NCBI GenBank assembly: GCA_950073835.1
Contig: CATMRP010000003.1
Location: forward strand, 1-64,000
Length of the DNA: 64,000 nucleotides
Direction of reading: 5' to 3'
DNA from: an uncultured Alteromonadaceae bacterium
Lineage (GTDB): Bacteria > Pseudomonadota > Gammaproteobacteria > Enterobacterales > Alteromonadaceae
This document shows, piece after piece, positions 1 through 64,000 of this stretch. The translations under genes and the position numbers were made by a program. Numbering within the stretch: position 1 is the stretch's first letter; each line of letters begins with the position of its first letter. Under the pieces are notes generated by a model. The model saw nothing but the letters and a program-made list of their open reading frames with translations. It searched no databases and was not told the DNA's origin.

Positions 1-254
<254 letters not shown>

Positions 255-384
255 TACAACGCCTAAATGGCTTTAGCCTTTAGAGTGTTGTGTGAGTAGA
301 CTGTCTAATTATTAAGTGAGAGTAGTTGAGTTACTCAACTGATTGAAACGAATATCAAGCTTTCTGAAATTGTTAACAAGTTTT

Positions 385-503
385 TGCCTGGCGGCAATAG
401 CGACGTGGTCCCACCTGAATCCATTCCGAACTCAGAAGTGAAACACGTTAGCGTCGATGGTAGTGTGGGGTCTCCCCATGTGAGAGTAGAACACCGCCAG
501 GCT
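385..503 (+). rRNA. rrf: 5S ribosomal RNA
   Basis: Complete 5S rRNA gene. The 5' end TGCCTGGCGGC pairs with the 3' end GCCGCCAGGC-type sequence (ACCGCCAGGC at 493-502), giving the closing helix. The internal segments CCGAACTCAGAAGTGAAAC and GGGGTCTCCCCATGTGAGAGTAG-type bases are diagnostic. The length of about 119 nt is normal. The ends are set to within one or two bases. Confidence 0.97.
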
Positions 504-522
504 CCCAATTCGAAAAACAAAG

Positions 523-547
523 AACCCAGCGAAAGCTGGGTTTTTTG
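523..547 (+). terminator. Rho-independent terminator of the rrn operon
   Basis: An 8-bp perfect stem AACCCAGC/GCTGGGTT with a GAAA tetraloop is followed by a T run (TTTTTTGCTTTT). It lies about 20 bp after 5S and ends the rRNA operon. Confidence 0.93.
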
Positions 548-608
548 CTTTTAGGACTGGCACTACCGTGCCACTCCTATGAAGACCTAACTATCGAGGG
601 TCATATCC

Positions 609-616
609 ATTAAAAC
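609..616. repeat. Left target-site duplication of the IS66 element (ATTAAAAC)
   Basis: The 8 bases ATTAAAAC just outside the left inverted repeat are repeated exactly at 2970-2977. Eight-base duplications are characteristic of the IS66 family. The perfect match means recent or at least undisturbed insertion. Confidence 0.95.
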
Positions 617-691
617 GTGAGCGTCCGGTGATCTCCACATTCAAATACTGAAATAGCTACGGCATGGTGTCCTTTTCAAAAGGAGTATGCC

Positions 692-1009
692 ATGCGACAC
701 CCTCAACGTAGCCAGCAAGAATGGCGACAATTATTCAAACAGCAACAACAGAGTGGCCTGTCGGCTGTCGAATTCTGCCAACAACAACATATCAATATCC
801 AAACCTTTTATGCCCGGCGCAGTGATATTCGCTTGCAACATAGGCAAAGCAAGTTTGTTCAGGTGAAACGCGAAGTCACCACGGTTGAATCCCGAGAGTG
901 TACAACGGCCGAACAGATAACACTGGATTATGGCGCGGGACAACTCAGTTTACCCATTACCGTACAACCGCATTGGGTAGCGGCGTTGATGAAGGCGCTT
1001 AACGAATGA
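692..1009 (+). CDS. tnpA: IS66 accessory protein TnpA
   Basis: Small basic protein (105 aa) with the helix-turn-helix-like N-terminal half typical of IS66 Orf1/TnpA (WRQLFKQQQQSGLSAVEFC at residues 12-30). It is required in cis or trans for transposition in studied IS66 elements, although its exact role is unclear. The ATG follows an AAAAGGAG ribosome site at 679-686. Its stop overlaps the start of tnpB by 4 bases (ATGA), indicating translational coupling. Confidence 0.9.
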   Translation: MRHPQRSQQEWRQLFKQQQQSGLSAVEFCQQQHINIQTFYARRSDIRLQHRQSKFVQVKREVTTVESRECTTAEQITLDYGAGQLSLPITVQPHWVAALMKALNE

Positions 1010-1356
1010 AGATGTTCGTCGAGCCTGCTGATATCTATCTGTACATGGACATTGTCGATTTCCGTAAATCCATCAACGGACTGATTGTGGTGGTTGAGCA
1101 ACAGATGCAGCTTAGTCCGTTTAGGGATGCCCTGTTTGTCTTCTGTAATAAAAAGCGCGATAAAGTCAAAATCCTCTATTGGGATAAAACTGGCTTCGCG
1201 CTGTGGTACAAACGCCTCGAAAAGCACCGCTTTAAATGGCCAAATGATGCTGATTTGCAGCACATGCATCTGAGCGAACAGCAGTTGCAATGGCTGTTAT
1301 CCGGCTATGATGTGATAGGCCATCAGCCCTTACATTACACTGCTTCCGGCTTATAA
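1006..1356 (+). CDS. tnpB: IS66 accessory protein TnpB
   Basis: A 116-aa protein of the IS66 Orf2/TnpB family (PF05717). The family signature is clear: YMDIVDFRKSINGL near residues 13-26, then VFCNKKRDKVKILYWD and FALWYKRLEKHRF. It is needed for transposition in studied members, but the biochemical activity is unknown. Its start overlaps the tnpA stop, and the transposase gene begins about 85 bp downstream. Confidence 0.94.
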   Translation: MKMFVEPADIYLYMDIVDFRKSINGLIVVVEQQMQLSPFRDALFVFCNKKRDKVKILYWDKTGFALWYKRLEKHRFKWPNDADLQHMHLSEQQLQWLLSGYDVIGHQPLHYTASGL

Positions 1357-1442
1357 CCGGTGATCATAAGCAGCGATTATCGATCACGAAATAATCTGAA
1401 TAATGGCATGTAATCAGTCAGTTATTGCGTAATACTAGAGCA

Positions 1443-2948
1443 ATGAATATTGATATCGAGAACCTCCCCGACGACCCGGCAACACTGAAAAAGATGTTGT
1501 CGCAGATGGTATCGCGTTATCAATACCTGGAAGAGCAGTTCCGCATTGCTCAGCATAAACAGTTCGGTAAAAGTACTGAAGGCCACCCTGGGCAGGGTGA
1601 GTTGTTTAATGAGGCCGAAGAGCTGGTTGCTGAGGTTGAAACACCCGAGCAGGAAGCCATAAGTTATACGCGCAATAAACCTAAGCGTAAACCATTGCCC
1701 AGTGATTTACCCCGCGAGGTTATCGTTCACGATATCCCGGAAGCAGACAAAACCTGTGACTGCTGCGCCAGCGAGTTGCACTGCATCGGCGAAGATAAGT
1801 CTGAGAAGTTACAGTTTATCCCGGCTCAGGTGAAAGTGATTGAGCATGTACGTCTGAAGTATGCGTGCCGTACCTGCGACAAAGACGGTACTAGCAACAC
1901 TATCAAACAAGCGCCGGTGCCACACAGTGTTATCCCCAAAGGGTATGCCACGCCCAGCCTGTTAAGCCAAATCATCACCAGCAAATACCAGTTTGGTCTG
2001 CCATTGTACCGACAGGAAGCCATGTTTAAACAACACGGTATCGAGCTTAGCCGCAAAACCATGGCTGACTGGATAATCCACTGTGCTGAGTTGTTTAAAC
2101 CGCTCTATGACCAGCTTCATCAACATCTGCTACAGCAACCGGTTATCCAGGCGGATGAAACCACGCTGAAGGTGGTCGATGCGGATAAATCGACGAGCTA
2201 TATGTGGTTATATGCCACAGGGGCTGATTCACCCGACGGAAACATACCAGGCACAACCATCCCGAACATCGTACTGTATGACTACCACAATAGCCGGGCC
2301 GGGCAATGTGCCGTGGACTTCCTTGGCGGCTATAACGGTTATCTACAAGTGGATGGTTACGCGGGTTATGAACAAACCCAGGCCACCTTGGTCGGCTGCT
2401 GGGCTCATGCCAGACGCAAGTTCATGGAGGCCAAAAAAGGGGCGGGTAATAAAGGCAGTGGTAAAGCCGACTGGGCCCTAAACCATATCCAAAAGCTCTA
2501 CCGTATCGAAACCCAGATAAAAGATAGCTCAGCAGAACAACGCTTTACCACACGGCAGGAAAAGAGCCTGCCATTACTGAGCCAACTTCATACCTGGCTA
2601 ACCAAATCAGCACAACAAGTGTTACCGAAAACAAAACTGGGTGAAGCGATACAGTATTGCTTGAACCAATGGCATAAGTTGGTTCGATACACACTAGACG
2701 GCCAGCTCAGCATTGATAACAACCGTGCAGAGCGAGCAATAAAACCGTTCGTCATTGGCAGGAAAAACTGGCTGTTCAGCCAGACAACTACCGGCGCAAA
2801 CGCCAGTGCCATCCTCTACAGCATCATCGAAACCGCCAAGGCCAATAACCTCAACGTGTTCGAATATGTGATGAAAAGTCTGGAGTTGCTGAGCCAACCG
2901 GAAGCCGATGTCGACCCACTACTACCATGGCAGGTTGCTAAAGACTAG
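1443..2948 (+). CDS. tnpC: IS66 transposase TnpC (DDE)
   Basis: DDE transposase of 501 aa, full length for the family. In order: an N-terminal coiled coil (about 1-45), a zinc-binding segment with CDCC and CRTC motifs (about 105-145), and the DDE core. Likely catalytic residues are the Asp in QADETTLK, the Asp in QVDGYAGYE, and the Glu in NNRAERAIKPF. The C-terminal IS66 tail follows (SIIETAKANNLNVFEYV). I chose the ATG at 1443 over an in-frame TTG at 1425 because it begins the conserved MNIDIENLPDD start. No frameshift is present. Confidence 0.94.
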   Translation: MNIDIENLPDDPATLKKMLSQMVSRYQYLEEQFRIAQHKQFGKSTEGHPGQGELFNEAEELVAEVETPEQEAISYTRNKPKRKPLPSDLPREVIVHDIPEADKTCDCCASELHCIGEDKSEKLQFIPAQVKVIEHVRLKYACRTCDKDGTSNTIKQAPVPHSVIPKGYATPSLLSQIITSKYQFGLPLYRQEAMFKQHGIELSRKTMADWIIHCAELFKPLYDQLHQHLLQQPVIQADETTLKVVDADKSTSYMWLYATGADSPDGNIPGTTIPNIVLYDYHNSRAGQCAVDFLGGYNGYLQVDGYAGYEQTQATLVGCWAHARRKFMEAKKGAGNKGSGKADWALNHIQKLYRIETQIKDSSAEQRFTTRQEKSLPLLSQLHTWLTKSAQQVLPKTKLGEAIQYCLNQWHKLVRYTLDGQLSIDNNRAERAIKPFVIGRKNWLFSQTTTGANASAILYSIIETAKANNLNVFEYVMKSLELLSQPEADVDPLLPWQVAKD

Positions 2949-2969
2949 GTGGGATCACCGGACGGATAC

Positions 2970-2977
2970 ATTAAAAC
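2970..2977. repeat. Right target-site duplication of the IS66 element (ATTAAAAC)
   Basis: Exact copy of 609-616, directly abutting the right inverted repeat. Confidence 0.95.
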
Positions 2978-3203
2978 TCTTCGAACAGCGTCCTTTAGTG
3001 ATACGTCCCTGTAGCGGGCATCCAGCTCGCCATCCATGGCTCGCGTTCATTACTTGTCGAATGCCACTGGCATTCGCCATGCTTTTACGAAGCACCGTTC
3101 TTCACCCCCATGTGAGAGCTCTCTTAATTTAATAAAACAAAGAACCGTCATCCTGCAACCGTAAGGCGTATAAACGCGCCACAAAAAGCACTAACAATAA
3201 ACC
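2978..3203. other. Gene-free stretch with a possible 5S remnant
   Basis: About 225 bp without a credible gene. Within it, CCCCATGTGAGAG (3106-3118) equals the 3' part of the 5S gene (475-487). AAAACAAAGAACC (about 3134-3146) equals the sequence just after 5S (about 514-526). Both matches occur in the same order. This suggests a decayed rrn 3' end or a shared post-rrn repeat; the spacing differs (about 15 versus 27 nt). Confidence 0.4.
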
Positions 3204-4001
3204 CTATGGCAATCCAGCCTGGATTGACTCAAGCCGGTAACGGGCGTTACCGATATTATAACGGGCTTTGAGCATAGCAATGATCCCCGGATTACTGGCT
3301 ATAAACTCGTTCAGTTCGATTAAGAGTTCAGGGTTTTTGACCGTAGATAAACAAAATTCGACTACGGTAACAGGTAAATCAGGGTCGAGTTTGAAGTCAT
3401 CTACATCATCGAGTTTCTGCATCAGATACTGAGCCACGTAGTAATCCATATCAAAGGCATCAGCTCTGTCCCACTGCGCCATATAAATGGCTGATTTATT
3501 ATCTGCTACAGAAATAAGCTTGGTTTGACCACTGTCGATACGTTCCTGCCAGTATAAAGGGGAAAAGCCCAATACAATGGCCACTTTTCGTATGGCAGAA
3601 AGGCCCTGGCCAAATCGCTCTGGCTTTACAAATGTCCCAACCAGACTCTCCGTCAACGGTGCGCTGAAATGTTTAGTGGCATTGTCGTTTACCGGGTTAG
3701 TCCAGGTAGGATGGTCCGGATAAACAAAATCAACGTTACCTTTTTCAAGCTCGATCTGCAGACGCAATACCGGCATGCTGACGTATTCAAATTTAATCCC
3801 GCGGTCGCTTGCGAAAGCCTCTAGTAACGCCCATGCATAGCCTCGGTCCTTGACTGCAGAGAACTCATAATGAGGGTAATAGGCGATGTTTTGTGACGCT
3901 ACTACGTAAGTCTCTGCACACGATGTATTCAACGATAATGCTGAAGAAACCAGCAATAAAAAAGAGCATGAGAGTTGGCGAGCCAGTGAGTACATCATCA
4001 T
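3204..4001 (-). CDS. Periplasmic solute-binding-like protein (SBP_bac_3 type), paralogue A
   Basis: A 265-aa secreted protein. Residues 1-29 form a signal peptide ending near SCAETYV. The rest resembles family-3 extracellular solute-binding domains, as found in amino-acid ABC transporters and sensory proteins. No permease or ATPase gene is nearby, so a transport role is unproven; a sensory or redox-partner role is possible. It is a clear paralogue of the protein at 4874-5668. Shared features include YYPHY(D/E)F near the mature N-terminus, a W-A-x-(L/F)-E-A-F helix, SMPVLRLQ, and VDF-YPD-P-W-NP. The substrate is unknown. Confidence 0.7.
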   Translation of the reverse strand: MMMYSLARQLSCSFLLLVSSALSLNTSCAETYVVASQNIAYYPHYEFSAVKDRGYAWALLEAFASDRGIKFEYVSMPVLRLQIELEKGNVDFVYPDHPTWTNPVNDNATKHFSAPLTESLVGTFVKPERFGQGLSAIRKVAIVLGFSPLYWQERIDSGQTKLISVADNKSAIYMAQWDRADAFDMDYYVAQYLMQKLDDVDDFKLDPDLPVTVVEFCLSTVKNPELLIELNEFIASNPGIIAMLKARYNIGNARYRLESIQAGLP

Positions 4002-4155
4002 TACTTAACGCTGTGGGTAATAATTTAACTATAGTACACAGACTACTGAAGTTGCCAAACACATTTGCATTTTCACTGTAAGGCGACGAATATGGATTGT
4101 TAAGGGCTTATAATTTAATCAATGGAAATTGGCCCTCTGGTTAAGTAAGCCCTGA

Positions 4156-4866
4156 ATGGACATTGATATGAGCAATAACTCATCAACGACAATATTGGAT
4201 TCCTCCGTTTTTTCGATCATCATTACCAGTCTGATTCTGTTTTCAGTGGTCACTTTTTCAATGGAAACACTTCCTGATTTAAGTGCCCGGCACCGCCAAT
4301 GGCTACGGTATGCTGAATACGTCATAGTAACTTTGTTTACCCTTGAATATTTAACCAGAATCTATCTGGCACGTGAAAAATTAAAGTTTATTTTCAGTTT
4401 TTACGGGGTAGTCGATCTGATTGCTATTTTGCCATTCTTTCTGGCGTTTACCGTCGATCTCACAACCTTGCGATTACTCAGATTGTTAAGGCTTGCAAGG
4501 CTAATCAAGCTGGCAAGATACAACACGGCATTTCATCGTTTTACCCGCGCTTTATATATGGCGAAAGAAGAGTTGGTTATATTTACGCTGGCTAGCTTTG
4601 TGCTGTTATACCTATCCGCAGTGGGTATTTATCATTTCGAACATGCGGCACAACCTGATGTGTTTCGCTCGATCTTCGACAGCTTGTGGTGGTCTGTTGC
4701 CACTCTGACAACAGTAGGATATGGCGATATCTATCCCATTACACTCGGTGGCAAAATGTTTACGTTTTGTGTACTCATGATTGGTTTGGGCTTAATTGCC
4801 GTACCAACGGGAATAGTGGCGTCTGCACTGTCTGCGGTCAGACACGAGCGCAGAGAATCTGAATAA
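4156..4866 (+). CDS. Voltage-gated-type potassium channel (ion_trans family)
   Basis: A 236-aa integral membrane protein with six predicted membrane helices, as in Kv/KvAP channels. S4 is visible as a helix with Arg/Lys every third residue (about 103-125: RLLRLLRLARLIKLARY). The pore helix and selectivity filter TTVGYGD lie near residues 183-189, followed by S6. No RCK or cyclic-nucleotide domain follows, since the protein ends shortly after S6. It probably conducts K+ across the inner membrane. It stands alone, transcribed convergently with the solute-binding gene that ends 8 bp downstream. Confidence 0.92.
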   Translation: MDIDMSNNSSTTILDSSVFSIIITSLILFSVVTFSMETLPDLSARHRQWLRYAEYVIVTLFTLEYLTRIYLAREKLKFIFSFYGVVDLIAILPFFLAFTVDLTTLRLLRLLRLARLIKLARYNTAFHRFTRALYMAKEELVIFTLASFVLLYLSAVGIYHFEHAAQPDVFRSIFDSLWWSVATLTTVGYGDIYPITLGGKMFTFCVLMIGLGLIAVPTGIVASALSAVRHERRESE

Positions 4867-4873
4867 ATTAGCA

Positions 4874-5668
4874 TTAATAGTATTGATCTCTTAAGTCGTT
4901 AAGAATCGTTTCTGGTGGTCTGATTCTGTATTGCTTGTGGAGTTGTTTAATTAATGCGTGGTGGGATCTAAGGAAAGCGTTAAATTCAGCCAGCAAGTGA
5001 GTATGGTTGATTGTCGCTAACATAAAGGCAACGCCATCATGGGGTAATTTAGGGTCCAGTGTAAACTTGCCAAGTGCTGGCTGCTGAGAAGCAATATGTT
5101 GAGTGACATGGTATTCGAGATTGGCTGCATCCGCTCTGTCCATCGCGATGAGTTCCAGTGCATTGAGCGTATCATTTACCCGGATAAGATGGGTTAGATG
5201 TTTATCTACCCTGTCTTGCCAGTTGACTGGGGTAAAGCCCAAAGGCATAGCGAGGCGACGAATATTATCAATTCCACCACCCACCTTTTTAGGGCGCATA
5301 ATGGTGCCGCCTAATGCGCGTGTGACTGGTTGACTAAAGGTTTTGAGCGTATTACTGATAATGGGGTTATACCATTTTGGGTTATCCGGATAGATAAAAT
5401 CGACACTGCCCTTGGCCAGTTCTTTTTGTAGTCGGAGTACTGGCATAGAGATATAAACAAACTCGTGTTTGGTCGTGGCTCTAAAAGCCTCAAAAATTGC
5501 CCAGGCAAGGCCTTTGTCATCTTTTGATGTGAAATCATAATGAGGGTAATAATGAAAATTCTGCGTCCCGATAACAATGGTGTCGGCGCGGCTACAGGTT
5601 CCTGCGATGAGCAAAAAGACTATTGCAAGGCGGCTCACTACAGAAGCTATCCCCTTAATGTAATACAT
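4874..5668 (-). CDS. Periplasmic solute-binding-like protein (SBP_bac_3 type), paralogue B
   Basis: A 264-aa secreted protein and paralogue of the 3204-4001 product, with the same landmarks (YYPHYDF, GLAWAIFEAF, ISMPVLRLQKEL, VDFIYPDNPKW). The signal peptide covers about residues 1-28. There is no adjacent ABC permease. The two copies sit on either side of the K+ channel on the same strand, which fits a local duplication followed by divergence. The ligand is unknown. Confidence 0.7.
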   Translation of the reverse strand: MYYIKGIASVVSRLAIVFLLIAGTCSRADTIVIGTQNFHYYPHYDFTSKDDKGLAWAIFEAFRATTKHEFVYISMPVLRLQKELAKGSVDFIYPDNPKWYNPIISNTLKTFSQPVTRALGGTIMRPKKVGGGIDNIRRLAMPLGFTPVNWQDRVDKHLTHLIRVNDTLNALELIAMDRADAANLEYHVTQHIASQQPALGKFTLDPKLPHDGVAFMLATINHTHLLAEFNAFLRSHHALIKQLHKQYRIRPPETILNDLRDQYY

Positions 5669-5779
5669 AACAAAGTGTGGTTTGATACATCCATAACACT
5701 AGACTACGGCAAAGGTTGGTTGTTTTATAGACGTTTTTTCGTTATATACGTATTTTCTTATGTGCGTAGCAAACCATTA

Positions 5780-8700
5780 CTAATGAAAGTCCCTGGAGTG
5801 CATCAGCAATTGATCAAGCTTATCACTGTGATCGATAAGTTTACCGGCAATGATATGGGTTACGCCTTCTTCTGAACGTTCCAATATTCCTCTTACCTCA
5901 AGGATCTTACTGCTGATAAAGGCCTTTTTCTGCAGTCGTGCCGTACTCTGCCAAACTATCACGTTCAGATTACCGGTATGATCCTCGAGCGTCATAAAGG
6001 TTACTCCACCGGCAGTCCCCGGCGCTTGTCGGCCCACCACGCAACCAACCACTCGAATAGGGGATTTATGTGCTTTGGTTAATATCTCATTTGCCAGTGT
6101 CAGATGATGAATAGGGTGTTGCGCTAAAAGCAGTTTGACAGGATGCTGCGCCAAAGACAGATTAAGCGACGCGTAATCTTCGATAAGATCCTCAACTGCA
6201 GTAGGGGCCGTTATCTGCGGGGTGATCTCAGTCTGATCTTTCAATAAAGGTAGTGTCATTTGCGAGTCCATTAACTGCCAGCGGGTGTTAAACCGGTCTT
6301 TAGCCAGAGCTGTTAAGGCGTTAGCGCTGGCCAGCGCCGCCAGCTCATTACGATTAAGGCCAAGAGATTTAATCTCAGTCAGGCTGGTAAAGCCTTTTTC
6401 CGGGCGCTGTGATATCAGTGTATTCATGGCTTTGTCCGATAAGCCATTCACTTGTCTCAGACCCAGTCTGAAGTGGTGATTATCAATAACAGTGTGATCA
6501 ATACTGCTTTCATTGATATCAACCGGCAAAGCATAAACCTGATGTCGGGCAGCATCCTGAACAAGTTGCGCCGGTGAGTAAAAGCCCATTGGCCAGCTGT
6601 TAAGCAACCCAACATAAAACTCCACCGGGTAATAATACTTAAGCCAGGCTGAGGCGTAAGCCAGTACTGCAAACGAAGCAGAATGAGACTCAGGAAAGCC
6701 GTATTCGCCAAAGCCACAAATTTGTTCAAAGAGTTGTTCGGCAAATTGCGGCTTGTAGCCTCTCTGAGTCATACCATCAATCAACTTGCTTCTGAACTGG
6801 CGTAACTTGCCGTTTTTCTTCCAGCTAGCCATGGCTCTTCTTAGCTGATCGGCTTCGCCGCCGGTAAACCCTGCAGCAACCATGGCTAACTGGATCACTT
6901 GCTCCTGAAAAATAGGTACCCCCATGGTTCGGCACAGGACCGACTTTACTTCATCAGAAGGATAGCTGACCGGCTCTTTTCCGTGTCTTCTTAACAAATA
7001 AGGGTGCACCATGTCACCCTGGATAGGGCCAGGTCTGACAATCGCTATTTGCACTACCAGATCATAATAAGAAACGGGTTTTAATCGCGGCAGCATGGTC
7101 ATTTGCGCGCGGGACTCAATCTGAAAAACACCCACAGTATCGGCGTTGCAAATGGCACTAAACACCTGCTTATCCCTGCCATGGGCAGAGATAAAAGGTA
7201 TAGATATATCCTGTTGGTAGCGATCGCTGATCAGTGAAAAGGTTTTACGTATAGCGGTGAGCATCCCCAGCGCCAGCACATCCACCTTTAGCAGCCCCAA
7301 AGACTCCAGGTCGTCTTTGTCCCACTGAATCACGCTGCGATCTGCCATGGCGGCATTTTCAACCGGCACCAGCTCGTATAGCGGGCCAGCAGAAATGACA
7401 AAGCCGCCTACATGCTGAGATAAATGACGGGGAAAGCCTATAATCTCTTGCGTTAAAGTTATTAACTGCTTAACGGTACGGCTGTCCTGATCGATGCCCA
7501 GTTCCTGCAATTGGCTTTGCCAGCCAAGGGTTCGATCGCGAAGGTTAAATTGCTTGAGCCAATAACCAAGTAGCGATTCGGGCAGCCCTAATGCCTTGCC
7601 AACTTCCCGAAACGCACTTTTAAATCGGAAGGTCGAAACACTGGCTGCCAGCGCAGTCCGTTCGCGGCCATACTTGCCGTATATATACTGGATCACCTCT
7701 TCACGGCGTTCATGCTCAAAATCCACATCAATATCCGGCGGCTCGTTACGCTCCTTAGAGATAAAACGTTCGAACAGAACATTGATCTGGCGCGGATCTA
7801 CAGCGGTTATTTCCAGGCAATAACACACTATGGAGTTTGCTGCAGAGCCCCGCCCCTGATACAAAATACCTTGCTCTTTGGCGAATTGCACAATGTCGTA
7901 AATGGTCAGAAAGAAGTATTCAAATTGCTCCGAACGGATCAATGCCAGCTCTTTTTCGATGATCTCTCGGATAGATTGCGGTACACCTTGTTTAAACCGC
8001 TTTTTAATCCCGGCTTCAACGCAGTGGCGAAGATAGCTGGTTGCCGTGTACCCGTTTGGCACGAGCTCGCTGGGGTACTGATACTTAAGCTCATCCAAAC
8101 TAAACTGACAACGCCTGGCAATACTCACACTCTCGCTTAACCACGCCTTAGGGTATAAGCGGGTGAGTTTAGTGAGTGTTTTGAGGCTGCGCTCCTGATT
8201 AGGTAATCCATCGCGGCCTAACCCTGCCACCGTACTGCGTGTGCGAATGGCGTGCAGAACATGCTGAGTGTGTTGGCGGTCGGGGTGATGAAAGAGCGCC
8301 TGGTTGGTGGCTACCAGAGGAAAACAATACTCTTCGCTCAGCGACATTGCCGCGGCGAAATGAGCGTTATCATTACCGTTTAATAAACGCGATACGCCAA
8401 TCCAACAACGTTTACTGAAGAACTTAGCAAAAAATTCTGCCCAATGATTATCGTTATTGTTATACGCCGGTAACCAGATAGCCAAACACGACTTAACCGA
8501 TTTGAGATCCCATTCTGATAAGGCGTAATGGCCTTTTTCACTGCGCCGCCGTGCATTGGTGATAATACGGCAGAGCTCGGCATAAGCCGTTTTATCCGGG
8601 CACAGTAAACACACTCTCAAACCCGGCGCCAGATGCAACACACTGCCAACAATCAGCTTTATGGGTAAGCCATTCGCCTTGATTTCTGCATGGGCTCTGA

Positions 8701-8839
8701 CCACTCCGGCCACTGAACACTCATCGCAAATGCTAATGGCTTCATAACCCAGAAAAGCGGCGGTATTAACCAGCTCTTCGGGATGAGAAGCCCCTTCTAA
8801 AAATGAGAAGTTACTTTGGCAAACCAGTTCAGCAAACAT
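5780..8839 (-). CDS. dnaE2: Error-prone DNA polymerase DnaE2 (ImuC)
   Basis: A 1019-aa C-family polymerase of the DnaE2/ImuC branch. Domains in order: PHP domain (about 1-270, starting FAELVCQSNFSFLEGASHP); palm with the catalytic acidic motif PDIDVDF (about 375-381); fingers; helix-hairpin-helix region; and a C-terminal OB fold (about 930-1000, GGVTFMTLEDHTGNLNVIVW). In other bacteria it performs translesion synthesis and SOS mutagenesis together with ImuA and ImuB. It is the last gene of the cassette, 2 bp after imuB, and the LexA box at 10957 should control it. Confidence 0.95.
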   Translation of the reverse strand: MFAELVCQSNFSFLEGASHPEELVNTAAFLGYEAISICDECSVAGVVRAHAEIKANGLPIKLIVGSVLHLAPGLRVCLLCPDKTAYAELCRIITNARRRSEKGHYALSEWDLKSVKSCLAIWLPAYNNNDNHWAEFFAKFFSKRCWIGVSRLLNGNDNAHFAAAMSLSEEYCFPLVATNQALFHHPDRQHTQHVLHAIRTRSTVAGLGRDGLPNQERSLKTLTKLTRLYPKAWLSESVSIARRCQFSLDELKYQYPSELVPNGYTATSYLRHCVEAGIKKRFKQGVPQSIREIIEKELALIRSEQFEYFFLTIYDIVQFAKEQGILYQGRGSAANSIVCYCLEITAVDPRQINVLFERFISKERNEPPDIDVDFEHERREEVIQYIYGKYGRERTALAASVSTFRFKSAFREVGKALGLPESLLGYWLKQFNLRDRTLGWQSQLQELGIDQDSRTVKQLITLTQEIIGFPRHLSQHVGGFVISAGPLYELVPVENAAMADRSVIQWDKDDLESLGLLKVDVLALGMLTAIRKTFSLISDRYQQDISIPFISAHGRDKQVFSAICNADTVGVFQIESRAQMTMLPRLKPVSYYDLVVQIAIVRPGPIQGDMVHPYLLRRHGKEPVSYPSDEVKSVLCRTMGVPIFQEQVIQLAMVAAGFTGGEADQLRRAMASWKKNGKLRQFRSKLIDGMTQRGYKPQFAEQLFEQICGFGEYGFPESHSASFAVLAYASAWLKYYYPVEFYVGLLNSWPMGFYSPAQLVQDAARHQVYALPVDINESSIDHTVIDNHHFRLGLRQVNGLSDKAMNTLISQRPEKGFTSLTEIKSLGLNRNELAALASANALTALAKDRFNTRWQLMDSQMTLPLLKDQTEITPQITAPTAVEDLIEDYASLNLSLAQHPVKLLLAQHPIHHLTLANEILTKAHKSPIRVVGCVVGRQAPGTAGGVTFMTLEDHTGNLNVIVWQSTARLQKKAFISSKILEVRGILERSEEGVTHIIAGKLIDHSDKLDQLLMHSRDFH

Positions 8840-8841
8840 AA

Positions 8842-10245
8842 TCAGCCGAAGTACCCGTGCACGTACCAGTGTTGCTGATCATCCCGATACACCCACAAGC
8901 GCTGACCTTTACCGGTTAAGGCTAAAAAATAGTCCCGCTTTACCGGGTGATCATCCCACCAGCCAGTGTGCACCCGCTCCGGCCCGTAGACAATTTGAGT
9001 CTGCTCGGTTAGCGGTTGAGGTTGAACCATCAGCCAGACCGGTTGCAGGCCGTTAGCTTCTGAACAGGCCGGTGCCTTATGGAGTGCGCAAGCCTGTTGC
9101 ACAACATAGTCCTGACGGTGTTCATTAACCTGTTCAACGGTTTTCACACTGTCGCTGCCGAGTCTGGCCAGCAGTTTGCCCAACAGCATATTTTCAGCGT
9201 GTCTTGAATAGCTGCTTTGCAGCAACGACAGGTTTTCCGGGTCAAACTCAACCAGTTGATCACAGGTTAGGGTGAGCGAGGTGACCGGCGAGTCGAGTTT
9301 CAGTTGCTCAAGCTTAAGATCAATCAGCATTTGCCACTCACTTAAATGGTGGTGAGGGGTACCGGCGTTAACTTTAAACATCAGGTTATCGTGTTCCCGT
9401 TGCTGAAGTTCAAACTGTAAGGTATCGGTGGCCAGATTGCGCTTTTGCAGGTATGCACAATTATTGGCCAGCACAATAGCAATATAACGGCTTAATCTTG
9501 GCGCAGACTCTACCGCATATGGCAGCTCCAGGTACTGACTGAATACCTTTCGTGGATGAAATAAGCTGTATGGCGGCTGCTTTACGCCCTTTATAGCCAG
9601 CAAATAAGTAATGATCTGGTTATTAAAACGTTTGCCAATTTCATCCAGCGGTAACGCAATAAGTTGCCCCAGCGTGCGTATACCAATGCGGTTTAACTGC
9701 TCTTTTTCTTTGCTGGGGAGCTCAGTGGCCTGTAACGAACAATTTTTAAGGTGATTTAGAGCCAGACTCGGCTCGCTCTCTACCCGGTCAAAATGACTGC
9801 GGGCCAGCACCCGGGCAATTTCGATGGTAGCGCCGGAGCCATAGTGAAAGTGCACTTGCCGGACGGTTAGGGATCGTTTGCATAACGCCATGAAATTATC
9901 CAGCCCCTGATAATAAAGTTCCAGCGGACTCAGATTAATGGCGATGCCATTGCTGGCAACGCAGACAATGTCGGAGGCAATCGCATAAAGGGTGGTAGCC
10001 AGCTGCTCTAGCTGACAATTTTCGCTATTGGCGGCATATTCAATAATACAGGTTTGTGCATGAATGGCGGTTATTTCTGCTAAGCCCATGCCTGGTTTAA
10101 TACCAGCAGTGAGGGCCGCTGCCGATAACTGGCACACGGTATTGTCGGTTCCGTCAATCACTACCGTTGGCCCGGTTTGCTCAGGATGAAGCTGCTCGAA
10201 GAGATCGAGCTGCAGACGCGGAAAGTGCAGGTAGAGCCAGTGCAT
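8842..10245 (-). CDS. imuB: ImuB, Y-family polymerase-like mutagenesis factor
   Basis: A 467-aa protein with a Y-family polymerase fold that lacks the catalytic metal ligands. The N-terminus reads WLYLHFPRLQLD, where active enzymes carry a D-x-D-x-F-F type motif. The family is thought to be a non-catalytic hub that links the beta clamp, ImuA and DnaE2. Residues 13-17 read QLDLF, which resembles a clamp-binding peptide, but they lie in the first fold strand and may be coincidental. It lies 4 bp downstream of imuA and 2 bp upstream of dnaE2, a tightly coupled operon. Confidence 0.92.
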   Translation of the reverse strand: MHWLYLHFPRLQLDLFEQLHPEQTGPTVVIDGTDNTVCQLSAAALTAGIKPGMGLAEITAIHAQTCIIEYAANSENCQLEQLATTLYAIASDIVCVASNGIAINLSPLELYYQGLDNFMALCKRSLTVRQVHFHYGSGATIEIARVLARSHFDRVESEPSLALNHLKNCSLQATELPSKEKEQLNRIGIRTLGQLIALPLDEIGKRFNNQIITYLLAIKGVKQPPYSLFHPRKVFSQYLELPYAVESAPRLSRYIAIVLANNCAYLQKRNLATDTLQFELQQREHDNLMFKVNAGTPHHHLSEWQMLIDLKLEQLKLDSPVTSLTLTCDQLVEFDPENLSLLQSSYSRHAENMLLGKLLARLGSDSVKTVEQVNEHRQDYVVQQACALHKAPACSEANGLQPVWLMVQPQPLTEQTQIVYGPERVHTGWWDDHPVKRDYFLALTGKGQRLWVYRDDQQHWYVHGYFG

Positions 10246-10249
10246 TAGA

Positions 10250-10948
10250 CTAACTGACTTCGTGAATGGCAGTTACGTCGTTGCTACTGAACTGCCTGAA
10301 CGCGTTGACAATGGCATCGTTAGAAGCCGGAAGCGGGTGTTCAATGGCAATATGCTGTTGCGGCCAGGCACCGGTTACCCGGTGTAAATCAACAAACCAC
10401 TGCCGCATATCAAAGCTCAGCGCCATATCAATGTTTACCGGCAACGCGCCCGGGCTCCTGTTACCGGGATGTACCAGGACCACCAGGCAGTCGTATTGCC
10501 TCGCCAGTACCTGCAGGCGCCGCGCTGCCTTGGGTTCTACCTGTGCAAGGTAAATCACTATACAACAACAGGCCTGGCTGCGAATGGCCTGTTCGCAAGC
10601 CCATAAGGCATCTGCTTCGTTAGGGGTGTTGACTACCCAGGATTGTTGCTGATAGGGCGTTTGGCACATCCAGTTTGGGTTTAATTGCAACCGGTTGGGC
10701 AACCAGATAATGCGCTTTTGCGTCCCGGCTTTTTGCAACAGCACATTATTCAGCAGTTGTAGTTCGCCTTGCCCGGCAAGTGCTCTGATACTCAGCACGC
10801 CAGAGGCAGGCACACCGCCTGCACAGGCTTTATCCAGATTGGTCTGACCGAAAGGCAGACGCAATTCGCTGCCATCGGCACTGTGGCGATGGTCCCGACC
10901 CCGAAATACCAGGGGATGTTTAATAAGCGAACTGATAGATGCTGACAT
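10250..10948 (-). CDS. imuA: ImuA, SulA/RecA-like mutagenesis factor
   Basis: A 232-aa protein of the ImuA family. It shows a RecA-like core without a proper Walker A. Landmarks are the N-terminal RLPFGQTNLDKACAGGVPASGVLSI region and a hydrophobic strand LVVLVHPG. It is the first gene of the imuA-imuB-dnaE2 cassette and starts 9 bp from the LexA box. In better-studied cassettes ImuA binds ImuB and is required for damage-induced mutagenesis. The assignment rests mainly on its position and length. Confidence 0.85.
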   Translation of the reverse strand: MSASISSLIKHPLVFRGRDHRHSADGSELRLPFGQTNLDKACAGGVPASGVLSIRALAGQGELQLLNNVLLQKAGTQKRIIWLPNRLQLNPNWMCQTPYQQQSWVVNTPNEADALWACEQAIRSQACCCIVIYLAQVEPKAARRLQVLARQYDCLVVLVHPGNRSPGALPVNIDMALSFDMRQWFVDLHRVTGAWPQQHIAIEHPLPASNDAIVNAFRQFSSNDVTAIHEVS

Positions 10949-10956
10949 AATAAAGA

Positions 10957-10976
10957 TACTGTTTATTTATACAGTA
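10957..10976 (-). promoter_or_regulatory. LexA (SOS) box of the imu cassette
   Basis: TACTGTTTATTTATACAGTA, with the invariant CTGT-N8-ACAG core and matching TA flanks, is very close to the gammaproteobacterial consensus. It lies 9 bp upstream of imuA. LexA should repress the cassette until DNA damage. Confidence 0.93.
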
Positions 10977-10983
10977 TTTTAGT

Positions 10984-11010
10984 CAAAAAAAACGCCTCTG
11001 CAAGAGGCGC
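10984..11010 (-). terminator. Rho-independent terminator after the 11026-11517 gene
   Basis: On the minus strand, CGCCTC-TTGCA-GAGGCG is followed by eight T. It ends the leftward transcript just before the imu promoter region and insulates the SOS cassette. Confidence 0.9.
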
Positions 11011-11025
11011 GGGCGGTTTGTTTAA

Positions 11026-11517
11026 TTATTCCGCTTTACTGCTTTCAGTTTTGGTTGGCGGAAAACTAAGTCCCCGGCAGGCGATAATAAACCCATCCAG
11101 GGTGTTTTTACTCCAGGCCATACGGATATCACTGGGTTGGACTTTTATCACTTCACGAAGCTGCTCCAGAGTCACTTCCTCATCCTGTAAAGCGGCATTG
11201 AGGGCTTCTTCAACCGACATACCTTTATCCATGCAATATACTGCCACTGCGCTGATTTTCTCAAACATTGGCTGCAGTGTTTCATAGTGCTTAGCGTTCA
11301 CTAACCCTCGTTTGTGTGAGGCGTCGAGACGTTCAGCCAAAAAGCTCTGAATTTGTTGGGCGAGCACCACCATGCTGCCGCTAGCATCGCTTATACGTCT
11401 TGAAGTGGTTTTCAGGCTGTTTTGGCAGAGCTGTAATTGCTTTTGTAAGTTCTGAACTTTCAGACCAAAAAAAATCAATAACAGAACCAGCGCAGCAAAG
11501 CTCGCAAATATCAGCAT
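11026..11517 (-). CDS. Conserved hypothetical membrane-anchored protein
   Basis: A 163-aa protein not firmly recognised; it resembles DUF2489-type proteins of Alteromonadales. Residues 1-20 form one membrane helix (LIFASFAALVLLLIFFGLKV), then a coiled coil of about 20-75, then a soluble helical domain with the segment GMSVEEALNAALQDEEVTLEQL. Topology is probably N-in with a cytoplasmic domain. It lies 37 bp downstream of the DUF1820 gene on the same strand, so they may be co-transcribed. No function is proposed. Confidence 0.7.
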   Translation of the reverse strand: MLIFASFAALVLLLIFFGLKVQNLQKQLQLCQNSLKTTSRRISDASGSMVVLAQQIQSFLAERLDASHKRGLVNAKHYETLQPMFEKISAVAVYCMDKGMSVEEALNAALQDEEVTLEQLREVIKVQPSDIRMAWSKNTLDGFIIACRGLSFPPTKTESSKAE

Positions 11518-11554
11518 GTCAGAATAATCCTTGTGTCAGTACAGGCCCGCAGGG

Positions 11555-11881
11555 TTAGTCTTTCTTTGGGGTATATATAGGTCCGGGGAACGCCGTTACC
11601 TTATCCGATAACTCGGTGATTTTGGCACTACCTTGTTTTTTTACCTGGTCGATTCTAAGCACATTATGCATTGGAATAAAAGTGCTGGTGACATCGGCAA
11701 ACTCGGTTTTGAGTTTTTCATGGGAGGGATCCACCACAATGTGGCTGTGATTATCCCAAACAAAATCGCCAATCTCGACAAATCCGAATAATCCGCCCTG
11801 AGAGACCTCCCGCACATAAAGTTCGTAATGTTCTCCATTACTCACAAACTGCACCCGGTAGAGCATTTTATTGTCGGCCAT
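11555..11881 (-). CDS. DUF1820 family protein
   Basis: A 108-aa soluble protein matching the DUF1820 family found across gammaproteobacteria. Landmarks are YRVQFVSNGEHYELYVREV, the GLFGFVEIGDFVW centre and the DPSHEKLKTEFADV segment, ending with IPMHNVLRID. No biochemical function is known. It heads a short leftward pair with the 11026-11517 gene. The ATG at 11881 is preceded by AAAGAGAA, a weak ribosome site. Confidence 0.85.
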   Translation of the reverse strand: MADNKMLYRVQFVSNGEHYELYVREVSQGGLFGFVEIGDFVWDNHSHIVVDPSHEKLKTEFADVTSTFIPMHNVLRIDQVKKQGSAKITELSDKVTAFPGPIYTPKKD

Positions 11882-11974
11882 CTATGTTCTCTTTATTACT
11901 GCTGAAAAGGTATAACACTAGCGCCGATTATAAAGGGAGATGGGTAGCCTCTCCAAGAGGAGAAAGCACAATTG

Positions 11975-12544
11975 TTATTGCGAAATAGGCTGCAGTAACG
12001 CGCGGGTGGCAATATGTAACTCTTCTTCGCTTTCCGCCAGAATACTGTTGATGGCAAATCCTTGCACGAAACTGGTGAGCTGTAAGGCTACCGCCTCAAC
12101 ATTGATAGTGGATTGCACGGTTTGCTGGCGCTGCGCTTGTTCAAGGCAACCGATAAACGCCAGCTGAAGTTTGTCGAGGTAATGACGGCCCAGCGAGCGG
12201 ATATGATCATCTTCGCTGCCTAACTCGGTTACCATGTTAATCAGCAGGCAGCCGCGACCATAAATATGTTCGATGTAAGCAGCAAAAAAGCGTTCAATCG
12301 ATGCCAGGCCCTGATGATCCTCAAGGTGCGCAAGAATGGGCGATAGTTTGTGAGTATCGTAATACTCCAGGGCAGCGTAAAGAAACTTTAGCTTGCTGCC
12401 AAACTCAAGATAAAATCCCCGGCGATTAAACTCAGTCCGGGCGATAATTTCATCCATTACGGCGCCGTTGTAACTGTGCTCAATAAAGATATCTTCCGCT
12501 TCGCAGAGAATATCATCCAGGTTGTAAAGCGAGGTGCGAGGCAT
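11975..12544 (-). CDS. TetR-family transcriptional regulator
   Basis: A 189-aa regulator with an N-terminal TetR helix-turn-helix (about 8-52) and an all-helical ligand domain. The HTH is divergent: GAVMDEIIARTEFNRRGFYLEF replaces the usual T-x-x-x-IA-x-x-AGV-x-x-G-x-x-Y-x-H-F pattern. The ligand is unknown. Its own promoter region (12545-12638) separates it from slmA, and as with many TetR genes it may autoregulate. No dedicated target gene is adjacent. Confidence 0.82.
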   Translation of the reverse strand: MPRTSLYNLDDILCEAEDIFIEHSYNGAVMDEIIARTEFNRRGFYLEFGSKLKFLYAALEYYDTHKLSPILAHLEDHQGLASIERFFAAYIEHIYGRGCLLINMVTELGSEDDHIRSLGRHYLDKLQLAFIGCLEQAQRQQTVQSTINVEAVALQLTSFVQGFAINSILAESEEELHIATRALLQPISQ

Positions 12545-12638
12545 AATAAAGTCAGCGTTTTAATCTAAGTTAACTGTAGTTTGCCTCGCATGGAATGCAA
12601 ATAAACGGTTGGTCTAAGTGTGCAATCGTTAACGTAGG

Positions 12639-13229
12639 TTAAATGAAAAAAGACTGCTTAAAGCAGGCCCAGTGTTCATTAAAATACTCGGTAGGTTTGC
12701 GCTGAAAACCACTGCGGATAAACTGGTTGATGCGGCCATCGGTAAAACAGATAAGCGTGTTAGCAATCACTCCTTCATCGGCAGCAAGCTCTTTGCCCTC
12801 GCGTAAACGTCGTTCCCGTAACACTTGCTTTAACTGAGTTTCCAGACGTTCGAACAGTTTGGCAATGCGCAGTCGCAAACGCTCCTGCTCACCCATCAGC
12901 GCATCACCATTTAAAATGCGGGTTATGCCGGGGTTTTTTTCCGCAAAGCCAAGAATAAGATGCAGAATGAGCTGACAACGGGCTGCCGCGTCTTTTTCTT
13001 CATTGATAATTTTATTGATGCGCGAAAACAGGGTTTCCTCAATAAACTCAATTAAGCCTTCAAACATCCGGGCTTTGCTGGGAAAGTGACGATACAGCGC
13101 GGCTTCTGATACGCCTACTTTTTCAGCAAGCTTTGCCGTGGTTATACGCTGACCGGGGCTGGTTTCCAGCATTCCGGCGAGCGCCTGTAGAATTTGCGCT
13201 CTACGGTTAGTTCGTTTTGCAGCAGGCAT
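12639..13229 (-). CDS. slmA: Nucleoid occlusion factor SlmA
   Basis: A 196-aa TetR-fold DNA-binding protein matching SlmA over its full length. The HTH reads [24 protein letters not shown] (about 29-52), followed by [19 protein letters not shown], which is strongly conserved. In E. coli it binds chromosomal SBS sites and inhibits FtsZ assembly over the nucleoid. The location after coaBC on the same strand is the standard gammaproteobacterial arrangement, although dut is missing between them here. Confidence 0.95.
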
Positions 13230-13288
13230 AATAAAAGTGCTTCCTCCACCATATTATTGAGTGACAACAGTTTCCACTTTATTGTGAA

Positions 13289-14506
13289 TTATAATGACAG
13301 TGTGTCGTGTTTTTCTTGATATCGTTCAATGACAACGTTCAACAGTGCCAGTGCCAGTTCTGTTTTTGACTGGGGCGGCAGATCACAGCGCCCATCCGGC
13401 CAGAACACTTGTAACGCATTCGCGTCACTGTTGAACCCTAATCCGGCAACCGTAATATCATTGGCTGCAATCATATCGAGCTTTTTATCGGCCAGTTTCC
13501 GTTTTGCATAAGCTTCAACATCCTGGCTCTCTGCAGCAAAACCAACGCAAAATGGTGGCTTAGGCAAGCCTGCTACTGTTTTTAGGATATCAGGGTTTTT
13601 TACAAAAGTAAGTGTTAACTCATCGGCATTTTTCTTGATTTTGTTGTCTGCCACATTTTCTGCCCGGTAATCGGCAACGGCGGCGGTTGCGATAAAAATA
13701 TCCTGACTACTCACCTTGGCCATAACGGCCTCAAGCATTTGTTCGGCGCTCTCTACATTTATTCGCGTTACCCCGACAGGCGTGGGTAACGCAACCGGAC
13801 CGGCTACCAGAGTGACCTCGGCACCAAGATTTCGGGCCTGTTCTGCAATGGCAAAGCCCATCTTGCCCGAGCTGTGATTAGACAAAAAGCGCACCGGGTC
13901 CAAGCTTTCCCGGGTAGGGCCCGCGGTAATCAACAAACGCTTGCCCCGCAACGGCAGCGGCTTGTTGAGTATTGTCATTAAACTTTCAACGATTTTTTCT
14001 GGCTCAAGCATCCTACCCGGGCCGATATCACCACAGGCCTGGGCGCCGTCAGCCGGGCCAAGAATGTGCGCCTCGTAGCTACGCAGTAAGCTCAGATTGT
14101 GCTGCGTGGGTCTGGCTTTCCACATTTGCTGGTTCATGGCAGGGGCAATACAAACGGTTGCCGGGGTGGCCAGATACACTGTGGTCAGCAGGTCGTCGGC
14201 AATGCCGTGGGCAAGCTTGGCCATGGTGTTGGCGGTGGCTGGTGCTATCAGCAGAATGTCCGCCCATTTAGCCAACTCTATATGGCCCATCGCGGCTTCT
14301 GCGCTGGGATCCAGCAAATCAGTGCTAACCGGAAAACCAGACACTGCCTGCAGCGACAGCTCGCTGACAAAATGCCCGCCGGACTGATTAAGGATCACGC
14401 GAACCTGCGCGCCCTGAGCCGTTAATTTACGCACTAAATCAGGGGTTTTATAAGCCGCTATACCGCCGCTAATCCCCAGTACTATTTTTTTACCTTGTAA
14501 CGTCAT
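13289..14506 (-). CDS. coaBC: CoaBC: phosphopantothenoylcysteine decarboxylase / phosphopantothenate-cysteine ligase
   Basis: A 405-aa bifunctional enzyme for two steps of CoA synthesis. The N-terminal flavin domain (about 1-190) has GISGGIAAYK, the substrate motif PAMNQQMW and the active-site Cys in ACGDIGPGRM. The C-terminal CoaB domain (about 190-400) has LITAGPTRESLDPVRFLSN and the KIKK nucleotide region. Length and domain order are typical. It is divergent from radC, as in many gammaproteobacteria. Confidence 0.97.
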   Translation of the reverse strand: MTLQGKKIVLGISGGIAAYKTPDLVRKLTAQGAQVRVILNQSGGHFVSELSLQAVSGFPVSTDLLDPSAEAAMGHIELAKWADILLIAPATANTMAKLAHGIADDLLTTVYLATPATVCIAPAMNQQMWKARPTQHNLSLLRSYEAHILGPADGAQACGDIGPGRMLEPEKIVESLMTILNKPLPLRGKRLLITAGPTRESLDPVRFLSNHSSGKMGFAIAEQARNLGAEVTLVAGPVALPTPVGVTRINVESAEQMLEAVMAKVSSQDIFIATAAVADYRAENVADNKIKKNADELTLTFVKNPDILKTVAGLPKPPFCVGFAAESQDVEAYAKRKLADKKLDMIAANDITVAGLGFNSDANALQVFWPDGRCDLPPQSKTELALALLNVVIERYQEKHDTLSL

Positions 14507-14653
14507 GTGACTATGTCCGACCAGCTAAACAGGGAAAGATTAGCATGCGCCGCACCAGGTGTGTAGCGAAAACCCGGCTCAGGTGCAGTAGTTAGCCGGC
14601 TACTTTTCTCTTAGTCTGTTGAGGTTATCAACGTTACCTTACCGAGAGATGTT

Positions 14654-15334
14654 ATGACGCTGACCCTACATCACTGGCCGGAACAGGAACGGCCCCGTGA
14701 AAGACTGCTCAAGCACGGGCCACAGCAGCTATCCGACACGGAACTGCTGGCGATTATCCTGCGCAGTGGCACCCGCGGACTTACCGTGCTGGAACTGGCG
14801 GGTACCTTACTGACCCATTTTAGCAGTTTGCGCGGGGTGATCTCTGCCTCCAGTCACGAACTTTGTGCTGTGCCGGGCATTGGCAAAGCCCGCTATTGTG
14901 AATTGCAGGCGGCCATGGAAATTTGCCGTCGCCAACTGGCCGAACCATTATATAAACGCTCGGTATTTCATTGCGCCGAAGATGCTAAGTATTACCTGCG
15001 GGCTGAGTTGCGCGACCTAAAACAGGAAGTATTTGGCGTGTTAATGCTCGACAGCCAGCACCAGTTAATTATGTTCCGAAAGCTGTTTTCCGGCACCATT
15101 AATGCCGCGGCTGTTTACCCCCGTGAAATTGTTAAACAGGTGATTGCCGATCATGCTGCCGCGATTATACTGGTGCATAATCATCCGTCGGGGAATCCCA
15201 CACCCAGCGAAGCGGATATTCGCTTAACCCGGGATATCAAACACGCTATGGCGCTGGTGGATGTTGAAGTGCTCGACCACTTTATTGTGGCCGATAATCA
15301 GGTGTGCTCTCTGGCCCAACAGGGGTTAATGTGA
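14654..15334 (+). CDS. radC: RadC / JAB-domain DNA-repair-associated protein
   Basis: A 226-aa protein with an N-terminal helix-hairpin-helix region (about 45-85, GIGKARYCELQAAME) and a C-terminal MPN+/JAMM domain. The metal motif is HNHPSGNPTPSEAD (about 175-188), with all zinc ligands present. Despite its name, a role in recombination repair is not established. It normally sits next to rpmB-rpmG; here a four-gene polysaccharide operon intervenes. Confidence 0.94.
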   Translation: MTLTLHHWPEQERPRERLLKHGPQQLSDTELLAIILRSGTRGLTVLELAGTLLTHFSSLRGVISASSHELCAVPGIGKARYCELQAAMEICRRQLAEPLYKRSVFHCAEDAKYYLRAELRDLKQEVFGVLMLDSQHQLIMFRKLFSGTINAAAVYPREIVKQVIADHAAAIILVHNHPSGNPTPSEADIRLTRDIKHAMALVDVEVLDHFIVADNQVCSLAQQGLM

Positions 15335-15354
15335 TCACCTGAGTTATCGTCGGC

Positions 15355-15378
15355 GTATAAAAGTTTGAAATTTTATAC
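15355..15378. repeat. Perfect inverted repeat upstream of the yjb-like operon
   Basis: GTATAAAA and TTTTATAC are exact 8-base arms separated by 8 bases (GTTTGAAA). It lies 21 bp after radC and about 130 bp before the yjbE-like start. It could be an operator or a weak terminator for radC, since T-rich sequence follows. Confidence 0.5.
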
Positions 15379-15506
15379 TTTAGTTTGTTTTTTCATACCA
15401 GTATATTTTATCTAAAGTTGTACTTTTTTACACCACCCCTAGTGATCTGCCGGTAAAAATGCTTTAGTATGATCACTTGGCGGATATCCCATAGAAAGGA
15501 CTAAAC

Positions 15507-15902
15507 ATGAAAAAATCATTGCTTATTACGCTGATCACTGCCGCTATGGCAATGTCTGCGAATGCACAACAAGAAACCGGTGAAGCTGGCGCTGGTGCCG
15601 GCGGTGCTGGTTCAGCTGGTGCTGGTTTCGGTGGCCTTGGTGCAGCTGGAATTGCGGGTGCCGTAATCGGTACAGCAGTTGTTGGCTCTATCATTGCCAG
15701 CAACGACACCAACACTAACACCGACAACGGTGGTGGTGGTGAAACTCCGGATCCGGATCCAGAGTGTTCTGCTGGTGACGACCTGGTAGACGGCATTTGC
15801 TACAACGTAACAAATACTCTGACTACTACTGTTACCAACGGTGTTACTACAACTATCACTGTACCAGTAACAACTACTTATTTGCCTACTGTTCCTCAGT
15901 AA
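15507..15902 (+). CDS. yjbE: YjbE-like secreted Gly/Ala/Thr-rich protein
   Basis: A 131-aa secreted, low-complexity protein. The signal peptide (1-20) ends AMSANAQQ. A Gly/Ala-rich hydrophobic stretch follows (about 25-66), then a DPDPEC...DGICYN segment with one Cys pair, then a Thr/Val-rich tail (TTTVTNGVTTTITVPVTTT). E. coli YjbE, first gene of yjbEFGH, is likewise a small exported Gly/Thr-rich protein. Position just before yjbFGH homologues supports the name; sequence identity is not claimed. GAAAGGA at 15494-15500 is the ribosome site. Confidence 0.75.
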   Translation: MKKSLLITLITAAMAMSANAQQETGEAGAGAGGAGSAGAGFGGLGAAGIAGAVIGTAVVGSIIASNDTNTNTDNGGGGETPDPDPECSAGDDLVDGICYNVTNTLTTTVTNGVTTTITVPVTTTYLPTVPQ

Positions 15903-15918
15903 GCGAAAACAGTTATAC

Positions 15919-15945
15919 AAAGCCGCCTGTTGGGCGGCTTTTTTA
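15919..15945 (+). terminator. Terminator or attenuator between yjbE and yjbF
   Basis: AAGCCGCC-TGTTG-GGCGGCTT followed by TTTTTT is a strong intrinsic terminator. Because yjbFGH follow on the same strand, it may act as a partial terminator that makes yjbE more abundant than the distal genes. Confidence 0.88.
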
Positions 15946-15983
15946 TTGGCTATGGAATTATATTAGGCTGAGCTGAGTCTTTC

Positions 15984-16676
15984 ATGTCTGTTGCAACATT
16001 TCTTCGGTTTTTCATCATGGTAGCGGTCAGCATTATGCTGGCTGGTTGTTCAAATATAAACAGGTTGTACCTGGAAACCCTGCGTCTGGCATTTTTCGAA
16101 GATGGCCCCTCGTTATCTTTGGAGCAGGTTAGGGAGAGCAGAATTGACTTCCTTAAAGTATTGCATGGTGAACGATTACCCGTTTATATGGCGCTGGCAT
16201 ATATCGAGGATGGTCAGGATAAGTGGGTGTCTGCAGATCATATTGTAGTAGCCATGGATCGGGATAAAATCATCCGTATTTCTGGTTTGGATGTCGACCT
16301 GCAGTATACCGATAATCTGCAGGGTAACCCCCTCAGATCGGAGCCGCTATCAAACGTAAACTGGCAGTATCACATCGATGTGGAAGACCACCACTTTGGC
16401 TTACCGGTGGATTCACAGTGGCAACGCGGCGCCCCTCAGCAGGTCACGTTTTACGATAGAACATTCACCGTTATTCCGGTCACCGAAACCGTTTCTATCG
16501 ATATTGATGAACCTTACTGGACCCACGAAACCAGCTGGCAAAACGTGTACTGGCTGGAACAGGACTCCGGTCAGATCATTTACAGTGAACAAAAGCCCAC
16601 ACCAAATTCTGATCTGATGAAAATGACCTTTGTGAGTCGTATTGCCCGATTAATTAACGTCCGGGAGGCAAACTGA
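15984..16676 (+). CDS. yjbF: YjbF-like lipoprotein (GfcB family)
   Basis: A 230-aa lipoprotein. The signal peptide has the lipobox LAGC (Cys at residue 22), so it should be acylated and probably goes to the outer membrane. The remainder is a beta-rich domain of the YjbF/GfcB group, associated with group-4-capsule or exopolysaccharide export. Its stop overlaps the yjbG start (TGATG), implying coupled translation. The molecular role of the family is not known. Confidence 0.85.
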   Translation: MSVATFLRFFIMVAVSIMLAGCSNINRLYLETLRLAFFEDGPSLSLEQVRESRIDFLKVLHGERLPVYMALAYIEDGQDKWVSADHIVVAMDRDKIIRISGLDVDLQYTDNLQGNPLRSEPLSNVNWQYHIDVEDHHFGLPVDSQWQRGAPQQVTFYDRTFTVIPVTETVSIDIDEPYWTHETSWQNVYWLEQDSGQIIYSEQKPTPNSDLMKMTFVSRIARLINVREAN

Positions 16677-17404
16677 TGTTGCGAACTTTCTGTGTGTTGT
16701 TCTGTTTGCTTTCCTGCCCGGTGACGGCGGCCACAGCCGTGACCTTCAATGTGGCCGGCCAGATATATACTTTCGACCAGCCGGTGCGCCTGGCAACGGT
16801 ATTGTCTATCGTTGAACAAAAACCTACTCAGTACTGGGCTAATGCAGCGGTATATGAGTTAAATGCGCCTGAAATAGTGCAGCAACAGGCAGATATTCTG
16901 CAGCAACTGGCTGCGCTTATTCGTGAGCAGTCGAAGGGCAGTTCCGAATATCGCCAACTTTCTGCGTTATACCAGGAAATCGGCAGCTGGCAGCTGATGC
17001 GTCGACTCAATGTGATAGTTGATTATGATCAGGCGCGGCTTAATCCTGCGCGCAACCCCCAGTTTAACTCTGGAGAATACTATATTCGGTTTAAGGACCG
17101 CTCTCAGGTGATTCGGCTTAGCGGCATGGTGGCACAAGCCACCACACTGCCGTTTAAGACCGAATACACGGTCACTGACTATATCGACCATGTCGTGGTA
17201 GCGGCCAGTGCGCACCGGGATTTTGCCTATTTGCTCGAACCCGATGGTGATGTGAGAAAGCTTGGTATCGCCTACTGGAATCGCCAGCATGTGCAGCCGA
17301 TGCCCGGCAGTGAGATATTTATACCGCTTCAGGATGAGCTGTTTTTCGACCGTATCGGTCCGCTCAACGACAAAATCGCCCAACTTATGATGCATAGGAT
17401 GTAA
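16676..17404 (+). CDS. yjbG: YjbG-like periplasmic protein (GfcC family)
   Basis: A 242-aa secreted protein with a signal peptide of about 18-20 residues (CLLSCPVTAATA). It contains GfcC/SLBB-like beta-grasp segments (VTFNVAGQIYTFDQPVRLATVLSIVEQ and MPGSEIFIPLQDEL). In E. coli GfcC is a periplasmic protein of the capsule system. It overlaps yjbF by one base and is 2 bp from yjbH, so the three genes form one unit. Confidence 0.85.
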   Translation: MLRTFCVLFCLLSCPVTAATAVTFNVAGQIYTFDQPVRLATVLSIVEQKPTQYWANAAVYELNAPEIVQQQADILQQLAALIREQSKGSSEYRQLSALYQEIGSWQLMRRLNVIVDYDQARLNPARNPQFNSGEYYIRFKDRSQVIRLSGMVAQATTLPFKTEYTVTDYIDHVVVAASAHRDFAYLLEPDGDVRKLGIAYWNRQHVQPMPGSEIFIPLQDELFFDRIGPLNDKIAQLMMHRM

Positions 17405-17406
17405 CC

Positions 17407-19524
17407 TTGGCTGTTCCGCGTTTCTCTTTCTCTTTGTCGACTCTGGCGCTGGCCTGTATTGCGGCCGTGCCTCAGAGCCGGGCTGACGGATCCGATCAGC
17501 CAACAACCTATTCAGTGACCCCCAGCCAGATGGTGCAGGGTGGTGTAGGGCTATGGCAAACGCCAACGGCCCGGATGATGCCGGAAGGCGCCCTGTCGAT
17601 GAGTTATACCGACAACCAGGAATACCGGTTTATGTCGGTCAGTCTGCAGTTGTTTCCCTGGATGGAAGCCACCGCCAGGTATACCGATGTACGAACCCGA
17701 CTCTACAGTAACGTCGACGATTTCAGTGGCGACCAAACCCTGAAAGACAAAGGTCTCGATGTAAAATTCCGCTTATGGGAAGAAAGCTATTATTTACCGG
17801 ATATTTCGGTTGGCTTCAGAGATTTTGGCGGCACCGGCTTTTTTGAAAGCGAGTTTGTCAATGCCAGTAAAGCCGTGGGGCCATTCGACTTTCACCTTGG
17901 CTTAGGTTGGGGGCACTTAGGTTATCAGGACGACATCACCAATCCCTTCTGTGAGCTGAGAGACAGCTTCTGCGAGCGTCCTGACGGTTTTTCCGGCCGG
18001 GGAGGGAAGGTTGATTACCAGAACTTCTTTAAGGGGCCCATGGCCGTGTTTGGTGGCATCGAATATCAGACCCCACTGCAAGGACTGAGTTTCAAAGCCG
18101 AGTTTGAAGGAAACAACTACCAGCAAGACCGTGCCGGTGCCCTGGAGCAGGACTCCCGCTGGAACTTTGGCGCCGTCTACCGCTGGAATAATTTTGATTT
18201 TTCTCTCAATTACCAGCGTGGCAATACCATTGGCTTTGGGGTGAGCTATAAGCTCAATATGCACACCATAAGACAGGTTAAAATTGATGATCCGCCGCGC
18301 GAAATCCTCGGTGTCCGCCCTCCTGAGAACGCCGCCGCCGTGCAGCGGCAAAAGCTGTTTAACGATCTGCGCCGTGATGCCGGCTATGTGATCACCGACC
18401 TCGAAATTGACGACGATCAGGCTACTTTTTATGGCTTGCAAACGGCCTATCGTGACCGAAATGAAGGTATCGAGCGGGTTGGGCGCATTCTGGCTACAGA
18501 GCTGCCAGAATCGATTCAACAATATCATTTGGTTGAACAAAGCAATAACATCCCGCTGGTGGATACCGTTATCGATGCCGCTAAGTTTCGCCAGCACGCA
18601 ACGTACAGCGTGCCAGAGAGCGATGTAGAAGACACCTATCAGCGTGTTTCGCCTACCCAGCAGCAGGTGGACGCTTACGAGCCGCATCGCGCCACCGGCG
18701 CCTATTTCTCGACCAAGTTTTTCTGGACGCAGACCTTCGGTAACCCGGAAGATTTCTATTTATATCAAATCGGCTTGCTGAGCAGTGTGGGGTATAAATT
18801 TAATGACCATCTGGGGATCTACGGTGGGATCCGCACAACGTTGCTGGATAACTTCGATAAATTTAACTATACCGTGGATGCTGAAGAAGCGTTTCTGCCG
18901 CGGGTAAGAACCCGGGTTCGTGAATATGTTAGCGGGCCAATGGTTATCCTGGATACGGTGTTTATGCAGTGGTCAGACAGACTGGCCGACAATTGGTACT
19001 ACCAGGGCTATGGCGGCTACCTGGAAACCATGTTTGGTGGTGTAGGCGGCGAAATTATGTATCGCCCCATCGACAGTAACTTTGCGTTCGGCGTGGATAT
19101 CAACTACGTGAAACAGCGCGACCCTGACAGCACAACCGCGTTTATCGATTATTCTGCGGTCACCGGTTTTGCCTCGGCTTACTACCAGCCCGACTTCTTA
19201 CCGGATACACGCATCAGAGCCAGCGTAGGGCAGTTTCTGGCCAAGGATCGCGGTATCAATATCGATTTCGCCAAACGCTTCGACAGTGGCATTGTGGTTG
19301 GCGCATTTGCCTCATTCACTAATGTTTCATCGGAAGAATACGGTGAAGGCAGTTTTACCAAAGGCTTTTATATTTCGGTGCCGTTGGATTTGTTTATTCT
19401 GCAGCCAGCCACAGGTCGCGGGCAGTTCCCGTGGATACCGATTGCCCGGGATGGCGGTCAGATGTTAAATCGTCCGGTGCAGCTGATCGGCGTAACAGAA
19501 ATGCGATCGCCATTCTTGGATTAG
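17407..19524 (+). CDS. yjbH: YjbH-like outer-membrane exopolysaccharide protein
   Basis: A 705-aa protein of the YjbH/GfcD family, of normal length (about 700 aa). A TTG start is preceded by AGGATG ribosome-site bases, with a signal peptide of about 27 residues. Early conserved segments include GGVGLWQTPTARMMPEGALSMSY and a run of beta strands suited to an outer-membrane barrel, split by a central globular part (about 290-400). It is the probable outer-membrane exit component for the polymer. No glycosyltransferase or Wza/Wzc genes are in the window. Confidence 0.88.
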   Translation: MAVPRFSFSLSTLALACIAAVPQSRADGSDQPTTYSVTPSQMVQGGVGLWQTPTARMMPEGALSMSYTDNQEYRFMSVSLQLFPWMEATARYTDVRTRLYSNVDDFSGDQTLKDKGLDVKFRLWEESYYLPDISVGFRDFGGTGFFESEFVNASKAVGPFDFHLGLGWGHLGYQDDITNPFCELRDSFCERPDGFSGRGGKVDYQNFFKGPMAVFGGIEYQTPLQGLSFKAEFEGNNYQQDRAGALEQDSRWNFGAVYRWNNFDFSLNYQRGNTIGFGVSYKLNMHTIRQVKIDDPPREILGVRPPENAAAVQRQKLFNDLRRDAGYVITDLEIDDDQATFYGLQTAYRDRNEGIERVGRILATELPESIQQYHLVEQSNNIPLVDTVIDAAKFRQHATYSVPESDVEDTYQRVSPTQQQVDAYEPHRATGAYFSTKFFWTQTFGNPEDFYLYQIGLLSSVGYKFNDHLGIYGGIRTTLLDNFDKFNYTVDAEEAFLPRVRTRVREYVSGPMVILDTVFMQWSDRLADNWYYQGYGGYLETMFGGVGGEIMYRPIDSNFAFGVDINYVKQRDPDSTTAFIDYSAVTGFASAYYQPDFLPDTRIRASVGQFLAKDRGINIDFAKRFDSGIVVGAFASFTNVSSEEYGEGSFTKGFYISVPLDLFILQPATGRGQFPWIPIARDGGQMLNRPVQLIGVTEMRSPFLD

Positions 19525-19608
19525 GGCCTGAAACAGGGTATAAATGCCGATCTGAAGGATCCCGCTGCTGGTTTTTTGCGCAGGATCGCAGGTTTTTCTG
19601 GATTAGTG

Positions 19609-19637
19609 TTGAATTCGGCGCAAATTTACTGTATAAA
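19609..19637 (+). promoter_or_regulatory. Sigma-70 promoter of rpmB-rpmG
   Basis: TTGAAT (-35) and TATAAA (-10) are separated by exactly 17 bp, followed by a GC-rich stretch typical of ribosomal promoters. It lies about 100 bp before rpmB. Confidence 0.7.
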
Positions 19638-19739
19638 ATGCGCCCTCTTATTTAAAGGTTAAGACGTCATCAGACCCGACACCCAAAGTGCTGGTGGGAC
19701 CGATTGGCGAGACAAAATTCGTTGTTCTGGAGACAAATA

Positions 19740-19976
19740 ATGTCAAGAGTATGTCAAGTAACAGGTAAGCGTCCTGCGGTAGGTAACAACCGCTCTCACG
19801 CTAGAAACGCGACTCGCCGTCGCTTTTTACCAAACCTTCAATCTCACCGTTTTTGGGTTGAGAGCGAAAACCGCTTCGTAAAACTGCGTCTGTCTGCAAA
19901 AGGCATGCGTATTATCGATAAAAAAGGTATTGATGCTGTATTAACAGACATCCGTGCCCGTGGCGAAAAGATCTAA
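19740..19976 (+). CDS. rpmB: 50S ribosomal protein L28
   Basis: A 78-aa ribosomal protein, full length. It begins [20 protein letters not shown] and carries the conserved [15 protein letters not shown] segment. An upstream in-frame ATG at 19704 would add 12 non-conserved residues. The ATG at 19740 has GGAG eleven bases before it and matches the family. It is co-transcribed with rpmG 12 bp downstream. Confidence 0.98.
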
Positions 19977-19988
19977 GGAAGCCAAATC

Positions 19989-20144
19989 ATGCGTGATAAA
20001 ATTAAATTAGTTTCTTCAGCTGGTACTGGTTTCTTCTACACCACTGACAAAAACAAGCGTAACATGCCGGGCAAAATGGAGATCAAAAAGTATGATCCCG
20101 TTGTTCGTAAGCACGTTATGTTTAAAGAGGCCAAAATCAAGTAA
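19989..20144 (+). CDS. rpmG: 50S ribosomal protein L33
   Basis: A 51-aa protein, read directly from the sequence: it begins [19 protein letters not shown] and ends [12 protein letters not shown]. This is the Cys-free (C-minus) form of L33, without the zinc-ribbon cysteines. TAAGGA at 19972-19977 is its ribosome site. It forms the rpmB-rpmG operon, ended by the hairpin at 20168. Confidence 0.97.
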
Positions 20145-20167
20145 TAAAACTTGCTTTTGTCTCCACG

Positions 20168-20194
20168 AAAACCCGGCCGTTGCCGGGTTTTTTG
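20168..20194 (+). terminator. Rho-independent terminator after rpmG
   Basis: AAACCCGGC and GCCGGGTTT form a 9-bp stem with a CGTT loop, followed by TTTTT. Confidence 0.93.
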
Positions 20195-20233
20195 CGTGAA
20201 TGTCAGCAGTATCTCTTAACAGGTAACTAAACT

Positions 20234-20710
20234 ATGGCAAGACTGTCCAAACGAGGATTCAATAACGTGGTGATATTCGCCATGTTAGGCATGATTTTCC
20301 TGTTTAACCTGGACCGTTTTGTGCCGCAAAGTCAGCAGCCTGTCAGCTTACCGCTGCTGCCGGAAAACGCCCATGTGCTCAAGATTGAGCAAAGCGGCTA
20401 TAAACTGGAGCGGGTAGGCCAGCAATGGCGCTGGAATGGCGTAAATAAAACCCTCAGCAGCACCCCGGAAGCGCAAATCAATCACTGGCGCAGTGCCGTA
20501 ATGCAACCGGCCAAACCGCCGCGGGAAATCACCCAAACAGAACCACTGATTGCGGTTGTCTGGGTCGCCGGTGCCTCACAGGGACTGGTTTATGCCTTTG
20601 TGGGTAAGGATCAAAACCTCTGGGTACAGTTTGACCAGCAGTGGTATACCCTTGATGAGGTACGGTTGTCGCAGTTGTTGCCCTGGCTGGGCGATGAGCA
20701 GGAAATGTAA
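20234..20710 (+). CDS. Hypothetical single-pass membrane protein upstream of mutM
   Basis: A 158-aa protein of unknown function. A short basic N-terminus is followed by one membrane helix (about 10-27, [20 protein letters not shown]), then a periplasmic beta-rich domain with the repeated theme [21 protein letters not shown]. The stop codon overlaps the mutM ATG by one base (TAATG), so mutM is probably translated by coupling. No cysteines or catalytic motifs are evident. Confidence 0.8.
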
Positions 20711-21525
20711 TGCCTGAGTTACCCGAAGTCGAAGTCAGTCGCCTTGGCGTTGCCCCGTTTCTGCAAGGGCAGACGATCCGCAATATTATTGTTCGCGATC
20801 GCCGTTTACGCTGGCCGGTGCCCGAATCACTCGCTGACGCGGTAGGCCAACAGGTAACGGCAGTTAACCGTCGGGCCAAATATCTGCTTATTGAGCTGGC
20901 AAGCGGTGGGCGTATTATTCTGCACCTGGGAATGTCTGGCAAGCTACGGGTTCTCGATGCAAGTGTGGCACCGGTCAAACATGATCATATCGACATTGTA
21001 CTGGAAAGCGGCAAATGCCTGCGCCTTAACGATCCCAGACGCTTTGGCGCCTGCCTGTGGCAAGCCCCCGGCGAACCTGCTGTACAGCAACTGGCTCACC
21101 TGGGCCCGGAGCCGCTGACAACCGATTTCGACGCTGAGCGTCTGGTGACCTTGTCTCGCACTAAACAGGTGGCCATCAAGAATTTTATTATGGACAATGC
21201 GGTCGTGGTAGGAGTAGGTAATATCTACGCCAACGAAGCGTTGTTTATGGCCGGTATCGATCCCCGCCGTAAAGCGGGCAAGGTCAGTGCAAAACGCTAT
21301 GCGCTGCTGACTATCGCCATTAAGGAAGTACTGGCAAAAGCCATTCGGCAGGGCGGCACTACGCTCAAAGACTTCACCCAGACTGATGGGAAGCCGGGTT
21401 ATTTTAAACAGTCTCTCAACGTTTACGGGCGCACTGGCGAGCCATGCTTAACCTGTGAAACACCGATTAAAAGCCTGACCATCGGCCAGCGTAATACTTT
21501 TTACTGCCCGCACTGCCAGCGTTAA
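20710..21525 (+). CDS. mutM: Formamidopyrimidine-DNA glycosylase
   Basis: A 271-aa bifunctional glycosylase/AP lyase that removes 8-oxoguanine and formamidopyrimidines. The N-terminus MPELPEVE gives the catalytic Pro (after Met removal) and Glu. Conserved features are RRAKYL (Lys), DPRRFG, and [18 protein letters not shown]. The C-terminal zinc finger is C-x2-C-x16-C-x2-C (CLTC...CPHC). Length is normal. It is translationally coupled to the upstream membrane-protein gene. Confidence 0.97.
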
Positions 21526-21534
21526 GCCGGCTAA

Positions 21535-22038
<504 letters not shown>

Positions 22039-22086
22039 TTATCAAAACAGTAACCAGAATTGGCGGCGGATGCAATTGCCTGCAGG

Positions 22087-22812
22087 TCACTTGCTGCGGA
22101 TGTAACCGGTTTGCAGGCTATGCCAGTTGTCTGGCGTAAACTGATAACCGGCATACTTACCTTGCTCCTTAAGCAAGGAACGGTGTAAACGGCTGAGATT
22201 ACCGGCTTTCCATTGATCCCCGGCTTTCTCGGCGCATTTATCAAAATCTATCAGCCAGAACTTATCGTCCCGATCGATCATGATATTGTGAATATTGAGG
22301 TCGTGATGATAGACCTGGTTGTTGTGTAACTGCCTGACCAAGCGTCCTATTTGTTGCCACTGTTGGTCAGCAAGTGGTTTTGCCTGCAGGTGTTCATGCA
22401 CTTCACAACTGTGCGGAATACGTTCCATTAAAATACTGGCTTCGTAACTAATACCATAGCGGCTGACTCGCCCGGCCAGCCCTCTGGGCACCGGTAATCC
22501 TGCCTGTTGCATTTTGTTGAGCAGGTTGAGTTCACGATAGGGTCGGGTTGTGGTTAAGCCGCCGAAAATAAATCGTCTTTCAGACACATGCCTTACCAGA
22601 CCACCCCGGCAATAATCCCTCAGCACCATTTGCGCCGGCTCATCAATCAGTACTGCCTGGCCGCGCCCGCTGTTGGCTGTGGCAGACTGCTGCCAGTGCG
22701 ACTGCTGTAACCATTCAGCAGGAGGAACAGGGATCCCGAATGCCTCGCACTGGTCGGCGCAAAGTAACAGAGTATCACGGCCTGATGTGTAGGTTTGTAT
22801 GGCTTGCAACAA
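22087..22812 (-). CDS. kdkA: 3-deoxy-D-manno-octulosonic acid (Kdo) kinase
   Basis: A 241-aa eukaryotic-type kinase of the KdkA/WaaP group. The catalytic loop reads YHHDLNIHNIMID (about 170-182) and the metal motif IDFDKC (about 191-196). GLTTTRPYRELNLLNKMQQAG is the conserved alpha-C region. It phosphorylates Kdo of the lipopolysaccharide inner core in studied bacteria, acting on the cytoplasmic side. It is divergent from the neighbouring heptosyltransferase-like gene, which fits a lipopolysaccharide core role. Confidence 0.9.
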   Translation of the reverse strand: MLQAIQTYTSGRDTLLLCADQCEAFGIPVPPAEWLQQSHWQQSATANSGRGQAVLIDEPAQMVLRDYCRGGLVRHVSERRFIFGGLTTTRPYRELNLLNKMQQAGLPVPRGLAGRVSRYGISYEASILMERIPHSCEVHEHLQAKPLADQQWQQIGRLVRQLHNNQVYHHDLNIHNIMIDRDDKFWLIDFDKCAEKAGDQWKAGNLSRLHRSLLKEQGKYAGYQFTPDNWHSLQTGYIRSK

Positions 22813-22882
22813 TAATTCTCAGTATTAAGACTTGTTAATTCATGCTGATTGTAATCAAATTAGCGGGGTTTATCAGTGCTAG

Positions 22883-23959
22883 TTGGAAGATTCTTTGTCA
22901 GGCGTATTAAAACTCCCTCAAAATGCAAGAATATGTATTCTTAGACTGTCGGCCATTGGCGATGTGTGTCATGCCGCTGCCATGGTTAATCGTATCAGGG
23001 TTGCCAGGCCTGACATCCGTATTACCTGGATAATCGGCAAGATAGAGTACCAGTTGCTCAACGGTATGGACGGCGTGGAGTTTGTTATCTATGACAAGAA
23101 AACCGGCCGAAAAGGAATGCAGGCTATCCGCCAGCAATTTAAGGCACAACGCTTCGATGTGCTGTGTGTAATGCAGATAGCACTGCGCGCTAATCTGCTT
23201 TCCCGGGCTATCAGGGCTAAAGTGCGTTTAGGATTCGATAAGTCCCGCAGCAAAGAAGGTCATAGCCTGTTTATTAACCAACGCATCGCCCGGCAACAGC
23301 ATCCCCATGTGCTGGAAGGTTTTATGGCGTTTGCTGATGCCATGGGCATTGCGCCGGTGGAAAAGCCAACCTGGCAGCTACCGTTGAGTGAGTCTGATCT
23401 GGCTAAGGGCATTAGCTTAAAGCAGCAATATGGCCGCTATGCCGTTATTTGTCCGGCTGCGTCTAAGGCAGAACGTAACTGGACCGCAGAGGGGTACGCC
23501 GCGGCCGCTAAGCATCTTGCCGATAAAAATATACCGGTATTGCTATGCGGCGGACCGGGCCCGCTCGACAGAACCATCGGCGATGCTATTCTGGCCGCAG
23601 GCGCACCTGTCGAAGCGGATTTGATTGGTACCACCACCCTCAAAGAGCTGGCCGGAGTGCTCGCTGAGGCCAGCTTGGTTATCGCCCCGGATACCGGCCC
23701 TGCTCATATGGCTACGGCGGTATCTACGCCGGTGATCGGGTTGTATGCCCATTCTAATCCACGTCGCACCGGGCCTTACAACAACCTGGCCGATGTGGTT
23801 TCGGTTTACGACGAGTGTATTGAGCAGCAGGCTGGCAAACCCTGGCAAGCTTTGCCCTGGGGACGCCGGGCCAAAGGTGAAGCCTTAATGACCCAGATCA
23901 CCACCGCTCAGGTAAATACGACTATCGATAGCGTGCTAAACCATGAAAACGGCGGGTAA
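22883..23959 (+). CDS. Glycosyltransferase family 9 protein (heptosyltransferase-like)
   Basis: A 358-aa GT-B fold glycosyltransferase of family GT9. The N-terminus has ILRLSAIGDVCHAAAMVNRIR. The C-terminal half has the donor site (ICPAASKAERNWTAEGYA, LLCGGPG, LIGTTTLKELAGVL, VIAPDTGPAHMATA). It should transfer ADP-heptose or a related sugar to the lipopolysaccharide core; the precise acceptor cannot be told. The start is uncertain: a TTG at 22883 is the longest option, and a few residues may be lost at the N-terminus. No ATG lies before the conserved core. Confidence 0.88.
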   Translation: MEDSLSGVLKLPQNARICILRLSAIGDVCHAAAMVNRIRVARPDIRITWIIGKIEYQLLNGMDGVEFVIYDKKTGRKGMQAIRQQFKAQRFDVLCVMQIALRANLLSRAIRAKVRLGFDKSRSKEGHSLFINQRIARQQHPHVLEGFMAFADAMGIAPVEKPTWQLPLSESDLAKGISLKQQYGRYAVICPAASKAERNWTAEGYAAAAKHLADKNIPVLLCGGPGPLDRTIGDAILAAGAPVEADLIGTTTLKELAGVLAEASLVIAPDTGPAHMATAVSTPVIGLYAHSNPRRTGPYNNLADVVSVYDECIEQQAGKPWQALPWGRRAKGEALMTQITTAQVNTTIDSVLNHENGG

Positions 23960-24113
23960 AGGCCGCCTCTATTGCACTAAAGTTATAATAATAAACACTT
24001 TAAAAAATCCAATTCTTTTCTAAACTTGTACTTGGGCTTTGCCAATTCGGGAAGGCACTTCGCGGCAGGAAGGGACCTACGCAAATGACTACTATATTAG
24101 TTAAGGCGTACAT

Positions 24114-24581
24114 TTGAAAATTTGGATTTTAAAAGTCTTCTGCCTCAGCGCCCTAATATTCTGGACAGGAGCGCTCTGGATAGGAACGGCTCGGGCCGAG
24201 ATACCAACGCAGCCTATTGCTGTGGTGGTTAATCAATCCGTCGAGATTACTACGCTAACACCCGCACAACTTCGGATGATCTTTGCCGGGCGTACTCAGT
24301 TCTGGCCTGACGGAAGTCGGATCAGGGTATTTGTGCTGCCGCCTGAAAGTGATATTCACCAGTTTTTTTGCCGTCAGTTACTCAATATTTATCCGTACCA
24401 GCTCGAACGCATCTGGCAACGGGTAGTGTATTCCGGCCAGGGCGAAGCCCCTGAATCCATCAATACTGCTCAGGCAATGCAAGACATAATCGGACAAACT
24501 CCCGGCGCGATTGGCTACCTGCCAGCACCGGAGAAGATAAATAAAAATATCAGGATGATCGCCATAGGAGAGCCGTTATGA
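24114..24581 (+). CDS. Small PstS-like periplasmic phosphate-binding-domain protein
   Basis: A 155-aa protein with a TTG start and a signal peptide (about 1-28, ending GTARAEI). It has a shortened PBP-like domain as found in small PstS-related proteins: VVNQSVEITTLTPAQLRMIFAGRTQFWPDG, then VFVLPPES and a PGAIGYLP end. It is roughly half the size of PstS, so it may sense an anion rather than feed an ABC importer. Its stop overlaps the next gene by 4 bases. The triad with an outer-membrane protein and a GGDEF-EAL protein suggests signalling. Confidence 0.78.
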   Translation: MKIWILKVFCLSALIFWTGALWIGTARAEIPTQPIAVVVNQSVEITTLTPAQLRMIFAGRTQFWPDGSRIRVFVLPPESDIHQFFCRQLLNIYPYQLERIWQRVVYSGQGEAPESINTAQAMQDIIGQTPGAIGYLPAPEKINKNIRMIAIGEPL

Positions 24582-25765
24582 AACGTTTTGCGTTGAGTGT
24601 GGGGGTTCTGCTATTGCTGGTTAGCCGGTATAGCGCAGCTAATCACGACGATTTCTCATGGCATGGTTTTATAGCGCAAGGGCTTACCAGTTCTACCGAC
24701 AGTAATTACATCACCACCGGCGATGAAATAACCACCGAGCTCACTGAAATAGGCATTAACGGTTCGTATGTGATTAACCCATCTTTGAGCGTGTCCGGTC
24801 AGTTAGTTTACCTCGACGGCGGTAACCGTTTTCGCCAGGGGGGCCGCCTCGATTATTTATTCTTAGACTGGCGCATAACGCGGTTATTCGACTGGCAGGT
24901 AAACGTGCACCTGGGCCGTTATAAAAACCGTCACTGGTGGTATTCGGCCACCCAGGATGTACCGCAAACCCGACCATCCATTTCATTGCCACAGTCTATC
25001 TATTACGATGGGAACCGCGATCTCGCCCTGAGCAGCGACGGCATCGCCCTGCAAAGTACCAAAACCAGCAACAGTGGCACCTGGGAAGTACGATGGAGCT
25101 ATGGGCGCTCACCGCTGGCCAGAGAAGATACCGAAAAATTACTGAGTCCGCAGGCGCAAGGGCGCGTTAAACAGGATTTCACGCATCAGTTCAGTACCTA
25201 CTGGCAGCCCCAATCCATGCACTGGCAGTTAGGCTTTAGTTTGCTGCAGTCCGAGTTTACCTATAATCCCGCCGCACGGGATATCCTGTTAAATGGCAAG
25301 TCCGGTATCGACCGGCTCACCCTGGCTGCACGTTACGACAGCGAAAACTGGGAACTCACCATGGAGCTGCTGCGTGACCGCCTGATGTACGAGGGAGACT
25401 TCACTCAGGGCATCACGCTGGATGTGGATAAAACCGGCGAGGGCGGATACCTGCAATGGCGCTATTTCCTGCAAAACAACCTGACCGGGCTGGTGCGATT
25501 TGATACCTACGATGTGGATCGCCACGACCGCCACGGTGATCAACTGGTCTTTAATCCATTTGGTGCCATTCCTGAACACTATGGGTATATGGATACACTG
25601 ACCGTGGGCATGAGCTGGGATATTATGGCCAACCTGAGACTCAGCGGCGAATTCTCGCGTACCCACGGCGCCGGCCGCCTGACTGCGGTGGTATTTCCTG
25701 ATGCACTGGTTTATGCCAGGCCCTACTGGAATGCGTGGTCGCTCCAACTGATGTACTGGTTCTGA
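24578..25765 (+). CDS. Outer-membrane beta-barrel protein (porin-like)
   Basis: A 395-aa secreted protein with a signal peptide (about 1-20, ending RYSAANHDD). The rest alternates short amphipathic beta strands and turns (for example SVSGQLVYLDGG, WQVNVHLGRYKN, GLVRFDTYDVDR). It ends in aromatic WSLQLMYWF, the C-terminal Phe expected for BAM-assembled barrels. It overlaps the upstream PstS-like gene by 4 bases and is 4 bp from the GGDEF-EAL gene, so the three are one operon. The substrate is unknown. Confidence 0.82.
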   Translation: MKRFALSVGVLLLLVSRYSAANHDDFSWHGFIAQGLTSSTDSNYITTGDEITTELTEIGINGSYVINPSLSVSGQLVYLDGGNRFRQGGRLDYLFLDWRITRLFDWQVNVHLGRYKNRHWWYSATQDVPQTRPSISLPQSIYYDGNRDLALSSDGIALQSTKTSNSGTWEVRWSYGRSPLAREDTEKLLSPQAQGRVKQDFTHQFSTYWQPQSMHWQLGFSLLQSEFTYNPAARDILLNGKSGIDRLTLAARYDSENWELTMELLRDRLMYEGDFTQGITLDVDKTGEGGYLQWRYFLQNNLTGLVRFDTYDVDRHDRHGDQLVFNPFGAIPEHYGYMDTLTVGMSWDIMANLRLSGEFSRTHGAGRLTAVVFPDALVYARPYWNAWSLQLMYWF

Positions 25766-25769
25766 GCCG

Positions 25770-28220
25770 ATGAAGAAAACCGTCTCGCTCAGTTATAAAG
25801 TGCTGGCTATTATGTTGCTGGTAGTGATGTTTGTGTGTTCGCTGGTGGTGAGCTTACTGCTGTACCAGGCGGCCAATCAGGAACAACAACTGAATCAGGC
25901 GATTTTATCGCGGGATGTTACCCGCTATCATCAACTGTCAACTTTGCTTAATGACCGCTTATCAGTCTGGGTAGAAGGGATTCGGTACATTAACGACACC
26001 CCACCACGCAACACAGACGAACTGGTGGCAACATTAATGCGAGCTGAGGATTTCCTGCTGCTGCAATGGGATGTCAGCAATCTGTGGGTTATCGACAATC
26101 AGCAGCAACTGGTTTATCAGCAAGGCGAGTACTTGCCGGAGGATGTGTTTGCTATGGTAGAGCAAACCTTCACCGAGGCCCGGCCCATTACCCGTGTGCA
26201 TTGCCATGTGATATGCGAACAGATCCTTAGCATTCCGGTAATGATCAACCGTCAAACCACCAATGTGGTGGTAATGAGCACTTCACTGCAGGAATTGCTG
26301 GCTTTACTGAGTGAGGCTACCCAGGGAGCGAGTCAGTCTGATTTGGTGCTGGTTAAGCACGCCACAGGCGGAAATGATCAGTCTGATCGGTATTTTATAA
26401 ACAGTATGGTCAGTGAAAAGCAGGAGCGCTTTATGCGCGATATCCTGGCGGTAATTCCGCCGTCAGCCAGTAAAACCACATTGATTACCAGTGGCTACGA
26501 AGTAGCCGTAAACGGGCGCGCCTATCTGATCACGTTATTGCCGCTCTATCAGCATAAATCTAACGGGCACTATCTGATGTTTACCCATGATATTCATGAG
26601 CGCAAACAAGCCTATAAAAGCCAGAACCGCATCATCTTTTTTGGTGGCGTGGGGCTGGTGTTAACCTTTGTGCTGTGCATGTTTGTGTTGTTGCTGCGCT
26701 ACGCGCAAAAACTCTCTGCGCTGTCTAGCATGCTGCCGTTACTGGCGCAAAAGCGCTTTGAGGAGTTTAAGTTACAGCAAAAACGCAGTTTTAGCCGCAA
26801 AAAATGGCTGCTCGACGAGCTCGATACCCTGGGCGAGGCGGCTGTTGAGCTATCGGATAAGCTGGAGTCTTTGGATCAGCAAATGACAGTGAACACCGCC
26901 AAACTGGAAAAGATGGCGATGTTCGACAGCCTCACCGGCCTGCCCAATCGCAACATGATGACCTTTCAGATCAACAAACAACTGGCTGCGCTGCACCGCC
27001 AGCAAGCGGGAATGGCCTTGTTATTTATTGATCTGGATAACTTTAAAAAGGTCAACGATAGCCACGGTCATCACTTTGGCGATGAAGTGGTAAAACTCGC
27101 CGGAGAAAGGCTCTCCAGGGTGATCAGAGAAAATGATCTGATCGCCCGGTTTGGAGGCGATGAGTTTGTGATCCTGGTAACCGGGCTCGATAAAGTGGAG
27201 CAGGTCAATATTGTGGCCGACAAACTGATTGAAGAATTTGTAGAGCCCATGCGCATCAGTGAGCAAACCTTCTATATCAGCATCAGTATTGGCGTGGCTT
27301 ACACCACCACCTCAAAAACACGGGCACTGGAGCTTATGCGTCAGGCCGACACCGCCATGTACGAAGCCAAGCTGGAACGAGGCTCCAGTTATCGTTTCTT
27401 TAATCCGTCGATGAACCAGAAGATCGTGAAGCAGGTGGAGCTTGAGAATGAAGCCCGCATTGCTTTAAAAGAACAACAATTCTTCCTTGCCTTGCAGCCG
27501 CAAATTGAATTGGCCAGCAAGCGGCTTACCGGCTTTGAAGCCCTGCTGCGCTGGAAGCATCCGCAGCGCGGCCTGGTGCCGCCGGGCGATTTCCTGCCCA
27601 TGCTCGAAAATACGGCAATGATGTCTGAACTTGATTTTTGGGTGATGGAAAAAGCTATCGAGCTACTTTCGCAACTGGCAGCCAATGGCTACCGTAATGT
27701 TAAAATGGCCATTAATCTGTCGGCAGCGCAGTTTGCTAACAGCGCCTTGCTACCCTACCTGATGGAGCTTATTCAGCTGTATAAAGTGGACGCGCGCAAC
27801 ATCGAACTGGAGCTCACTGAAACCGTACTGGTGGCCGATATAGAACGTGCAGTAGAGGTGATCCAGCAAATCCGTGCGCTGGGCTGTAAAATTGCCGTAG
27901 ACGACTTTGGGACCGGTTATTCATCTCTGAGCTATTTAAAGATGATCCCCAGCGATATTATTAAGATTGACCGTTCTTTTATAGCCGGCATGCTCGAGAC
28001 AGAAAGCGATCGCAATATTGTGAGTTCTACCATCAGTATGGTGCGCAGTATGGGGCAGGAGATCATCGCCGAAGGCATCGAACAACCCGAGCAACTGCAT
28101 CAACTGGCTAATATGAGTTGCCAGTACGGGCAGGGGTATTACATTAGTAAGCCCATTGAAGACGATTCGCTGTGGGAAGTGCTGCAATCCAAGGTTTATC
28201 TGGGCCGCTGGCAGCTCTAA
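25770..28220 (+). CDS. Membrane GGDEF-EAL cyclic-di-GMP enzyme
   Basis: An 816-aa two-domain signalling protein. TM1 (about 12-34), a periplasmic sensor of about 250 residues, and TM2 (about 290-312) precede a HAMP-like linker. The GGDEF domain has an intact RFGGDEF near residue 461. The EAL domain has an intact FEALLRW near 588 and [14 protein letters not shown]. Either synthesis or hydrolysis of c-di-GMP is possible; with both motifs intact the direction is not predictable. As the third gene after a PstS-like protein and a barrel, its periplasmic domain may read that protein's state (inference). Confidence 0.93.
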
Positions 28221-28377
28221 TCCACCACCTCTCAGGCGGGTGTTACGTAGCGTCCTTAAAAGTTTACACTTGGCGGGGACAGAAACCTGCAGCCATGCTT
28301 TGTGGCATAGGCAGTATCACCGGCTCTTCGGTACAATACGCCTCTTTTATCCAACCCTTTCGGCCAGGAGTGCTTGC

Positions 28378-29574
28378 ATGTCAGCATCTTTTATTTCTCA
28401 TCTCGAACAACAGCTTAACGCCACCCGTGAGGATGGGTTGTACAAAGTAGAGCGGGTGATCACCACTCAGCAACAAGCCGACATAGCCACCCAGAGCGGT
28501 GACCACGTTATTAACTTTTGTGCCAACAACTACCTGGGTCTGGCAAACCATCCGGCGCTGATTGAAGCAGCAAAAAATGGCCTGGACTCCCATGGCTTCG
28601 GCATGGCCTCAGTGCGCTTTATATGCGGCACCCAGGACATTCACAAAGCGCTGGAAGCAAAAATCAGCGATTTCCTGGGTACCGAGGACACTATTTTGTA
28701 CCCGTCCTGTTTCGACGCCAACGGCGGCTTGTTTGAAACCCTGCTCGGGCCGGAAGACGCCATTGTGTCTGATGCGCTAAATCACGCCAGTATCATCGAC
28801 GGTGTACGTCTCAGTAAAGCGAGGCGCTACCGCTATGCTAACAATGACATGCAGGCGCTGGAGGAACAATTAAAGCAGGCGCGCGAAGACGGCGCCCGGT
28901 TTATCTTAATTGCAACCGATGGCGTGTTTTCGATGGACGGAATCATTGCCAACCTGAAAGGCGTGTGCGATCTGGCCGACAAGTACGACGCCATGGTGAT
29001 GGTGGACGACTGTCATGCCACCGGCTTTCTGGGCGAAAACGGTCGCGGCAGCCACGAATACTGTGACGTGCTGGGACGGGTGGATTTGATTACCGGTACT
29101 TTAGGTAAGGCCTTAGGCGGCGCCTCCGGCGGTTATACCTCAGGCAGCAAAGCCGCCATTGAGTGGCTGCGCCAGCGTTCCCGCCCGTACCTGTTTTCAA
29201 ATTCTGTGGCGCCGCCCATTGTAGCTGCCTCACTGAAGGTATTCGACATGATGGCCGATGGCCACGATTTACGTGCCCAGCTGTGGCGCAATGCCGAACA
29301 CTTCCGTAACCGCATGACTGAAGCGGGCTTTACGCTGGCAGGCGAAGATCACGCGATTATTCCGGTGATGCTCGGTGATGCCAAACTGGCTAACCAGATG
29401 GCCGAAAAGCTGCTGGAGAAAGGCATTTATGTGATTGGCTTTTCTTACCCGGTAGTACCTAAAGGCCAGGCCCGTATTCGTACTCAGATGTCGGCCGCCC
29501 ACACGCTGGAGCACGTAGATAAAGCGGTCGATGCGTTTATTGAAGTTGGCCGTGAACTGGGAGTGATTGCATGA
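28378..29574 (+). CDS. kbl: 2-amino-3-ketobutyrate coenzyme A ligase (glycine C-acetyltransferase)
   Basis: A 398-aa PLP enzyme that splits 2-amino-3-ketobutyrate with CoA into glycine and acetyl-CoA. The PLP Lys is in [16 protein letters not shown]. Other landmarks are [30 protein letters not shown] and [16 protein letters not shown]. The ATG at 28378 has CAGGAG eight bases before it; the frame continues open upstream into the end of the GGDEF-EAL gene, but those residues are not part of the family. It overlaps tdh by 4 bases. Confidence 0.98.
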
Positions 29575-30596
29575 AGTCGTTGGTAAAACAGCAGCCAACC
29601 CGCGGTATCTGGATGCTCGATACCGATAAGCCGGTTGTCGGGCACAATGACCTGCTGATCAAAATTCGTAAAACCGCTATTTGCGGCACCGACATGCATA
29701 TATATCAGTGGGACGACTGGGCACAGAAAACCATTCCGGTACCTATGGTTGTGGGCCATGAATATGTAGGCGAAGTGGTCGACATGGGTCAGGAAGTGCA
29801 GGGCTTTAAAGTGGGCGACAGAGTGTCTGGCGAAGGCCATATCACCTGTGGCCACTGCCGAAACTGCCGCGCTGGCCGCCGTCACCTGTGCCGCAATACC
29901 GAAGGGGTCGGCGTAAACCGTGCCGGTGCATTTGCCGAGTATCTGGTGATCCCCGCATTTAACGCGTTTAAAATTCCGGATAACATCAGCGACGATCTGG
30001 CCTCTATCTTCGACCCGTTTGGCAATGCCGTGCACACCGCGCTGTCGTTTGATCTGGTGGGTGAGGATGTGTTGATCACCGGTGCCGGCCCAATCGGCAT
30101 TATGGCTGCTGCGGTCGCCCGCCACGTTGGCGCACGCCATGTGGTGATCACCGATGTAAACCCGTATCGCCTGAAACTGGCCGAGAAGATGGGCGTAAGC
30201 CGCGCTGTAAATGTGGCGGAGGAATCGCTGAAAGACGTTATGCAGGCGCTGGGCATGACCGAAGGCTTTGATATCGGCCTAGAAATGTCTGGAGTCCCGG
30301 CGGCCTTTCGCGATATGCTCAATAACATGAATAACGGCGGTAAAATTGCCATGCTTGGTATTCCGCCGCAGGACGTCGCCATCGACTGGAACCAGGTGAT
30401 TTTTAAAGGCCTGGTGATCAAAGGGATTTACGGCCGGGAAATGTTTGAAACCTGGTATAAGATGGCGAGTTTACTGCAAAGTGGCCTGGACATTTCCCCC
30501 ATCATTACGCATCAGTTTGCCATTGACGATTTTCAGCAAGGCTTTGATGTGATGGGTTCCGGAGAGTCAGGAAAAGTCATTCTTAACTGGCAATAA
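29571..30596 (+). CDS. tdh: L-threonine 3-dehydrogenase
   Basis: A 341-aa zinc-dependent medium-chain dehydrogenase that oxidises threonine to 2-amino-3-ketobutyrate. The catalytic zinc region is [14 protein letters not shown] and GHEYVGEVV. The structural zinc site has four Cys in [15 protein letters not shown], and the NAD site is [15 protein letters not shown]. It forms the kbl-tdh threonine-to-glycine operon with an ATGA overlap. GlpE follows 7 bp downstream. Confidence 0.98.
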
Positions 30597-30603
30597 AAGT
30601 ATT

Positions 30604-30915
30604 ATGCAACCATTCCAACACATCTCTATCGCCGACGTCGCCGAGCAAAAAGACGAGCTGGTTATAGCCGATATCCGCGATGCCGGGTCGTTTGAGGCGG
30701 CGCATATGGAAGGCGCCATTAACCTGTCGAACGATAATCTGGCCGCGTTTATGGAAGCCACACCTAAAACTGCGCCGGTAGTGGTGGTGTGCTATCACGG
30801 CGTAAGCAGCCAGCAGGCCGCGCAGTTTCTGGTCGGGCAAGGCTACGAAAAGGTGTACAGTATGGATGGCGGCTTTGAAGGCTGGCGTCTGGGTCAGCCG
30901 GTGGTTAGCGTCTAA
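30604..30915 (+). CDS. glpE: Thiosulfate sulfurtransferase GlpE (rhodanese)
   Basis: A 103-aa single-domain rhodanese with the active-site loop CYHGVSS (Cys about 65) and the start MQPFQHISIADVAE. It transfers sulfane sulfur from thiosulfate to cyanide or thioredoxin in E. coli. It is 2 bp upstream of glpG, the same pairing as in E. coli but without glpR and glpD nearby. Confidence 0.93.
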   Translation: MQPFQHISIADVAEQKDELVIADIRDAGSFEAAHMEGAINLSNDNLAAFMEATPKTAPVVVVCYHGVSSQQAAQFLVGQGYEKVYSMDGGFEGWRLGQPVVSV

Positions 30916-30917
30916 TT

Positions 30918-31781
30918 GTGGCAAAACCACTGATTGCAATCAGTCAGCTGCGATACGCTGACTCACTGGCCAGTTATCTTAAATCCCAACAGATCCCGGT
31001 GCAGGTTCAACATGTACCGGAAGATGACCAGTATGTGCTGGTGCTGGAAAACGATGCCGACCACGTACGCGCGCTGGAAATTTGCCAGGCGTTTATTCAG
31101 GCCCCCAATGATCCTAAATATCAGCAGGCAGCCTGGCAGCACTCTGAACGAACCGATGTGCCGGTAGAGCAGACGCAGGGCAACAGTATGCGCCGCTGGC
31201 TGGTCTCCCTGCGCCGTGCCCCGGTCACCGGCATTATTTTAATGCTTTGTACCCTGATATTTGGTGCGTCACTGGTAGGGCTGTTCCAGCCTATTGCCGC
31301 CGCACTGATGATAATGCCGCTTGGTAATCTGCTACAAAACCACGAGTGGTGGCGCCTGTTAGGGCCGGCCTTTATCCACTTTAGTGTATTGCATTTTATT
31401 TTTAACCTGCTGTGGTGGAGCATGCTTGGCTCCCAGGTAGAGCGCAAGTTTGGCAGCAGTTTTATTATTATTTTGTTTGTGGTGACTGCGCTGGTGAGTA
31501 ACCTGGCTCAGCTGATTGTATCAGGGCCAAATTTCGGTGGCCTTTCCGGGGTAGTGTATGGCCTGGTGGGCTTTGTGTGGATCACCGGCTGGCTGCGGCC
31601 ACAATGGGGGCTTTATCTGCCCAAAGCCATTGTTGGCTTTATGCTGGTATGGCTGTTGTTGGGTTTTGCCGATGTGCTGTGGGTAAACATGGCCAATGCG
31701 GCGCATACTGCCGGCTTAATCTCAGGCTGTGTGATGGCCTGGCTGCTGACGCTGGGCAGCGGTAAACCAACTGCCCCATAA
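30918..31781 (+). CDS. glpG: Rhomboid intramembrane serine protease GlpG
   Basis: A 287-aa six-helix rhomboid protease with an N-terminal cytoplasmic domain (about 1-85). The catalytic Ser is in the GLSGVVYGLVGF motif and the His in AHTAGLISG. HFSVLHFIFNLLWWSMLGS is the conserved HxxxN-type helix. The GTG start at 30918 follows glpE by 2 bp. It cleaves single-pass membrane proteins; natural substrates in this organism are unknown. Confidence 0.95.
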   Translation: MAKPLIAISQLRYADSLASYLKSQQIPVQVQHVPEDDQYVLVLENDADHVRALEICQAFIQAPNDPKYQQAAWQHSERTDVPVEQTQGNSMRRWLVSLRRAPVTGIILMLCTLIFGASLVGLFQPIAAALMIMPLGNLLQNHEWWRLLGPAFIHFSVLHFIFNLLWWSMLGSQVERKFGSSFIIILFVVTALVSNLAQLIVSGPNFGGLSGVVYGLVGFVWITGWLRPQWGLYLPKAIVGFMLVWLLLGFADVLWVNMANAAHTAGLISGCVMAWLLTLGSGKPTAP

Positions 31782-31790
31782 ACCGTATCA

Positions 31791-32195
31791 CTATTTTTGA
31801 TGCAGGTACTTGGTAAAGATTATGTCTTTTATTACCTTGGCACCGGTTTCCTGCAGCATGTGATCCTGCAGCGCGGCCAGCACGGCACGGCGAATGTCTT
31901 CGCGGCCGGTAAGTGATTTAACCTTCTCTTCCGGCTGGCGGCCAAAAATCTCAATGGCGGTAGCGCGTAGCAGTGGCATGTGGTGCTCTACCAGTTCGAG
32001 CTGGTCGACATCCGATACCATGATTTCGATCATCACCCGTACATAGCCCAGCTTGGTGGCATTAGGGCCCAGATAGTTGGTGACTATCTCAGGCTCAATA
32101 CCAATATAGGCATAAGAGGGTTGATCCTGTGCTGAGGCATTAGAAAAAGGCGCGAGCATGCCCAGTAACACAATCAGCCGAAGAAACTGCTTCAT
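31791..32195 (-). CDS. FliL-like secreted protein
   Basis: A 134-aa protein related to FliL, the flagellar basal-body-associated protein. It starts with a cleavable-looking signal peptide (about 1-22, SNASAQ) rather than an ordinary anchor. The body shows the FliL pattern: YIGIEPEIVTNYLG, KLGYVRVMIEIMV, HMPLLRATAIEIFG and REDIRRAVLAAL. No flagellar genes are near. It may therefore be a stand-alone FliL homologue whose role need not be flagellar. Confidence 0.82.
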   Translation of the reverse strand: MKQFLRLIVLLGMLAPFSNASAQDQPSYAYIGIEPEIVTNYLGPNATKLGYVRVMIEIMVSDVDQLELVEHHMPLLRATAIEIFGRQPEEKVKSLTGREDIRRAVLAALQDHMLQETGAKVIKDIIFTKYLHQK

Positions 32196-32349
32196 TAAGG
32201 TTATCCATAAAATTCAATTAGCTAAATTCTAGTTGAGACAACCACAGCGCACAACCTAACTTTAGACTAAAGGCGGATGGTGGATTGTCTCGGCGTTGCC
32301 GGCAATGCTAAACTTCCGGCGTCTTCACTGCGCGCTGGTATGCCAAAAC

Positions 32350-33225
32350 ATGACGCTGACCCTGCAAAACTTTCCTCACTACGCCAAACTCATGCGGCTC
32401 GATAAGCCCATTGGTATTTACTTACTACTGTGGCCAACCCTGTGGGCATTAATGCTGGCAGCCGGTGGTATGCCGCCGCTGAAAGAGCTGATTTTATTTT
32501 CTCTGGGCGTAGTGGTAATGCGTTCGGCGGGTTGCGTAATTAACGATTACGCCGATCGTCACGTAGACGGCGCGGTAAAACGTACTAATGAACGCCCGCT
32601 GGTGGCCGGGCATGTCACCGAGCGTGAAGCCTTACACCTGTTTGGTGCCCTTATCCTGATTGCGTTTCTGATTGTGCTACAACTGAGCCTGGCAACCATT
32701 TTGCTCTCGTGCGTAGCGCTGCTGCTGGCCTCGGCCTATCCCTTTATGAAGCGCTATACCTATTTACCACAGGCAGTATTAGGGGCCGCTTACGGCTGGG
32801 CGATACCCATGGCGGTGATGGCGGTAAGCGGCGACATTCCGGCCTGGGGCTGGCTACTGTTTGTCGCGAATCTACTGTGGACCATTGCCTACGACACCAT
32901 GTATGCCATGGTCGACCGCGATGATGACGTGATTATTGGCATTAAGTCGAGTGCCATCTTGTTTGGCCGCATGGACAAACTGATTGTGGCGCTGCTGGAA
33001 GTGATCACGCTGTTGTTACTGGTGGCGGTGTTTATGCTTAATCACCTTGGCGTGTTCGCTTATGCTGGTTTGGTGGCAGCCGCGGGGCTGTTTATTCATC
33101 AGCACTACACTATTCGTCACCGCCAGCGCGAGGCCTGTTTTAAGGCCTTTTTAGATAATCACTACGTAGGGCTGGTGATTGCGCTGGGGCTGATTATGGA
33201 TTTAATTTTGCTGGGGCAGGCTTAA
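32350..33225 (+). CDS. ubiA: 4-hydroxybenzoate octaprenyltransferase
   Basis: A 291-aa integral membrane prenyltransferase of ubiquinone synthesis. The first Asp-rich motif is [20 protein letters not shown] and the second [12 protein letters not shown]. The N-terminus [22 protein letters not shown] is highly conserved. The ATG at 32350 gives the family length; an upstream ATG at 32296 would add 18 unlikely residues. UbiC, often upstream, is absent here. The 3' end overlaps ubiK on the other strand by 4 bases. Confidence 0.96.
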
Positions 33226-33476
33226 TCGTCGGCTGCCTGCTCGGCTTCCAGCGCGGCCAGGCGTACTTCCATGGCTTCCAGCTTTTCCCGGGTTTTAATT
33301 AACACCTGGGTTTGAATATCAAACTCTTCGCGGGTCACCAGATCCAGTTTGGACAGTTGTGACTGTAGCACCTGTTTAATTCTTCCTTCGGCTTCTTCGG
33401 CCATGTTTTTAACGCCTGGTGGTACCGAGTCGGCAATCTGGCGTGCAATATCTTCAAGTTTTTTAGGATCTAACAT
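33222..33476 (-). CDS. ubiK: Ubiquinone biosynthesis accessory factor UbiK (BMFP family)
   Basis: An 84-aa protein of the YqiC/UbiK family. It has an amphipathic N-terminus ([20 protein letters not shown]) and a C-terminal coiled coil ([16 protein letters not shown]). In E. coli UbiK assists the soluble Ubi complex in aerobic coenzyme-Q synthesis. It faces ubiA tail to tail with a 4-base overlap, so both genes here serve the same pathway. Confidence 0.92.
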
Positions 33477-33629
33477 GGCGTTTCCTTGGCAAATACGTAA
33501 ATTGGCCGGGTTATTCTAAAACACTTCCACCGCGATGCAATACAATCAGTACTCGGATTCTGGCCATGGGTCGATTACAATACCGCTTTTACCGTTGCCA
33601 TTTCCCTTTGTTGTTGAGAATACCCGTTA

Positions 33630-35645
33630 ATGAAGCTTAATCCCGCCCAAGAATCTGCTGTAACCTTTGTATCCGGCCCGTGCCTGGTACTCGCCGGTGC
33701 CGGCAGTGGTAAAACCCGGGTGATCACCAACAAAATTGCTCATCTGGTGCGCCAGTGCGACATGCCGGCCCGCTATATTGCCGCGGTTACCTTTACCAAT
33801 AAAGCGGCGCGGGAGATGAAAGAGCGGGTAGGGCAGACCCTGGGTAAAGTAGAAGCCAGAGGCCTGAAAGTCTCTACGTTTCACACCCTGGGCTTAAATA
33901 TTATTAAGTCAGAAGTGAAAGCGCTGGGCCTAAAGGCCGGATTCTCGCTGTTTGACGATAAAGACAGCATGGCGCTGCTTAACGACCTCACCGCCCACTC
34001 ACTCGACGGCGATAAAGACCAGCTTAAATTACTGCAAAGCTGTATCTCTAACTGGAAGAACGATCTGTTAACCCCGGAGATACTGCTGAAGCAGGCAGTG
34101 AGTCAGGGCGAAAAAGAGTTTGCTGAGTATTATCAGCAGTATCAGAACCATCTGCGCGCCTACAATGCGCTGGATTTTGATGATTTGATCATGCTGCCCA
34201 CGCTGCTGCTCAAAGTGGATGAAAAAGCCCGCACCAAATGGCAAAGCAAAATCCGCTATCTGCTGGTGGATGAGTATCAGGATACCAACACCAGTCAGTA
34301 CGAGCTGGTAAAGCTGTTGGTGGGCGAACGGGCCCGGTTTACCGTGGTGGGCGACGACGACCAGTCGATTTACTCCTGGCGTGGTGCCCGGCCGCAAAAC
34401 CTGAATTTGTTGCAGCAAGACTTTCCCCGCTTAAGAGTGATCAAGCTGGAGCAAAATTACCGCTCTTCAGGGCGTATTCTGCACTGCGCTAACATTCTTA
34501 TTCAGAACAATCCGCATATGTTCGACAAAACCCTGTTCTCGGCCCTCGATTACGGTGTGCCGCTGCGGGTGTTAATGGCCAAAAACGAAGAGCACGAAGC
34601 CGAGCGGGTAGTAGCCGAATTGCTGGCCCATAAGTTTACCAATCGCACCAAGTTCAAGGATTACTCGATTTTGTATCGCGGTAACCACCAGAGCCGCCTG
34701 TTTGAAAAGCTGCTGATGAGCAACCGTATTCCTTACAAAATCAGCGGCGGGATGTCGTTCTTTGGCCGTACCGAAGTGAAAGACATCATGGCTTACCTGC
34801 GTTTGCTGGTAAACCAGGACGACGACAACGCTCTGCTACGGGTGATCAATACGCCTACCCGCGGCATCGGCCGCGCCACCCTGGAAAAGCTCGGTAACTT
34901 TGCCAACGAACTGGGTGTGTCGATGTTTGAGGCGGCCTGCCACGACAACCTTAATTCAGTGCTAAGCGGCAAAGGCTATCTGGCCGTACATAACTTTGCG
35001 CGCTGGATTGTGTCGCTCTCCGACGAAGCGGTGCGCGGCGATACTGCAGCGGTACTTCGCAACATGATCCGCGCCATGAGCTACGAAGAGTGGCTCTATG
35101 AACACAGCACCAGCCCCAAGGCCGCCGAAATGGCCATGGCTAACGTAAGTACCCTGTTTGGCTGGGTAACCGATATGCTCGAAGGCGACGAGCTCAATGC
35201 GCCCATGACCCTGCCAGAAGTGGTTAACCGCCTAATCTTACGGGATATGATGGAGCGCGGCGAAGAAGAAGCCGAGGCCGACCAGGTGCAGCTAATGACC
35301 TTACACGCCTCCAAGGGGCTGGAGTTTCCTATTGTGTTTCTGGTGGGCATGGAAGAAGGCCTGCTACCGCACCAGAGCAGCATCGATGAGGATAACGTGG
35401 AAGAAGAGCGTCGCCTGGCTTACGTAGGGATCACCCGTGCCCAGCGCGAGCTGATTTTTACCTTGTCGAAAGAGCGCCGTCAGTTTGGTGAAGTTATTCA
35501 GCCGGAGCCCAGCCGTTTTCTATACGAGCTGCCAACCGACGATCTGGAATGGGAAGAGAAAAAGCGCAAGGCAACCGCCGAAGAGCGCCAGCAAAAAGGC
35601 CAGGCCAGCATTGCCAATATCCGCGAAATGCTGGGTAAGTCTTAG
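33630..35645 (+). CDS. rep: ATP-dependent DNA helicase Rep
   Basis: A 671-aa superfamily 1A helicase. Walker A is [11 protein letters not shown] (about 23-33) and Walker [11 protein letters not shown]. Motif III is [12 protein letters not shown], motif IV includes [12 protein letters not shown], and motif [22 protein letters not shown] plus [11 protein letters not shown]. Length and the IREMLGK end match Rep rather than UvrD. Rep moves 3' to 5' and clears protein roadblocks ahead of forks. It overlaps the 3' end of the next, opposite gene by 4 bases. Confidence 0.96.
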
Positions 35646-38251
35646 GCGCTCGACTGATTCAGCGCTGGCAGTAATTGCGAGCTTTCCAGGTACTTGCCCT
35701 GGCCGTAAATACACTCAATTTCGGTTAACGCCTCAAGCTGGGAGTAGCTGTCGATACCTTCGGCAATCACGTCGAACTTGAGGTGCCCGGAAATCAGCAT
35801 AACCGACTGGATCAGCTTTAAATTACGCAGCGAGCGCGGCAGTGATTTAATAAAGCGGTGATCGATCTTGATGTAATCAAACGGGTAAGAAAATAAATAA
35901 CTCAGCGAGGCCAGGCCGCTACCAAAGTTATCCAGCACCAGTGTTACACCGGCGCGTTTGAGCTTTTTAATGGCTGGTAAAATGTATTGTGAGCGGCGGT
36001 TCAGATCGTTCTCGTCGAACTCAAACACCAACGCCGCGGGCGACACGCCGGCTTCACCGATCACGTTAAGGATTTTCTGTACCAGTGAGCTTTGCAATAA
36101 ATGGTTAATGGATACATTCACCGCAATTTTAGGCTCGTAACCTACCCGCTCGGTATCCGGCCAGGCTTTAAGTAACTCACAGGCGGCCCGCAACTGATAC
36201 ATATCCAGTTCCAGAATTAGGCCACTTTGCTCTGCCACCTGGCGGAACTGCTCGCGGGAGATTTTACCCAGCGACGGATGCACCCAGCGCACATAAATTT
36301 CGTGATACAGCGGCAGCTTGGTGTTGAGATTAATAATCGGCTGCAGGTAGCATTCAAACTCTTTGTCGCGCAGTGAACGACGAAACTCGTTTTCCAGCTC
36401 CAGCTCTTCCAGCAGGCGCTCACGCATACTTTTATCGAATATTACTAACCGGCCACGGCCCAGGGATTTAGCCTGATACATGGCGGCATCGGCGTCGCGG
36501 ATCACTTCATCGGCGCTGCGGTAGTAGGTTTCCACATGGGCAATACCAATACTGGCGCCGGAATACATCTCTTTATCATCCAGAATAAACGGCTCCGAAA
36601 TGGAGTCGATAATGCGCGCGGAGATTTCTTCCACATCGGAGGTATACTCAAAATTATCCAGCAGCAGCACAAACTCGTCGCCGCCGTGCCGGGCCAGTAA
36701 ATCATGGCCCCGGATACATTTGGTAATACGCTTGGAAACCTCAATTAAAAACTCATCCCCAGCATGATGGCCAAGGGTGTCGTTAATAATTTTAAAGCGG
36801 TCCAGGTCGATAAACAGTACCGCAAACAGGTTTTCCGGGTGGCGCTGTTTATTGGCAATGGCCAGTTCCAGACGGCTGGCAAACATCGAGCGGTTGGGCA
36901 GGTCGGTAAGGGTGTCGTGATGGGCGTCGTGGATCAGCTTAAGCTCAATTTCCTTGCGCTCTTCTATTTGCTGGCGCAACACATCATTAGCCCGGTTAAG
37001 CTCGGTGGTACGCTCTTTCACCCGCTCTTCCAGCTGCTCGCTATAGGCGTGCATGGCCTCGGCGCGAAATTTACGCTCCAGCGCCACGGCAATATGGTGT
37101 GATACAAAGCGCATCAATTCTAAATCGCGCGGGGTGTACTTGGCTGACTTACCATAGGTTTGCACGGCAATCACCCCGTACACCTCGCCATCAATGATCA
37201 GCGGGGAACCCAGCCAGGAGTTGGCCTGCTTTAAAATTCGCTGGGCTACGGTAACGTCGATTTCGCCGTCTTCGGTGAGCGACAAGATACGCGACGGATC
37301 AATCAGCTCCGCCTGGCCACGGCGAATAACAAACTCGGTCAAGCCAAAGCCCAACGGGCGGGTACCTGGCGCCTCATCCTGAGTATCGCTGAAATAGGGG
37401 AAGTTCAGGAACTGCTTAGTATCATCGAGGATGGCAATATAGCAGTTAGGCGCGCTTATCAGCCGGGCAATAATTTCGTGCAAGCTGGAGTAGAAAGAGT
37501 CCATGTTGCGGCTGGCAGTCGCCGACAGTTCTGATATTTCAAATAAGGCCTGCTGCAGCGCTTCGACTTTCTGGCGTTCGAGGATTTCTTCCTGCAGGTC
37601 GTCGTTGATCTGGCGTAACTGGCGGGTACGCTCGCGAATGGTACGCTCGGTAAGCTCGCGGTTTTTTACCCGGTCGACGGTGGTAACAATGTGCTGGGAA
37701 ACAAACAGCAATACTTCCAGATCTTCCTGGGTGTAACTCACGTTATCGTCGTAAGTTTGAACCACCATGGCACCAATGACCTGGCTACCGCGTTTTAATG
37801 GCACGCCTAATAGCTGGTGGGGCTGACTGCCGATAAGCTCCACTTTATGGTCTTTATCAAACTCATCCTGGTTATCGTTGCGATAAAAAACATGATTGCC
37901 GGACTCAAGAATATAACCGGTAAGGCCTTTTTTAAGCTCTTCGGCGGGTAGCTGCTTAACCACCTGTTCATCGAACTCATCAACAAAGTAGGCCATGTCC
38001 ACCATGGCGGTATCAGGCGAGTAAAAGGCAACAAAAAAGTTTTCCGCATCCATAAAGTCGGCGATGATTTCATGAATAGCAGGATAGAGGCGAGACAGGT
38101 TACTAACGGAACTGGCCAGCTCTGATATGTTAAACAGCGCTTTCTGAACTCTTTCAGCACGCTTGTATTTATCAGTTAACTGCTGCAGCTGCGGGATAAG
38201 CTCTCTTAATTCCGCTTCTGACAACTCGTATTTTGTTGACTCAGATGACAT
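35642..38251 (-). CDS. GAF-GAF-GGDEF-degenerate EAL signalling protein
   Basis: An 869-aa cytoplasmic protein. Two GAF domains (about 30-195 and 235-400) flank a coiled coil ([25 protein letters not shown]). A second coiled coil leads to a GGDEF domain with intact [10 protein letters not shown] near residue 520. The EAL domain is degenerate: the EAL position reads EIYVRW (about 650) and the DDFGTG motif is DNFGSG (about 772). It is therefore probably a diguanylate cyclase controlled by small-molecule-sensing GAF domains, with the EAL acting as a binding or regulatory module. Confidence 0.9.
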
Positions 38252-38418
38252 AAAAAAACAGCAGCCGGCAATCCGCTAGAGTAAAACGAATAACTTACTC
38301 TATTGTGGATAATTTTGCCAGAGCTTTGGAGGGAATGTACTCACCAACAACCTGCTGTTTTGGTGTCGAAATGCGCCGAAGTTGCGCAAAACATGCAGGT
38401 TGTCAGTGTTACCGAGCG

Positions 38419-38811
38419 TTATAGCTCTTCGGTCATGTACTCAATGGCTGCTTTGATGTCGTCATCGCTACAGCTGGCACAGGTACCACGAGGAGGCATG
38501 GCATTGAAACCGTTAATCGCATTGGCTAATACAGCGTCGAAACCTTTTTCCAGGCGAGGCGCCCAGTCGGCTTCGTTGTTTACACGAGGCGCACCCAGTA
38601 CACCGGCAGCGTGACAAGCAACACAAGCTTTGTTAAATACGTCTTCACCCGACAATGCACCGGCAGGTGCAGCGGCCGCAGCGCCTGCAACGTGCACAGA
38701 GCCAACTGGCTTAATACGCTCTTTGATCGCCTCGTCTGACATTTCCTGAGCGTTTACCGCAAAAGCTGCCAGTACTACAGCGCCCATACCTAACCACGTT
38801 TTTAATTTCAC
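38419..38811 (-). CDS. Cytochrome c5 family protein
   Basis: A secreted monohaem cytochrome c of about 130 aa. I take the GTG at 38811 as the start (VKLKTWLGMGAVVLAAFAVNAQ signal peptide) because GGAG lies just upstream; an ATG at 38856 would add 15 residues without a role. The haem site is CVACH, the probable axial Met is in NAMPPRG, and CASC near the end is the disulfide pair of cytochromes c5. It is a periplasmic electron carrier. It is transcribed alone. Confidence 0.92.
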   Translation of the reverse strand: MKLKTWLGMGAVVLAAFAVNAQEMSDEAIKERIKPVGSVHVAGAAAAAPAGALSGEDVFNKACVACHAAGVLGAPRVNNEADWAPRLEKGFDAVLANAINGFNAMPPRGTCASCSDDDIKAAIEYMTEEL

Positions 38812-38974
38812 AATCGTCTCCAGGTAATTTTGGTCTGAAAAATAAATAATCCGCATGATTATAAAGGTTAATCCAGCCGCGACAACTGTTTGAGACTAAT
38901 TGATTAGTCCTTATCCGACAAAAAGCCAATAAAAAACGCTTTTTTGCCGCTGTGTCGCTTACGGGCAACCATTT

Positions 38975-40306
38975 TTACTGCCCGGCAGCCATTTTAGATG
39001 ACTTTTCGCCAAGCAATTGGGCCATGGCAATATTCAGCAACTGTTGCATTTTTTTGCCAGCCCGGCCAACACCGGCTTCGTTGGCTCCAGGCACCTCGGT
39101 TTGCACGGCCAGCGTAAACTCCCGCATGAGCTTTCCATTTAGCTGCAAGATCACATGCGCCAGTAAAACCGTTTCGCTTTGGTTGCGGGTTTCACTGGGC
39201 CCGGCACCAATTTTCTGAAAGATGCGCCATCTGCCACCCGTTAATTCATCCAGCACCGCCTTTGCCGAGGCGTCAGAGCCTGGCGCCAGCGCATTAGCAA
39301 TGGCACGGGCCAACAGTACGCCGATACCCGCCTGCATGCCGCCGGCATCGACCACCGAATTACTATGGCCATTACCATACAACAGCATATCAAGGTGAGA
39401 AGTCCTAAAGCCCGGTAAGCGGGTTTGTGGCTCTGAAGTATGGGTAACCATGCGCTTTAAAAACTCAGCCTGGGCCAGCGTTGTCATGGGCTTATTACCG
39501 GTTATACCGCACTCATCGCAGCGATACGCTTGATAAAAAGGATCGTCGCTGGCCTCTTCAAACGGCTCCACAGCCAGTTCGTTGCGTAAATCGAACTGCC
39601 AGTCGGCTGAGCTCGGCGCAAACGCAGTAGGGCCATAGGCGCCCCGAAAGCGAATGGCCGGATTGTTCATGTTAAGCCATTTGTCATGAAACAAACCGGT
39701 AAGAACTTCCCGCCCGGCAATGTTCGCAAAGTAGGTGGCAATGGCATTGGAGTTACCATCTGCCTTACCCGAGGGCGCATAACTGTTAATACTGGTGATC
39801 AGATCGCCCAGCTTTACATCACCCACCAGAGTAGAAGCACTCACTTCCCGGCCAATCGTCGTCAGCGCCCCGGCAAAAGCCATAATTTTAGAAGAGCTCC
39901 AGGGCTCATAAAGCACATCCTGGGTATTGGCATTCGCCAGATAGCGATAACCTGTTCCATCGGGCGTAGCACCAAAATCAATCAGGGTAATTTTGCCCAG
40001 TGAGGCCGGCACATTAAAGTAGTTCCAATCACTGGCTACCCGTTCTTCCCAACCAGGAGCGGTACCAGACTGCTCAACAGTAAAATAATCGGGGTTTGGT
40101 TTGCGGCTGCGCATAGTCGCGCCTGGCATCATGTTCGCAATGCAGTCGGGCACGCCGCAATCAGACGTGTATTGTTTGGGTAACAGCGGTGGGGCGCTAA
40201 ACACGTTATGGTAAAAATCCAAATCGCTTTGCTCATCAGCCAGGGCCGAGAATGAAACCAGCGCACCCAGAAAACCACACAAAATAACCTGCCAAATTCG
40301 AGACAT
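38975..40306 (-). CDS. Secreted serine hydrolase of the beta-lactamase/PBP fold (putative)
   Basis: A 443-aa secreted protein. The ATG at 40306 has AAGGA upstream and begins a signal peptide (about 1-23, ALADE). W-SSSK (Ser137 to Lys140) fits an S-x-x-K motif, and a later NSNAIA fits S-x-N. These are typical of penicillin-recognising serine enzymes, but the K-T-G motif is not obvious. Two Cys pairs are seen (CGVPDC near 50-55 and CDEC in the middle). Activity could be carboxypeptidase, esterase or none. It is not an annotated resistance gene by sequence. Confidence 0.6.
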   Translation of the reverse strand: MSRIWQVILCGFLGALVSFSALADEQSDLDFYHNVFSAPPLLPKQYTSDCGVPDCIANMMPGATMRSRKPNPDYFTVEQSGTAPGWEERVASDWNYFNVPASLGKITLIDFGATPDGTGYRYLANANTQDVLYEPWSSSKIMAFAGALTTIGREVSASTLVGDVKLGDLITSINSYAPSGKADGNSNAIATYFANIAGREVLTGLFHDKWLNMNNPAIRFRGAYGPTAFAPSSADWQFDLRNELAVEPFEEASDDPFYQAYRCDECGITGNKPMTTLAQAEFLKRMVTHTSEPQTRLPGFRTSHLDMLLYGNGHSNSVVDAGGMQAGIGVLLARAIANALAPGSDASAKAVLDELTGGRWRIFQKIGAGPSETRNQSETVLLAHVILQLNGKLMREFTLAVQTEVPGANEAGVGRAGKKMQQLLNIAMAQLLGEKSSKMAAGQ

Positions 40307-40416
40307 ACACTTAACATCCTTAATTGTTAAAACCAGACTAAGCCAATTCAGAACGCGAAGCAAAAGCCAAATTTGCCTGATTTTTAAACATCAGCACCGG
40401 CATTTTCATTTTTTAC

Positions 40417-40445
40417 TGTAAATTAACCAGATGAACTCCTATAAT
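40417..40445 (+). promoter_or_regulatory. Probable promoter of tRNA-Arg
   Basis: TATAAT (40440-40445) is a perfect -10, followed by a GC-rich discriminator GCGCC typical of stable RNA genes. The -35 (TGTAAA at 17-bp spacing) is poor. The tRNA begins about 38 bp after the -10. Confidence 0.55.
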
Positions 40446-40483
40446 GCGCCACTCTAGACGGTTCCTAGCCGTTTACACAGAAA

Positions 40484-40560
40484 GCACCCGTAGCTCAGCT
40501 GGATAGAGCGTTGCCCTCCGGAGGCAAAGGTCATAGGTTCGAATCCTATCGGGTGCGCCA
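40484..40560 (+). tRNA. tRNA-Arg (CCG anticodon)
   Basis: A 77-nt cloverleaf with encoded CCA. The acceptor stem is GCACCCG/CGGGTGC and the D arm GCTCAGCTGGATAGAGC. The anticodon arm TTGCC-CTCCGGA-GGCAA puts CCG in the middle of the 7-base loop. The T arm is ATAGG-TTCGAAT-CCTAT. Accessory genes begin about 260 bp downstream. I saw no copy of the tRNA 3' end further on that would mark an attachment site. Confidence 0.97.
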
Positions 40561-40817
40561 TTTTTAAAGGGTTTAGCCCGACTGCTTCTTGTAAAACATC
40601 CCTTTCTAAATATGTAGCAGATGCGTAGCGTCTTTATTAGCCGTTGAAACGATATGGCCACTCCCTCTTTTTATGAGACAGTTTTTAATTAGAGTTTTTT
40701 AGTTTTGCTCGATAAGCTGCCAGCGACAGGTTTCACAATCCTTCAAAGTAGAAAATTTGGGTCTAATATCACCACCTGGAGCACATGTCCAAAATACGGT
40801 TTATTTAGGTCTGAATA

Positions 40818-41789
40818 TCAAGTGATAAGGCTGAGCAACTTTTCAGAGCTTATATTTCCTCGGTGAACTTCATCATGGCAAATATTACAAAGTGTAATCA
40901 GGTTTTCTAACAAGTTTTTGCCCCCTTTCGCGTGATGCTCTATATGATGTAGTTCCAGTAGGTTACGAAACCTGTCTGCTTCGTTCCTATTCTGATGGTT
41001 CCAGCCGCAGTTACAGCATGAGTAATCATCTCTTTCTAGCACACCAATACGGACTGGATCAGGTATTTTTCTATCGTGTACTTCGGCCTGTCGATCTTCT
41101 TCTAATACATATATGCCTACGTTAAGGTCAGGACGGCCTGAGACTTTAGTTGCTATTGGCCAACCCTCTTCAGTTCGTAGCTCTCTTACTCGCCTAGGCC
41201 ATTCTGAGCGGTCATTGGCCAAGTATTTCAATTCTTCACCAGTAACTTCTTTGCCAACGTTTTTAAGAAAGTAGTCAATAATTTTACTTTTGACGCCAGC
41301 ATTGTTTTTGCGAATTGTATTAGCAAGTTTCCATCTGTAAGCAGCATCTCTATCTTGATTATTTTCGGTTAGAACGTAGAAATCTTTTTTAAGTAGCTGT
41401 TTTGGATATAGGTTTTCTAAACCTTTGTCATCCTCGATTATGTCTTTTAGAGCCAGTCCAGTCTGAATAGGCCACCCCATTTCAACACGTAACTCCCTGA
41501 TGCGACGTGCATACTCACTAATACCTGCAACGACCATTACCTCGTCTCCAGAAATCAGTGTTGATGGGTATTTTCTAAAATAAGCAAGTATGCGGTCTCT
41601 GGCTGAATTAGTACCGTCCTCATCAATGAGGGAACTTCCCAAGTCTCGAAGCAAGTGATTTGCAGGGATAAGATCTTTGACCTTATCTCGAAGGTCATCT
41701 TCTAACAATTTCGTCTTAAACTTGATCAATAAATTGACTAATTCTTCTCTTAGCGTTTCAGGATCTGTCCGTTGCGACCTTCTAGCCAT
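40818..41789 (-). CDS. HNH endonuclease, probable restriction enzyme partner of the C5 methyltransferase
   Basis: A 323-aa protein with a C-terminal HNH domain (about 240-320): paired CCNC and CNIC zinc-ribbon Cys, LLELHHIEHHAKGGKN, and ITLCNICHDEVH. Upstream there are two copies of a helical (winged-helix-like) unit, about 65-115 and 165-215. Both end in R-R-(I/V)-R-E-L-R-x-E-x-G-W-P-I. The duplicated units probably bind DNA (inference). Its ATG overlaps the methyltransferase stop (TAATG), so the two proteins are translationally coupled, as in type II restriction-modification operons. The recognition site is unknown. Confidence 0.82.
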   Translation of the reverse strand: MARRSQRTDPETLREELVNLLIKFKTKLLEDDLRDKVKDLIPANHLLRDLGSSLIDEDGTNSARDRILAYFRKYPSTLISGDEVMVVAGISEYARRIRELRVEMGWPIQTGLALKDIIEDDKGLENLYPKQLLKKDFYVLTENNQDRDAAYRWKLANTIRKNNAGVKSKIIDYFLKNVGKEVTGEELKYLANDRSEWPRRVRELRTEEGWPIATKVSGRPDLNVGIYVLEEDRQAEVHDRKIPDPVRIGVLERDDYSCCNCGWNHQNRNEADRFRNLLELHHIEHHAKGGKNLLENLITLCNICHDEVHRGNISSEKLLSLIT

Positions 41790-42904
41790 TAAGCAACTCT
41801 TCGTATTTTATGTTTATTAACAAACTCAAGTAGTTCACTAATATAACCGGCAATGTTGCAGGCGAAAATAGGAGGCACAGCATTTCCAATCTGTCTCGCT
41901 ATTTCTATCTTTGTTCCTGAAAACACAAAGTCATCAGGAAAGGTCATCAACCTGGCTGCTTCTCTGTGCGTTATTGGACGGTTGGCCTCTGGGTGGAGGT
42001 AGCGGCCTTTCTCGGGTTTAAAAAACTCGGTACGAATTGTCACTGAGGGACGGTCCCACCATAGTCTGCCAAATAAATCGGTGCCACCAGATTTTTTGTT
42101 TATCCAGCATTTTGGAGTTATATCAGGCCTATTTTTCTGCAAATCGAAACGGTTTCCGCCGAGAGGAACAGCTTTATATCTTTCCTTGCTTATATCAGTA
42201 GGCTTTCGCCCAAAATGCAAGTTAAGAGGACCACTTAGTTCAGCTCTAACTTCTGTGCCTTCAGGCTCTGGGAGATCATGAATAAACTCTTTAACTGTTC
42301 TCCAGGCAGGAAGCTCGCCACCGGTGCTAGGGTTTTGATGTGTTGGTGGAGGAGGGAATGCTGGTAACCTATCAAAACGATCGAAGTGATCAGTTTTTAC
42401 ACCAACAATAATTGCTCTCTTACGAGTTTGAGGCACACCGTAATTGGCAGTATTAAGAACAAGTGGATTTAGAAGCTCAAATCCAAGTTCTAGCGCTCTG
42501 TTATGTATATCATTGAACTCAGAGCTTTTGAGTAAACCTTGAACGTTTTCCATAACAAAAACTGAAGCTTCTGATTGTGCAACAATGTCCATGTATGGTT
42601 CCCATAGCTGTCTACGAGCATCACCATCCCTATTTTTGTTAAGTAGACTGAAACCTTGGCAGGGCGGACCTCCGATAATTACGTCTGCTTTGGGAACTGC
42701 ATTATCCTGCAACCACAATTCTATATTCTCGTGGAAACAATGGTTGTCGTCGCCAAAGTTCGCATTATATGTGGCTACCGCGGCCTCATCATTATCGATA
42801 GCCAAAATACTTTCAAATTCACCGTTAAATCGCTCGTCAACGAAGCCTAGTGACATGCCTCCTGCACCACAAAATAAATCGATGAGTTTGTATTTTTGTT
42901 TCAT
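41789..42904 (-). CDS. DNA (cytosine-5-)-methyltransferase
   Basis: A 371-aa C5-cytosine methyltransferase. All key motifs are present in order: I DLFCGAGGMSLGF (about 9-21), IV GGPPCQGFS with the catalytic Cys (about 78-86), VI MENVQG, VIII QTRKRAIIVG, IX REAARLMTFPDDF and X QIGNAVPP. The target-recognition region (about 180-290) is variable. It should protect the host from the coupled HNH nuclease. Its promoter carries a LexA box, and its base composition is more AT-rich than flanking housekeeping genes. Confidence 0.95.
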   Translation of the reverse strand: MKQKYKLIDLFCGAGGMSLGFVDERFNGEFESILAIDNDEAAVATYNANFGDDNHCFHENIELWLQDNAVPKADVIIGGPPCQGFSLLNKNRDGDARRQLWEPYMDIVAQSEASVFVMENVQGLLKSSEFNDIHNRALELGFELLNPLVLNTANYGVPQTRKRAIIVGVKTDHFDRFDRLPAFPPPPTHQNPSTGGELPAWRTVKEFIHDLPEPEGTEVRAELSGPLNLHFGRKPTDISKERYKAVPLGGNRFDLQKNRPDITPKCWINKKSGGTDLFGRLWWDRPSVTIRTEFFKPEKGRYLHPEANRPITHREAARLMTFPDDFVFSGTKIEIARQIGNAVPPIFACNIAGYISELLEFVNKHKIRRVA

Positions 42905-42932
42905 GTTATTTCTATCCGACCAATGACTCTTT

Positions 42933-42968
42933 AGCTGTTTTTATATACAGTATTTTTGTGGGTTTCAA
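42933..42968 (-). promoter_or_regulatory. Sigma-70 promoter with an overlapping LexA box, driving the methyltransferase-HNH operon
   Basis: On the minus strand, TTGAAA (-35, 42963-42968) and TATAAA (-10, 42940-42945) are 17 bp apart. TACTGTATATAAAAACAGCT (42933-42952) overlaps the -10. It has the CTGT-N8-ACAG core and matches 16 of 20 positions of the E. coli LexA consensus by my count. It ends 28 bp from the methyltransferase ATG. Confidence 0.8.
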
Positions 42969-43020
42969 TAGCTAAGCGCGTAATCTAGACCAAAGGACAG
43001 TCATTATACATATTATAACT

Positions 43021-43039
43021 AAAAAAAGCCTTTCGAGGC
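43021..43039 (-). terminator. Hairpin with T tract on the minus strand (possible orphan terminator)
   Basis: On the minus strand, GCCT-CGAA-AGGC is followed by seven T. The stem is only 4 bp. No leftward gene lies immediately upstream of it, since the neighbour at 43146 runs rightward. It may be a remnant or may end an unseen short transcript. Confidence 0.35.
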
Positions 43040-43145
43040 GTTCTGTAAAGTTGATAGAGTTTTTTTCTCTATAGATTACATGAAGTTAATTTATTTCGGT
43101 TGGCTTTTAAAATGAACGCGAGTTGGAATGGTGTAAGGCTAATCT

Positions 43146-43748
43146 ATGATTGGCAAGTTAGGTGATAAGCTATTCAATAAGCCCGGCTTTTGCAGACAAA
43201 CGTACTTTGCATTTTTTTATTGCATTGTTCATATTCTGCCCAATGAAGATAATTTATCAGGATTGTCTTACACGGCAAAACGGGCGATGGCGTTTTCTCA
43301 ATCTGATTTGCTTAAAGCGTTAGCCTGGGAAGATCCACGCAGAACCACAGCGCGAGTTAGAAGCCGGGTAAACACCTTGCTTGAGAGTGAAAAGGTAAAC
43401 TGTAGCTGGTCGGGGAAAAAGCTGGTGGCAGAGTATTCTATCGACCACGCTATGCCATTTTCCCGATGGCCGAATAATGATTTATGGAATTTGCTCCCTG
43501 CAAAAACGCACATCAACGCCAGGAAATCAGATAAATTGCCCAGCTCCGCCCGTTTGCAGCAAAACAGACGAATCATCACAGACTGGTGGCAACAAGGCTG
43601 GTCTGACAGTGCGGATGAGTTTTTTACTCAGGCTAATCTCGCGCTGCCGAACCTGCCTGATAGTAACCGTAGTTTTGAGGATGTCTTCGATGCGCTCACA
43701 TTACAGCGGGACCGAATCAAAGACTTTCAGCAACTCGAAGAATGGTAA
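43146..43748 (+). CDS. HNH endonuclease domain protein, possibly a C-terminal remnant
   Basis: A 200-aa protein with an HNH-like core: the IDHAMPFSRWPNNDLWNLLPAKTHINARKSDKLP-type segment (about 98-132) gives D-H, N and N ligands. NCSWSGKK may form its first strand. The C-terminus is helical. Only the core from about residue 40 looks conserved, and similar domains usually end larger proteins, so this may be the 3' part of a decayed gene. The ATG at 43146 has AAGG seven bases upstream; an alternative start is 43287. Confidence 0.65.
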   Translation: MIGKLGDKLFNKPGFCRQTYFAFFYCIVHILPNEDNLSGLSYTAKRAMAFSQSDLLKALAWEDPRRTTARVRSRVNTLLESEKVNCSWSGKKLVAEYSIDHAMPFSRWPNNDLWNLLPAKTHINARKSDKLPSSARLQQNRRIITDWWQQGWSDSADEFFTQANLALPNLPDSNRSFEDVFDALTLQRDRIKDFQQLEEW

Positions 43749-43781
43749 TGTGAGCCTCATGCAGAAAGATCTGTTGTAAAT

Positions 43782-44660
43782 CTAAAGCTCATCTGATCGC
43801 CTCATTGCCAGTTGTTCTATCTGATGATTTATCCGCTCCAGAGCAGAACTATTAAGTATAGTTTTTCTCGTAAGACTGTAATACTTGGCCAGTGATTTAT
43901 GGTTCATTACTGGTACGGTTGGCTTTTGTTTGTTTTCAATAAACCAGCCTGGGATAACTACCAGGGGGTTGGTGATTACTTCCATGCCTGTGCTTTTACT
44001 TAACTCTTTAGACAGCCAGGTTGCCTGACGAGTTGCTTGTTCGATTATTGCGGTGTCGGGGCCATGAGGAAATTGGATCTTGTTACCTTGCACTACCAAC
44101 TTGTGGGTTTGTCTTGAGTTTTTGATATTCGGCTTTCTTCTTCCTTTGGTTTCAATCGCCAACACACCACCGGGGTAGGTAACTACGTGGTCAATATTAA
44201 AGTTTGGCCCTTGAATATCATGAAAGACTCGAACATTAGGGTTCGTAATTTTTGATAATGCGTAAGAAACTGCCCATTCTGCTTCGATGCCGAGTCTGAT
44301 ATTTCGGAGCTTGGTAAAAGCCTGTACTGCTTTAACTAAAGCGTAAACTGCAACAATGGAAAAGATACCCGCGTAGAGCCACCATTGTCCAATTTTACTT
44401 TCGAATCCAAGCAGTCGGGCAAGTGTTGGAATGGAGAAAGGTAGCTGAAAATATATGGCGGACATGAAAGTCCACTGCAGCATATTAAACGTTTCATCTC
44501 TTTGATTTTGAATGAGGGTAAAGGCCGGGACTCTGATCATGTCAGAATAATCGAAAGGAACCCGAGATCGTTTATGAAAGGACTTGGCAATGACGGCAAT
44601 CGCCGAGAAAATAATAATAAAAGGCAAAAATGCGATCAACAAAACGATCAGTAGTTCCAT
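43782..44660 (-). CDS. NERD-domain membrane protein
   Basis: A 292-aa protein. Two or three membrane helices lie in the first 110 residues (one at 3-26, others about 58-110). A NERD domain follows (about 118-215). Its nuclease-like core reads AEWAVSYAL, FNIDHVVTYPGGVLAIETKG, giving the D-x(n)-E-x-K arrangement of PD-(D/E)XK-type folds. NERD proteins are linked to DNA processing or defence by family context, but few are characterised. It is convergent with the HNH gene at 43146. Confidence 0.85.
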   Translation of the reverse strand: MELLIVLLIAFLPFIIIFSAIAVIAKSFHKRSRVPFDYSDMIRVPAFTLIQNQRDETFNMLQWTFMSAIYFQLPFSIPTLARLLGFESKIGQWWLYAGIFSIVAVYALVKAVQAFTKLRNIRLGIEAEWAVSYALSKITNPNVRVFHDIQGPNFNIDHVVTYPGGVLAIETKGRRKPNIKNSRQTHKLVVQGNKIQFPHGPDTAIIEQATRQATWLSKELSKSTGMEVITNPLVVIPGWFIENKQKPTVPVMNHKSLAKYYSLTRKTILNSSALERINHQIEQLAMRRSDEL

Positions 44661-44887
44661 CTATACATTCCTTGAAATATTACTAAAGTCGAGTCTACAA
44701 ATCGGTTGCTTGCAAAGCAAAATATAATAAATAACCAACGTTTATTAAGACATACGTATTAAATACTCCCTGATGACCGTTAAACATACACCCTCTAAGC
44801 TTTCACCATCGGAAAATCGTTAAAACCAGCCCGCAACCTCGTTAAATCCGATATAATCCAGGTTGATATTTAAAGTGGAGTTTTGTA

Positions 44888-45316
44888 ATGCGTGTATGTG
44901 GTGTAGAACTGGCCGGAAATGATGCCAACATTGCCCTGATGAATCTGGAAAATGGCCTGATTCAGCTTCCTGACTGCCGTACCCGTAAACTGAGCTTACA
45001 GAGAGCCGCTACTGCTCATGAGCTTAAGTATTTTCAGAAATCCTTCGCGCAGCTGGTGCAGGATTATAAAATTGAAACCATCGTTATCCGCCAGCGCCCG
45101 ATGAAGGGCAAGTTTGCTGGTGGCGCTATTGGTTTTAAATTAGAGGCGGCGCTGGAATTGCTAAACGGGGTGCAGGTTATCGTGATTCTGCCCACCGAAA
45201 TCAAAACGGCGTTAAAAGAAAGTCGCGTGTTTATAGAATTCAGCGAGACCGGCTTAAAAGGTTTTCAGAAATCTGCGTTTGAAACTGCGCTGGCTTATAT
45301 GAGTCAGCATCTGTAA
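44888..45316 (+). CDS. DUF3010 family protein
   Basis: A 142-aa soluble protein that begins MRVCGVELAGNDANIALMNLE and carries IETIVIRQRPMKGKFAGGAIGFKLEAALEL. This is the DUF3010 pattern of marine gammaproteobacteria. The fold resembles an RNase-H-like or actin-like N-terminal strand (inference). It is probably a core gene and would mark the border of the accessory region. GGAG at 44877-44880 is its ribosome site. Confidence 0.82.
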   Translation: MRVCGVELAGNDANIALMNLENGLIQLPDCRTRKLSLQRAATAHELKYFQKSFAQLVQDYKIETIVIRQRPMKGKFAGGAIGFKLEAALELLNGVQVIVILPTEIKTALKESRVFIEFSETGLKGFQKSAFETALAYMSQHL

Positions 45317-45489
45317 CGCTTCCCCGCCAGGTCTGGTTTTTTCTGAATAAAGTGCTCTTGTAAACGTTGGTATAACCTCTTCATCATAAGTGAAAGCGTT
45401 CAGGTTTTTATTGTTCCGCTACGCAAAGTACGTTGCGCCAGCAGTTCGTGGTGAAGCCACTGTGATAGCCAGGCTATAACCAGATACCG

Positions 45490-46803
45490 CTATGCTTTCA
45501 GAAAGGTCGTAATTTTGCGCAGACAGGTAAGTGTGCGTTCGGTAATTACTTCGGCCACCTCAACGTCAAAAAGCGCATTAGCCTGCTTGAGGGTGTTATT
45601 AAGTGCTGTCTCTACGTTGTCGTCTAAAGAGGTCAGGATAGCGAATGTTTGATCTTCATCTATGCCTTGTTTTTTGCCGTGCTCTGGCCAGTGCCGTGGC
45701 ATAATTTCATGCCATTTGTAGTGCGTATTTTTGCTGTGGACTTTCATTGCCATCTTTATTTTCTTTGCCTGGATGTTGCCCTGACCAAAATAGGGGTAAG
45801 CACTTAGCACATCGTAGAAGGGTGTAAGCCGATAACCATCCTGGTCCAGCGCAATGCTAAAGTTCTTTGCATGCCCATCAATCGCCGCAAGTAACCAAAA
45901 TACAATTTGTACCCGTAAAAATTCGAGCCTGTCTTCATAGGCGTTTCGTGAGCCAGACAGCAACGCCATAATTTTTCCGGCGCCCGGGCCACCGTTTTCC
46001 TCATACTTTGAGCCACTCACTTTTCCTAATGCCTGACACATGTCTTCCTGGGGAAGTCGGAAAATGACATCTTCCTCAACTCTGCGATCGAAGCGCTCCA
46101 CTAGCAGTACTTTCTGGTCTTCAAACTGCGCAATGTCACAATTTGCGACGGTCAAACCTAAGTTTTTCATAAAGGTTTGGCAAAACCACTCGTTGTCTAC
46201 GCTTGAAGATAAGTCTATTCCTAAACTTTCGTGATGAAGAATGGGGGGTTTGAATATATGCGTGGTAGGTGTTGCGCCGTGTGGCCGGCACCAGTTGCCT
46301 TCCCACAGGGTAAGCGCGGTCTTTTCCTGGGCACCGGCAAGAGAAATTCTGAAATCATCATCTGAGTTCATCCCTAACATTTTTTCAATGCGGGTCTCTC
46401 TGATAATTTGTGCTATTGCGTCCTCAGACAATGGCGTGAGTGAGAGCGCAGGCATTTCTCCTGTGGCAGGCACCTGTGTGAATGTGAGCGCACCAACACA
46501 GTCTTTTCCAACCTTGGCTAATAAATCAAAGGGCCTGGCGCTCTCTGCACCTAAGCGGTCTTTCATATGCTCTCTGATGGTGGTTGTATCGGGTAGTAAA
46601 TTGTCAAAATAAGCATGTACTGCATCTCCTGTTATCTCTGCCCTTTGCATAGGCAAGCTAAGAGAGATGGCACGGCCGCCGTCTACGTCTAACCACTCCG
46701 GGGAGTATTTAAAGCTCATACGGCCATTTTTTAAATACAACTCACCTACCGGAAATCCGTTCATAGAGCAGTAGAGTGTGCGGGTATGTGATTTTCGCCC
46801 CAT
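45490..46803 (-). CDS. hipA: HipA-family serine/threonine kinase toxin
   Basis: A 437-aa HipA kinase of full length. The autophosphorylation loop ISLAGAQEKTAL has its Ser at residue 154, equivalent to Ser150 of E. coli HipA. The catalytic Asp is in AAIDGHAKNFS and the metal-binding Asp in FYDVLSAYP. E. coli HipA phosphorylates glutamyl-tRNA synthetase and causes persistence; the target here is not known. It overlaps hipB by one base. All motifs are intact, so it is probably active. Confidence 0.93.
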   Translation of the reverse strand: MGRKSHTRTLYCSMNGFPVGELYLKNGRMSFKYSPEWLDVDGGRAISLSLPMQRAEITGDAVHAYFDNLLPDTTTIREHMKDRLGAESARPFDLLAKVGKDCVGALTFTQVPATGEMPALSLTPLSEDAIAQIIRETRIEKMLGMNSDDDFRISLAGAQEKTALTLWEGNWCRPHGATPTTHIFKPPILHHESLGIDLSSSVDNEWFCQTFMKNLGLTVANCDIAQFEDQKVLLVERFDRRVEEDVIFRLPQEDMCQALGKVSGSKYEENGGPGAGKIMALLSGSRNAYEDRLEFLRVQIVFWLLAAIDGHAKNFSIALDQDGYRLTPFYDVLSAYPYFGQGNIQAKKIKMAMKVHSKNTHYKWHEIMPRHWPEHGKKQGIDEDQTFAILTSLDDNVETALNNTLKQANALFDVEVAEVITERTLTCLRKITTFLKA

Positions 46804-47069
46804 TAGAATCTCAGTGATTTCTTCGCGTAAGGCGCGGCCGTTGCAGACACTTCTTTATTGGGCTGATTGCCGATATTCAATTCTAAGTCCAGCGCCGCAC
46901 AAAGTTTGATCAGCATCTCGACAGAGACTTTTTCAGACTTTGTTTCGTAGTTAGAAATATCCCTTTGATAGACGCCGATACGCTTAGCTAAATTAGCTTG
47001 CGTCCAGCCTTTAGACTTTCTGCTGTCCCTGATAACGGCACTTAGATCTTTTGGCGTGTTTATCTTCAC
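46803..47069 (-). CDS. hipB: HipB antitoxin (Xre-family HTH)
   Basis: An 88-aa antitoxin and repressor. The helix-turn-helix reads GWTQANLAKRIGVYQRDISNYE (about 21-42), followed by VSVEMLIKLCAALDLEL, as in HipB. In E. coli HipB binds HipA and palindromic operators to repress hipBA. Here, three palindromes lie directly upstream (47092-47206) and are the likely operators. Confidence 0.93.
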   Translation of the reverse strand: MKINTPKDLSAVIRDSRKSKGWTQANLAKRIGVYQRDISNYETKSEKVSVEMLIKLCAALDLELNIGNQPNKEVSATAAPYAKKSLRF

Positions 47070-47091
47070 AGTAATCTCTTATGCACTATAT

Positions 47092-47112
47092 TGTATAAAT
47101 AGATTTTATACA
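47092..47112. promoter_or_regulatory. hipBA operator-like palindrome 1
   Basis: TGTATAAA-N5-TTTATACA has perfect 8-base arms (21 bp in all) and ends 22 bp before the hipB ATG, a normal place for autorepression. Confidence 0.75.
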
Positions 47113-47145
47113 GAAATAAGGATAAAGCAATTTTATTCATAAATG

Positions 47146-47166
47146 TGTATAAAATTTTAATATACA
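47146..47166. promoter_or_regulatory. hipBA operator-like palindrome 2
   Basis: TGTATAAA-N5-AATATACA is the same 21-bp pattern with two arm mismatches. It starts 54 bp from the start of palindrome 1, about five helical turns, so both would face the same side of DNA. Confidence 0.65.
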
Positions 47167-47185
47167 AAATTCTGAATGAAATAAA

Positions 47186-47206
47186 TTTATACATGACCCT
47201 GTATAC
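47186..47206. promoter_or_regulatory. hipBA operator-like half-sites 3
   Basis: TTTATACA and TGTATAC flank six bases: the same half-sites in inverted order. A third binding site is possible, but it is weaker evidence than the first two. Confidence 0.4.
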
Positions 47207-47311
47207 GAGAATGAGTCAGGAGTTAAACTCGTCAATTTATTACTCAATAGATCACCGACTCTTAAGGCAAATGCGTTAAATATTCCCTAATGCCGTTTGA
47301 GTATGGCCTAC

Positions 47312-48220
47312 TTAAAACTGCCACTCTTCCCGCTTGGCCAAAAAGAAATCCAGAAATACCCGTACCTTTGCCTGTGTAGGTGTTGATGGGTGGTAATAGG
47401 CGCAAACCTCGGCATCCTGCCACCAATAGTCTTGTAGCACCGGGGCGAGTTTATTTTGCTGTAGCAGGCGTTGAATGTGGCCGGATTCCACCGGTGCGTT
47501 TATGAGCCCCAGGCCTGCTTCGGCCAGTTCTACCATGCCGGCTACGGTTTTTATCTGGCAGTGCGGTGTGGCGTAAATGTGCTCGCCGTTACTGTCTTGC
47601 AGCACCAGTACGTTGCTCGGTTGGTTATACAGATAACCGATTACCTTATGCTCTGCCAATTGGTCCGGGTGGTCGGGCGTACCATGAGCTTTAAGATAAG
47701 CCGGGGAGGCAAATACCCCGTATCGGGTTTTCCAGATGGAGCGGCGTTTTAATCCCGGGTATCTGCCGCCCAGGTAATCACCTACCGACCAGAACACATC
47801 ATAGTCGTCATCGCGAATATTGATCAGCGATTCTTTCACATCCAGCGACAGGGTGAGCTCTGGATATTGCGCAGTAAATTCGGCCATCCAGGGCACCAGG
47901 GTTTCCGTTACTACCTCATTGCTCTGGCACAGCACTCTCAACTCGCCGCTGACTACCGTGGCTTTGGTGTGGCTCCATTGCATCAGCGCCTGGTGTTGTT
48001 CCAGTAAAGCCTCGCTTTTGTGCTTAAACGCTTTGCCAAACTCGGTTAATAGCAACTGTCGTCGGGAGCGAATAAACAACGCCTGGCCAAGCTGCGCTTC
48101 CAGCTTAGCAATTTGCTTGCTGATGGCCATTACGGTTTTGGCTTCTGACTCGGCCACCCGAGACATATTGCCCGTCTCAGCAACCTTACAGAATATGGCG
48201 AGATCTTTAGGATTAATCAT
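47312..48220 (-). CDS. LysR-family transcriptional regulator
   Basis: A 302-aa LysR-type regulator. The N-terminal winged helix (about 5-62) shows LAIFCKVAETGNMSRVAESEAKTVMAISKQIAKLE, with the effector domain from about 92 on. It sits divergently from the CPBP-protease gene at 48329, sharing about 108 bp that should hold its operator. Signals and targets are unknown; the divergent gene is the first candidate (inference). Confidence 0.88.
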   Translation of the reverse strand: MINPKDLAIFCKVAETGNMSRVAESEAKTVMAISKQIAKLEAQLGQALFIRSRRQLLLTEFGKAFKHKSEALLEQHQALMQWSHTKATVVSGELRVLCQSNEVVTETLVPWMAEFTAQYPELTLSLDVKESLINIRDDDYDVFWSVGDYLGGRYPGLKRRSIWKTRYGVFASPAYLKAHGTPDHPDQLAEHKVIGYLYNQPSNVLVLQDSNGEHIYATPHCQIKTVAGMVELAEAGLGLINAPVESGHIQRLLQQNKLAPVLQDYWWQDAEVCAYYHPSTPTQAKVRVFLDFFLAKREEWQF

Positions 48221-48328
48221 TGTGTAAACTAAAAGTATAAGTAACTACAATTTTTAATATATTTATTTATCAATTGCCACTCTTTAAGCTGGTTTTACTC
48301 AATTTTTGGTGGAGAGAGGGCAAATAAG

Positions 48329-49051
48329 ATGACATTACATTCAGGCGAGTGGCTGGTACTGGCAATGATGGCTGGCATGGTGTTGTACAGCTTGTGGGAA
48401 GCGGATAAAAATAAACTGGCGGTTATCGCAGGGCGTAAAACCAAACTCGCCATGTATAAAGAAACCATCGGGTTTTTATGGTTGCCAACCAATTTTCTAC
48501 TGCTATTACTCCCGTTCAACATTGTGTCGGCAGAGCGTCTGGGGCTTACCTGGCAAAACAGCTGGCCTAACTGGGCAGGCGTACTATTGGTACTGGCTGG
48601 GCTGGCTTATATGTACTGGCATATTCGTAGAATTCAGCCAGGCACGCCACAGTATCAACAGCTCTTTGATGCCATGCAAACCCACAGTTGGTTAATGCCT
48701 GTCAATAAGCGTGAGCTGTATTGGTTTACGGGCGGGGTGTCGATGTCGGCCGGTATTTGCGAGGAGCTGTTATTCCGGGGCTTCTTTTTAGCGGTGTTTG
48801 CCGAGCCTCTGGGCGTGTGGGTGAGCCTGGTGCTGGGCAGCTTTTTATTTGGCTTGTGTCATCTCTATCAGGGCTGGGCCAATGTGCTGCGAACCGGCGT
48901 TATCGGTTTGGTGTTAGGTATTATCTATGTGCTTACTGAGTCGCTGTGGGTGGTGATTGCCTTACATGCGCTAATGGATATCTTTGGCGGGGTGTTAGGG
49001 TATGTGGTGCATAAACACGGTAAGTATGAAACTGAGGCGGCCACAGTTTAA
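48329..49051 (+). CDS. CPBP-family intramembrane metalloprotease
   Basis: A 240-aa multi-pass membrane protein of the CAAX/CPBP (Abi) family. The conserved motif 1 is EELLFRGFFL (about 146-155), and the motif 2 and 3 His are in FLFGLCHLYQGW and ALHALMDIFGG. About seven membrane helices are expected. Family members act as intramembrane proteases or in bacteriocin immunity. GGAGAGAG at 48310-48317 gives a ribosome site. Confidence 0.88.
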   Translation: MTLHSGEWLVLAMMAGMVLYSLWEADKNKLAVIAGRKTKLAMYKETIGFLWLPTNFLLLLLPFNIVSAERLGLTWQNSWPNWAGVLLVLAGLAYMYWHIRRIQPGTPQYQQLFDAMQTHSWLMPVNKRELYWFTGGVSMSAGICEELLFRGFFLAVFAEPLGVWVSLVLGSFLFGLCHLYQGWANVLRTGVIGLVLGIIYVLTESLWVVIALHALMDIFGGVLGYVVHKHGKYETEAATV

Positions 49052-49178
49052 CCCTGTAGGAAAACCAATCTTTGCACTTTCTACTACTGATTTTGTATTT
49101 TCTAACCCTGAGTACAGCTTTCCTAGTGCCAGCTATCATTTATGGCTAACGCTGCTAATTTCTGGTTAGGATGCTGTA

Positions 49179-49571
49179 ATGGATAACAGAGCAATTCATT
49201 TAATCATGTTCACCCTGTCGGCGATATTGTCGCTGGCAGTTAAATTACATCGTGACGTCTACACCGGTATTCATGGCGGGCTGGATGTACTGCTGGGTTC
49301 GGTGATGAGCTATTTATATGTGGTGATCCTAGTGTCTGGTTACGTTACTTTTGCCCATTCTGTGACTAACAGAAAACTCCGCAACTGCATTATAAGTATT
49401 ACCTGCGGGGCGTTGTTGTGGGAGGTTCATCAGGCTTTCATTCCAGAAATGTACTTCGACTGGAATGATATTGTTGCAACGCTACTAGCCTTTACTGTAT
49501 TAATGCTGATCCAGCGCTATAAACCGGTGGGCAATTCTGTGCATAGCTCTGCAGCGATTGGCAATGGGTAG
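49179..49571 (+). CDS. Hypothetical small membrane protein
   Basis: A 130-aa protein with about four membrane helices (7-24, 42-62, 70-86, 96-112). A DWNDIVATLLAF segment resembles the end of VanZ-like proteins, but I do not claim homology. It is 127 bp downstream of the protease gene on the same strand. Function unknown. Confidence 0.6.
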   Translation: MDNRAIHLIMFTLSAILSLAVKLHRDVYTGIHGGLDVLLGSVMSYLYVVILVSGYVTFAHSVTNRKLRNCIISITCGALLWEVHQAFIPEMYFDWNDIVATLLAFTVLMLIQRYKPVGNSVHSSAAIGNG

Positions 49572-49659
49572 CATGTCGGGGAAGTCCTCCGCGGGTTTCG
49601 CGCGCAATTTACTGCACGCTTCCCTCACCGTGTAATAGCGTTGTGCAGGTTTTATGCAG

Positions 49660-51720
49660 TTAAAATTGGGCGGTCAGGCCGAAGTAAAAGCTGCGACCCG
49701 GGGCGGGCTCGAAATAACCCCGACTGCTTACTTCCCGGTCGGCATTAGCGTTTACTCTGACATTCGAAAAATACATCTTATCGAAAAGATTACGCACACC
49801 GGCCTGAATTCGCAAAGTAGAAGTAACATCATAGCCAACCCGGCCGTTCACCAGCCAATACTGTGCTATTTCCGTTGTATTGCTGTTTTCTGCATAGTAG
49901 TTACCGCTGAATGTACCTTCCAGTTCCACTCGCCATGCATTTTGTTGCCAGTTGAGCTGATTAACCCATTGAATTTGGGGTAAGCCTGGCATCCGGTTGC
50001 CATCCAGGTTGTCGCCGCTGAGTGCGGCAAAGTCACCAAACTCATAGCGGGCAAGTGTCAGCGCGCTACGCCATTGCCAGCGTTGGTTAAGTTGCCACTG
50101 AAGGGCCGTTTCAAGGCCATGGCGATTGGTCTTGCCGGCATTTTCATAAAATGCCCGACCGTCAATCTCGTAGGCAATGAGTTCGTCGGTAACGCGGATG
50201 GAAAACAGCGCTACATCATAATTTAAATCGTTGTACTGGCCGCGCCAACCGAGCTCAAGACTCAAGGTATCCTGGGGTTTTAATACGGGATTGAAGCCGC
50301 TGCCCTGCGGGTTGGCAAACTCAGTAAAGGTAGGTGACTCATAGGCTGAAGCAACATTGGCGTACCATTGGTGTTGCGTGCCTGGCCGATAGCTTATACC
50401 AATGTTGCCATTCCATTGGTGATAGTGGCGCTCGCCTGAGCCTACCGCACTAAGGCCGAGCCGGTCGTTTATCGACATTGCAAGATCATCATAACGCACG
50501 CCGGTGGTCAGGGTGAGGGTGTCAAAGAGCAACCAGTCGACAATGGCAAATACGCCAACTGAAGTGGCTTGCTGCAATTCATCTGCGGTTTGCTGCTTGA
50601 CAACTTTATCCGGAGTGACTCTAAATCGGGTGCGGTCGTCTTCCTGACGGCGGATTTCTGCGCCTGCGGTATACCTTACTGGCCAGCCAGCGTTCTGCCA
50701 GTCCTGAGAAAGCTCAATACTGCCGCCATAAAACCAACGGTCGTACCTAATCAGACTGCTGCCAGGAAAGGGTAGCTGCTGGGTAAAGTTGCGATGGGTA
50801 GCAAAGGTATTGGCAGACCAGCTGCCATGCAAGATGTCCTTATCGTGGTATACCAGTCCGATGGTTTGCTGTGCCACTTGCTGCCCGCTGTTTAGTCTGC
50901 TGGCCATAAAGGTAGCCTGGCGTCGATCTGAAGTCACTTGCGCGGCGGTAAGGCCTCCCGGATCCTGTGCTTCAGGCATATCCATCAGCGAGGTGATTAT
51001 CGTAAAGCTTTTAGTGTCACTGAGGTCCCAGCGCAGTTTACCGCGCAGGGTACTTTTCTTTACCTGACTTTGTTCGCGGTAGCCGGCAAAGTTAAGGTGG
51101 CTCATGCTGATAACCGCGTCGATGTCGTTCTCGCTGGTGCCAGCCTGCAGGTTTACTTTATAAAAATCATGGCTGCCGACATTCAGGCTGGCATTAACTC
51201 CTTGCAGGCTATCGCCGGTCACAGTGGTGATATCAATTGCACCGCCAGCACCATTACCGTACTGCACCGCTGCTGCGCCCCGGATAACCTGTAATTGTTC
51301 GACGCTGTTTAAATCGATATCATCCACCTGGGTTTGGCCATCAGGCAATGTGTAAGGGATGTCATCAACCTGCAATTGCAGGCCGCGCACACCAAACGGA
51401 GCGCGCGAACCGAAACCGCGGATGGATATCCGCAGGTTTTGAGCAAAGTTATAGCGATTCTGAAAATATACGCCAGGCACAAATTGAAGCGCTTCGTCTA
51501 ACTGCAGTGCTTCCTGCAGTTGCAGTTCCTGCCGGGCATCGAGTAGCGAAACTGCCGCAGGGGTAGCAAAGAGATCCCGTGATAATCTCGTTGAAGTTAC
51601 TTTTACTACTTCAATATCTTCAACTGCTGGTGGTCCCGCAGAGGGTGTTACTGCTGCAGCCAGCAGAGGCGGGCTCATGAGAAGTAGGGTTAGTGAGGTC
51701 ATTAAGTGATGCTGAGTCAT
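49660..51720 (-). CDS. TonB-dependent receptor, PqqU (YncD)-like, candidate PQQ importer
   Basis: A 686-aa outer-membrane receptor. The ATG at 51720 (MTQHHLMTS) has AAGG upstream; an ATG at 51777 would add 19 residues before the signal peptide. Plug domain: ATPAAVSLLDAR, QNRYNFAQNLRISIRGFGSR, GVRGLQLQVDDIP and PDGQTQVDDIDLNSVEQLQVIRG. Barrel: DPGGLTAAQ, ENAGKTNRHGLE, GNRMPGLPQ and an end in YFEPAPGRSFYFGLTAQF. Many of these blocks match my memory of E. coli YncD, now known as the PQQ importer PqqU. Being the last gene of a PQQ-dehydrogenase operon supports that substrate. I have not aligned the sequences. Confidence 0.88.
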   Translation of the reverse strand: MTQHHLMTSLTLLLMSPPLLAAAVTPSAGPPAVEDIEVVKVTSTRLSRDLFATPAAVSLLDARQELQLQEALQLDEALQFVPGVYFQNRYNFAQNLRISIRGFGSRAPFGVRGLQLQVDDIPYTLPDGQTQVDDIDLNSVEQLQVIRGAAAVQYGNGAGGAIDITTVTGDSLQGVNASLNVGSHDFYKVNLQAGTSENDIDAVISMSHLNFAGYREQSQVKKSTLRGKLRWDLSDTKSFTIITSLMDMPEAQDPGGLTAAQVTSDRRQATFMASRLNSGQQVAQQTIGLVYHDKDILHGSWSANTFATHRNFTQQLPFPGSSLIRYDRWFYGGSIELSQDWQNAGWPVRYTAGAEIRRQEDDRTRFRVTPDKVVKQQTADELQQATSVGVFAIVDWLLFDTLTLTTGVRYDDLAMSINDRLGLSAVGSGERHYHQWNGNIGISYRPGTQHQWYANVASAYESPTFTEFANPQGSGFNPVLKPQDTLSLELGWRGQYNDLNYDVALFSIRVTDELIAYEIDGRAFYENAGKTNRHGLETALQWQLNQRWQWRSALTLARYEFGDFAALSGDNLDGNRMPGLPQIQWVNQLNWQQNAWRVELEGTFSGNYYAENSNTTEIAQYWLVNGRVGYDVTSTLRIQAGVRNLFDKMYFSNVRVNANADREVSSRGYFEPAPGRSFYFGLTAQF

Positions 51721-51823
51721 ATTGGCCTTGCTGATTCTGTCGTTAGTTGCCGATGTGTCGCGAACAGGTGAGTTCACGCAGTCATCGCTCTATTGGGGTT
51801 ATTGCCGTTTTGCGGGCAGGGGA

Positions 51824-52972
51824 TCAGGGACGAAAGCGAACATGTTCCCGTTGCAGGTCCTTTATGCTGCTGCAGCCCATGAGTCGCATGTCGCGTTCAA
51901 TTTCAGCCTGCATGAGCTTAAGGACCCGCTCCACACCTGGCTGTCCGGCCGCCGCCAGTGCATACAGGTACATCCGCCCTATTCCCACCGCTTTAGCGCC
52001 CAGCGCCAGTGCTTTAAGTACATGTGAGCCACGCTGCACGCCGCTGTCAAAAAGAACGTCGATATCATTGCCTACAGCGTCGACAATTTCGGCCAGTTGA
52101 TCAAAAGAGCTGCGTGAGCCGTCAAGTTGGCGTCCGCCGTGATTAGAAATCACGATACCGGTGCAGCCAATATCTACGGCACGTCTGGCATCTTCAACGC
52201 TCATAATGCCTTTTAAACAAAACTGACCATCCCAAAATTCAACCATGTCAGCCACATCCTGCCAGTTCATTGCCGGATCCAGCATATTGGTAAAATAATC
52301 ACCGATAGAGCTGCTGCCGCCGTCCATGTCAATATGGGCCTGAAGTTGTGGTAGGGAGAATTTTTCGTGGAGCAGATAGTTGATGCCCCAGGCGGGTTTA
52401 CGGGCAAATTCAACCATGCCGCCCAGGGTCAGACGAAAGGGTATCGAAAAGCCGGTACGTAAATCCCGCTCCCGATTGCCACCGGTGATTGAGTCTACCG
52501 TCAGCATCATAACTTGTATGCCACTGGCTTTCGCCCGTTCCATCATGGCCCGGTTAAGCTCGCGGTCTTTATGAAAATAAAACTGATACACCTGGGGAAT
52601 ATCAAAATCCTGTGCAATTTTCTCCATCGACACGGTGCCCAGCGACGACACACCGAACATGGTGCCAAACTTTTCGGCGGCGGCCGCAACTGCATATTCA
52701 CCTCGGTGGTGATATAACCGTTGTAGGGCGGTCGGAGAGCAGTACACAGGTAATTCAAGCCGCTGACCCATCACCTCAATACTCAGATCAACATCTTTGA
52801 CACCGCGAAGTACCCCGGGAATTAAATCACACTGATTAAAGGCTTCAGTGTTACGCCGCATGGTTACCTCGTCATCGGCACCGCCGTCGATGTAATTATA
52901 GATTGGGCCGGGCAGGCGTTTTTTCGCCAGGGTTCTGAAGTCCTGATAGTTATAGCATTGATTCAAGCGCAT
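51824..52972 (-). CDS. FMN-dependent alpha-hydroxyacid dehydrogenase (lactate dehydrogenase-like)
   Basis: A 382-aa flavoenzyme of the LldD/glycolate-oxidase family. Landmarks are the N-terminal YNYIDGGADDE, the FMN loop SPTALQRLYH, the Lys in FCLKGIM, the catalytic His and Arg in SNHGGRQLDGS, and the phosphate site DSGVQRGSHVLKALALGAKAVGIGR. It oxidises an L-2-hydroxyacid such as lactate to the 2-keto acid, passing electrons to quinone, cytochrome or oxygen. It lies 22 bp after the di-haem fusion and upstream of the receptor. Confidence 0.92.
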   Translation of the reverse strand: MRLNQCYNYQDFRTLAKKRLPGPIYNYIDGGADDEVTMRRNTEAFNQCDLIPGVLRGVKDVDLSIEVMGQRLELPVYCSPTALQRLYHHRGEYAVAAAAEKFGTMFGVSSLGTVSMEKIAQDFDIPQVYQFYFHKDRELNRAMMERAKASGIQVMMLTVDSITGGNRERDLRTGFSIPFRLTLGGMVEFARKPAWGINYLLHEKFSLPQLQAHIDMDGGSSSIGDYFTNMLDPAMNWQDVADMVEFWDGQFCLKGIMSVEDARRAVDIGCTGIVISNHGGRQLDGSRSSFDQLAEIVDAVGNDIDVLFDSGVQRGSHVLKALALGAKAVGIGRMYLYALAAAGQPGVERVLKLMQAEIERDMRLMGCSSIKDLQREHVRFRP

Positions 52973-52994
52973 AGCGTGTTACTGCCTCTGTTCG

Positions 52995-55900
52995 TTACTG
53001 CGATAGGGTTGGGGGCGAAGATGAGCGTTGCTCAGTAGTTCCCCGATCGGCCTGGATGTATAAAAACTGGTTAGCCGGAATATTGTGAAACGTACTGACA
53101 CTTCCTGTTTTGTCTGGCCATTCAATAGTAATGATGTCGGCCTGGCTGGCGTCACCCAAACCAAAGTGCAGGGTAGACGGCGCACCGCTTAAAAATCCGC
53201 CGCCTGCGCGTACTTCCTGCAACTGGGTAGTGTTGCCGGTAGTCACATGCACTTTAGCGCCCAGTGCCCGGGTGTTTTGCGTACTATCGCGCAGGGTAAT
53301 GGATAAGTAGTTGTTGCTGGCGTCATCGTTGTGACGATTGGCATACAGTACCGGTCGCTGTTCGTGGTTACTGACCACAATATCCACATCACCATCCCGG
53401 TCGTAGTCCATGCAGACCACGCCGCGGCCAGAAAAGGTATCGGTGATCCCCCACTGACGACTGCGTTCTGTGAATGTACCGTCCTGATTAGAAATAAACA
53501 GCCGACTCGGGGTATTCTCAAACTCAGCCATGGCCTGCTTCAGGCGACGATACGCCAGCGGGTTACCAAGGTGGCGGCTAAGTTGTGGCGGCAGATCAAA
53601 ACCGTTAACGTGAAATAGATCCAACCAGCCATCGTTATTAAAGTCGGCAAAGCATGCGCCCCAAGCCCATAGCCCTTCGGCCACACCAGCCTGTGTTGTT
53701 GCATCCTCCAGCCGACCCTGGTGATTGTGGTACAGGCGGTTACCACTGACCCCCCAGCTACCTTCCGGCTTGCCATTCGGATCCCAGATACTGCTTACAA
53801 ACCAATCCAGGTAGCCATCGTTATCATAGTCTGCAACGGCTGCCCCCATGCCATTCTGATCTGAAATCTCATGGGTGTGGGTCTCTTTAGCAAAGGTACC
53901 GTCGCGGAGGTTTTTATACACCTGGCTGGTTTCAAAATCTGCTGCAAACAACAAATCCAGCCAGCCATCATTATTGATGTCGGTAAAGTTAGCGGTAAAT
54001 GTAAAGTCTGCATTGCCTACCAAATCTGTAAGGCCTGCCTCGGTATCCAGGCCTTCAAACCAGATCCCCTCCGAGCTGCTTATGTTGCGCCACAGGTGGG
54101 TTGGCTGTTCGCCGCCCAGTCCGGGGCCGCGCCAATGGTTGGTCAGCATGTCAACGGTGCCATCTTTATTGACATCGGCAAAAGCAAAAGACCAACTGGT
54201 AAGCTGTATTTGTAATCCGATGTCAGCGGCAACATGCAACTTTTGTTGCGCATCGTTGAGGTATAACGTGGGAAGCTGGGAGTCTGGCAACTGCATCTTT
54301 TGACCGGTGATGGATGGCAGTTCGGGCTGTAGCAGATTAGAGGTGAATAAATCCAGATCGCCGTCGCCGTCAATGTCTACCATGGCTGCACCGTTAGACA
54401 GTTCAACGCTGGTTAATCCCCACACTGTACTGACATCGCTAAAGGTGCCGTTTCGTTCATTTTTATACAGTACGTCTGCTGCCGCGTCGCCGGTTGCAAA
54501 AAATAGATCCGGCCAGCAGTCACCATCAATATCGCCGGCCGCCAGTCCACCGCTAAAGATCAGGCGTTGTGCCGAAGACAGGGTATAGTTCTCCCAATTG
54601 ATGTGATGTTTGTGAGCTAACCCGGCACTCACAGCGACTTCATCAAAGCGTTTGGCGCTTTGATGGCGGCTATGGTACTTGGCGAGAGACTGATGCGTCG
54701 GCGCAGAGCGGGAACAGCCAAATGCGTCACCGCTAAGCAACGCAGCAGGGAGCGCCGGGCCCGGGACCTGATGAGGCAGACTGGTGTGAGTTGCCTCCAG
54801 GTGTATGGCTACAGGTTGAGGGGGAGGCATATGGCCGCGAAATTCTGCTACGAGGCGGAGCTCGTCAGGGGCTGATGCATTGCTATCAGGTACCCATTTC
54901 GCCATACAGGCTCTATCGGTAATACAAGGATCGGTAAGGCTGGCTAGAAAGGCCTTTAAATCGTCTAGCTGCGTTTCTGTTAGGGTCAGGCCGGCAGGCA
55001 GCAGGCTGCTGCCTGCGGCTTGCTCCCGGTTAAGCTGAGCCAGTGCACCCTGGGTGTGTTGTTTACTGTCGCTAAGCAACCCGGCAACGTGCTTCAATTG
55101 CGGGTTGTTAGCAAAACTATAGTCAAACTGACTAACCGACTCATCCGGTGCCAAATGATGCGCAATGATGGCATCAAGATCCGTGAAAGCGCCAGCGTGA
55201 GTGTAGGGAGCGGTTGCCGTCACGTTTAGTAGTGAAGGAGTACGAAATCCGTATCGGTCTTTGTCTTGTTGTGTTACGCCGCGGCGGCCAAAATCTTCCC
55301 CATTGGGTTGTTTACCACGTCCAATCTGCACCGCAGCAATATTATGAAATTTCTCATCTGTAAAAATTGGCGGCGTATGGCAGTTTATACAACCTGCACC
55401 GCCCTTATCCGGACTGGTTAAAAATAGCTTTGCGCCGCGCTTCTGACTGGCCGTCAGCGCGTTGGTTTTACCGTTAACATAGTCAAACCAGGGGGCATCC
55501 AGCAAGATTTGAGTAGACTGATAATAGGAGATAGCAGTTTCGATATTGGCAAATGTAATCAGCGAATTCGGGCTGCCAGTGGGTGAGGCGAAGGCCTGCC
55601 GAAAGAGCTGCAGCCACTGCTGTACATTTTCGCTTTGTTTGAGCCGTTCGATCAGCGCGTGGCGTACCCCATCGTTAGTACTGTCGGCAGCAAAGGTATG
55701 GCCACGCATTTCATCGGTGGATATCACCGGAAAGCGCACCTGAGTGGCGAGTAAATCGCGTCCTGCAGAGCTATCGCCCTGCCACAAATTACTATCCGGT
55801 GTCCGGTGGCGCTGATCTTCACCATGGGAGCGTAAGGTCGGATCAAGCACAAAAATGCGCCCGTCATAAAACATCGAGCGGCTGTATAATGACGCGTTAA

Positions 55901-56315
55901 ACGTGGTTTGAGAGTGTCTGGCAACATTGGGTGTACCGTCAGCTTTTGGATCGGCCGAACGCTGCCAGTCATGCCAGCGTCCGGGTCCTACCCAATTGTC
56001 ATTATACGGTGACTCGCCAACCGGCAGGCTGAGGCTATCGCCCCCGGCAAGATATGGATGATGGCAACTGGCGCAGGCAACATCCTGATTACCGCTGAGT
56101 GATTTACTAAAGAACAGCTCCATGCCTAACCGAAACATTGGTGTTTCAGTTGACGGCGACACAGTATCAACCGTAAATGCATAAGAATCACTCAAGCTGT
56201 CTAACAGTTTGCTCAGCGCCTGCTCTTCATTGGCTTCCAGCCGCGCATTGCCACTGGCGCTGAACAGCGTCAGCAGTGTTACCATATATACCTTACCGCG
56301 ACCAATGAGCCCCAT
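52995..56315 (-). CDS. Fusion protein: di-haem MauG/cytochrome c peroxidase + FG-GAP repeats + ASPIC/UnbV domain
   Basis: A 1106-aa secreted protein. After a signal peptide (1-24), residues about 30-480 form a MauG/CCP-like di-haem module with haem sites CASCHH (81-86) and CINCH (309-313) and the conserved FRTPSLLNVTATAPYTHAG (about 358-375). A linker follows to about 580. Residues about 580-1000 hold at least six FG-GAP/VCBS calcium loops (for example DIDGDCWPD, DIDGDGDLD, DVNKDGTVD, DYDRDGDVD). The end (about 1010-1095) is an ASPIC/UnbV domain (GAKVHVTTGNTTQLQEVRAGGGFLSG). Each part is known separately; their fusion beside a PQQ dehydrogenase is unusual. It may accept electrons or modify a partner. 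Confidence 0.9.
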   Translation of the reverse strand: MGLIGRGKVYMVTLLTLFSASGNARLEANEEQALSKLLDSLSDSYAFTVDTVSPSTETPMFRLGMELFFSKSLSGNQDVACASCHHPYLAGGDSLSLPVGESPYNDNWVGPGRWHDWQRSADPKADGTPNVARHSQTTFNASLYSRSMFYDGRIFVLDPTLRSHGEDQRHRTPDSNLWQGDSSAGRDLLATQVRFPVISTDEMRGHTFAADSTNDGVRHALIERLKQSENVQQWLQLFRQAFASPTGSPNSLITFANIETAISYYQSTQILLDAPWFDYVNGKTNALTASQKRGAKLFLTSPDKGGAGCINCHTPPIFTDEKFHNIAAVQIGRGKQPNGEDFGRRGVTQQDKDRYGFRTPSLLNVTATAPYTHAGAFTDLDAIIAHHLAPDESVSQFDYSFANNPQLKHVAGLLSDSKQHTQGALAQLNREQAAGSSLLPAGLTLTETQLDDLKAFLASLTDPCITDRACMAKWVPDSNASAPDELRLVAEFRGHMPPPQPVAIHLEATHTSLPHQVPGPALPAALLSGDAFGCSRSAPTHQSLAKYHSRHQSAKRFDEVAVSAGLAHKHHINWENYTLSSAQRLIFSGGLAAGDIDGDCWPDLFFATGDAAADVLYKNERNGTFSDVSTVWGLTSVELSNGAAMVDIDGDGDLDLFTSNLLQPELPSITGQKMQLPDSQLPTLYLNDAQQKLHVAADIGLQIQLTSWSFAFADVNKDGTVDMLTNHWRGPGLGGEQPTHLWRNISSSEGIWFEGLDTEAGLTDLVGNADFTFTANFTDINNDGWLDLLFAADFETSQVYKNLRDGTFAKETHTHEISDQNGMGAAVADYDNDGYLDWFVSSIWDPNGKPEGSWGVSGNRLYHNHQGRLEDATTQAGVAEGLWAWGACFADFNNDGWLDLFHVNGFDLPPQLSRHLGNPLAYRRLKQAMAEFENTPSRLFISNQDGTFTERSRQWGITDTFSGRGVVCMDYDRDGDVDIVVSNHEQRPVLYANRHNDDASNNYLSITLRDSTQNTRALGAKVHVTTGNTTQLQEVRAGGGFLSGAPSTLHFGLGDASQADIITIEWPDKTGSVSTFHNIPANQFLYIQADRGTTEQRSSSPPTLSQ

Positions 56316-56334
56316 TACCTTTTCCTTTCTTGCC

Positions 56335-56796
56335 TTACTTAATAGCGCTAACTGCGCTGCAACTACTGCCGCGCAAAAACTGGTTATTCACCAGCCGAAT
56401 TTCCAGGCCATCAGCAGACGGGCGGATGCGGTTTATCTTTACATCGCCCTGATAAAGCGTGCGGGTTTCGCCTTGTTCGCGACCAATATCTTTGCAGTTC
56501 GGGCTGTAATAAGCGGCATACTCGGTTTTTTCTGCCTGCTTTTTCTCGAACACGGTAACCACTCCGGTGCCACATTCCGCCATTGCGTAGATATCATCAT
56601 CCTGTGCGTATACCTGTACAGGTTTTGCTTCTTCGTCATTTATCCAGTGAATATGTTTATCTGGCGTACGGACAAAAAAGCCGCCCTGGCAACTCACGCC
56701 TGTCATTGGCTTAGCGGCACTGATTGCCTGGCTGCAAAACAACGTCATTAGCAGACCAGTGGTAACAGGAAGCATTAATTTATGTTTGTTGTTCAT
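56335..56796 (-). CDS. Small secreted Cys-containing protein of unknown function
   Basis: A 153-aa protein with a signal peptide (about 1-28, ISAAKPM). The mature part is about 125 residues with four Cys (GVSCQGG, AECGTG, SPNCKD, GSSCSA), which could form two disulfides. I recognise no family. It sits inside the operon, 12 bp after the Rieske gene and 19 bp before the di-haem fusion gene, so it is likely an assembly factor or subunit of the same system (inference). No haem or metal motif is visible. Confidence 0.72.
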   Translation of the reverse strand: MNNKHKLMLPVTTGLLMTLFCSQAISAAKPMTGVSCQGGFFVRTPDKHIHWINDEEAKPVQVYAQDDDIYAMAECGTGVVTVFEKKQAEKTEYAAYYSPNCKDIGREQGETRTLYQGDVKINRIRPSADGLEIRLVNNQFLRGSSCSAVSAIK

Positions 56797-56808
56797 GGGG
56801 GTTCTCCG

Positions 56809-57450
56809 TTATCTGGGGGGCTTACCAAAGCCAATCCAACTATTAAAGTTGCCTGCCACCACTATTTCGTCATTCTCAACTTTGAGCGGTAATGCGGGCA
56901 GGTTTCGCGGTGCTGGGCCGGCCATCACAACTCCACTGTCTTTGGGGTTAAACACAGACTGGTGGCACGGACACATGTAGTTTTCCTCGTCTGTCATCCA
57001 GCCGGTAACCGGGCAGCCAGCATGGGTACAGATGGCTGAATAAGCCACCACACCACTTGCCGATAGTGCCTTGGTGTCATTGGACAGCTTGCTCTCGGGG
57101 AGCTTTTGCAGCAGCACCTGGTTGTAGCGCGAGCCGTCGCGGACAATGTTATTCTGCGCGTCGTAGGGCAAAATTAGCTGTTGTTTGTCGAGTTCGGCCA
57201 AATCGGATAGTTTTATAATCTGGCCGCGTTTGCTTTTACTGAAATACGTCAATCGGTCGCCGGGTTGTGGTGGCAGTCGCTCAGGTCGGTTCTGAGCAGC
57301 TGACAGCTTGCCGCTGACAGAGAGGTTGGCAATAGGAATGGCAAAGGCCAGGTACTTCAGCATGTCCCGACGAAAGCCATTATCTGGTCCATCATAATCC
57401 GCCTGGCAGCACCGGGATTGCCTGGCATTGTCAGATGTACGATTTGTCAT
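56809..57450 (-). CDS. Secreted Rieske [2Fe-2S] protein
   Basis: A 213-aa Rieske protein. The ATG at 57450 (MTNRTSDNARQ) follows AAGG; earlier in-frame codons are not conserved. Cys and His ligands are intact: CTHAGCP and CPCHQSVF, with the usual spacing. The N-terminal segment (FRRDMLKYLAFAIPIANLSVS) looks like a Tat-like signal anchor, though the twin-Arg (FRRD) is not ideal. It resembles a bc1 Rieske subunit, but no cytochrome b or c1 gene is present. Probable role: electron transfer from the PQQ dehydrogenase (inference). Confidence 0.9.
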   Translation of the reverse strand: MTNRTSDNARQSRCCQADYDGPDNGFRRDMLKYLAFAIPIANLSVSGKLSAAQNRPERLPPQPGDRLTYFSKSKRGQIIKLSDLAELDKQQLILPYDAQNNIVRDGSRYNQVLLQKLPESKLSNDTKALSASGVVAYSAICTHAGCPVTGWMTDEENYMCPCHQSVFNPKDSGVVMAGPAPRNLPALPLKVENDEIVVAGNFNSWIGFGKPPR

Positions 57451-57543
57451 AGGATACCTTCTTACTTCTTTATTGAATCTGTTTATGTACAACGAACCTG
57501 GAAGCCGGCGCCAATGCGCCGACTTTCGTGACCTCAAAAAGGC

Positions 57544-59340
57544 CTAATCCGGCAGTGCAAAGACCCAGATCACCCCGCCCTCAGGGACATCTGCGATCCA
57601 TTCACCAGATTCATCTTTGTCGGCCAGAACACTGTTGGTCCAGTGTGCGTCTACGCCATAGCCAGCGGTAATAGCGATATATTGCTTACCATCAACTTCA
57701 TAGCTCACAGGGGGCGCAATGGCCGTTGAGTTAAGCGGGAATTCCCACAATACTTCGCCGCTTTCGGCGTCAAAGGCGCGTAGTATCCGGTCGTTAGTAC
57801 CAGCACCAAACACAATGCCGCCTGCTGTCGATAGCACAGGGCCCCAGTTCATGGTTTTGCCAAAGTCGTGTTGCCAGACTTTTTCGCGGGAATTGATATT
57901 CCAGGCCTGAAGTTGACCTACACCCTTGTTAGGGTCATCAAGGTAAACATCGAGGTCGGGAATATCGATGCCAGCCCAGAATTGCCCGGATGCAGGTTCA
58001 ACATCATCCTGAAATTTGCCGAGGAATGAGTTACATACGTTGTCATTGGCCGGCACATAAACCATGCCGGTTTGCGGATTATAAGACTCGTAAGGCCAGT
58101 TTTTACCGCCCCACAGACTAGGGCAGTAATCCACCCGTTTACCCGTGACCGGAACATGATCATAGTCGTAGGTAGGGCGACCGGTTTTTTTATTGAGCGA
58201 CTTAAAGGCGTTATTTTTAACAAAGGGTTTGCCTTCAACATAACCTATTTCACCGTCGTCACTGCGCTCCAGCCAATACATGTAGCCATTACGCTGAGGT
58301 GAGACCAGGCCCTTAACCGTTTTGCCATTTTGTTTAAAATTAACCAGCATTGGTGCATTCATGGCGGCCCAGTCCCATGAATCATTGTAATGGTACTGGA
58401 AATGGCCTTTGATCTTTCCGTTGTCCGGGTCCATGGCAATCGATGAAGCCACATAAAGGTTATCCCCGGGACGCTGATCACCGAGCCATGGTGAGCCGTT
58501 ACCCACTCCCCAGTAAAGTATGTCGGCCTCTGGATCGTAGTTACCCGGCATCCACATGCTTCCGCCACCATATTTCCATGCGTCGGGGCGTTTTCCTTGT
58601 TTTTTCCAGGTTTCATGACCTGGCTCCCCCGGACCTGGCACGCTGTATGTGCGCCATGCCTGTTCACAGGTTTCGGCGTCCATCGCTTCTAAAAAGCCCC
58701 GCACGCCATACTCGCCGCCAGACGGGCCGACCAGTATTTTGCCTTTCACCGGAGTGGGCGCCGAGGTGATATAAGCACCGATACTCCAGTCACCAATCTG
58801 CGCCTGACAAATGCGTTCCCCGGTTTTGGCATCCAGCGCATTCAAAGTGCCATCAAGTCCGGCGACATAGACTTTGTCGTCCCATAAGGCAATGCCGCGG
58901 CTGGTGTTATGCATCACCGACAGATCATAAGGATTGTCATGCTTATAGCGCCAGTAAACCTGCCCGGTTTTGGCATTCAAAGCGATCACGTGATTGTAGG
59001 GTGTTGATACAAACATGACGCCATTATTGACCTGGGCGGGTGCCTCATGGCCGGAGTCCAGGTTGGTGGAGTAGGTCCAGACAGGTGTGAGCTTTTTAAC
59101 ATTCTTTTTATTAATTTGCTGAAGTTCACTGAACATCCAGCCTTCGTAATTCCCTTTGGGTAGCAACCAATCTTTGGGGTTTGCTTCGTTTAACCGCTTT
59201 TGCGTGACAGGTGTGTAGTCTTCAATTTCTTTTGTTAGCTTGGTCAGACCGGCGGCTGATGCATATGAGCTAACCATGATACCTGCTAACCCCAGACAGC
59301 AACTAAGGTAGCTCAGGTGTGGAGCACTAGTTTTTTTCAT
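57544..59340 (-). CDS. PQQ-dependent alcohol dehydrogenase (quinoprotein, type I)
   Basis: A 598-aa periplasmic quinoprotein with an eight-bladed propeller and signal peptide (1-30, ASAAG). Propeller W motifs recur (ALNAKTGQVYWR, ALDAKTGERIC, AFDAESGEVLWEF). Metal and active-site positions: Glu210 in GGEYGVRG, Asn281 in GNGSPW, and Asp323 in SWDWAAMN. Asp-Trp-Ala lacks the second Asp of lanthanide enzymes, so Ca2+ is expected. The usual adjacent Cys pair is replaced by MHNTSRG (143-149). No haem domain follows, so a separate acceptor is needed. It is the first gene of the operon. Confidence 0.93.
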   Translation of the reverse strand: MKKTSAPHLSYLSCCLGLAGIMVSSYASAAGLTKLTKEIEDYTPVTQKRLNEANPKDWLLPKGNYEGWMFSELQQINKKNVKKLTPVWTYSTNLDSGHEAPAQVNNGVMFVSTPYNHVIALNAKTGQVYWRYKHDNPYDLSVMHNTSRGIALWDDKVYVAGLDGTLNALDAKTGERICQAQIGDWSIGAYITSAPTPVKGKILVGPSGGEYGVRGFLEAMDAETCEQAWRTYSVPGPGEPGHETWKKQGKRPDAWKYGGGSMWMPGNYDPEADILYWGVGNGSPWLGDQRPGDNLYVASSIAMDPDNGKIKGHFQYHYNDSWDWAAMNAPMLVNFKQNGKTVKGLVSPQRNGYMYWLERSDDGEIGYVEGKPFVKNNAFKSLNKKTGRPTYDYDHVPVTGKRVDYCPSLWGGKNWPYESYNPQTGMVYVPANDNVCNSFLGKFQDDVEPASGQFWAGIDIPDLDVYLDDPNKGVGQLQAWNINSREKVWQHDFGKTMNWGPVLSTAGGIVFGAGTNDRILRAFDAESGEVLWEFPLNSTAIAPPVSYEVDGKQYIAITAGYGVDAHWTNSVLADKDESGEWIADVPEGGVIWVFALPD

Positions 59341-59875
59341 TTTTTACCTCTGAAAGTCGTTTTGTTCGAGCAGAATGCCTAAATCAATTAACATGCCAAT
59401 AACATTCCCCAATGGTTATATTCTTAATATGTTGATTTTTAAAAGGTTTATTGGGGCGTGCTGTTTCGTTGAAAAAAGTAAGTACAGAAAGTCGTTTGAG
59501 TGAAGAAACACCTGTCGCAGCGTTAGTGCAACAATGAGACACTTTTCGGTTGCGGTTGGCAGACTCGCACTTACCAATATTTGCCGAGCCGTTTTGCCGC
59601 ACCTTCCCTGCAGGGCTTTTAGCTACTAAGTAATAACACTTAAAAAACAATAAGTGATTGTATTTGTTTTATTTTTCTCTTTGTTTGATGGGGGGCGGCA
59701 AACGGATCCACATCAATGTGGCGGTAAATACAAGAAAAAATACAAATTTGAAAAAAATGTTACAAAAATTGCATCATTACGTTAATTTGATAAGGTGTTG
59801 AATAGTTGACCAGGGGAATTTCCTGATGCTGCTAGTACATTGCCTGCAATAAACTAAGAACGGAGTACGACGGTA
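59341..59875. other. Divergent intergenic region between the quinoprotein operon and its likely activator
   Basis: This 535-bp AT-rich region has no convincing gene; an 88-codon frame at 59384-59650 on the minus strand lacks any ribosome site or family. It should hold the promoters of both divergent units. Candidate elements are the GG-N10-GC pair at 59395-59408 and the upstream TGCAAC (59527) and GTTGCG (59549) half-sites. Confidence 0.6.
59395..59408 (-). promoter_or_regulatory. Weak candidate sigma-54 promoter of the quinoprotein operon
   Basis: Read leftward, GGAATGTTATTGGC has the invariant GG-N10-GC. It lies 55 bp before the quinoprotein ATG, almost the same distance as the porin promoter (53 bp). 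The -24 part (GGAA) departs from the GGCA consensus, so this is tentative. Confidence 0.35.
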
Positions 59876-61870
59876 ATGATGAAACAAACTTCGCAATCTA
59901 TGGACGTTAGTGGTGCTGAAACATTTATGTCGGCCGAATTTCAGCTTCGAAATATTCAGCCGACAGAACCGATTTCCCGCTCATGGCAACGTAGCTTGCT
60001 AAAGCACGGCCTTGATCCGCATGCGACCAATGAGGTTGAAGTTTTATCGTCCTCAGAGATGCGATTGCAATTGCAGCAACAGGAAGACTATTTAAATATT
60101 GCCCGGCAGGGGCTAACTGGTTTATCCAAGCGAATTTCCGATGCAGGCTACTCGGTAGTGCTAACCGATGCTACAGGGTTAACCCTGGCGACAAATCTAC
60201 CTGATCGGGAAAAAGTCCGCAGCAAAGAATCCGGATTACTCATCGGGGCGCGTTGGGCGGAAGATCAGGTAGGTACCAATGGTATTGGTACCTGTCTGGT
60301 TGAAAAAGAGTCGATTATTATTCACCGGGATGAGCACTTTTATCCCAGTCACAGAGACTTAAGTTGTTCCGTTACCCCTATATTTGATCCAATGGGGGAA
60401 TTACGTGGCTGCCTGAACGCGTCATGTCTTGGCGCTGACAAAAACAGAAGCAGCCAGTTTATGACGCTGCAAATGGTCATGATGTACGGTCGAATGATTG
60501 AAAACAGTTATTTTCGCAAGACCTATCGTAATCAAATGACGTTGAATATCCGTCCGGCGGAAAGCTTTTTCGATTTGGCGCAGGAGCAGCTATTAGCGGT
60601 TAACGAAAGAGGCGTTATCACCGGGGCAAATCGTTCGTCATTTTTTGAATACTCGTCACTGCTGCCAACTGATCAACTGCTACCGGGGAGCCGGTTACAA
60701 GATATCATTGGTATTTCTATTGATGAGTTACTTACCAAAACAAACGGCGGTAGCAATGTTATAAAGGTTTATTCGCCGCTATTACTGGAAGAGATTGAAC
60801 TGGCATTGCGGGTGCCTGGTTCCCGGTCGGTGGCGTCTGCATCGGTTCGGACTGCTGCTAAAGCAGCCTCTCCCTTAACGTCAGGAAAGCATCCTTCACT
60901 GAACGAGTTAGGTGGTGAAGATCCACGGATGCAAAGAATCGCGCGACAGGTTCTGCAAGTTATTGATAAAGACATTCCAATTCTAATTACCGGCGAGACC
61001 GGCACGGGTAAGGAAGCCTTTGCCAGGGCAATCCATGATGCCAGTGCACGGGCCGACGGTGCCTTTATCGCATTAAATTGCGCTGCCATTCCTGAAACGT
61101 TGATAGAAAGTGAGCTATTTGGTTATCGCAGCGGCAGTTTCACTGGCGCCAATAAAAATGGTATGAAGGGCAAGCTGGAACTGGCCAATGGCGGAACCCT
61201 GTTTTTAGATGAAATTGGCGATATGCCTGTGCAACTGCAAACACGCTTGCTACGTGTGTTGGCAGAACGGGAAACAATGCCATTAGGTGCCACCGAGCCG
61301 ACGGCTTTGGACTTACAGGTTATTTCTGCCACCCACCAGGATCTGCGAGCGCGTATAGACCAAAAGGAGTTTCGGGAAGACTTTTACTACCGCCTCAATG
61401 GCATGGCTCTGAAACTGCCACCGCTAAGGGAGCGTACTGATAAATCGGCTATTATTGCCAATGTAGTAAGACGGGAGCTACAGCACTTGGGTGATTATCA
61501 AATTGATGAAAAGGCTCGCCAGGCTCTGGAAATGTATCACTGGCCTGGCAACATACGCCAGCTAATGAGCGTGTTGAAATATGCCGCTGCGGTGAGCGAA
61601 AACAATTTGATAACGCTTGATAGTTTGCCAGATGAGATTCTCGATCATCATTCGCTGGATACGTTAGATACGGAGCAAGAGACTGGCGTTGTCAAACAAA
61701 AGGCTTTGTCTAAGTATGCAGGCAGTCACGAAGGTCAGTTATTATTAGACACGTTAAAAAAACACCGGTGGAATATTACAACGGTGTCAGAAGAGCTCAG
61801 TATTTGCCGTTCAACGGTCTACCGAAAAATGAAAAAATACAATATTGTACAGCCTAACGATATTTACTAA
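59876..61870 (+). CDS. AcoR-type sigma-54-dependent transcriptional activator
   Basis: A 664-aa enhancer-binding protein. A GAF-like sensor (about 75-215) is followed by a linker, then an AAA+ domain (about 345-570) and a C-terminal Fis-type HTH (about 625-660, WNITTVSEELSICRSTVYRKMKKY). Walker A is GETGTGKE (373-380) and Walker B GGTLFLDEIGDM. The sigma-54 contact loop reads GSFTGA (420-425) where most have GAFTGA. AcoR relatives respond to alcohols, acetoin and similar compounds. It is divergent from the quinoprotein operon and upstream of a porin with a sigma-54 promoter, which it likely controls. GGAG precedes tandem ATG codons. Confidence 0.92.
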   Translation: MMKQTSQSMDVSGAETFMSAEFQLRNIQPTEPISRSWQRSLLKHGLDPHATNEVEVLSSSEMRLQLQQQEDYLNIARQGLTGLSKRISDAGYSVVLTDATGLTLATNLPDREKVRSKESGLLIGARWAEDQVGTNGIGTCLVEKESIIIHRDEHFYPSHRDLSCSVTPIFDPMGELRGCLNASCLGADKNRSSQFMTLQMVMMYGRMIENSYFRKTYRNQMTLNIRPAESFFDLAQEQLLAVNERGVITGANRSSFFEYSSLLPTDQLLPGSRLQDIIGISIDELLTKTNGGSNVIKVYSPLLLEEIELALRVPGSRSVASASVRTAAKAASPLTSGKHPSLNELGGEDPRMQRIARQVLQVIDKDIPILITGETGTGKEAFARAIHDASARADGAFIALNCAAIPETLIESELFGYRSGSFTGANKNGMKGKLELANGGTLFLDEIGDMPVQLQTRLLRVLAERETMPLGATEPTALDLQVISATHQDLRARIDQKEFREDFYYRLNGMALKLPPLRERTDKSAIIANVVRRELQHLGDYQIDEKARQALEMYHWPGNIRQLMSVLKYAAAVSENNLITLDSLPDEILDHHSLDTLDTEQETGVVKQKALSKYAGSHEGQLLLDTLKKHRWNITTVSEELSICRSTVYRKMKKYNIVQPNDIY

Positions 61871-61891
61871 TAATCTGAGTTTTATTATTTG

Positions 61892-61927
61892 AACCGTTAA
61901 TTGTCGAAAGGTAATTAACGGTTTTTT
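61892..61927 (+). terminator. Rho-independent terminator after the activator gene
   Basis: AACCGTTAATT and AATTAACGGTT form an 11-bp stem with a 10-base loop, followed by TTTTT. It separates the activator from the porin transcript. Confidence 0.88.
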
Positions 61928-61944
61928 ATTGCCGTAATTAATTG

Positions 61945-61960
61945 TTGCATTATGCTGCAA
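61945..61960. promoter_or_regulatory. Inverted repeat, possible upstream activator site for the porin
   Basis: TTGCA-TTATGC-TGCAA is a perfect 5-bp-arm palindrome about 117-132 bp upstream of the sigma-54 promoter, the usual distance for an enhancer. Binding by the adjacent activator is inferred. Confidence 0.45.
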
Positions 61961-62076
61961 TTGGCGTGCGACACTAGTTTAATTTTTAAGAAAAATAATT
62001 TTTCTATAAAGTCCGAATTGATTTAAAATTCCTTTTAAATTAATGGTTAAACTTAATTTTTACAATTTAATTACAA

Positions 62077-62092
62077 TGGCATGTTCTTTGCC
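62077..62092 (+). promoter_or_regulatory. Sigma-54 (-24/-12) promoter of the porin gene
   Basis: TGGCATGTTCTTTGCC matches TGGCA-N6-TTGC with the invariant GG-N10-GC spacing. The transcript should start near 62103, about 40 bp before the porin ATG. Confidence 0.85.
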
Positions 62093-62143
62093 ATCCCTTA
62101 TTTGCGAATGAATGTTTAAATTCCAAACAGGGGACACAATGAA

Positions 62144-63349
62144 ATGCAGTTTAATAAAATAGTACTAGCCACTTCTGCCTTAGCGCTGACTTATTTTAGT
62201 CCGGCTTCTGTTGCGCAGGAAAAAAGCCGGATTCAGTTGTCTGGTGCGGTGATGCAAAGTTGGCAGGCGGGGATGGAAGTCGACGGCGCAGCGGCGGACC
62301 CGGGCAATGCTAACACTGACTCTGGTTTTCATCGTTTGCGCTTTGCGTTAAATATTAATGCGCAGTTGACAGACAAGCTATCCGTTTTTGCCGAACTCGC
62401 CGAGGAACCCAACGACTGGAATAACGGCAGCGCTGCTATCAGCCAGGATTTAGCGTGGATACAGTATCAGATTAATCAGGAGGTGGGCGTCAGGCTGGGT
62501 AATATGATCGCTACCACGCAGAACTTCCTGCGCTACTCTGATGGTGCGGCAGTGCAAAGCAACCCATTTGTTGGCAATAGCCTGGTTGACATGATCACCG
62601 CAGAAGAAGGATTGTGGCTATATGGGGTACATAAACTGGCAGGCGGCAGCAGTATTACCTGGGACGGTACGTTGTCGACCCCGGACTTTTTCGCGGACTT
62701 TTCTGACGGACGAGGATACAACTACGGCTTACGCGGGACCTATAATTTAAGCAATGGTTTATCGTTTGCCGCAGGTGTTTTTTCCACCAATCATGAAATG
62801 AGTGCTGTAGAAGGGAAGACCGCTGGCTCGTTGATTGCTGTGGGAGACGGCGATAACTATCAGTTTGCCAGTTCGGCTCCGAATGCCAGAGTAACCCACC
62901 CGTTGATTGTGCCGGGCGTTGACGCCTTTATCTGGCAGGCTGATGTCCAATACATGACCGATACAGTTATGTTTCATGCCTTGTACGGGAGTGCAAAAGA
63001 CGATTATAGCTGGGAAAATGGCCAGGGGGCGTTTCAAACCAGCTATGTAGAACAGGAATCTGAAATGAAGTTTTGGTCTGTAGAAGGGCGCTATATGATT
63101 AATTCAGAGTTTTATGTTGCGGCCCGTTACGCCGAATCAGATAACGAAAGTGTTGGTATTACTGGCAATAACACCGCAAGCCGTTTGCAGTTGGGCGGCG
63201 GCTGGTGGATGAATGATTTCACGTTATTCAAAGCTGAATATGTTACGCAAGAGGAAGAACAGTATTCCGGAGGCGGTACTGCAGCATTCGGTGCTGCTGG
63301 TGGAGCAGAGTGGGACGGTATTATCGTTGAGATCTCAGTGACGTTTTAA
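62144..63349 (+). CDS. Outer-membrane porin, sigma-54 controlled
   Basis: A 401-aa beta-barrel porin. Signal peptide 1-24 (ASVAQEK); the first strand is SRIQLSGAVMQSWQAGMEVDG. Many alternating strands follow, and the chain ends VEISVTF, with the C-terminal Phe of a BAM substrate. It resembles porins of substrate-specific uptake loci, and its position suggests it admits the alcohol or its precursor (inference). AGGGG lies 10 bases before the ATG at 62144. An out-of-frame ATG at 62139 is closer to that site and would give only a heptapeptide. Confidence 0.88.
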   Translation: MQFNKIVLATSALALTYFSPASVAQEKSRIQLSGAVMQSWQAGMEVDGAAADPGNANTDSGFHRLRFALNINAQLTDKLSVFAELAEEPNDWNNGSAAISQDLAWIQYQINQEVGVRLGNMIATTQNFLRYSDGAAVQSNPFVGNSLVDMITAEEGLWLYGVHKLAGGSSITWDGTLSTPDFFADFSDGRGYNYGLRGTYNLSNGLSFAAGVFSTNHEMSAVEGKTAGSLIAVGDGDNYQFASSAPNARVTHPLIVPGVDAFIWQADVQYMTDTVMFHALYGSAKDDYSWENGQGAFQTSYVEQESEMKFWSVEGRYMINSEFYVAARYAESDNESVGITGNNTASRLQLGGGWWMNDFTLFKAEYVTQEEEQYSGGGTAAFGAAGGAEWDGIIVEISVTF

Positions 63350-63375
63350 TCTGTTCATTGCTTTGTGAGTATATA

Positions 63376-63407
63376 AAAAGCCGCAGCATCACCTGCGGTT
63401 TTTTTAA
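63376..63407 (+). terminator. Rho-independent terminator after the porin gene
   Basis: CCGCAG-CATCAC-CTGCGG followed by nine T, with an A run before the stem, so it may also work for the opposite strand gene that ends at 63416. Confidence 0.9.
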
Positions 63408-63415
63408 TTTTAAAT

Positions 63416-63793
63416 TTAATTGTTTATAAATATAACGTGATTATTTCTGGCGTTGTTAACTGATAATCTAATACTATTTTGAGGGGGGGAGGCCTGAGTC
63501 TTCTGAAAAAAATAATCAGCTTCTTCCACTGATGAATAAATATCTATTGAATTGATTATTAAAAAGGCGTTTTCGTCAAATGAATTGTCAGGTTTTTGCT
63601 CAGTAAAAAAAGTTAGTGAATCTTCGATGGCTAATTTACATAACACTAACTCTGCTCTCTTCATGTCAAAGTTAGCTGGAATTTTTGTGCTGAGTATTTC
63701 AATTGTCTGCTGGTTAACTGAATTGGTGTATGGGCAGTTAATTTCAAAAATAGGTATGTGAATTCGGCTCAGTTTCTTTTTTAATCTGGTCAT
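63416..63793 (-). CDS. Hypothetical protein
   Basis: A 125-aa protein of unknown function. It starts basic (MTRLKKKLSRIHIPIFEINC) and has no clear membrane helix or signal peptide. Segments such as ENAFLIINSIDIYSSVEEADYFF suggest a small alpha/beta domain. Its composition is AT-rich. It ends convergently with the porin near the shared hairpin. It could be real but poorly conserved; no neighbour suggests a role. No gene is seen from 63794 to the window end. Confidence 0.5.
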   Translation of the reverse strand: MTRLKKKLSRIHIPIFEINCPYTNSVNQQTIEILSTKIPANFDMKRAELVLCKLAIEDSLTFFTEQKPDNSFDENAFLIINSIDIYSSVEEADYFFQKTQASPPQNSIRLSVNNARNNHVIFINN

Positions 63794-64000
63794 GAATAAC
63801 TTTCACGTAAAATAGGCTATGGATACCGTTGAAAACTTTTTATAAATGCAGAGGCTAACGCTGTTTGTAACAGTAAAAATATAATATGAACTATGTGTTG
63901 TTAGTTTCATTTTCCTTTTGGCTGTCGTGAGACAGAGGGCAGCAGCCCTAACGTAACTGCTAGTAATTGTCGTGTCGGCAAAAAGCGCACTGTATAACGC

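Follow-up and report, generated by a model that had tools for sequence, protein, structure and literature searches.

What could an exported di-haem domain of the MauG/cytochrome c peroxidase (CCP) type be doing in one chain with an FG-GAP propeller, inside an operon for PQQ-dependent alcohol oxidation? A gene encoding such a protein lies in the window analyzed here, a stretch of 64,000 nucleotides from an uncultured Alteromonadaceae bacterium, a marine Alteromonas.

A single-frame fusion gene in a PQQ alcohol dehydrogenase operon

The original prediction, made from the letters of the window, described an unbroken frame of 1106 aa at 52995-56315 and gave no strand. The ORF reading agrees and places this single open frame on the minus strand; a plus-strand reading of the same positions was ruled out by abundant stops throughout. 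All three predicted parts were recovered by Pfam in one chain, namely, CCP_MauG (residues 61-284, E 1.6e-24), whose 87.7 bits against a gathering score of 25.6 place the domain in the PF03150 superfamily, FG-GAP_3 (five stretches, E 1.8e-45, 153.8 bits, above cut-off), and UnbV_ASPIC (residues 1017-1085, E 2.3e-20, 72.7 bits, above cut-off). The two CXXCH haem sites are likewise present, as are the calcium-loop repeats, in the form of seven Dx[DN]xDx3D motifs at residues 595, 647, 714, 779, 829, 891, and 970. The proposed secretion is in line with an exported N-terminus that can be read from the sequence. By the same kind of reading, many stand-alone relatives carry a lipoprotein-like LxxC, unlike the fusion, which has no lipobox. 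This anatomy and the evolutionary pattern of the gene are the points that we hold with the greatest confidence. The features of the fusion are as follows:

52995..56315, minus strand: MauG/CCP - FG-GAP - UnbV_ASPIC fusion gene, 1106 aa (ORF, Pfam, intact orthologues)
56247..56315, minus strand: predicted N-terminal export signal lacking a lipobox, residues about 1-23 (sequence reading only)
54846..56156, minus strand: di-haem CCP/MauG domain, residues about 54-490 (Pfam PF03150, profile matches)
56061..56075, minus strand: haem-1 site CASCH, residues 81-85, with distal Gln192 and Glu202 kept (sequence, alignment)
55377..55391, minus strand: haem-2 site CINCH, residues 309-313 (sequence, alignment)
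55155..55157, minus strand: His387, predicted sixth ligand of haem 2 (profile alignment with CCP Met275 and MauG Tyr294)
54552..54845, minus strand: inter-domain linker, residues about 491-588, the least conserved part (sequence comparison)
53286..54551, minus strand: FG-GAP propeller, residues about 589-1010, containing the seven Ca-loop motifs (Pfam, motifs, model, Foldseek)
53061..53267, minus strand: UnbV_ASPIC domain, residues 1017-1085 (Pfam)

Gene order and domain matches also bear out the earlier placement of the fusion inside a PQQ-quinoprotein operon. On the minus strand, the genes run from the PQQ alcohol dehydrogenase through the Rieske protein, a 153-aa protein, the fusion, and an FMN hydroxy-acid enzyme to a TonB receptor, with gaps of 19 bp between the fusion and the 153-aa gene and 22 bp between the fusion and the FMN gene. 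The operon contains no small cytochrome c gene. The neighbors are as follows:

57544..59340, minus strand: PQQ-dependent alcohol dehydrogenase that has a Ca-type DWA motif and lacks the vicinal Cys pair
56809..57537, minus strand: Rieske 2Fe-2S protein, closest to the Rieske domain of Thermus bc1, whose signal looks twin-arginine-like; translation may actually begin further in
56335..56796, minus strand: 153-aa exported small protein of no known family, in which four Cys and one Trp are conserved
51824..52972, minus strand: FMN-dependent alpha-hydroxy-acid dehydrogenase/oxidase (lactate/glycolate type)
49660..51777, minus strand: TonB-dependent receptor, nearest NCBIfam model PqqU, far below cut-off (337 of 1200 bits)
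59876..61870, plus strand: sigma-54 activator, divergent
62144..63349, plus strand: conserved porin-like-looking protein, divergent, that travels with the operon (linkage in orthologous loci) and has no Pfam match

An AldA-type aldehyde dehydrogenase lies just past the window, at contig position 64033-65514, and a D-lactate dehydrogenase and an LctP-family lactate permease are found near the operon of Alteromonas sp. C1M14, which has no FMN gene. This gene content fits a pathway from an alcohol or diol, the presumed substrate, to an aldehyde, a hydroxy acid, and a keto acid. The idea that the TonB receptor serves mainly to scavenge PQQ was set aside, given that the genome has its own pqqE and that the score is far below the PqqU cut-off. 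The 153-aa protein gave a low-confidence, all-beta model with no PDB match at E <= 0.001 and weak propeller-like matches only.

The fusion is intact and conserved in independent genomes

An assembly error merging neighboring genes, which had been named as an outcome that would overturn the original prediction, was next considered. In A. macleodii Te101, whose genome was completed with SMRT reads (PMC5864184), plasmid pTE101a carries this operon with a fusion protein of 97.8% identity. The same fusion, in largely the same gene order, is found in Alteromonas sp. C1M14, Pseudoalteromonas arabiensis, and Pseudoalteromonas sp. CO133X. An orthologue with 51% identity in a Hyphomicrobiaceae MAG has the same fusion on a contig that also carries the quinoprotein, Rieske, 153-aa, and FMN genes. 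The dN/dS values obtained against the Te101 copy, 0.13 in the MauG part and 0.07 in the propeller, show that purifying selection acts on both halves. An assembly or frameshift artefact was rejected on the basis of the intact fusion in independent records, including the SMRT-completed plasmid, and of the low dN/dS in both halves. The fusion is real.

The contig opens within a 23S rRNA gene (window 1-502), followed by the 5S, and is therefore probably chromosomal, in contrast to the plasmid-borne counterpart operon of Te101 (97% identical). Because a tRNA (40484-40557) and a C5 DNA methylase gene (41789-42904) separate housekeeping genes from the operon, the latter may lie on a mobile island. 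Elsewhere in the window (5780-10948), a weak ImuB-like match adjoins the gene for a DnaE2-like polymerase of the DNA polymerase III alpha type, and the two possibly form a mutagenesis cassette.

Di-haem and propeller domains are joined in several bacterial groups

All fusions in which the di-haem domain precedes the propeller form one clade (97/96), with the members from PQQ operons nested inside it (100/99). Two forward fusions found outside any PQQ operon (L041 and L145) are sister to these members, and their electron donor must therefore differ. Other arrangements also exist. The two domains occur in reverse order in one chain in a SAR324 MAG, and as overlapping propeller and di-haem genes, ordered as in the reverse fusion, in a Chloroflexi MAG; the di-haem domains of these two MAGs group together (96/95). 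Di-haem and propeller are encoded by adjacent genes in a gammaproteobacterium (G137), and two more distant gene pairs were found (G030 and G052). Across 80 loci and 1223 frames, all 8 of the 8 strong propeller matches were in or beside a di-haem gene, a count biased by the scan itself, whose two queries were a MauG peptide and a propeller peptide; the di-haem/propeller gene pairs come from a whole-genome search independent of this two-peptide scan. The fusion is thus a real join that recurs in several bacterial groups. In the open-access literature, we found no paper joining MauG with UnbV. A relative of the di-haem domain from Vibrio (L022, 8851-11085) has a PPC domain in the propeller's place and a Tyr at the haem-2 ligand position.

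Predicted haem ligation favors a peroxidase-type site

The profile of the di-haem domain matches CCP, MauG, an MbnH-like protein, BthA, and hydrazine synthase gamma. Its nearest NCBIfam models are MauG-like families, all below cut-off, with 86.1 bits against the 443.85 of MauG TIGR03791. At the sixth position of haem 2, His387 is aligned with CCP Met275 and MauG Tyr294, so that the fusion has neither the Met of classical bacterial CCPs nor the Tyr of MauG; the distal Gln and Glu of classical CCPs are both present (Gln192 and Glu202). Among 34 relatives, the ligand position holds His in 28, Tyr in 3, Asn in 2, and Met in 1, and the neighboring position 386 also takes Tyr, Gln, Thr, and Trp. All 34 keep the distal Glu, and 32 keep the distal Gln. 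According to the alignment, the inter-haem Trp of CCP and MauG is replaced by Tyr150 in the fusion. Haem 2 is predicted to be a bis-His electron-transfer haem (His313/His387) and haem 1 an intact peroxidatic haem.

In BthA, changing the Tyr ligand to His abolished the bis-Fe(IV) signal while peroxidase turnover was kept (PMC6405878), and the equivalent change in MauG also abolishes this signal, as cited in the same study. Because the fusion has a predicted His ligand, MauG-type protein modification appears less likely; the His at the haem-2 position, combined with the kept Gln/Glu pair, favors peroxidase-type chemistry instead.

A whole-protein AlphaFold model of moderate confidence (mean pLDDT 72, pTM 0.54) was good in the propeller and weak in the haem-pocket region, and the haem ligation proposed here hence rests on alignment. 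The top Foldseek match of this model was murine CRTAC1 (9etn, E 1.3e-25, TM 0.73 by target length), which assigns a CRTAC1-like fold to the predicted propeller, followed by di-haem peroxidases such as MacA (E about 1e-8).

The alcohol-oxidation genes also occur without the fusion

Three Paracoccus plasmid loci encode a quinoprotein (73-76%), a Rieske protein, a homologue of the 153-aa protein (31-32%) that keeps the same four Cys and Trp, a regulator, and aldA; no fusion or MauG-like match was found on these plasmids, to which the search was confined. In Roseomonas, Methylobacterium, and genomes G373 and G151, a Rieske gene adjoins the quinoprotein gene, and the stretches read contain neither the 153-aa gene nor the fusion. 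No fusion match was found genome-wide in the near-complete genomes G373 and G151 or in four whole plasmids. Since the core genes also occur with no linked fusion, the latter looks accessory and is probably an add-on enzyme rather than the essential electron acceptor of the alcohol-oxidation genes.

The vicinal disulfide of quinoproteins has been tied to electron transfer to cytochrome c550 (PMC12997753). The corresponding Cys pair is absent in 10 of the 10 quinoproteins compared (from the window, two other operon copies, and the seven fusion-less loci), and a Rieske gene is nearby in all ten cases. The genome from which the window comes encodes two further quinoproteins that do have the pair, one of them near a PedF-type cytochrome c550 gene. 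The Rieske protein is thus the likelier acceptor, given a quinoprotein with no vicinal Cys and a Rieske gene near all ten. These observations suggest that Cys-less PQQ alcohol dehydrogenases near Rieske genes (L170-L176 and window 56809-59340) constitute a Rieske-coupled class, whose members include Ca-type (DWA) and lanthanide-type (DWD) forms. In the open-access literature, Rieske proteins appear with quinoproteins in incidental papers only.

Possible roles of the fusion protein

Our best explanation, which we put forward tentatively, is that the fusion is an exported di-haem enzyme of the peroxidase type with a CRTAC1-type docking propeller, added on to a PQQ/Rieske core. In this core, composed of the PQQ alcohol dehydrogenase, the Rieske protein, the 153-aa protein, and the aldehyde dehydrogenase, electrons would pass from an alcohol or diol to the quinoprotein and then to the Rieske protein. 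The fusion would draw on this quinoprotein/Rieske pool, feed electrons via the His313/His387 haem 2 to a putative peroxidatic site at haem 1 (distal Gln192/Glu202), and thereby act as a periplasmic reductase of peroxide or a similar small oxidant. The seven-bladed, Ca2+-loop propeller would most likely dock the electron donor or the target. A His/His haem is usually at low potential, which could disfavor electron flow from the Rieske cluster. The fusion itself, its conservation, its domain homologies, the residues found at the ligand position, and core genes with no linked fusion are observations, whereas ligation state, reaction, electron donor, and propeller role are what we infer for this protein. 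We have moderate confidence in a peroxidase-type reaction and little in the identity of the propeller's partner; a docking role is plausible.

The original prediction had offered two other roles, a secreted di-haem electron acceptor and an enzyme maturing the Cys-containing small protein, and neither is favored by the distribution of the genes. As the direct acceptor of the quinoprotein, the fusion would replace cytochrome c550, in keeping with an operon devoid of a small cytochrome c gene, with the missing Cys pair used for cytochrome c550 transfer (PMC12997753), and with the tight linkage in every Alteromonas and Pseudoalteromonas copy. However, the Cys-less quinoproteins of Paracoccus, Methylobacterium, Roseomonas, G373, and G151, which have a Rieske gene close by but lack a linked fusion, argue against this role, as do the two near-complete genomes and four whole plasmids with no fusion match, and a mere carrier would need no conserved peroxidatic residues; we consider it improbable. 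A MauG/MbnH-like maturase, oxidizing residues of the 153-aa protein, the quinoprotein, or the Rieske protein while the propeller holds the partner, is unlikely but less so. It draws on the shared superfamily and the MauG-like, below-cut-off NCBIfam neighbors, on the invariant Trp and Cys of the 153-aa protein, and on the 153-aa gene being present, in samples of 399 and 296 genomes, only in two genomes that also hold the fusion. Nevertheless, the Paracoccus homologues keep these residues on plasmids with no MauG-like match, and the predicted ligand is a His instead of the Tyr needed for bis-Fe(IV).

Other chemistry at haem 1 can also be envisaged. A hydrazine-synthase-like or RoxA-like bis-His di-haem protein with a propeller could act on substrates other than peroxide (e.g., NO or O2), as the profile of the di-haem domain distantly matches hydrazine synthase gamma (5c2v_C, E 3e-5). 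In hydrazine synthase, too, a MauG-like subunit with a bis-His haem works together with a seven-bladed propeller subunit, the two being sometimes fused, and clusters of its homologues carry CRTAC1-family genes (PMC12758564; PMC12607021). We regard this as very unlikely, however, because the propeller of the fusion matches CRTAC1 and integrins whereas that of beta-gamma is reported to resemble YVTN and PQQ domains (PMC12758564), the CCP distal Gln/Glu are kept, and no alpha-subunit-like protein was recognized in the Pfam and NCBIfam scans of the operon proteins. There is, lastly, a small chance that the fusion represents a previously undescribed module, assembled repeatedly from a bis-His di-haem domain and a CRTAC1 propeller that presents a partner or substrate for new redox chemistry, and recruited here to a Rieske-coupled PQQ chain. 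The peroxidase-type add-on remains the reading that we prefer.

Comparison with known systems

Bacterial di-haem CCPs (PF03150; P. aeruginosa 1eb7, Geobacter MacA) resemble the fusion in their two c-haem sites, distal Gln and Glu, and overall fold as judged from profile and model, but the fusion differs in having a haem-2 His instead of Met, an inter-haem Tyr instead of Trp, a longer intervening segment, and an appended propeller of 500 aa. MauG, BthA, and MbnH belong to a common superfamily with the fusion and supply its nearest, below-cut-off NCBIfam models; in the fusion, their Tyr ligand is replaced by His, and no modified substrate protein is evident. Both bacteria and animals commonly have CRTAC1/ASPIC propellers. 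Murine CRTAC1 (9etn), the best structural match, has the FG-GAP propeller and UnbV end in common with the fusion, in which, by contrast, the propeller is joined to an enzyme domain. A propeller covalently tied to a recognizable redox enzyme offers a concrete partner with which CRTAC1/ASPIC function can be tested.

Hydrazine synthase beta-gamma and its homologues (PMC12758564) also combine a propeller with a MauG-like di-haem domain, sometimes in one chain, and have a bis-His electron-transfer haem as predicted for the fusion, which nonetheless differs in its propeller type, its opposite domain order, and its kept CCP catalytic residues. At the level of the operon, the ped/exa systems of Pseudomonas (PMC12997753) likewise have a periplasmic PQQ alcohol dehydrogenase that feeds an aldehyde dehydrogenase, but they rely on cytochrome c550 (PedF) and a vicinal disulfide, whereas the operon described here has a Rieske gene and no vicinal Cys. 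The comparison hints at a second class of PQQ alcohol dehydrogenases in which a Rieske protein seemingly takes over from cytochrome c550 and the disulfide, a testable claim on how these widespread PQQ enzymes hand over their electrons.
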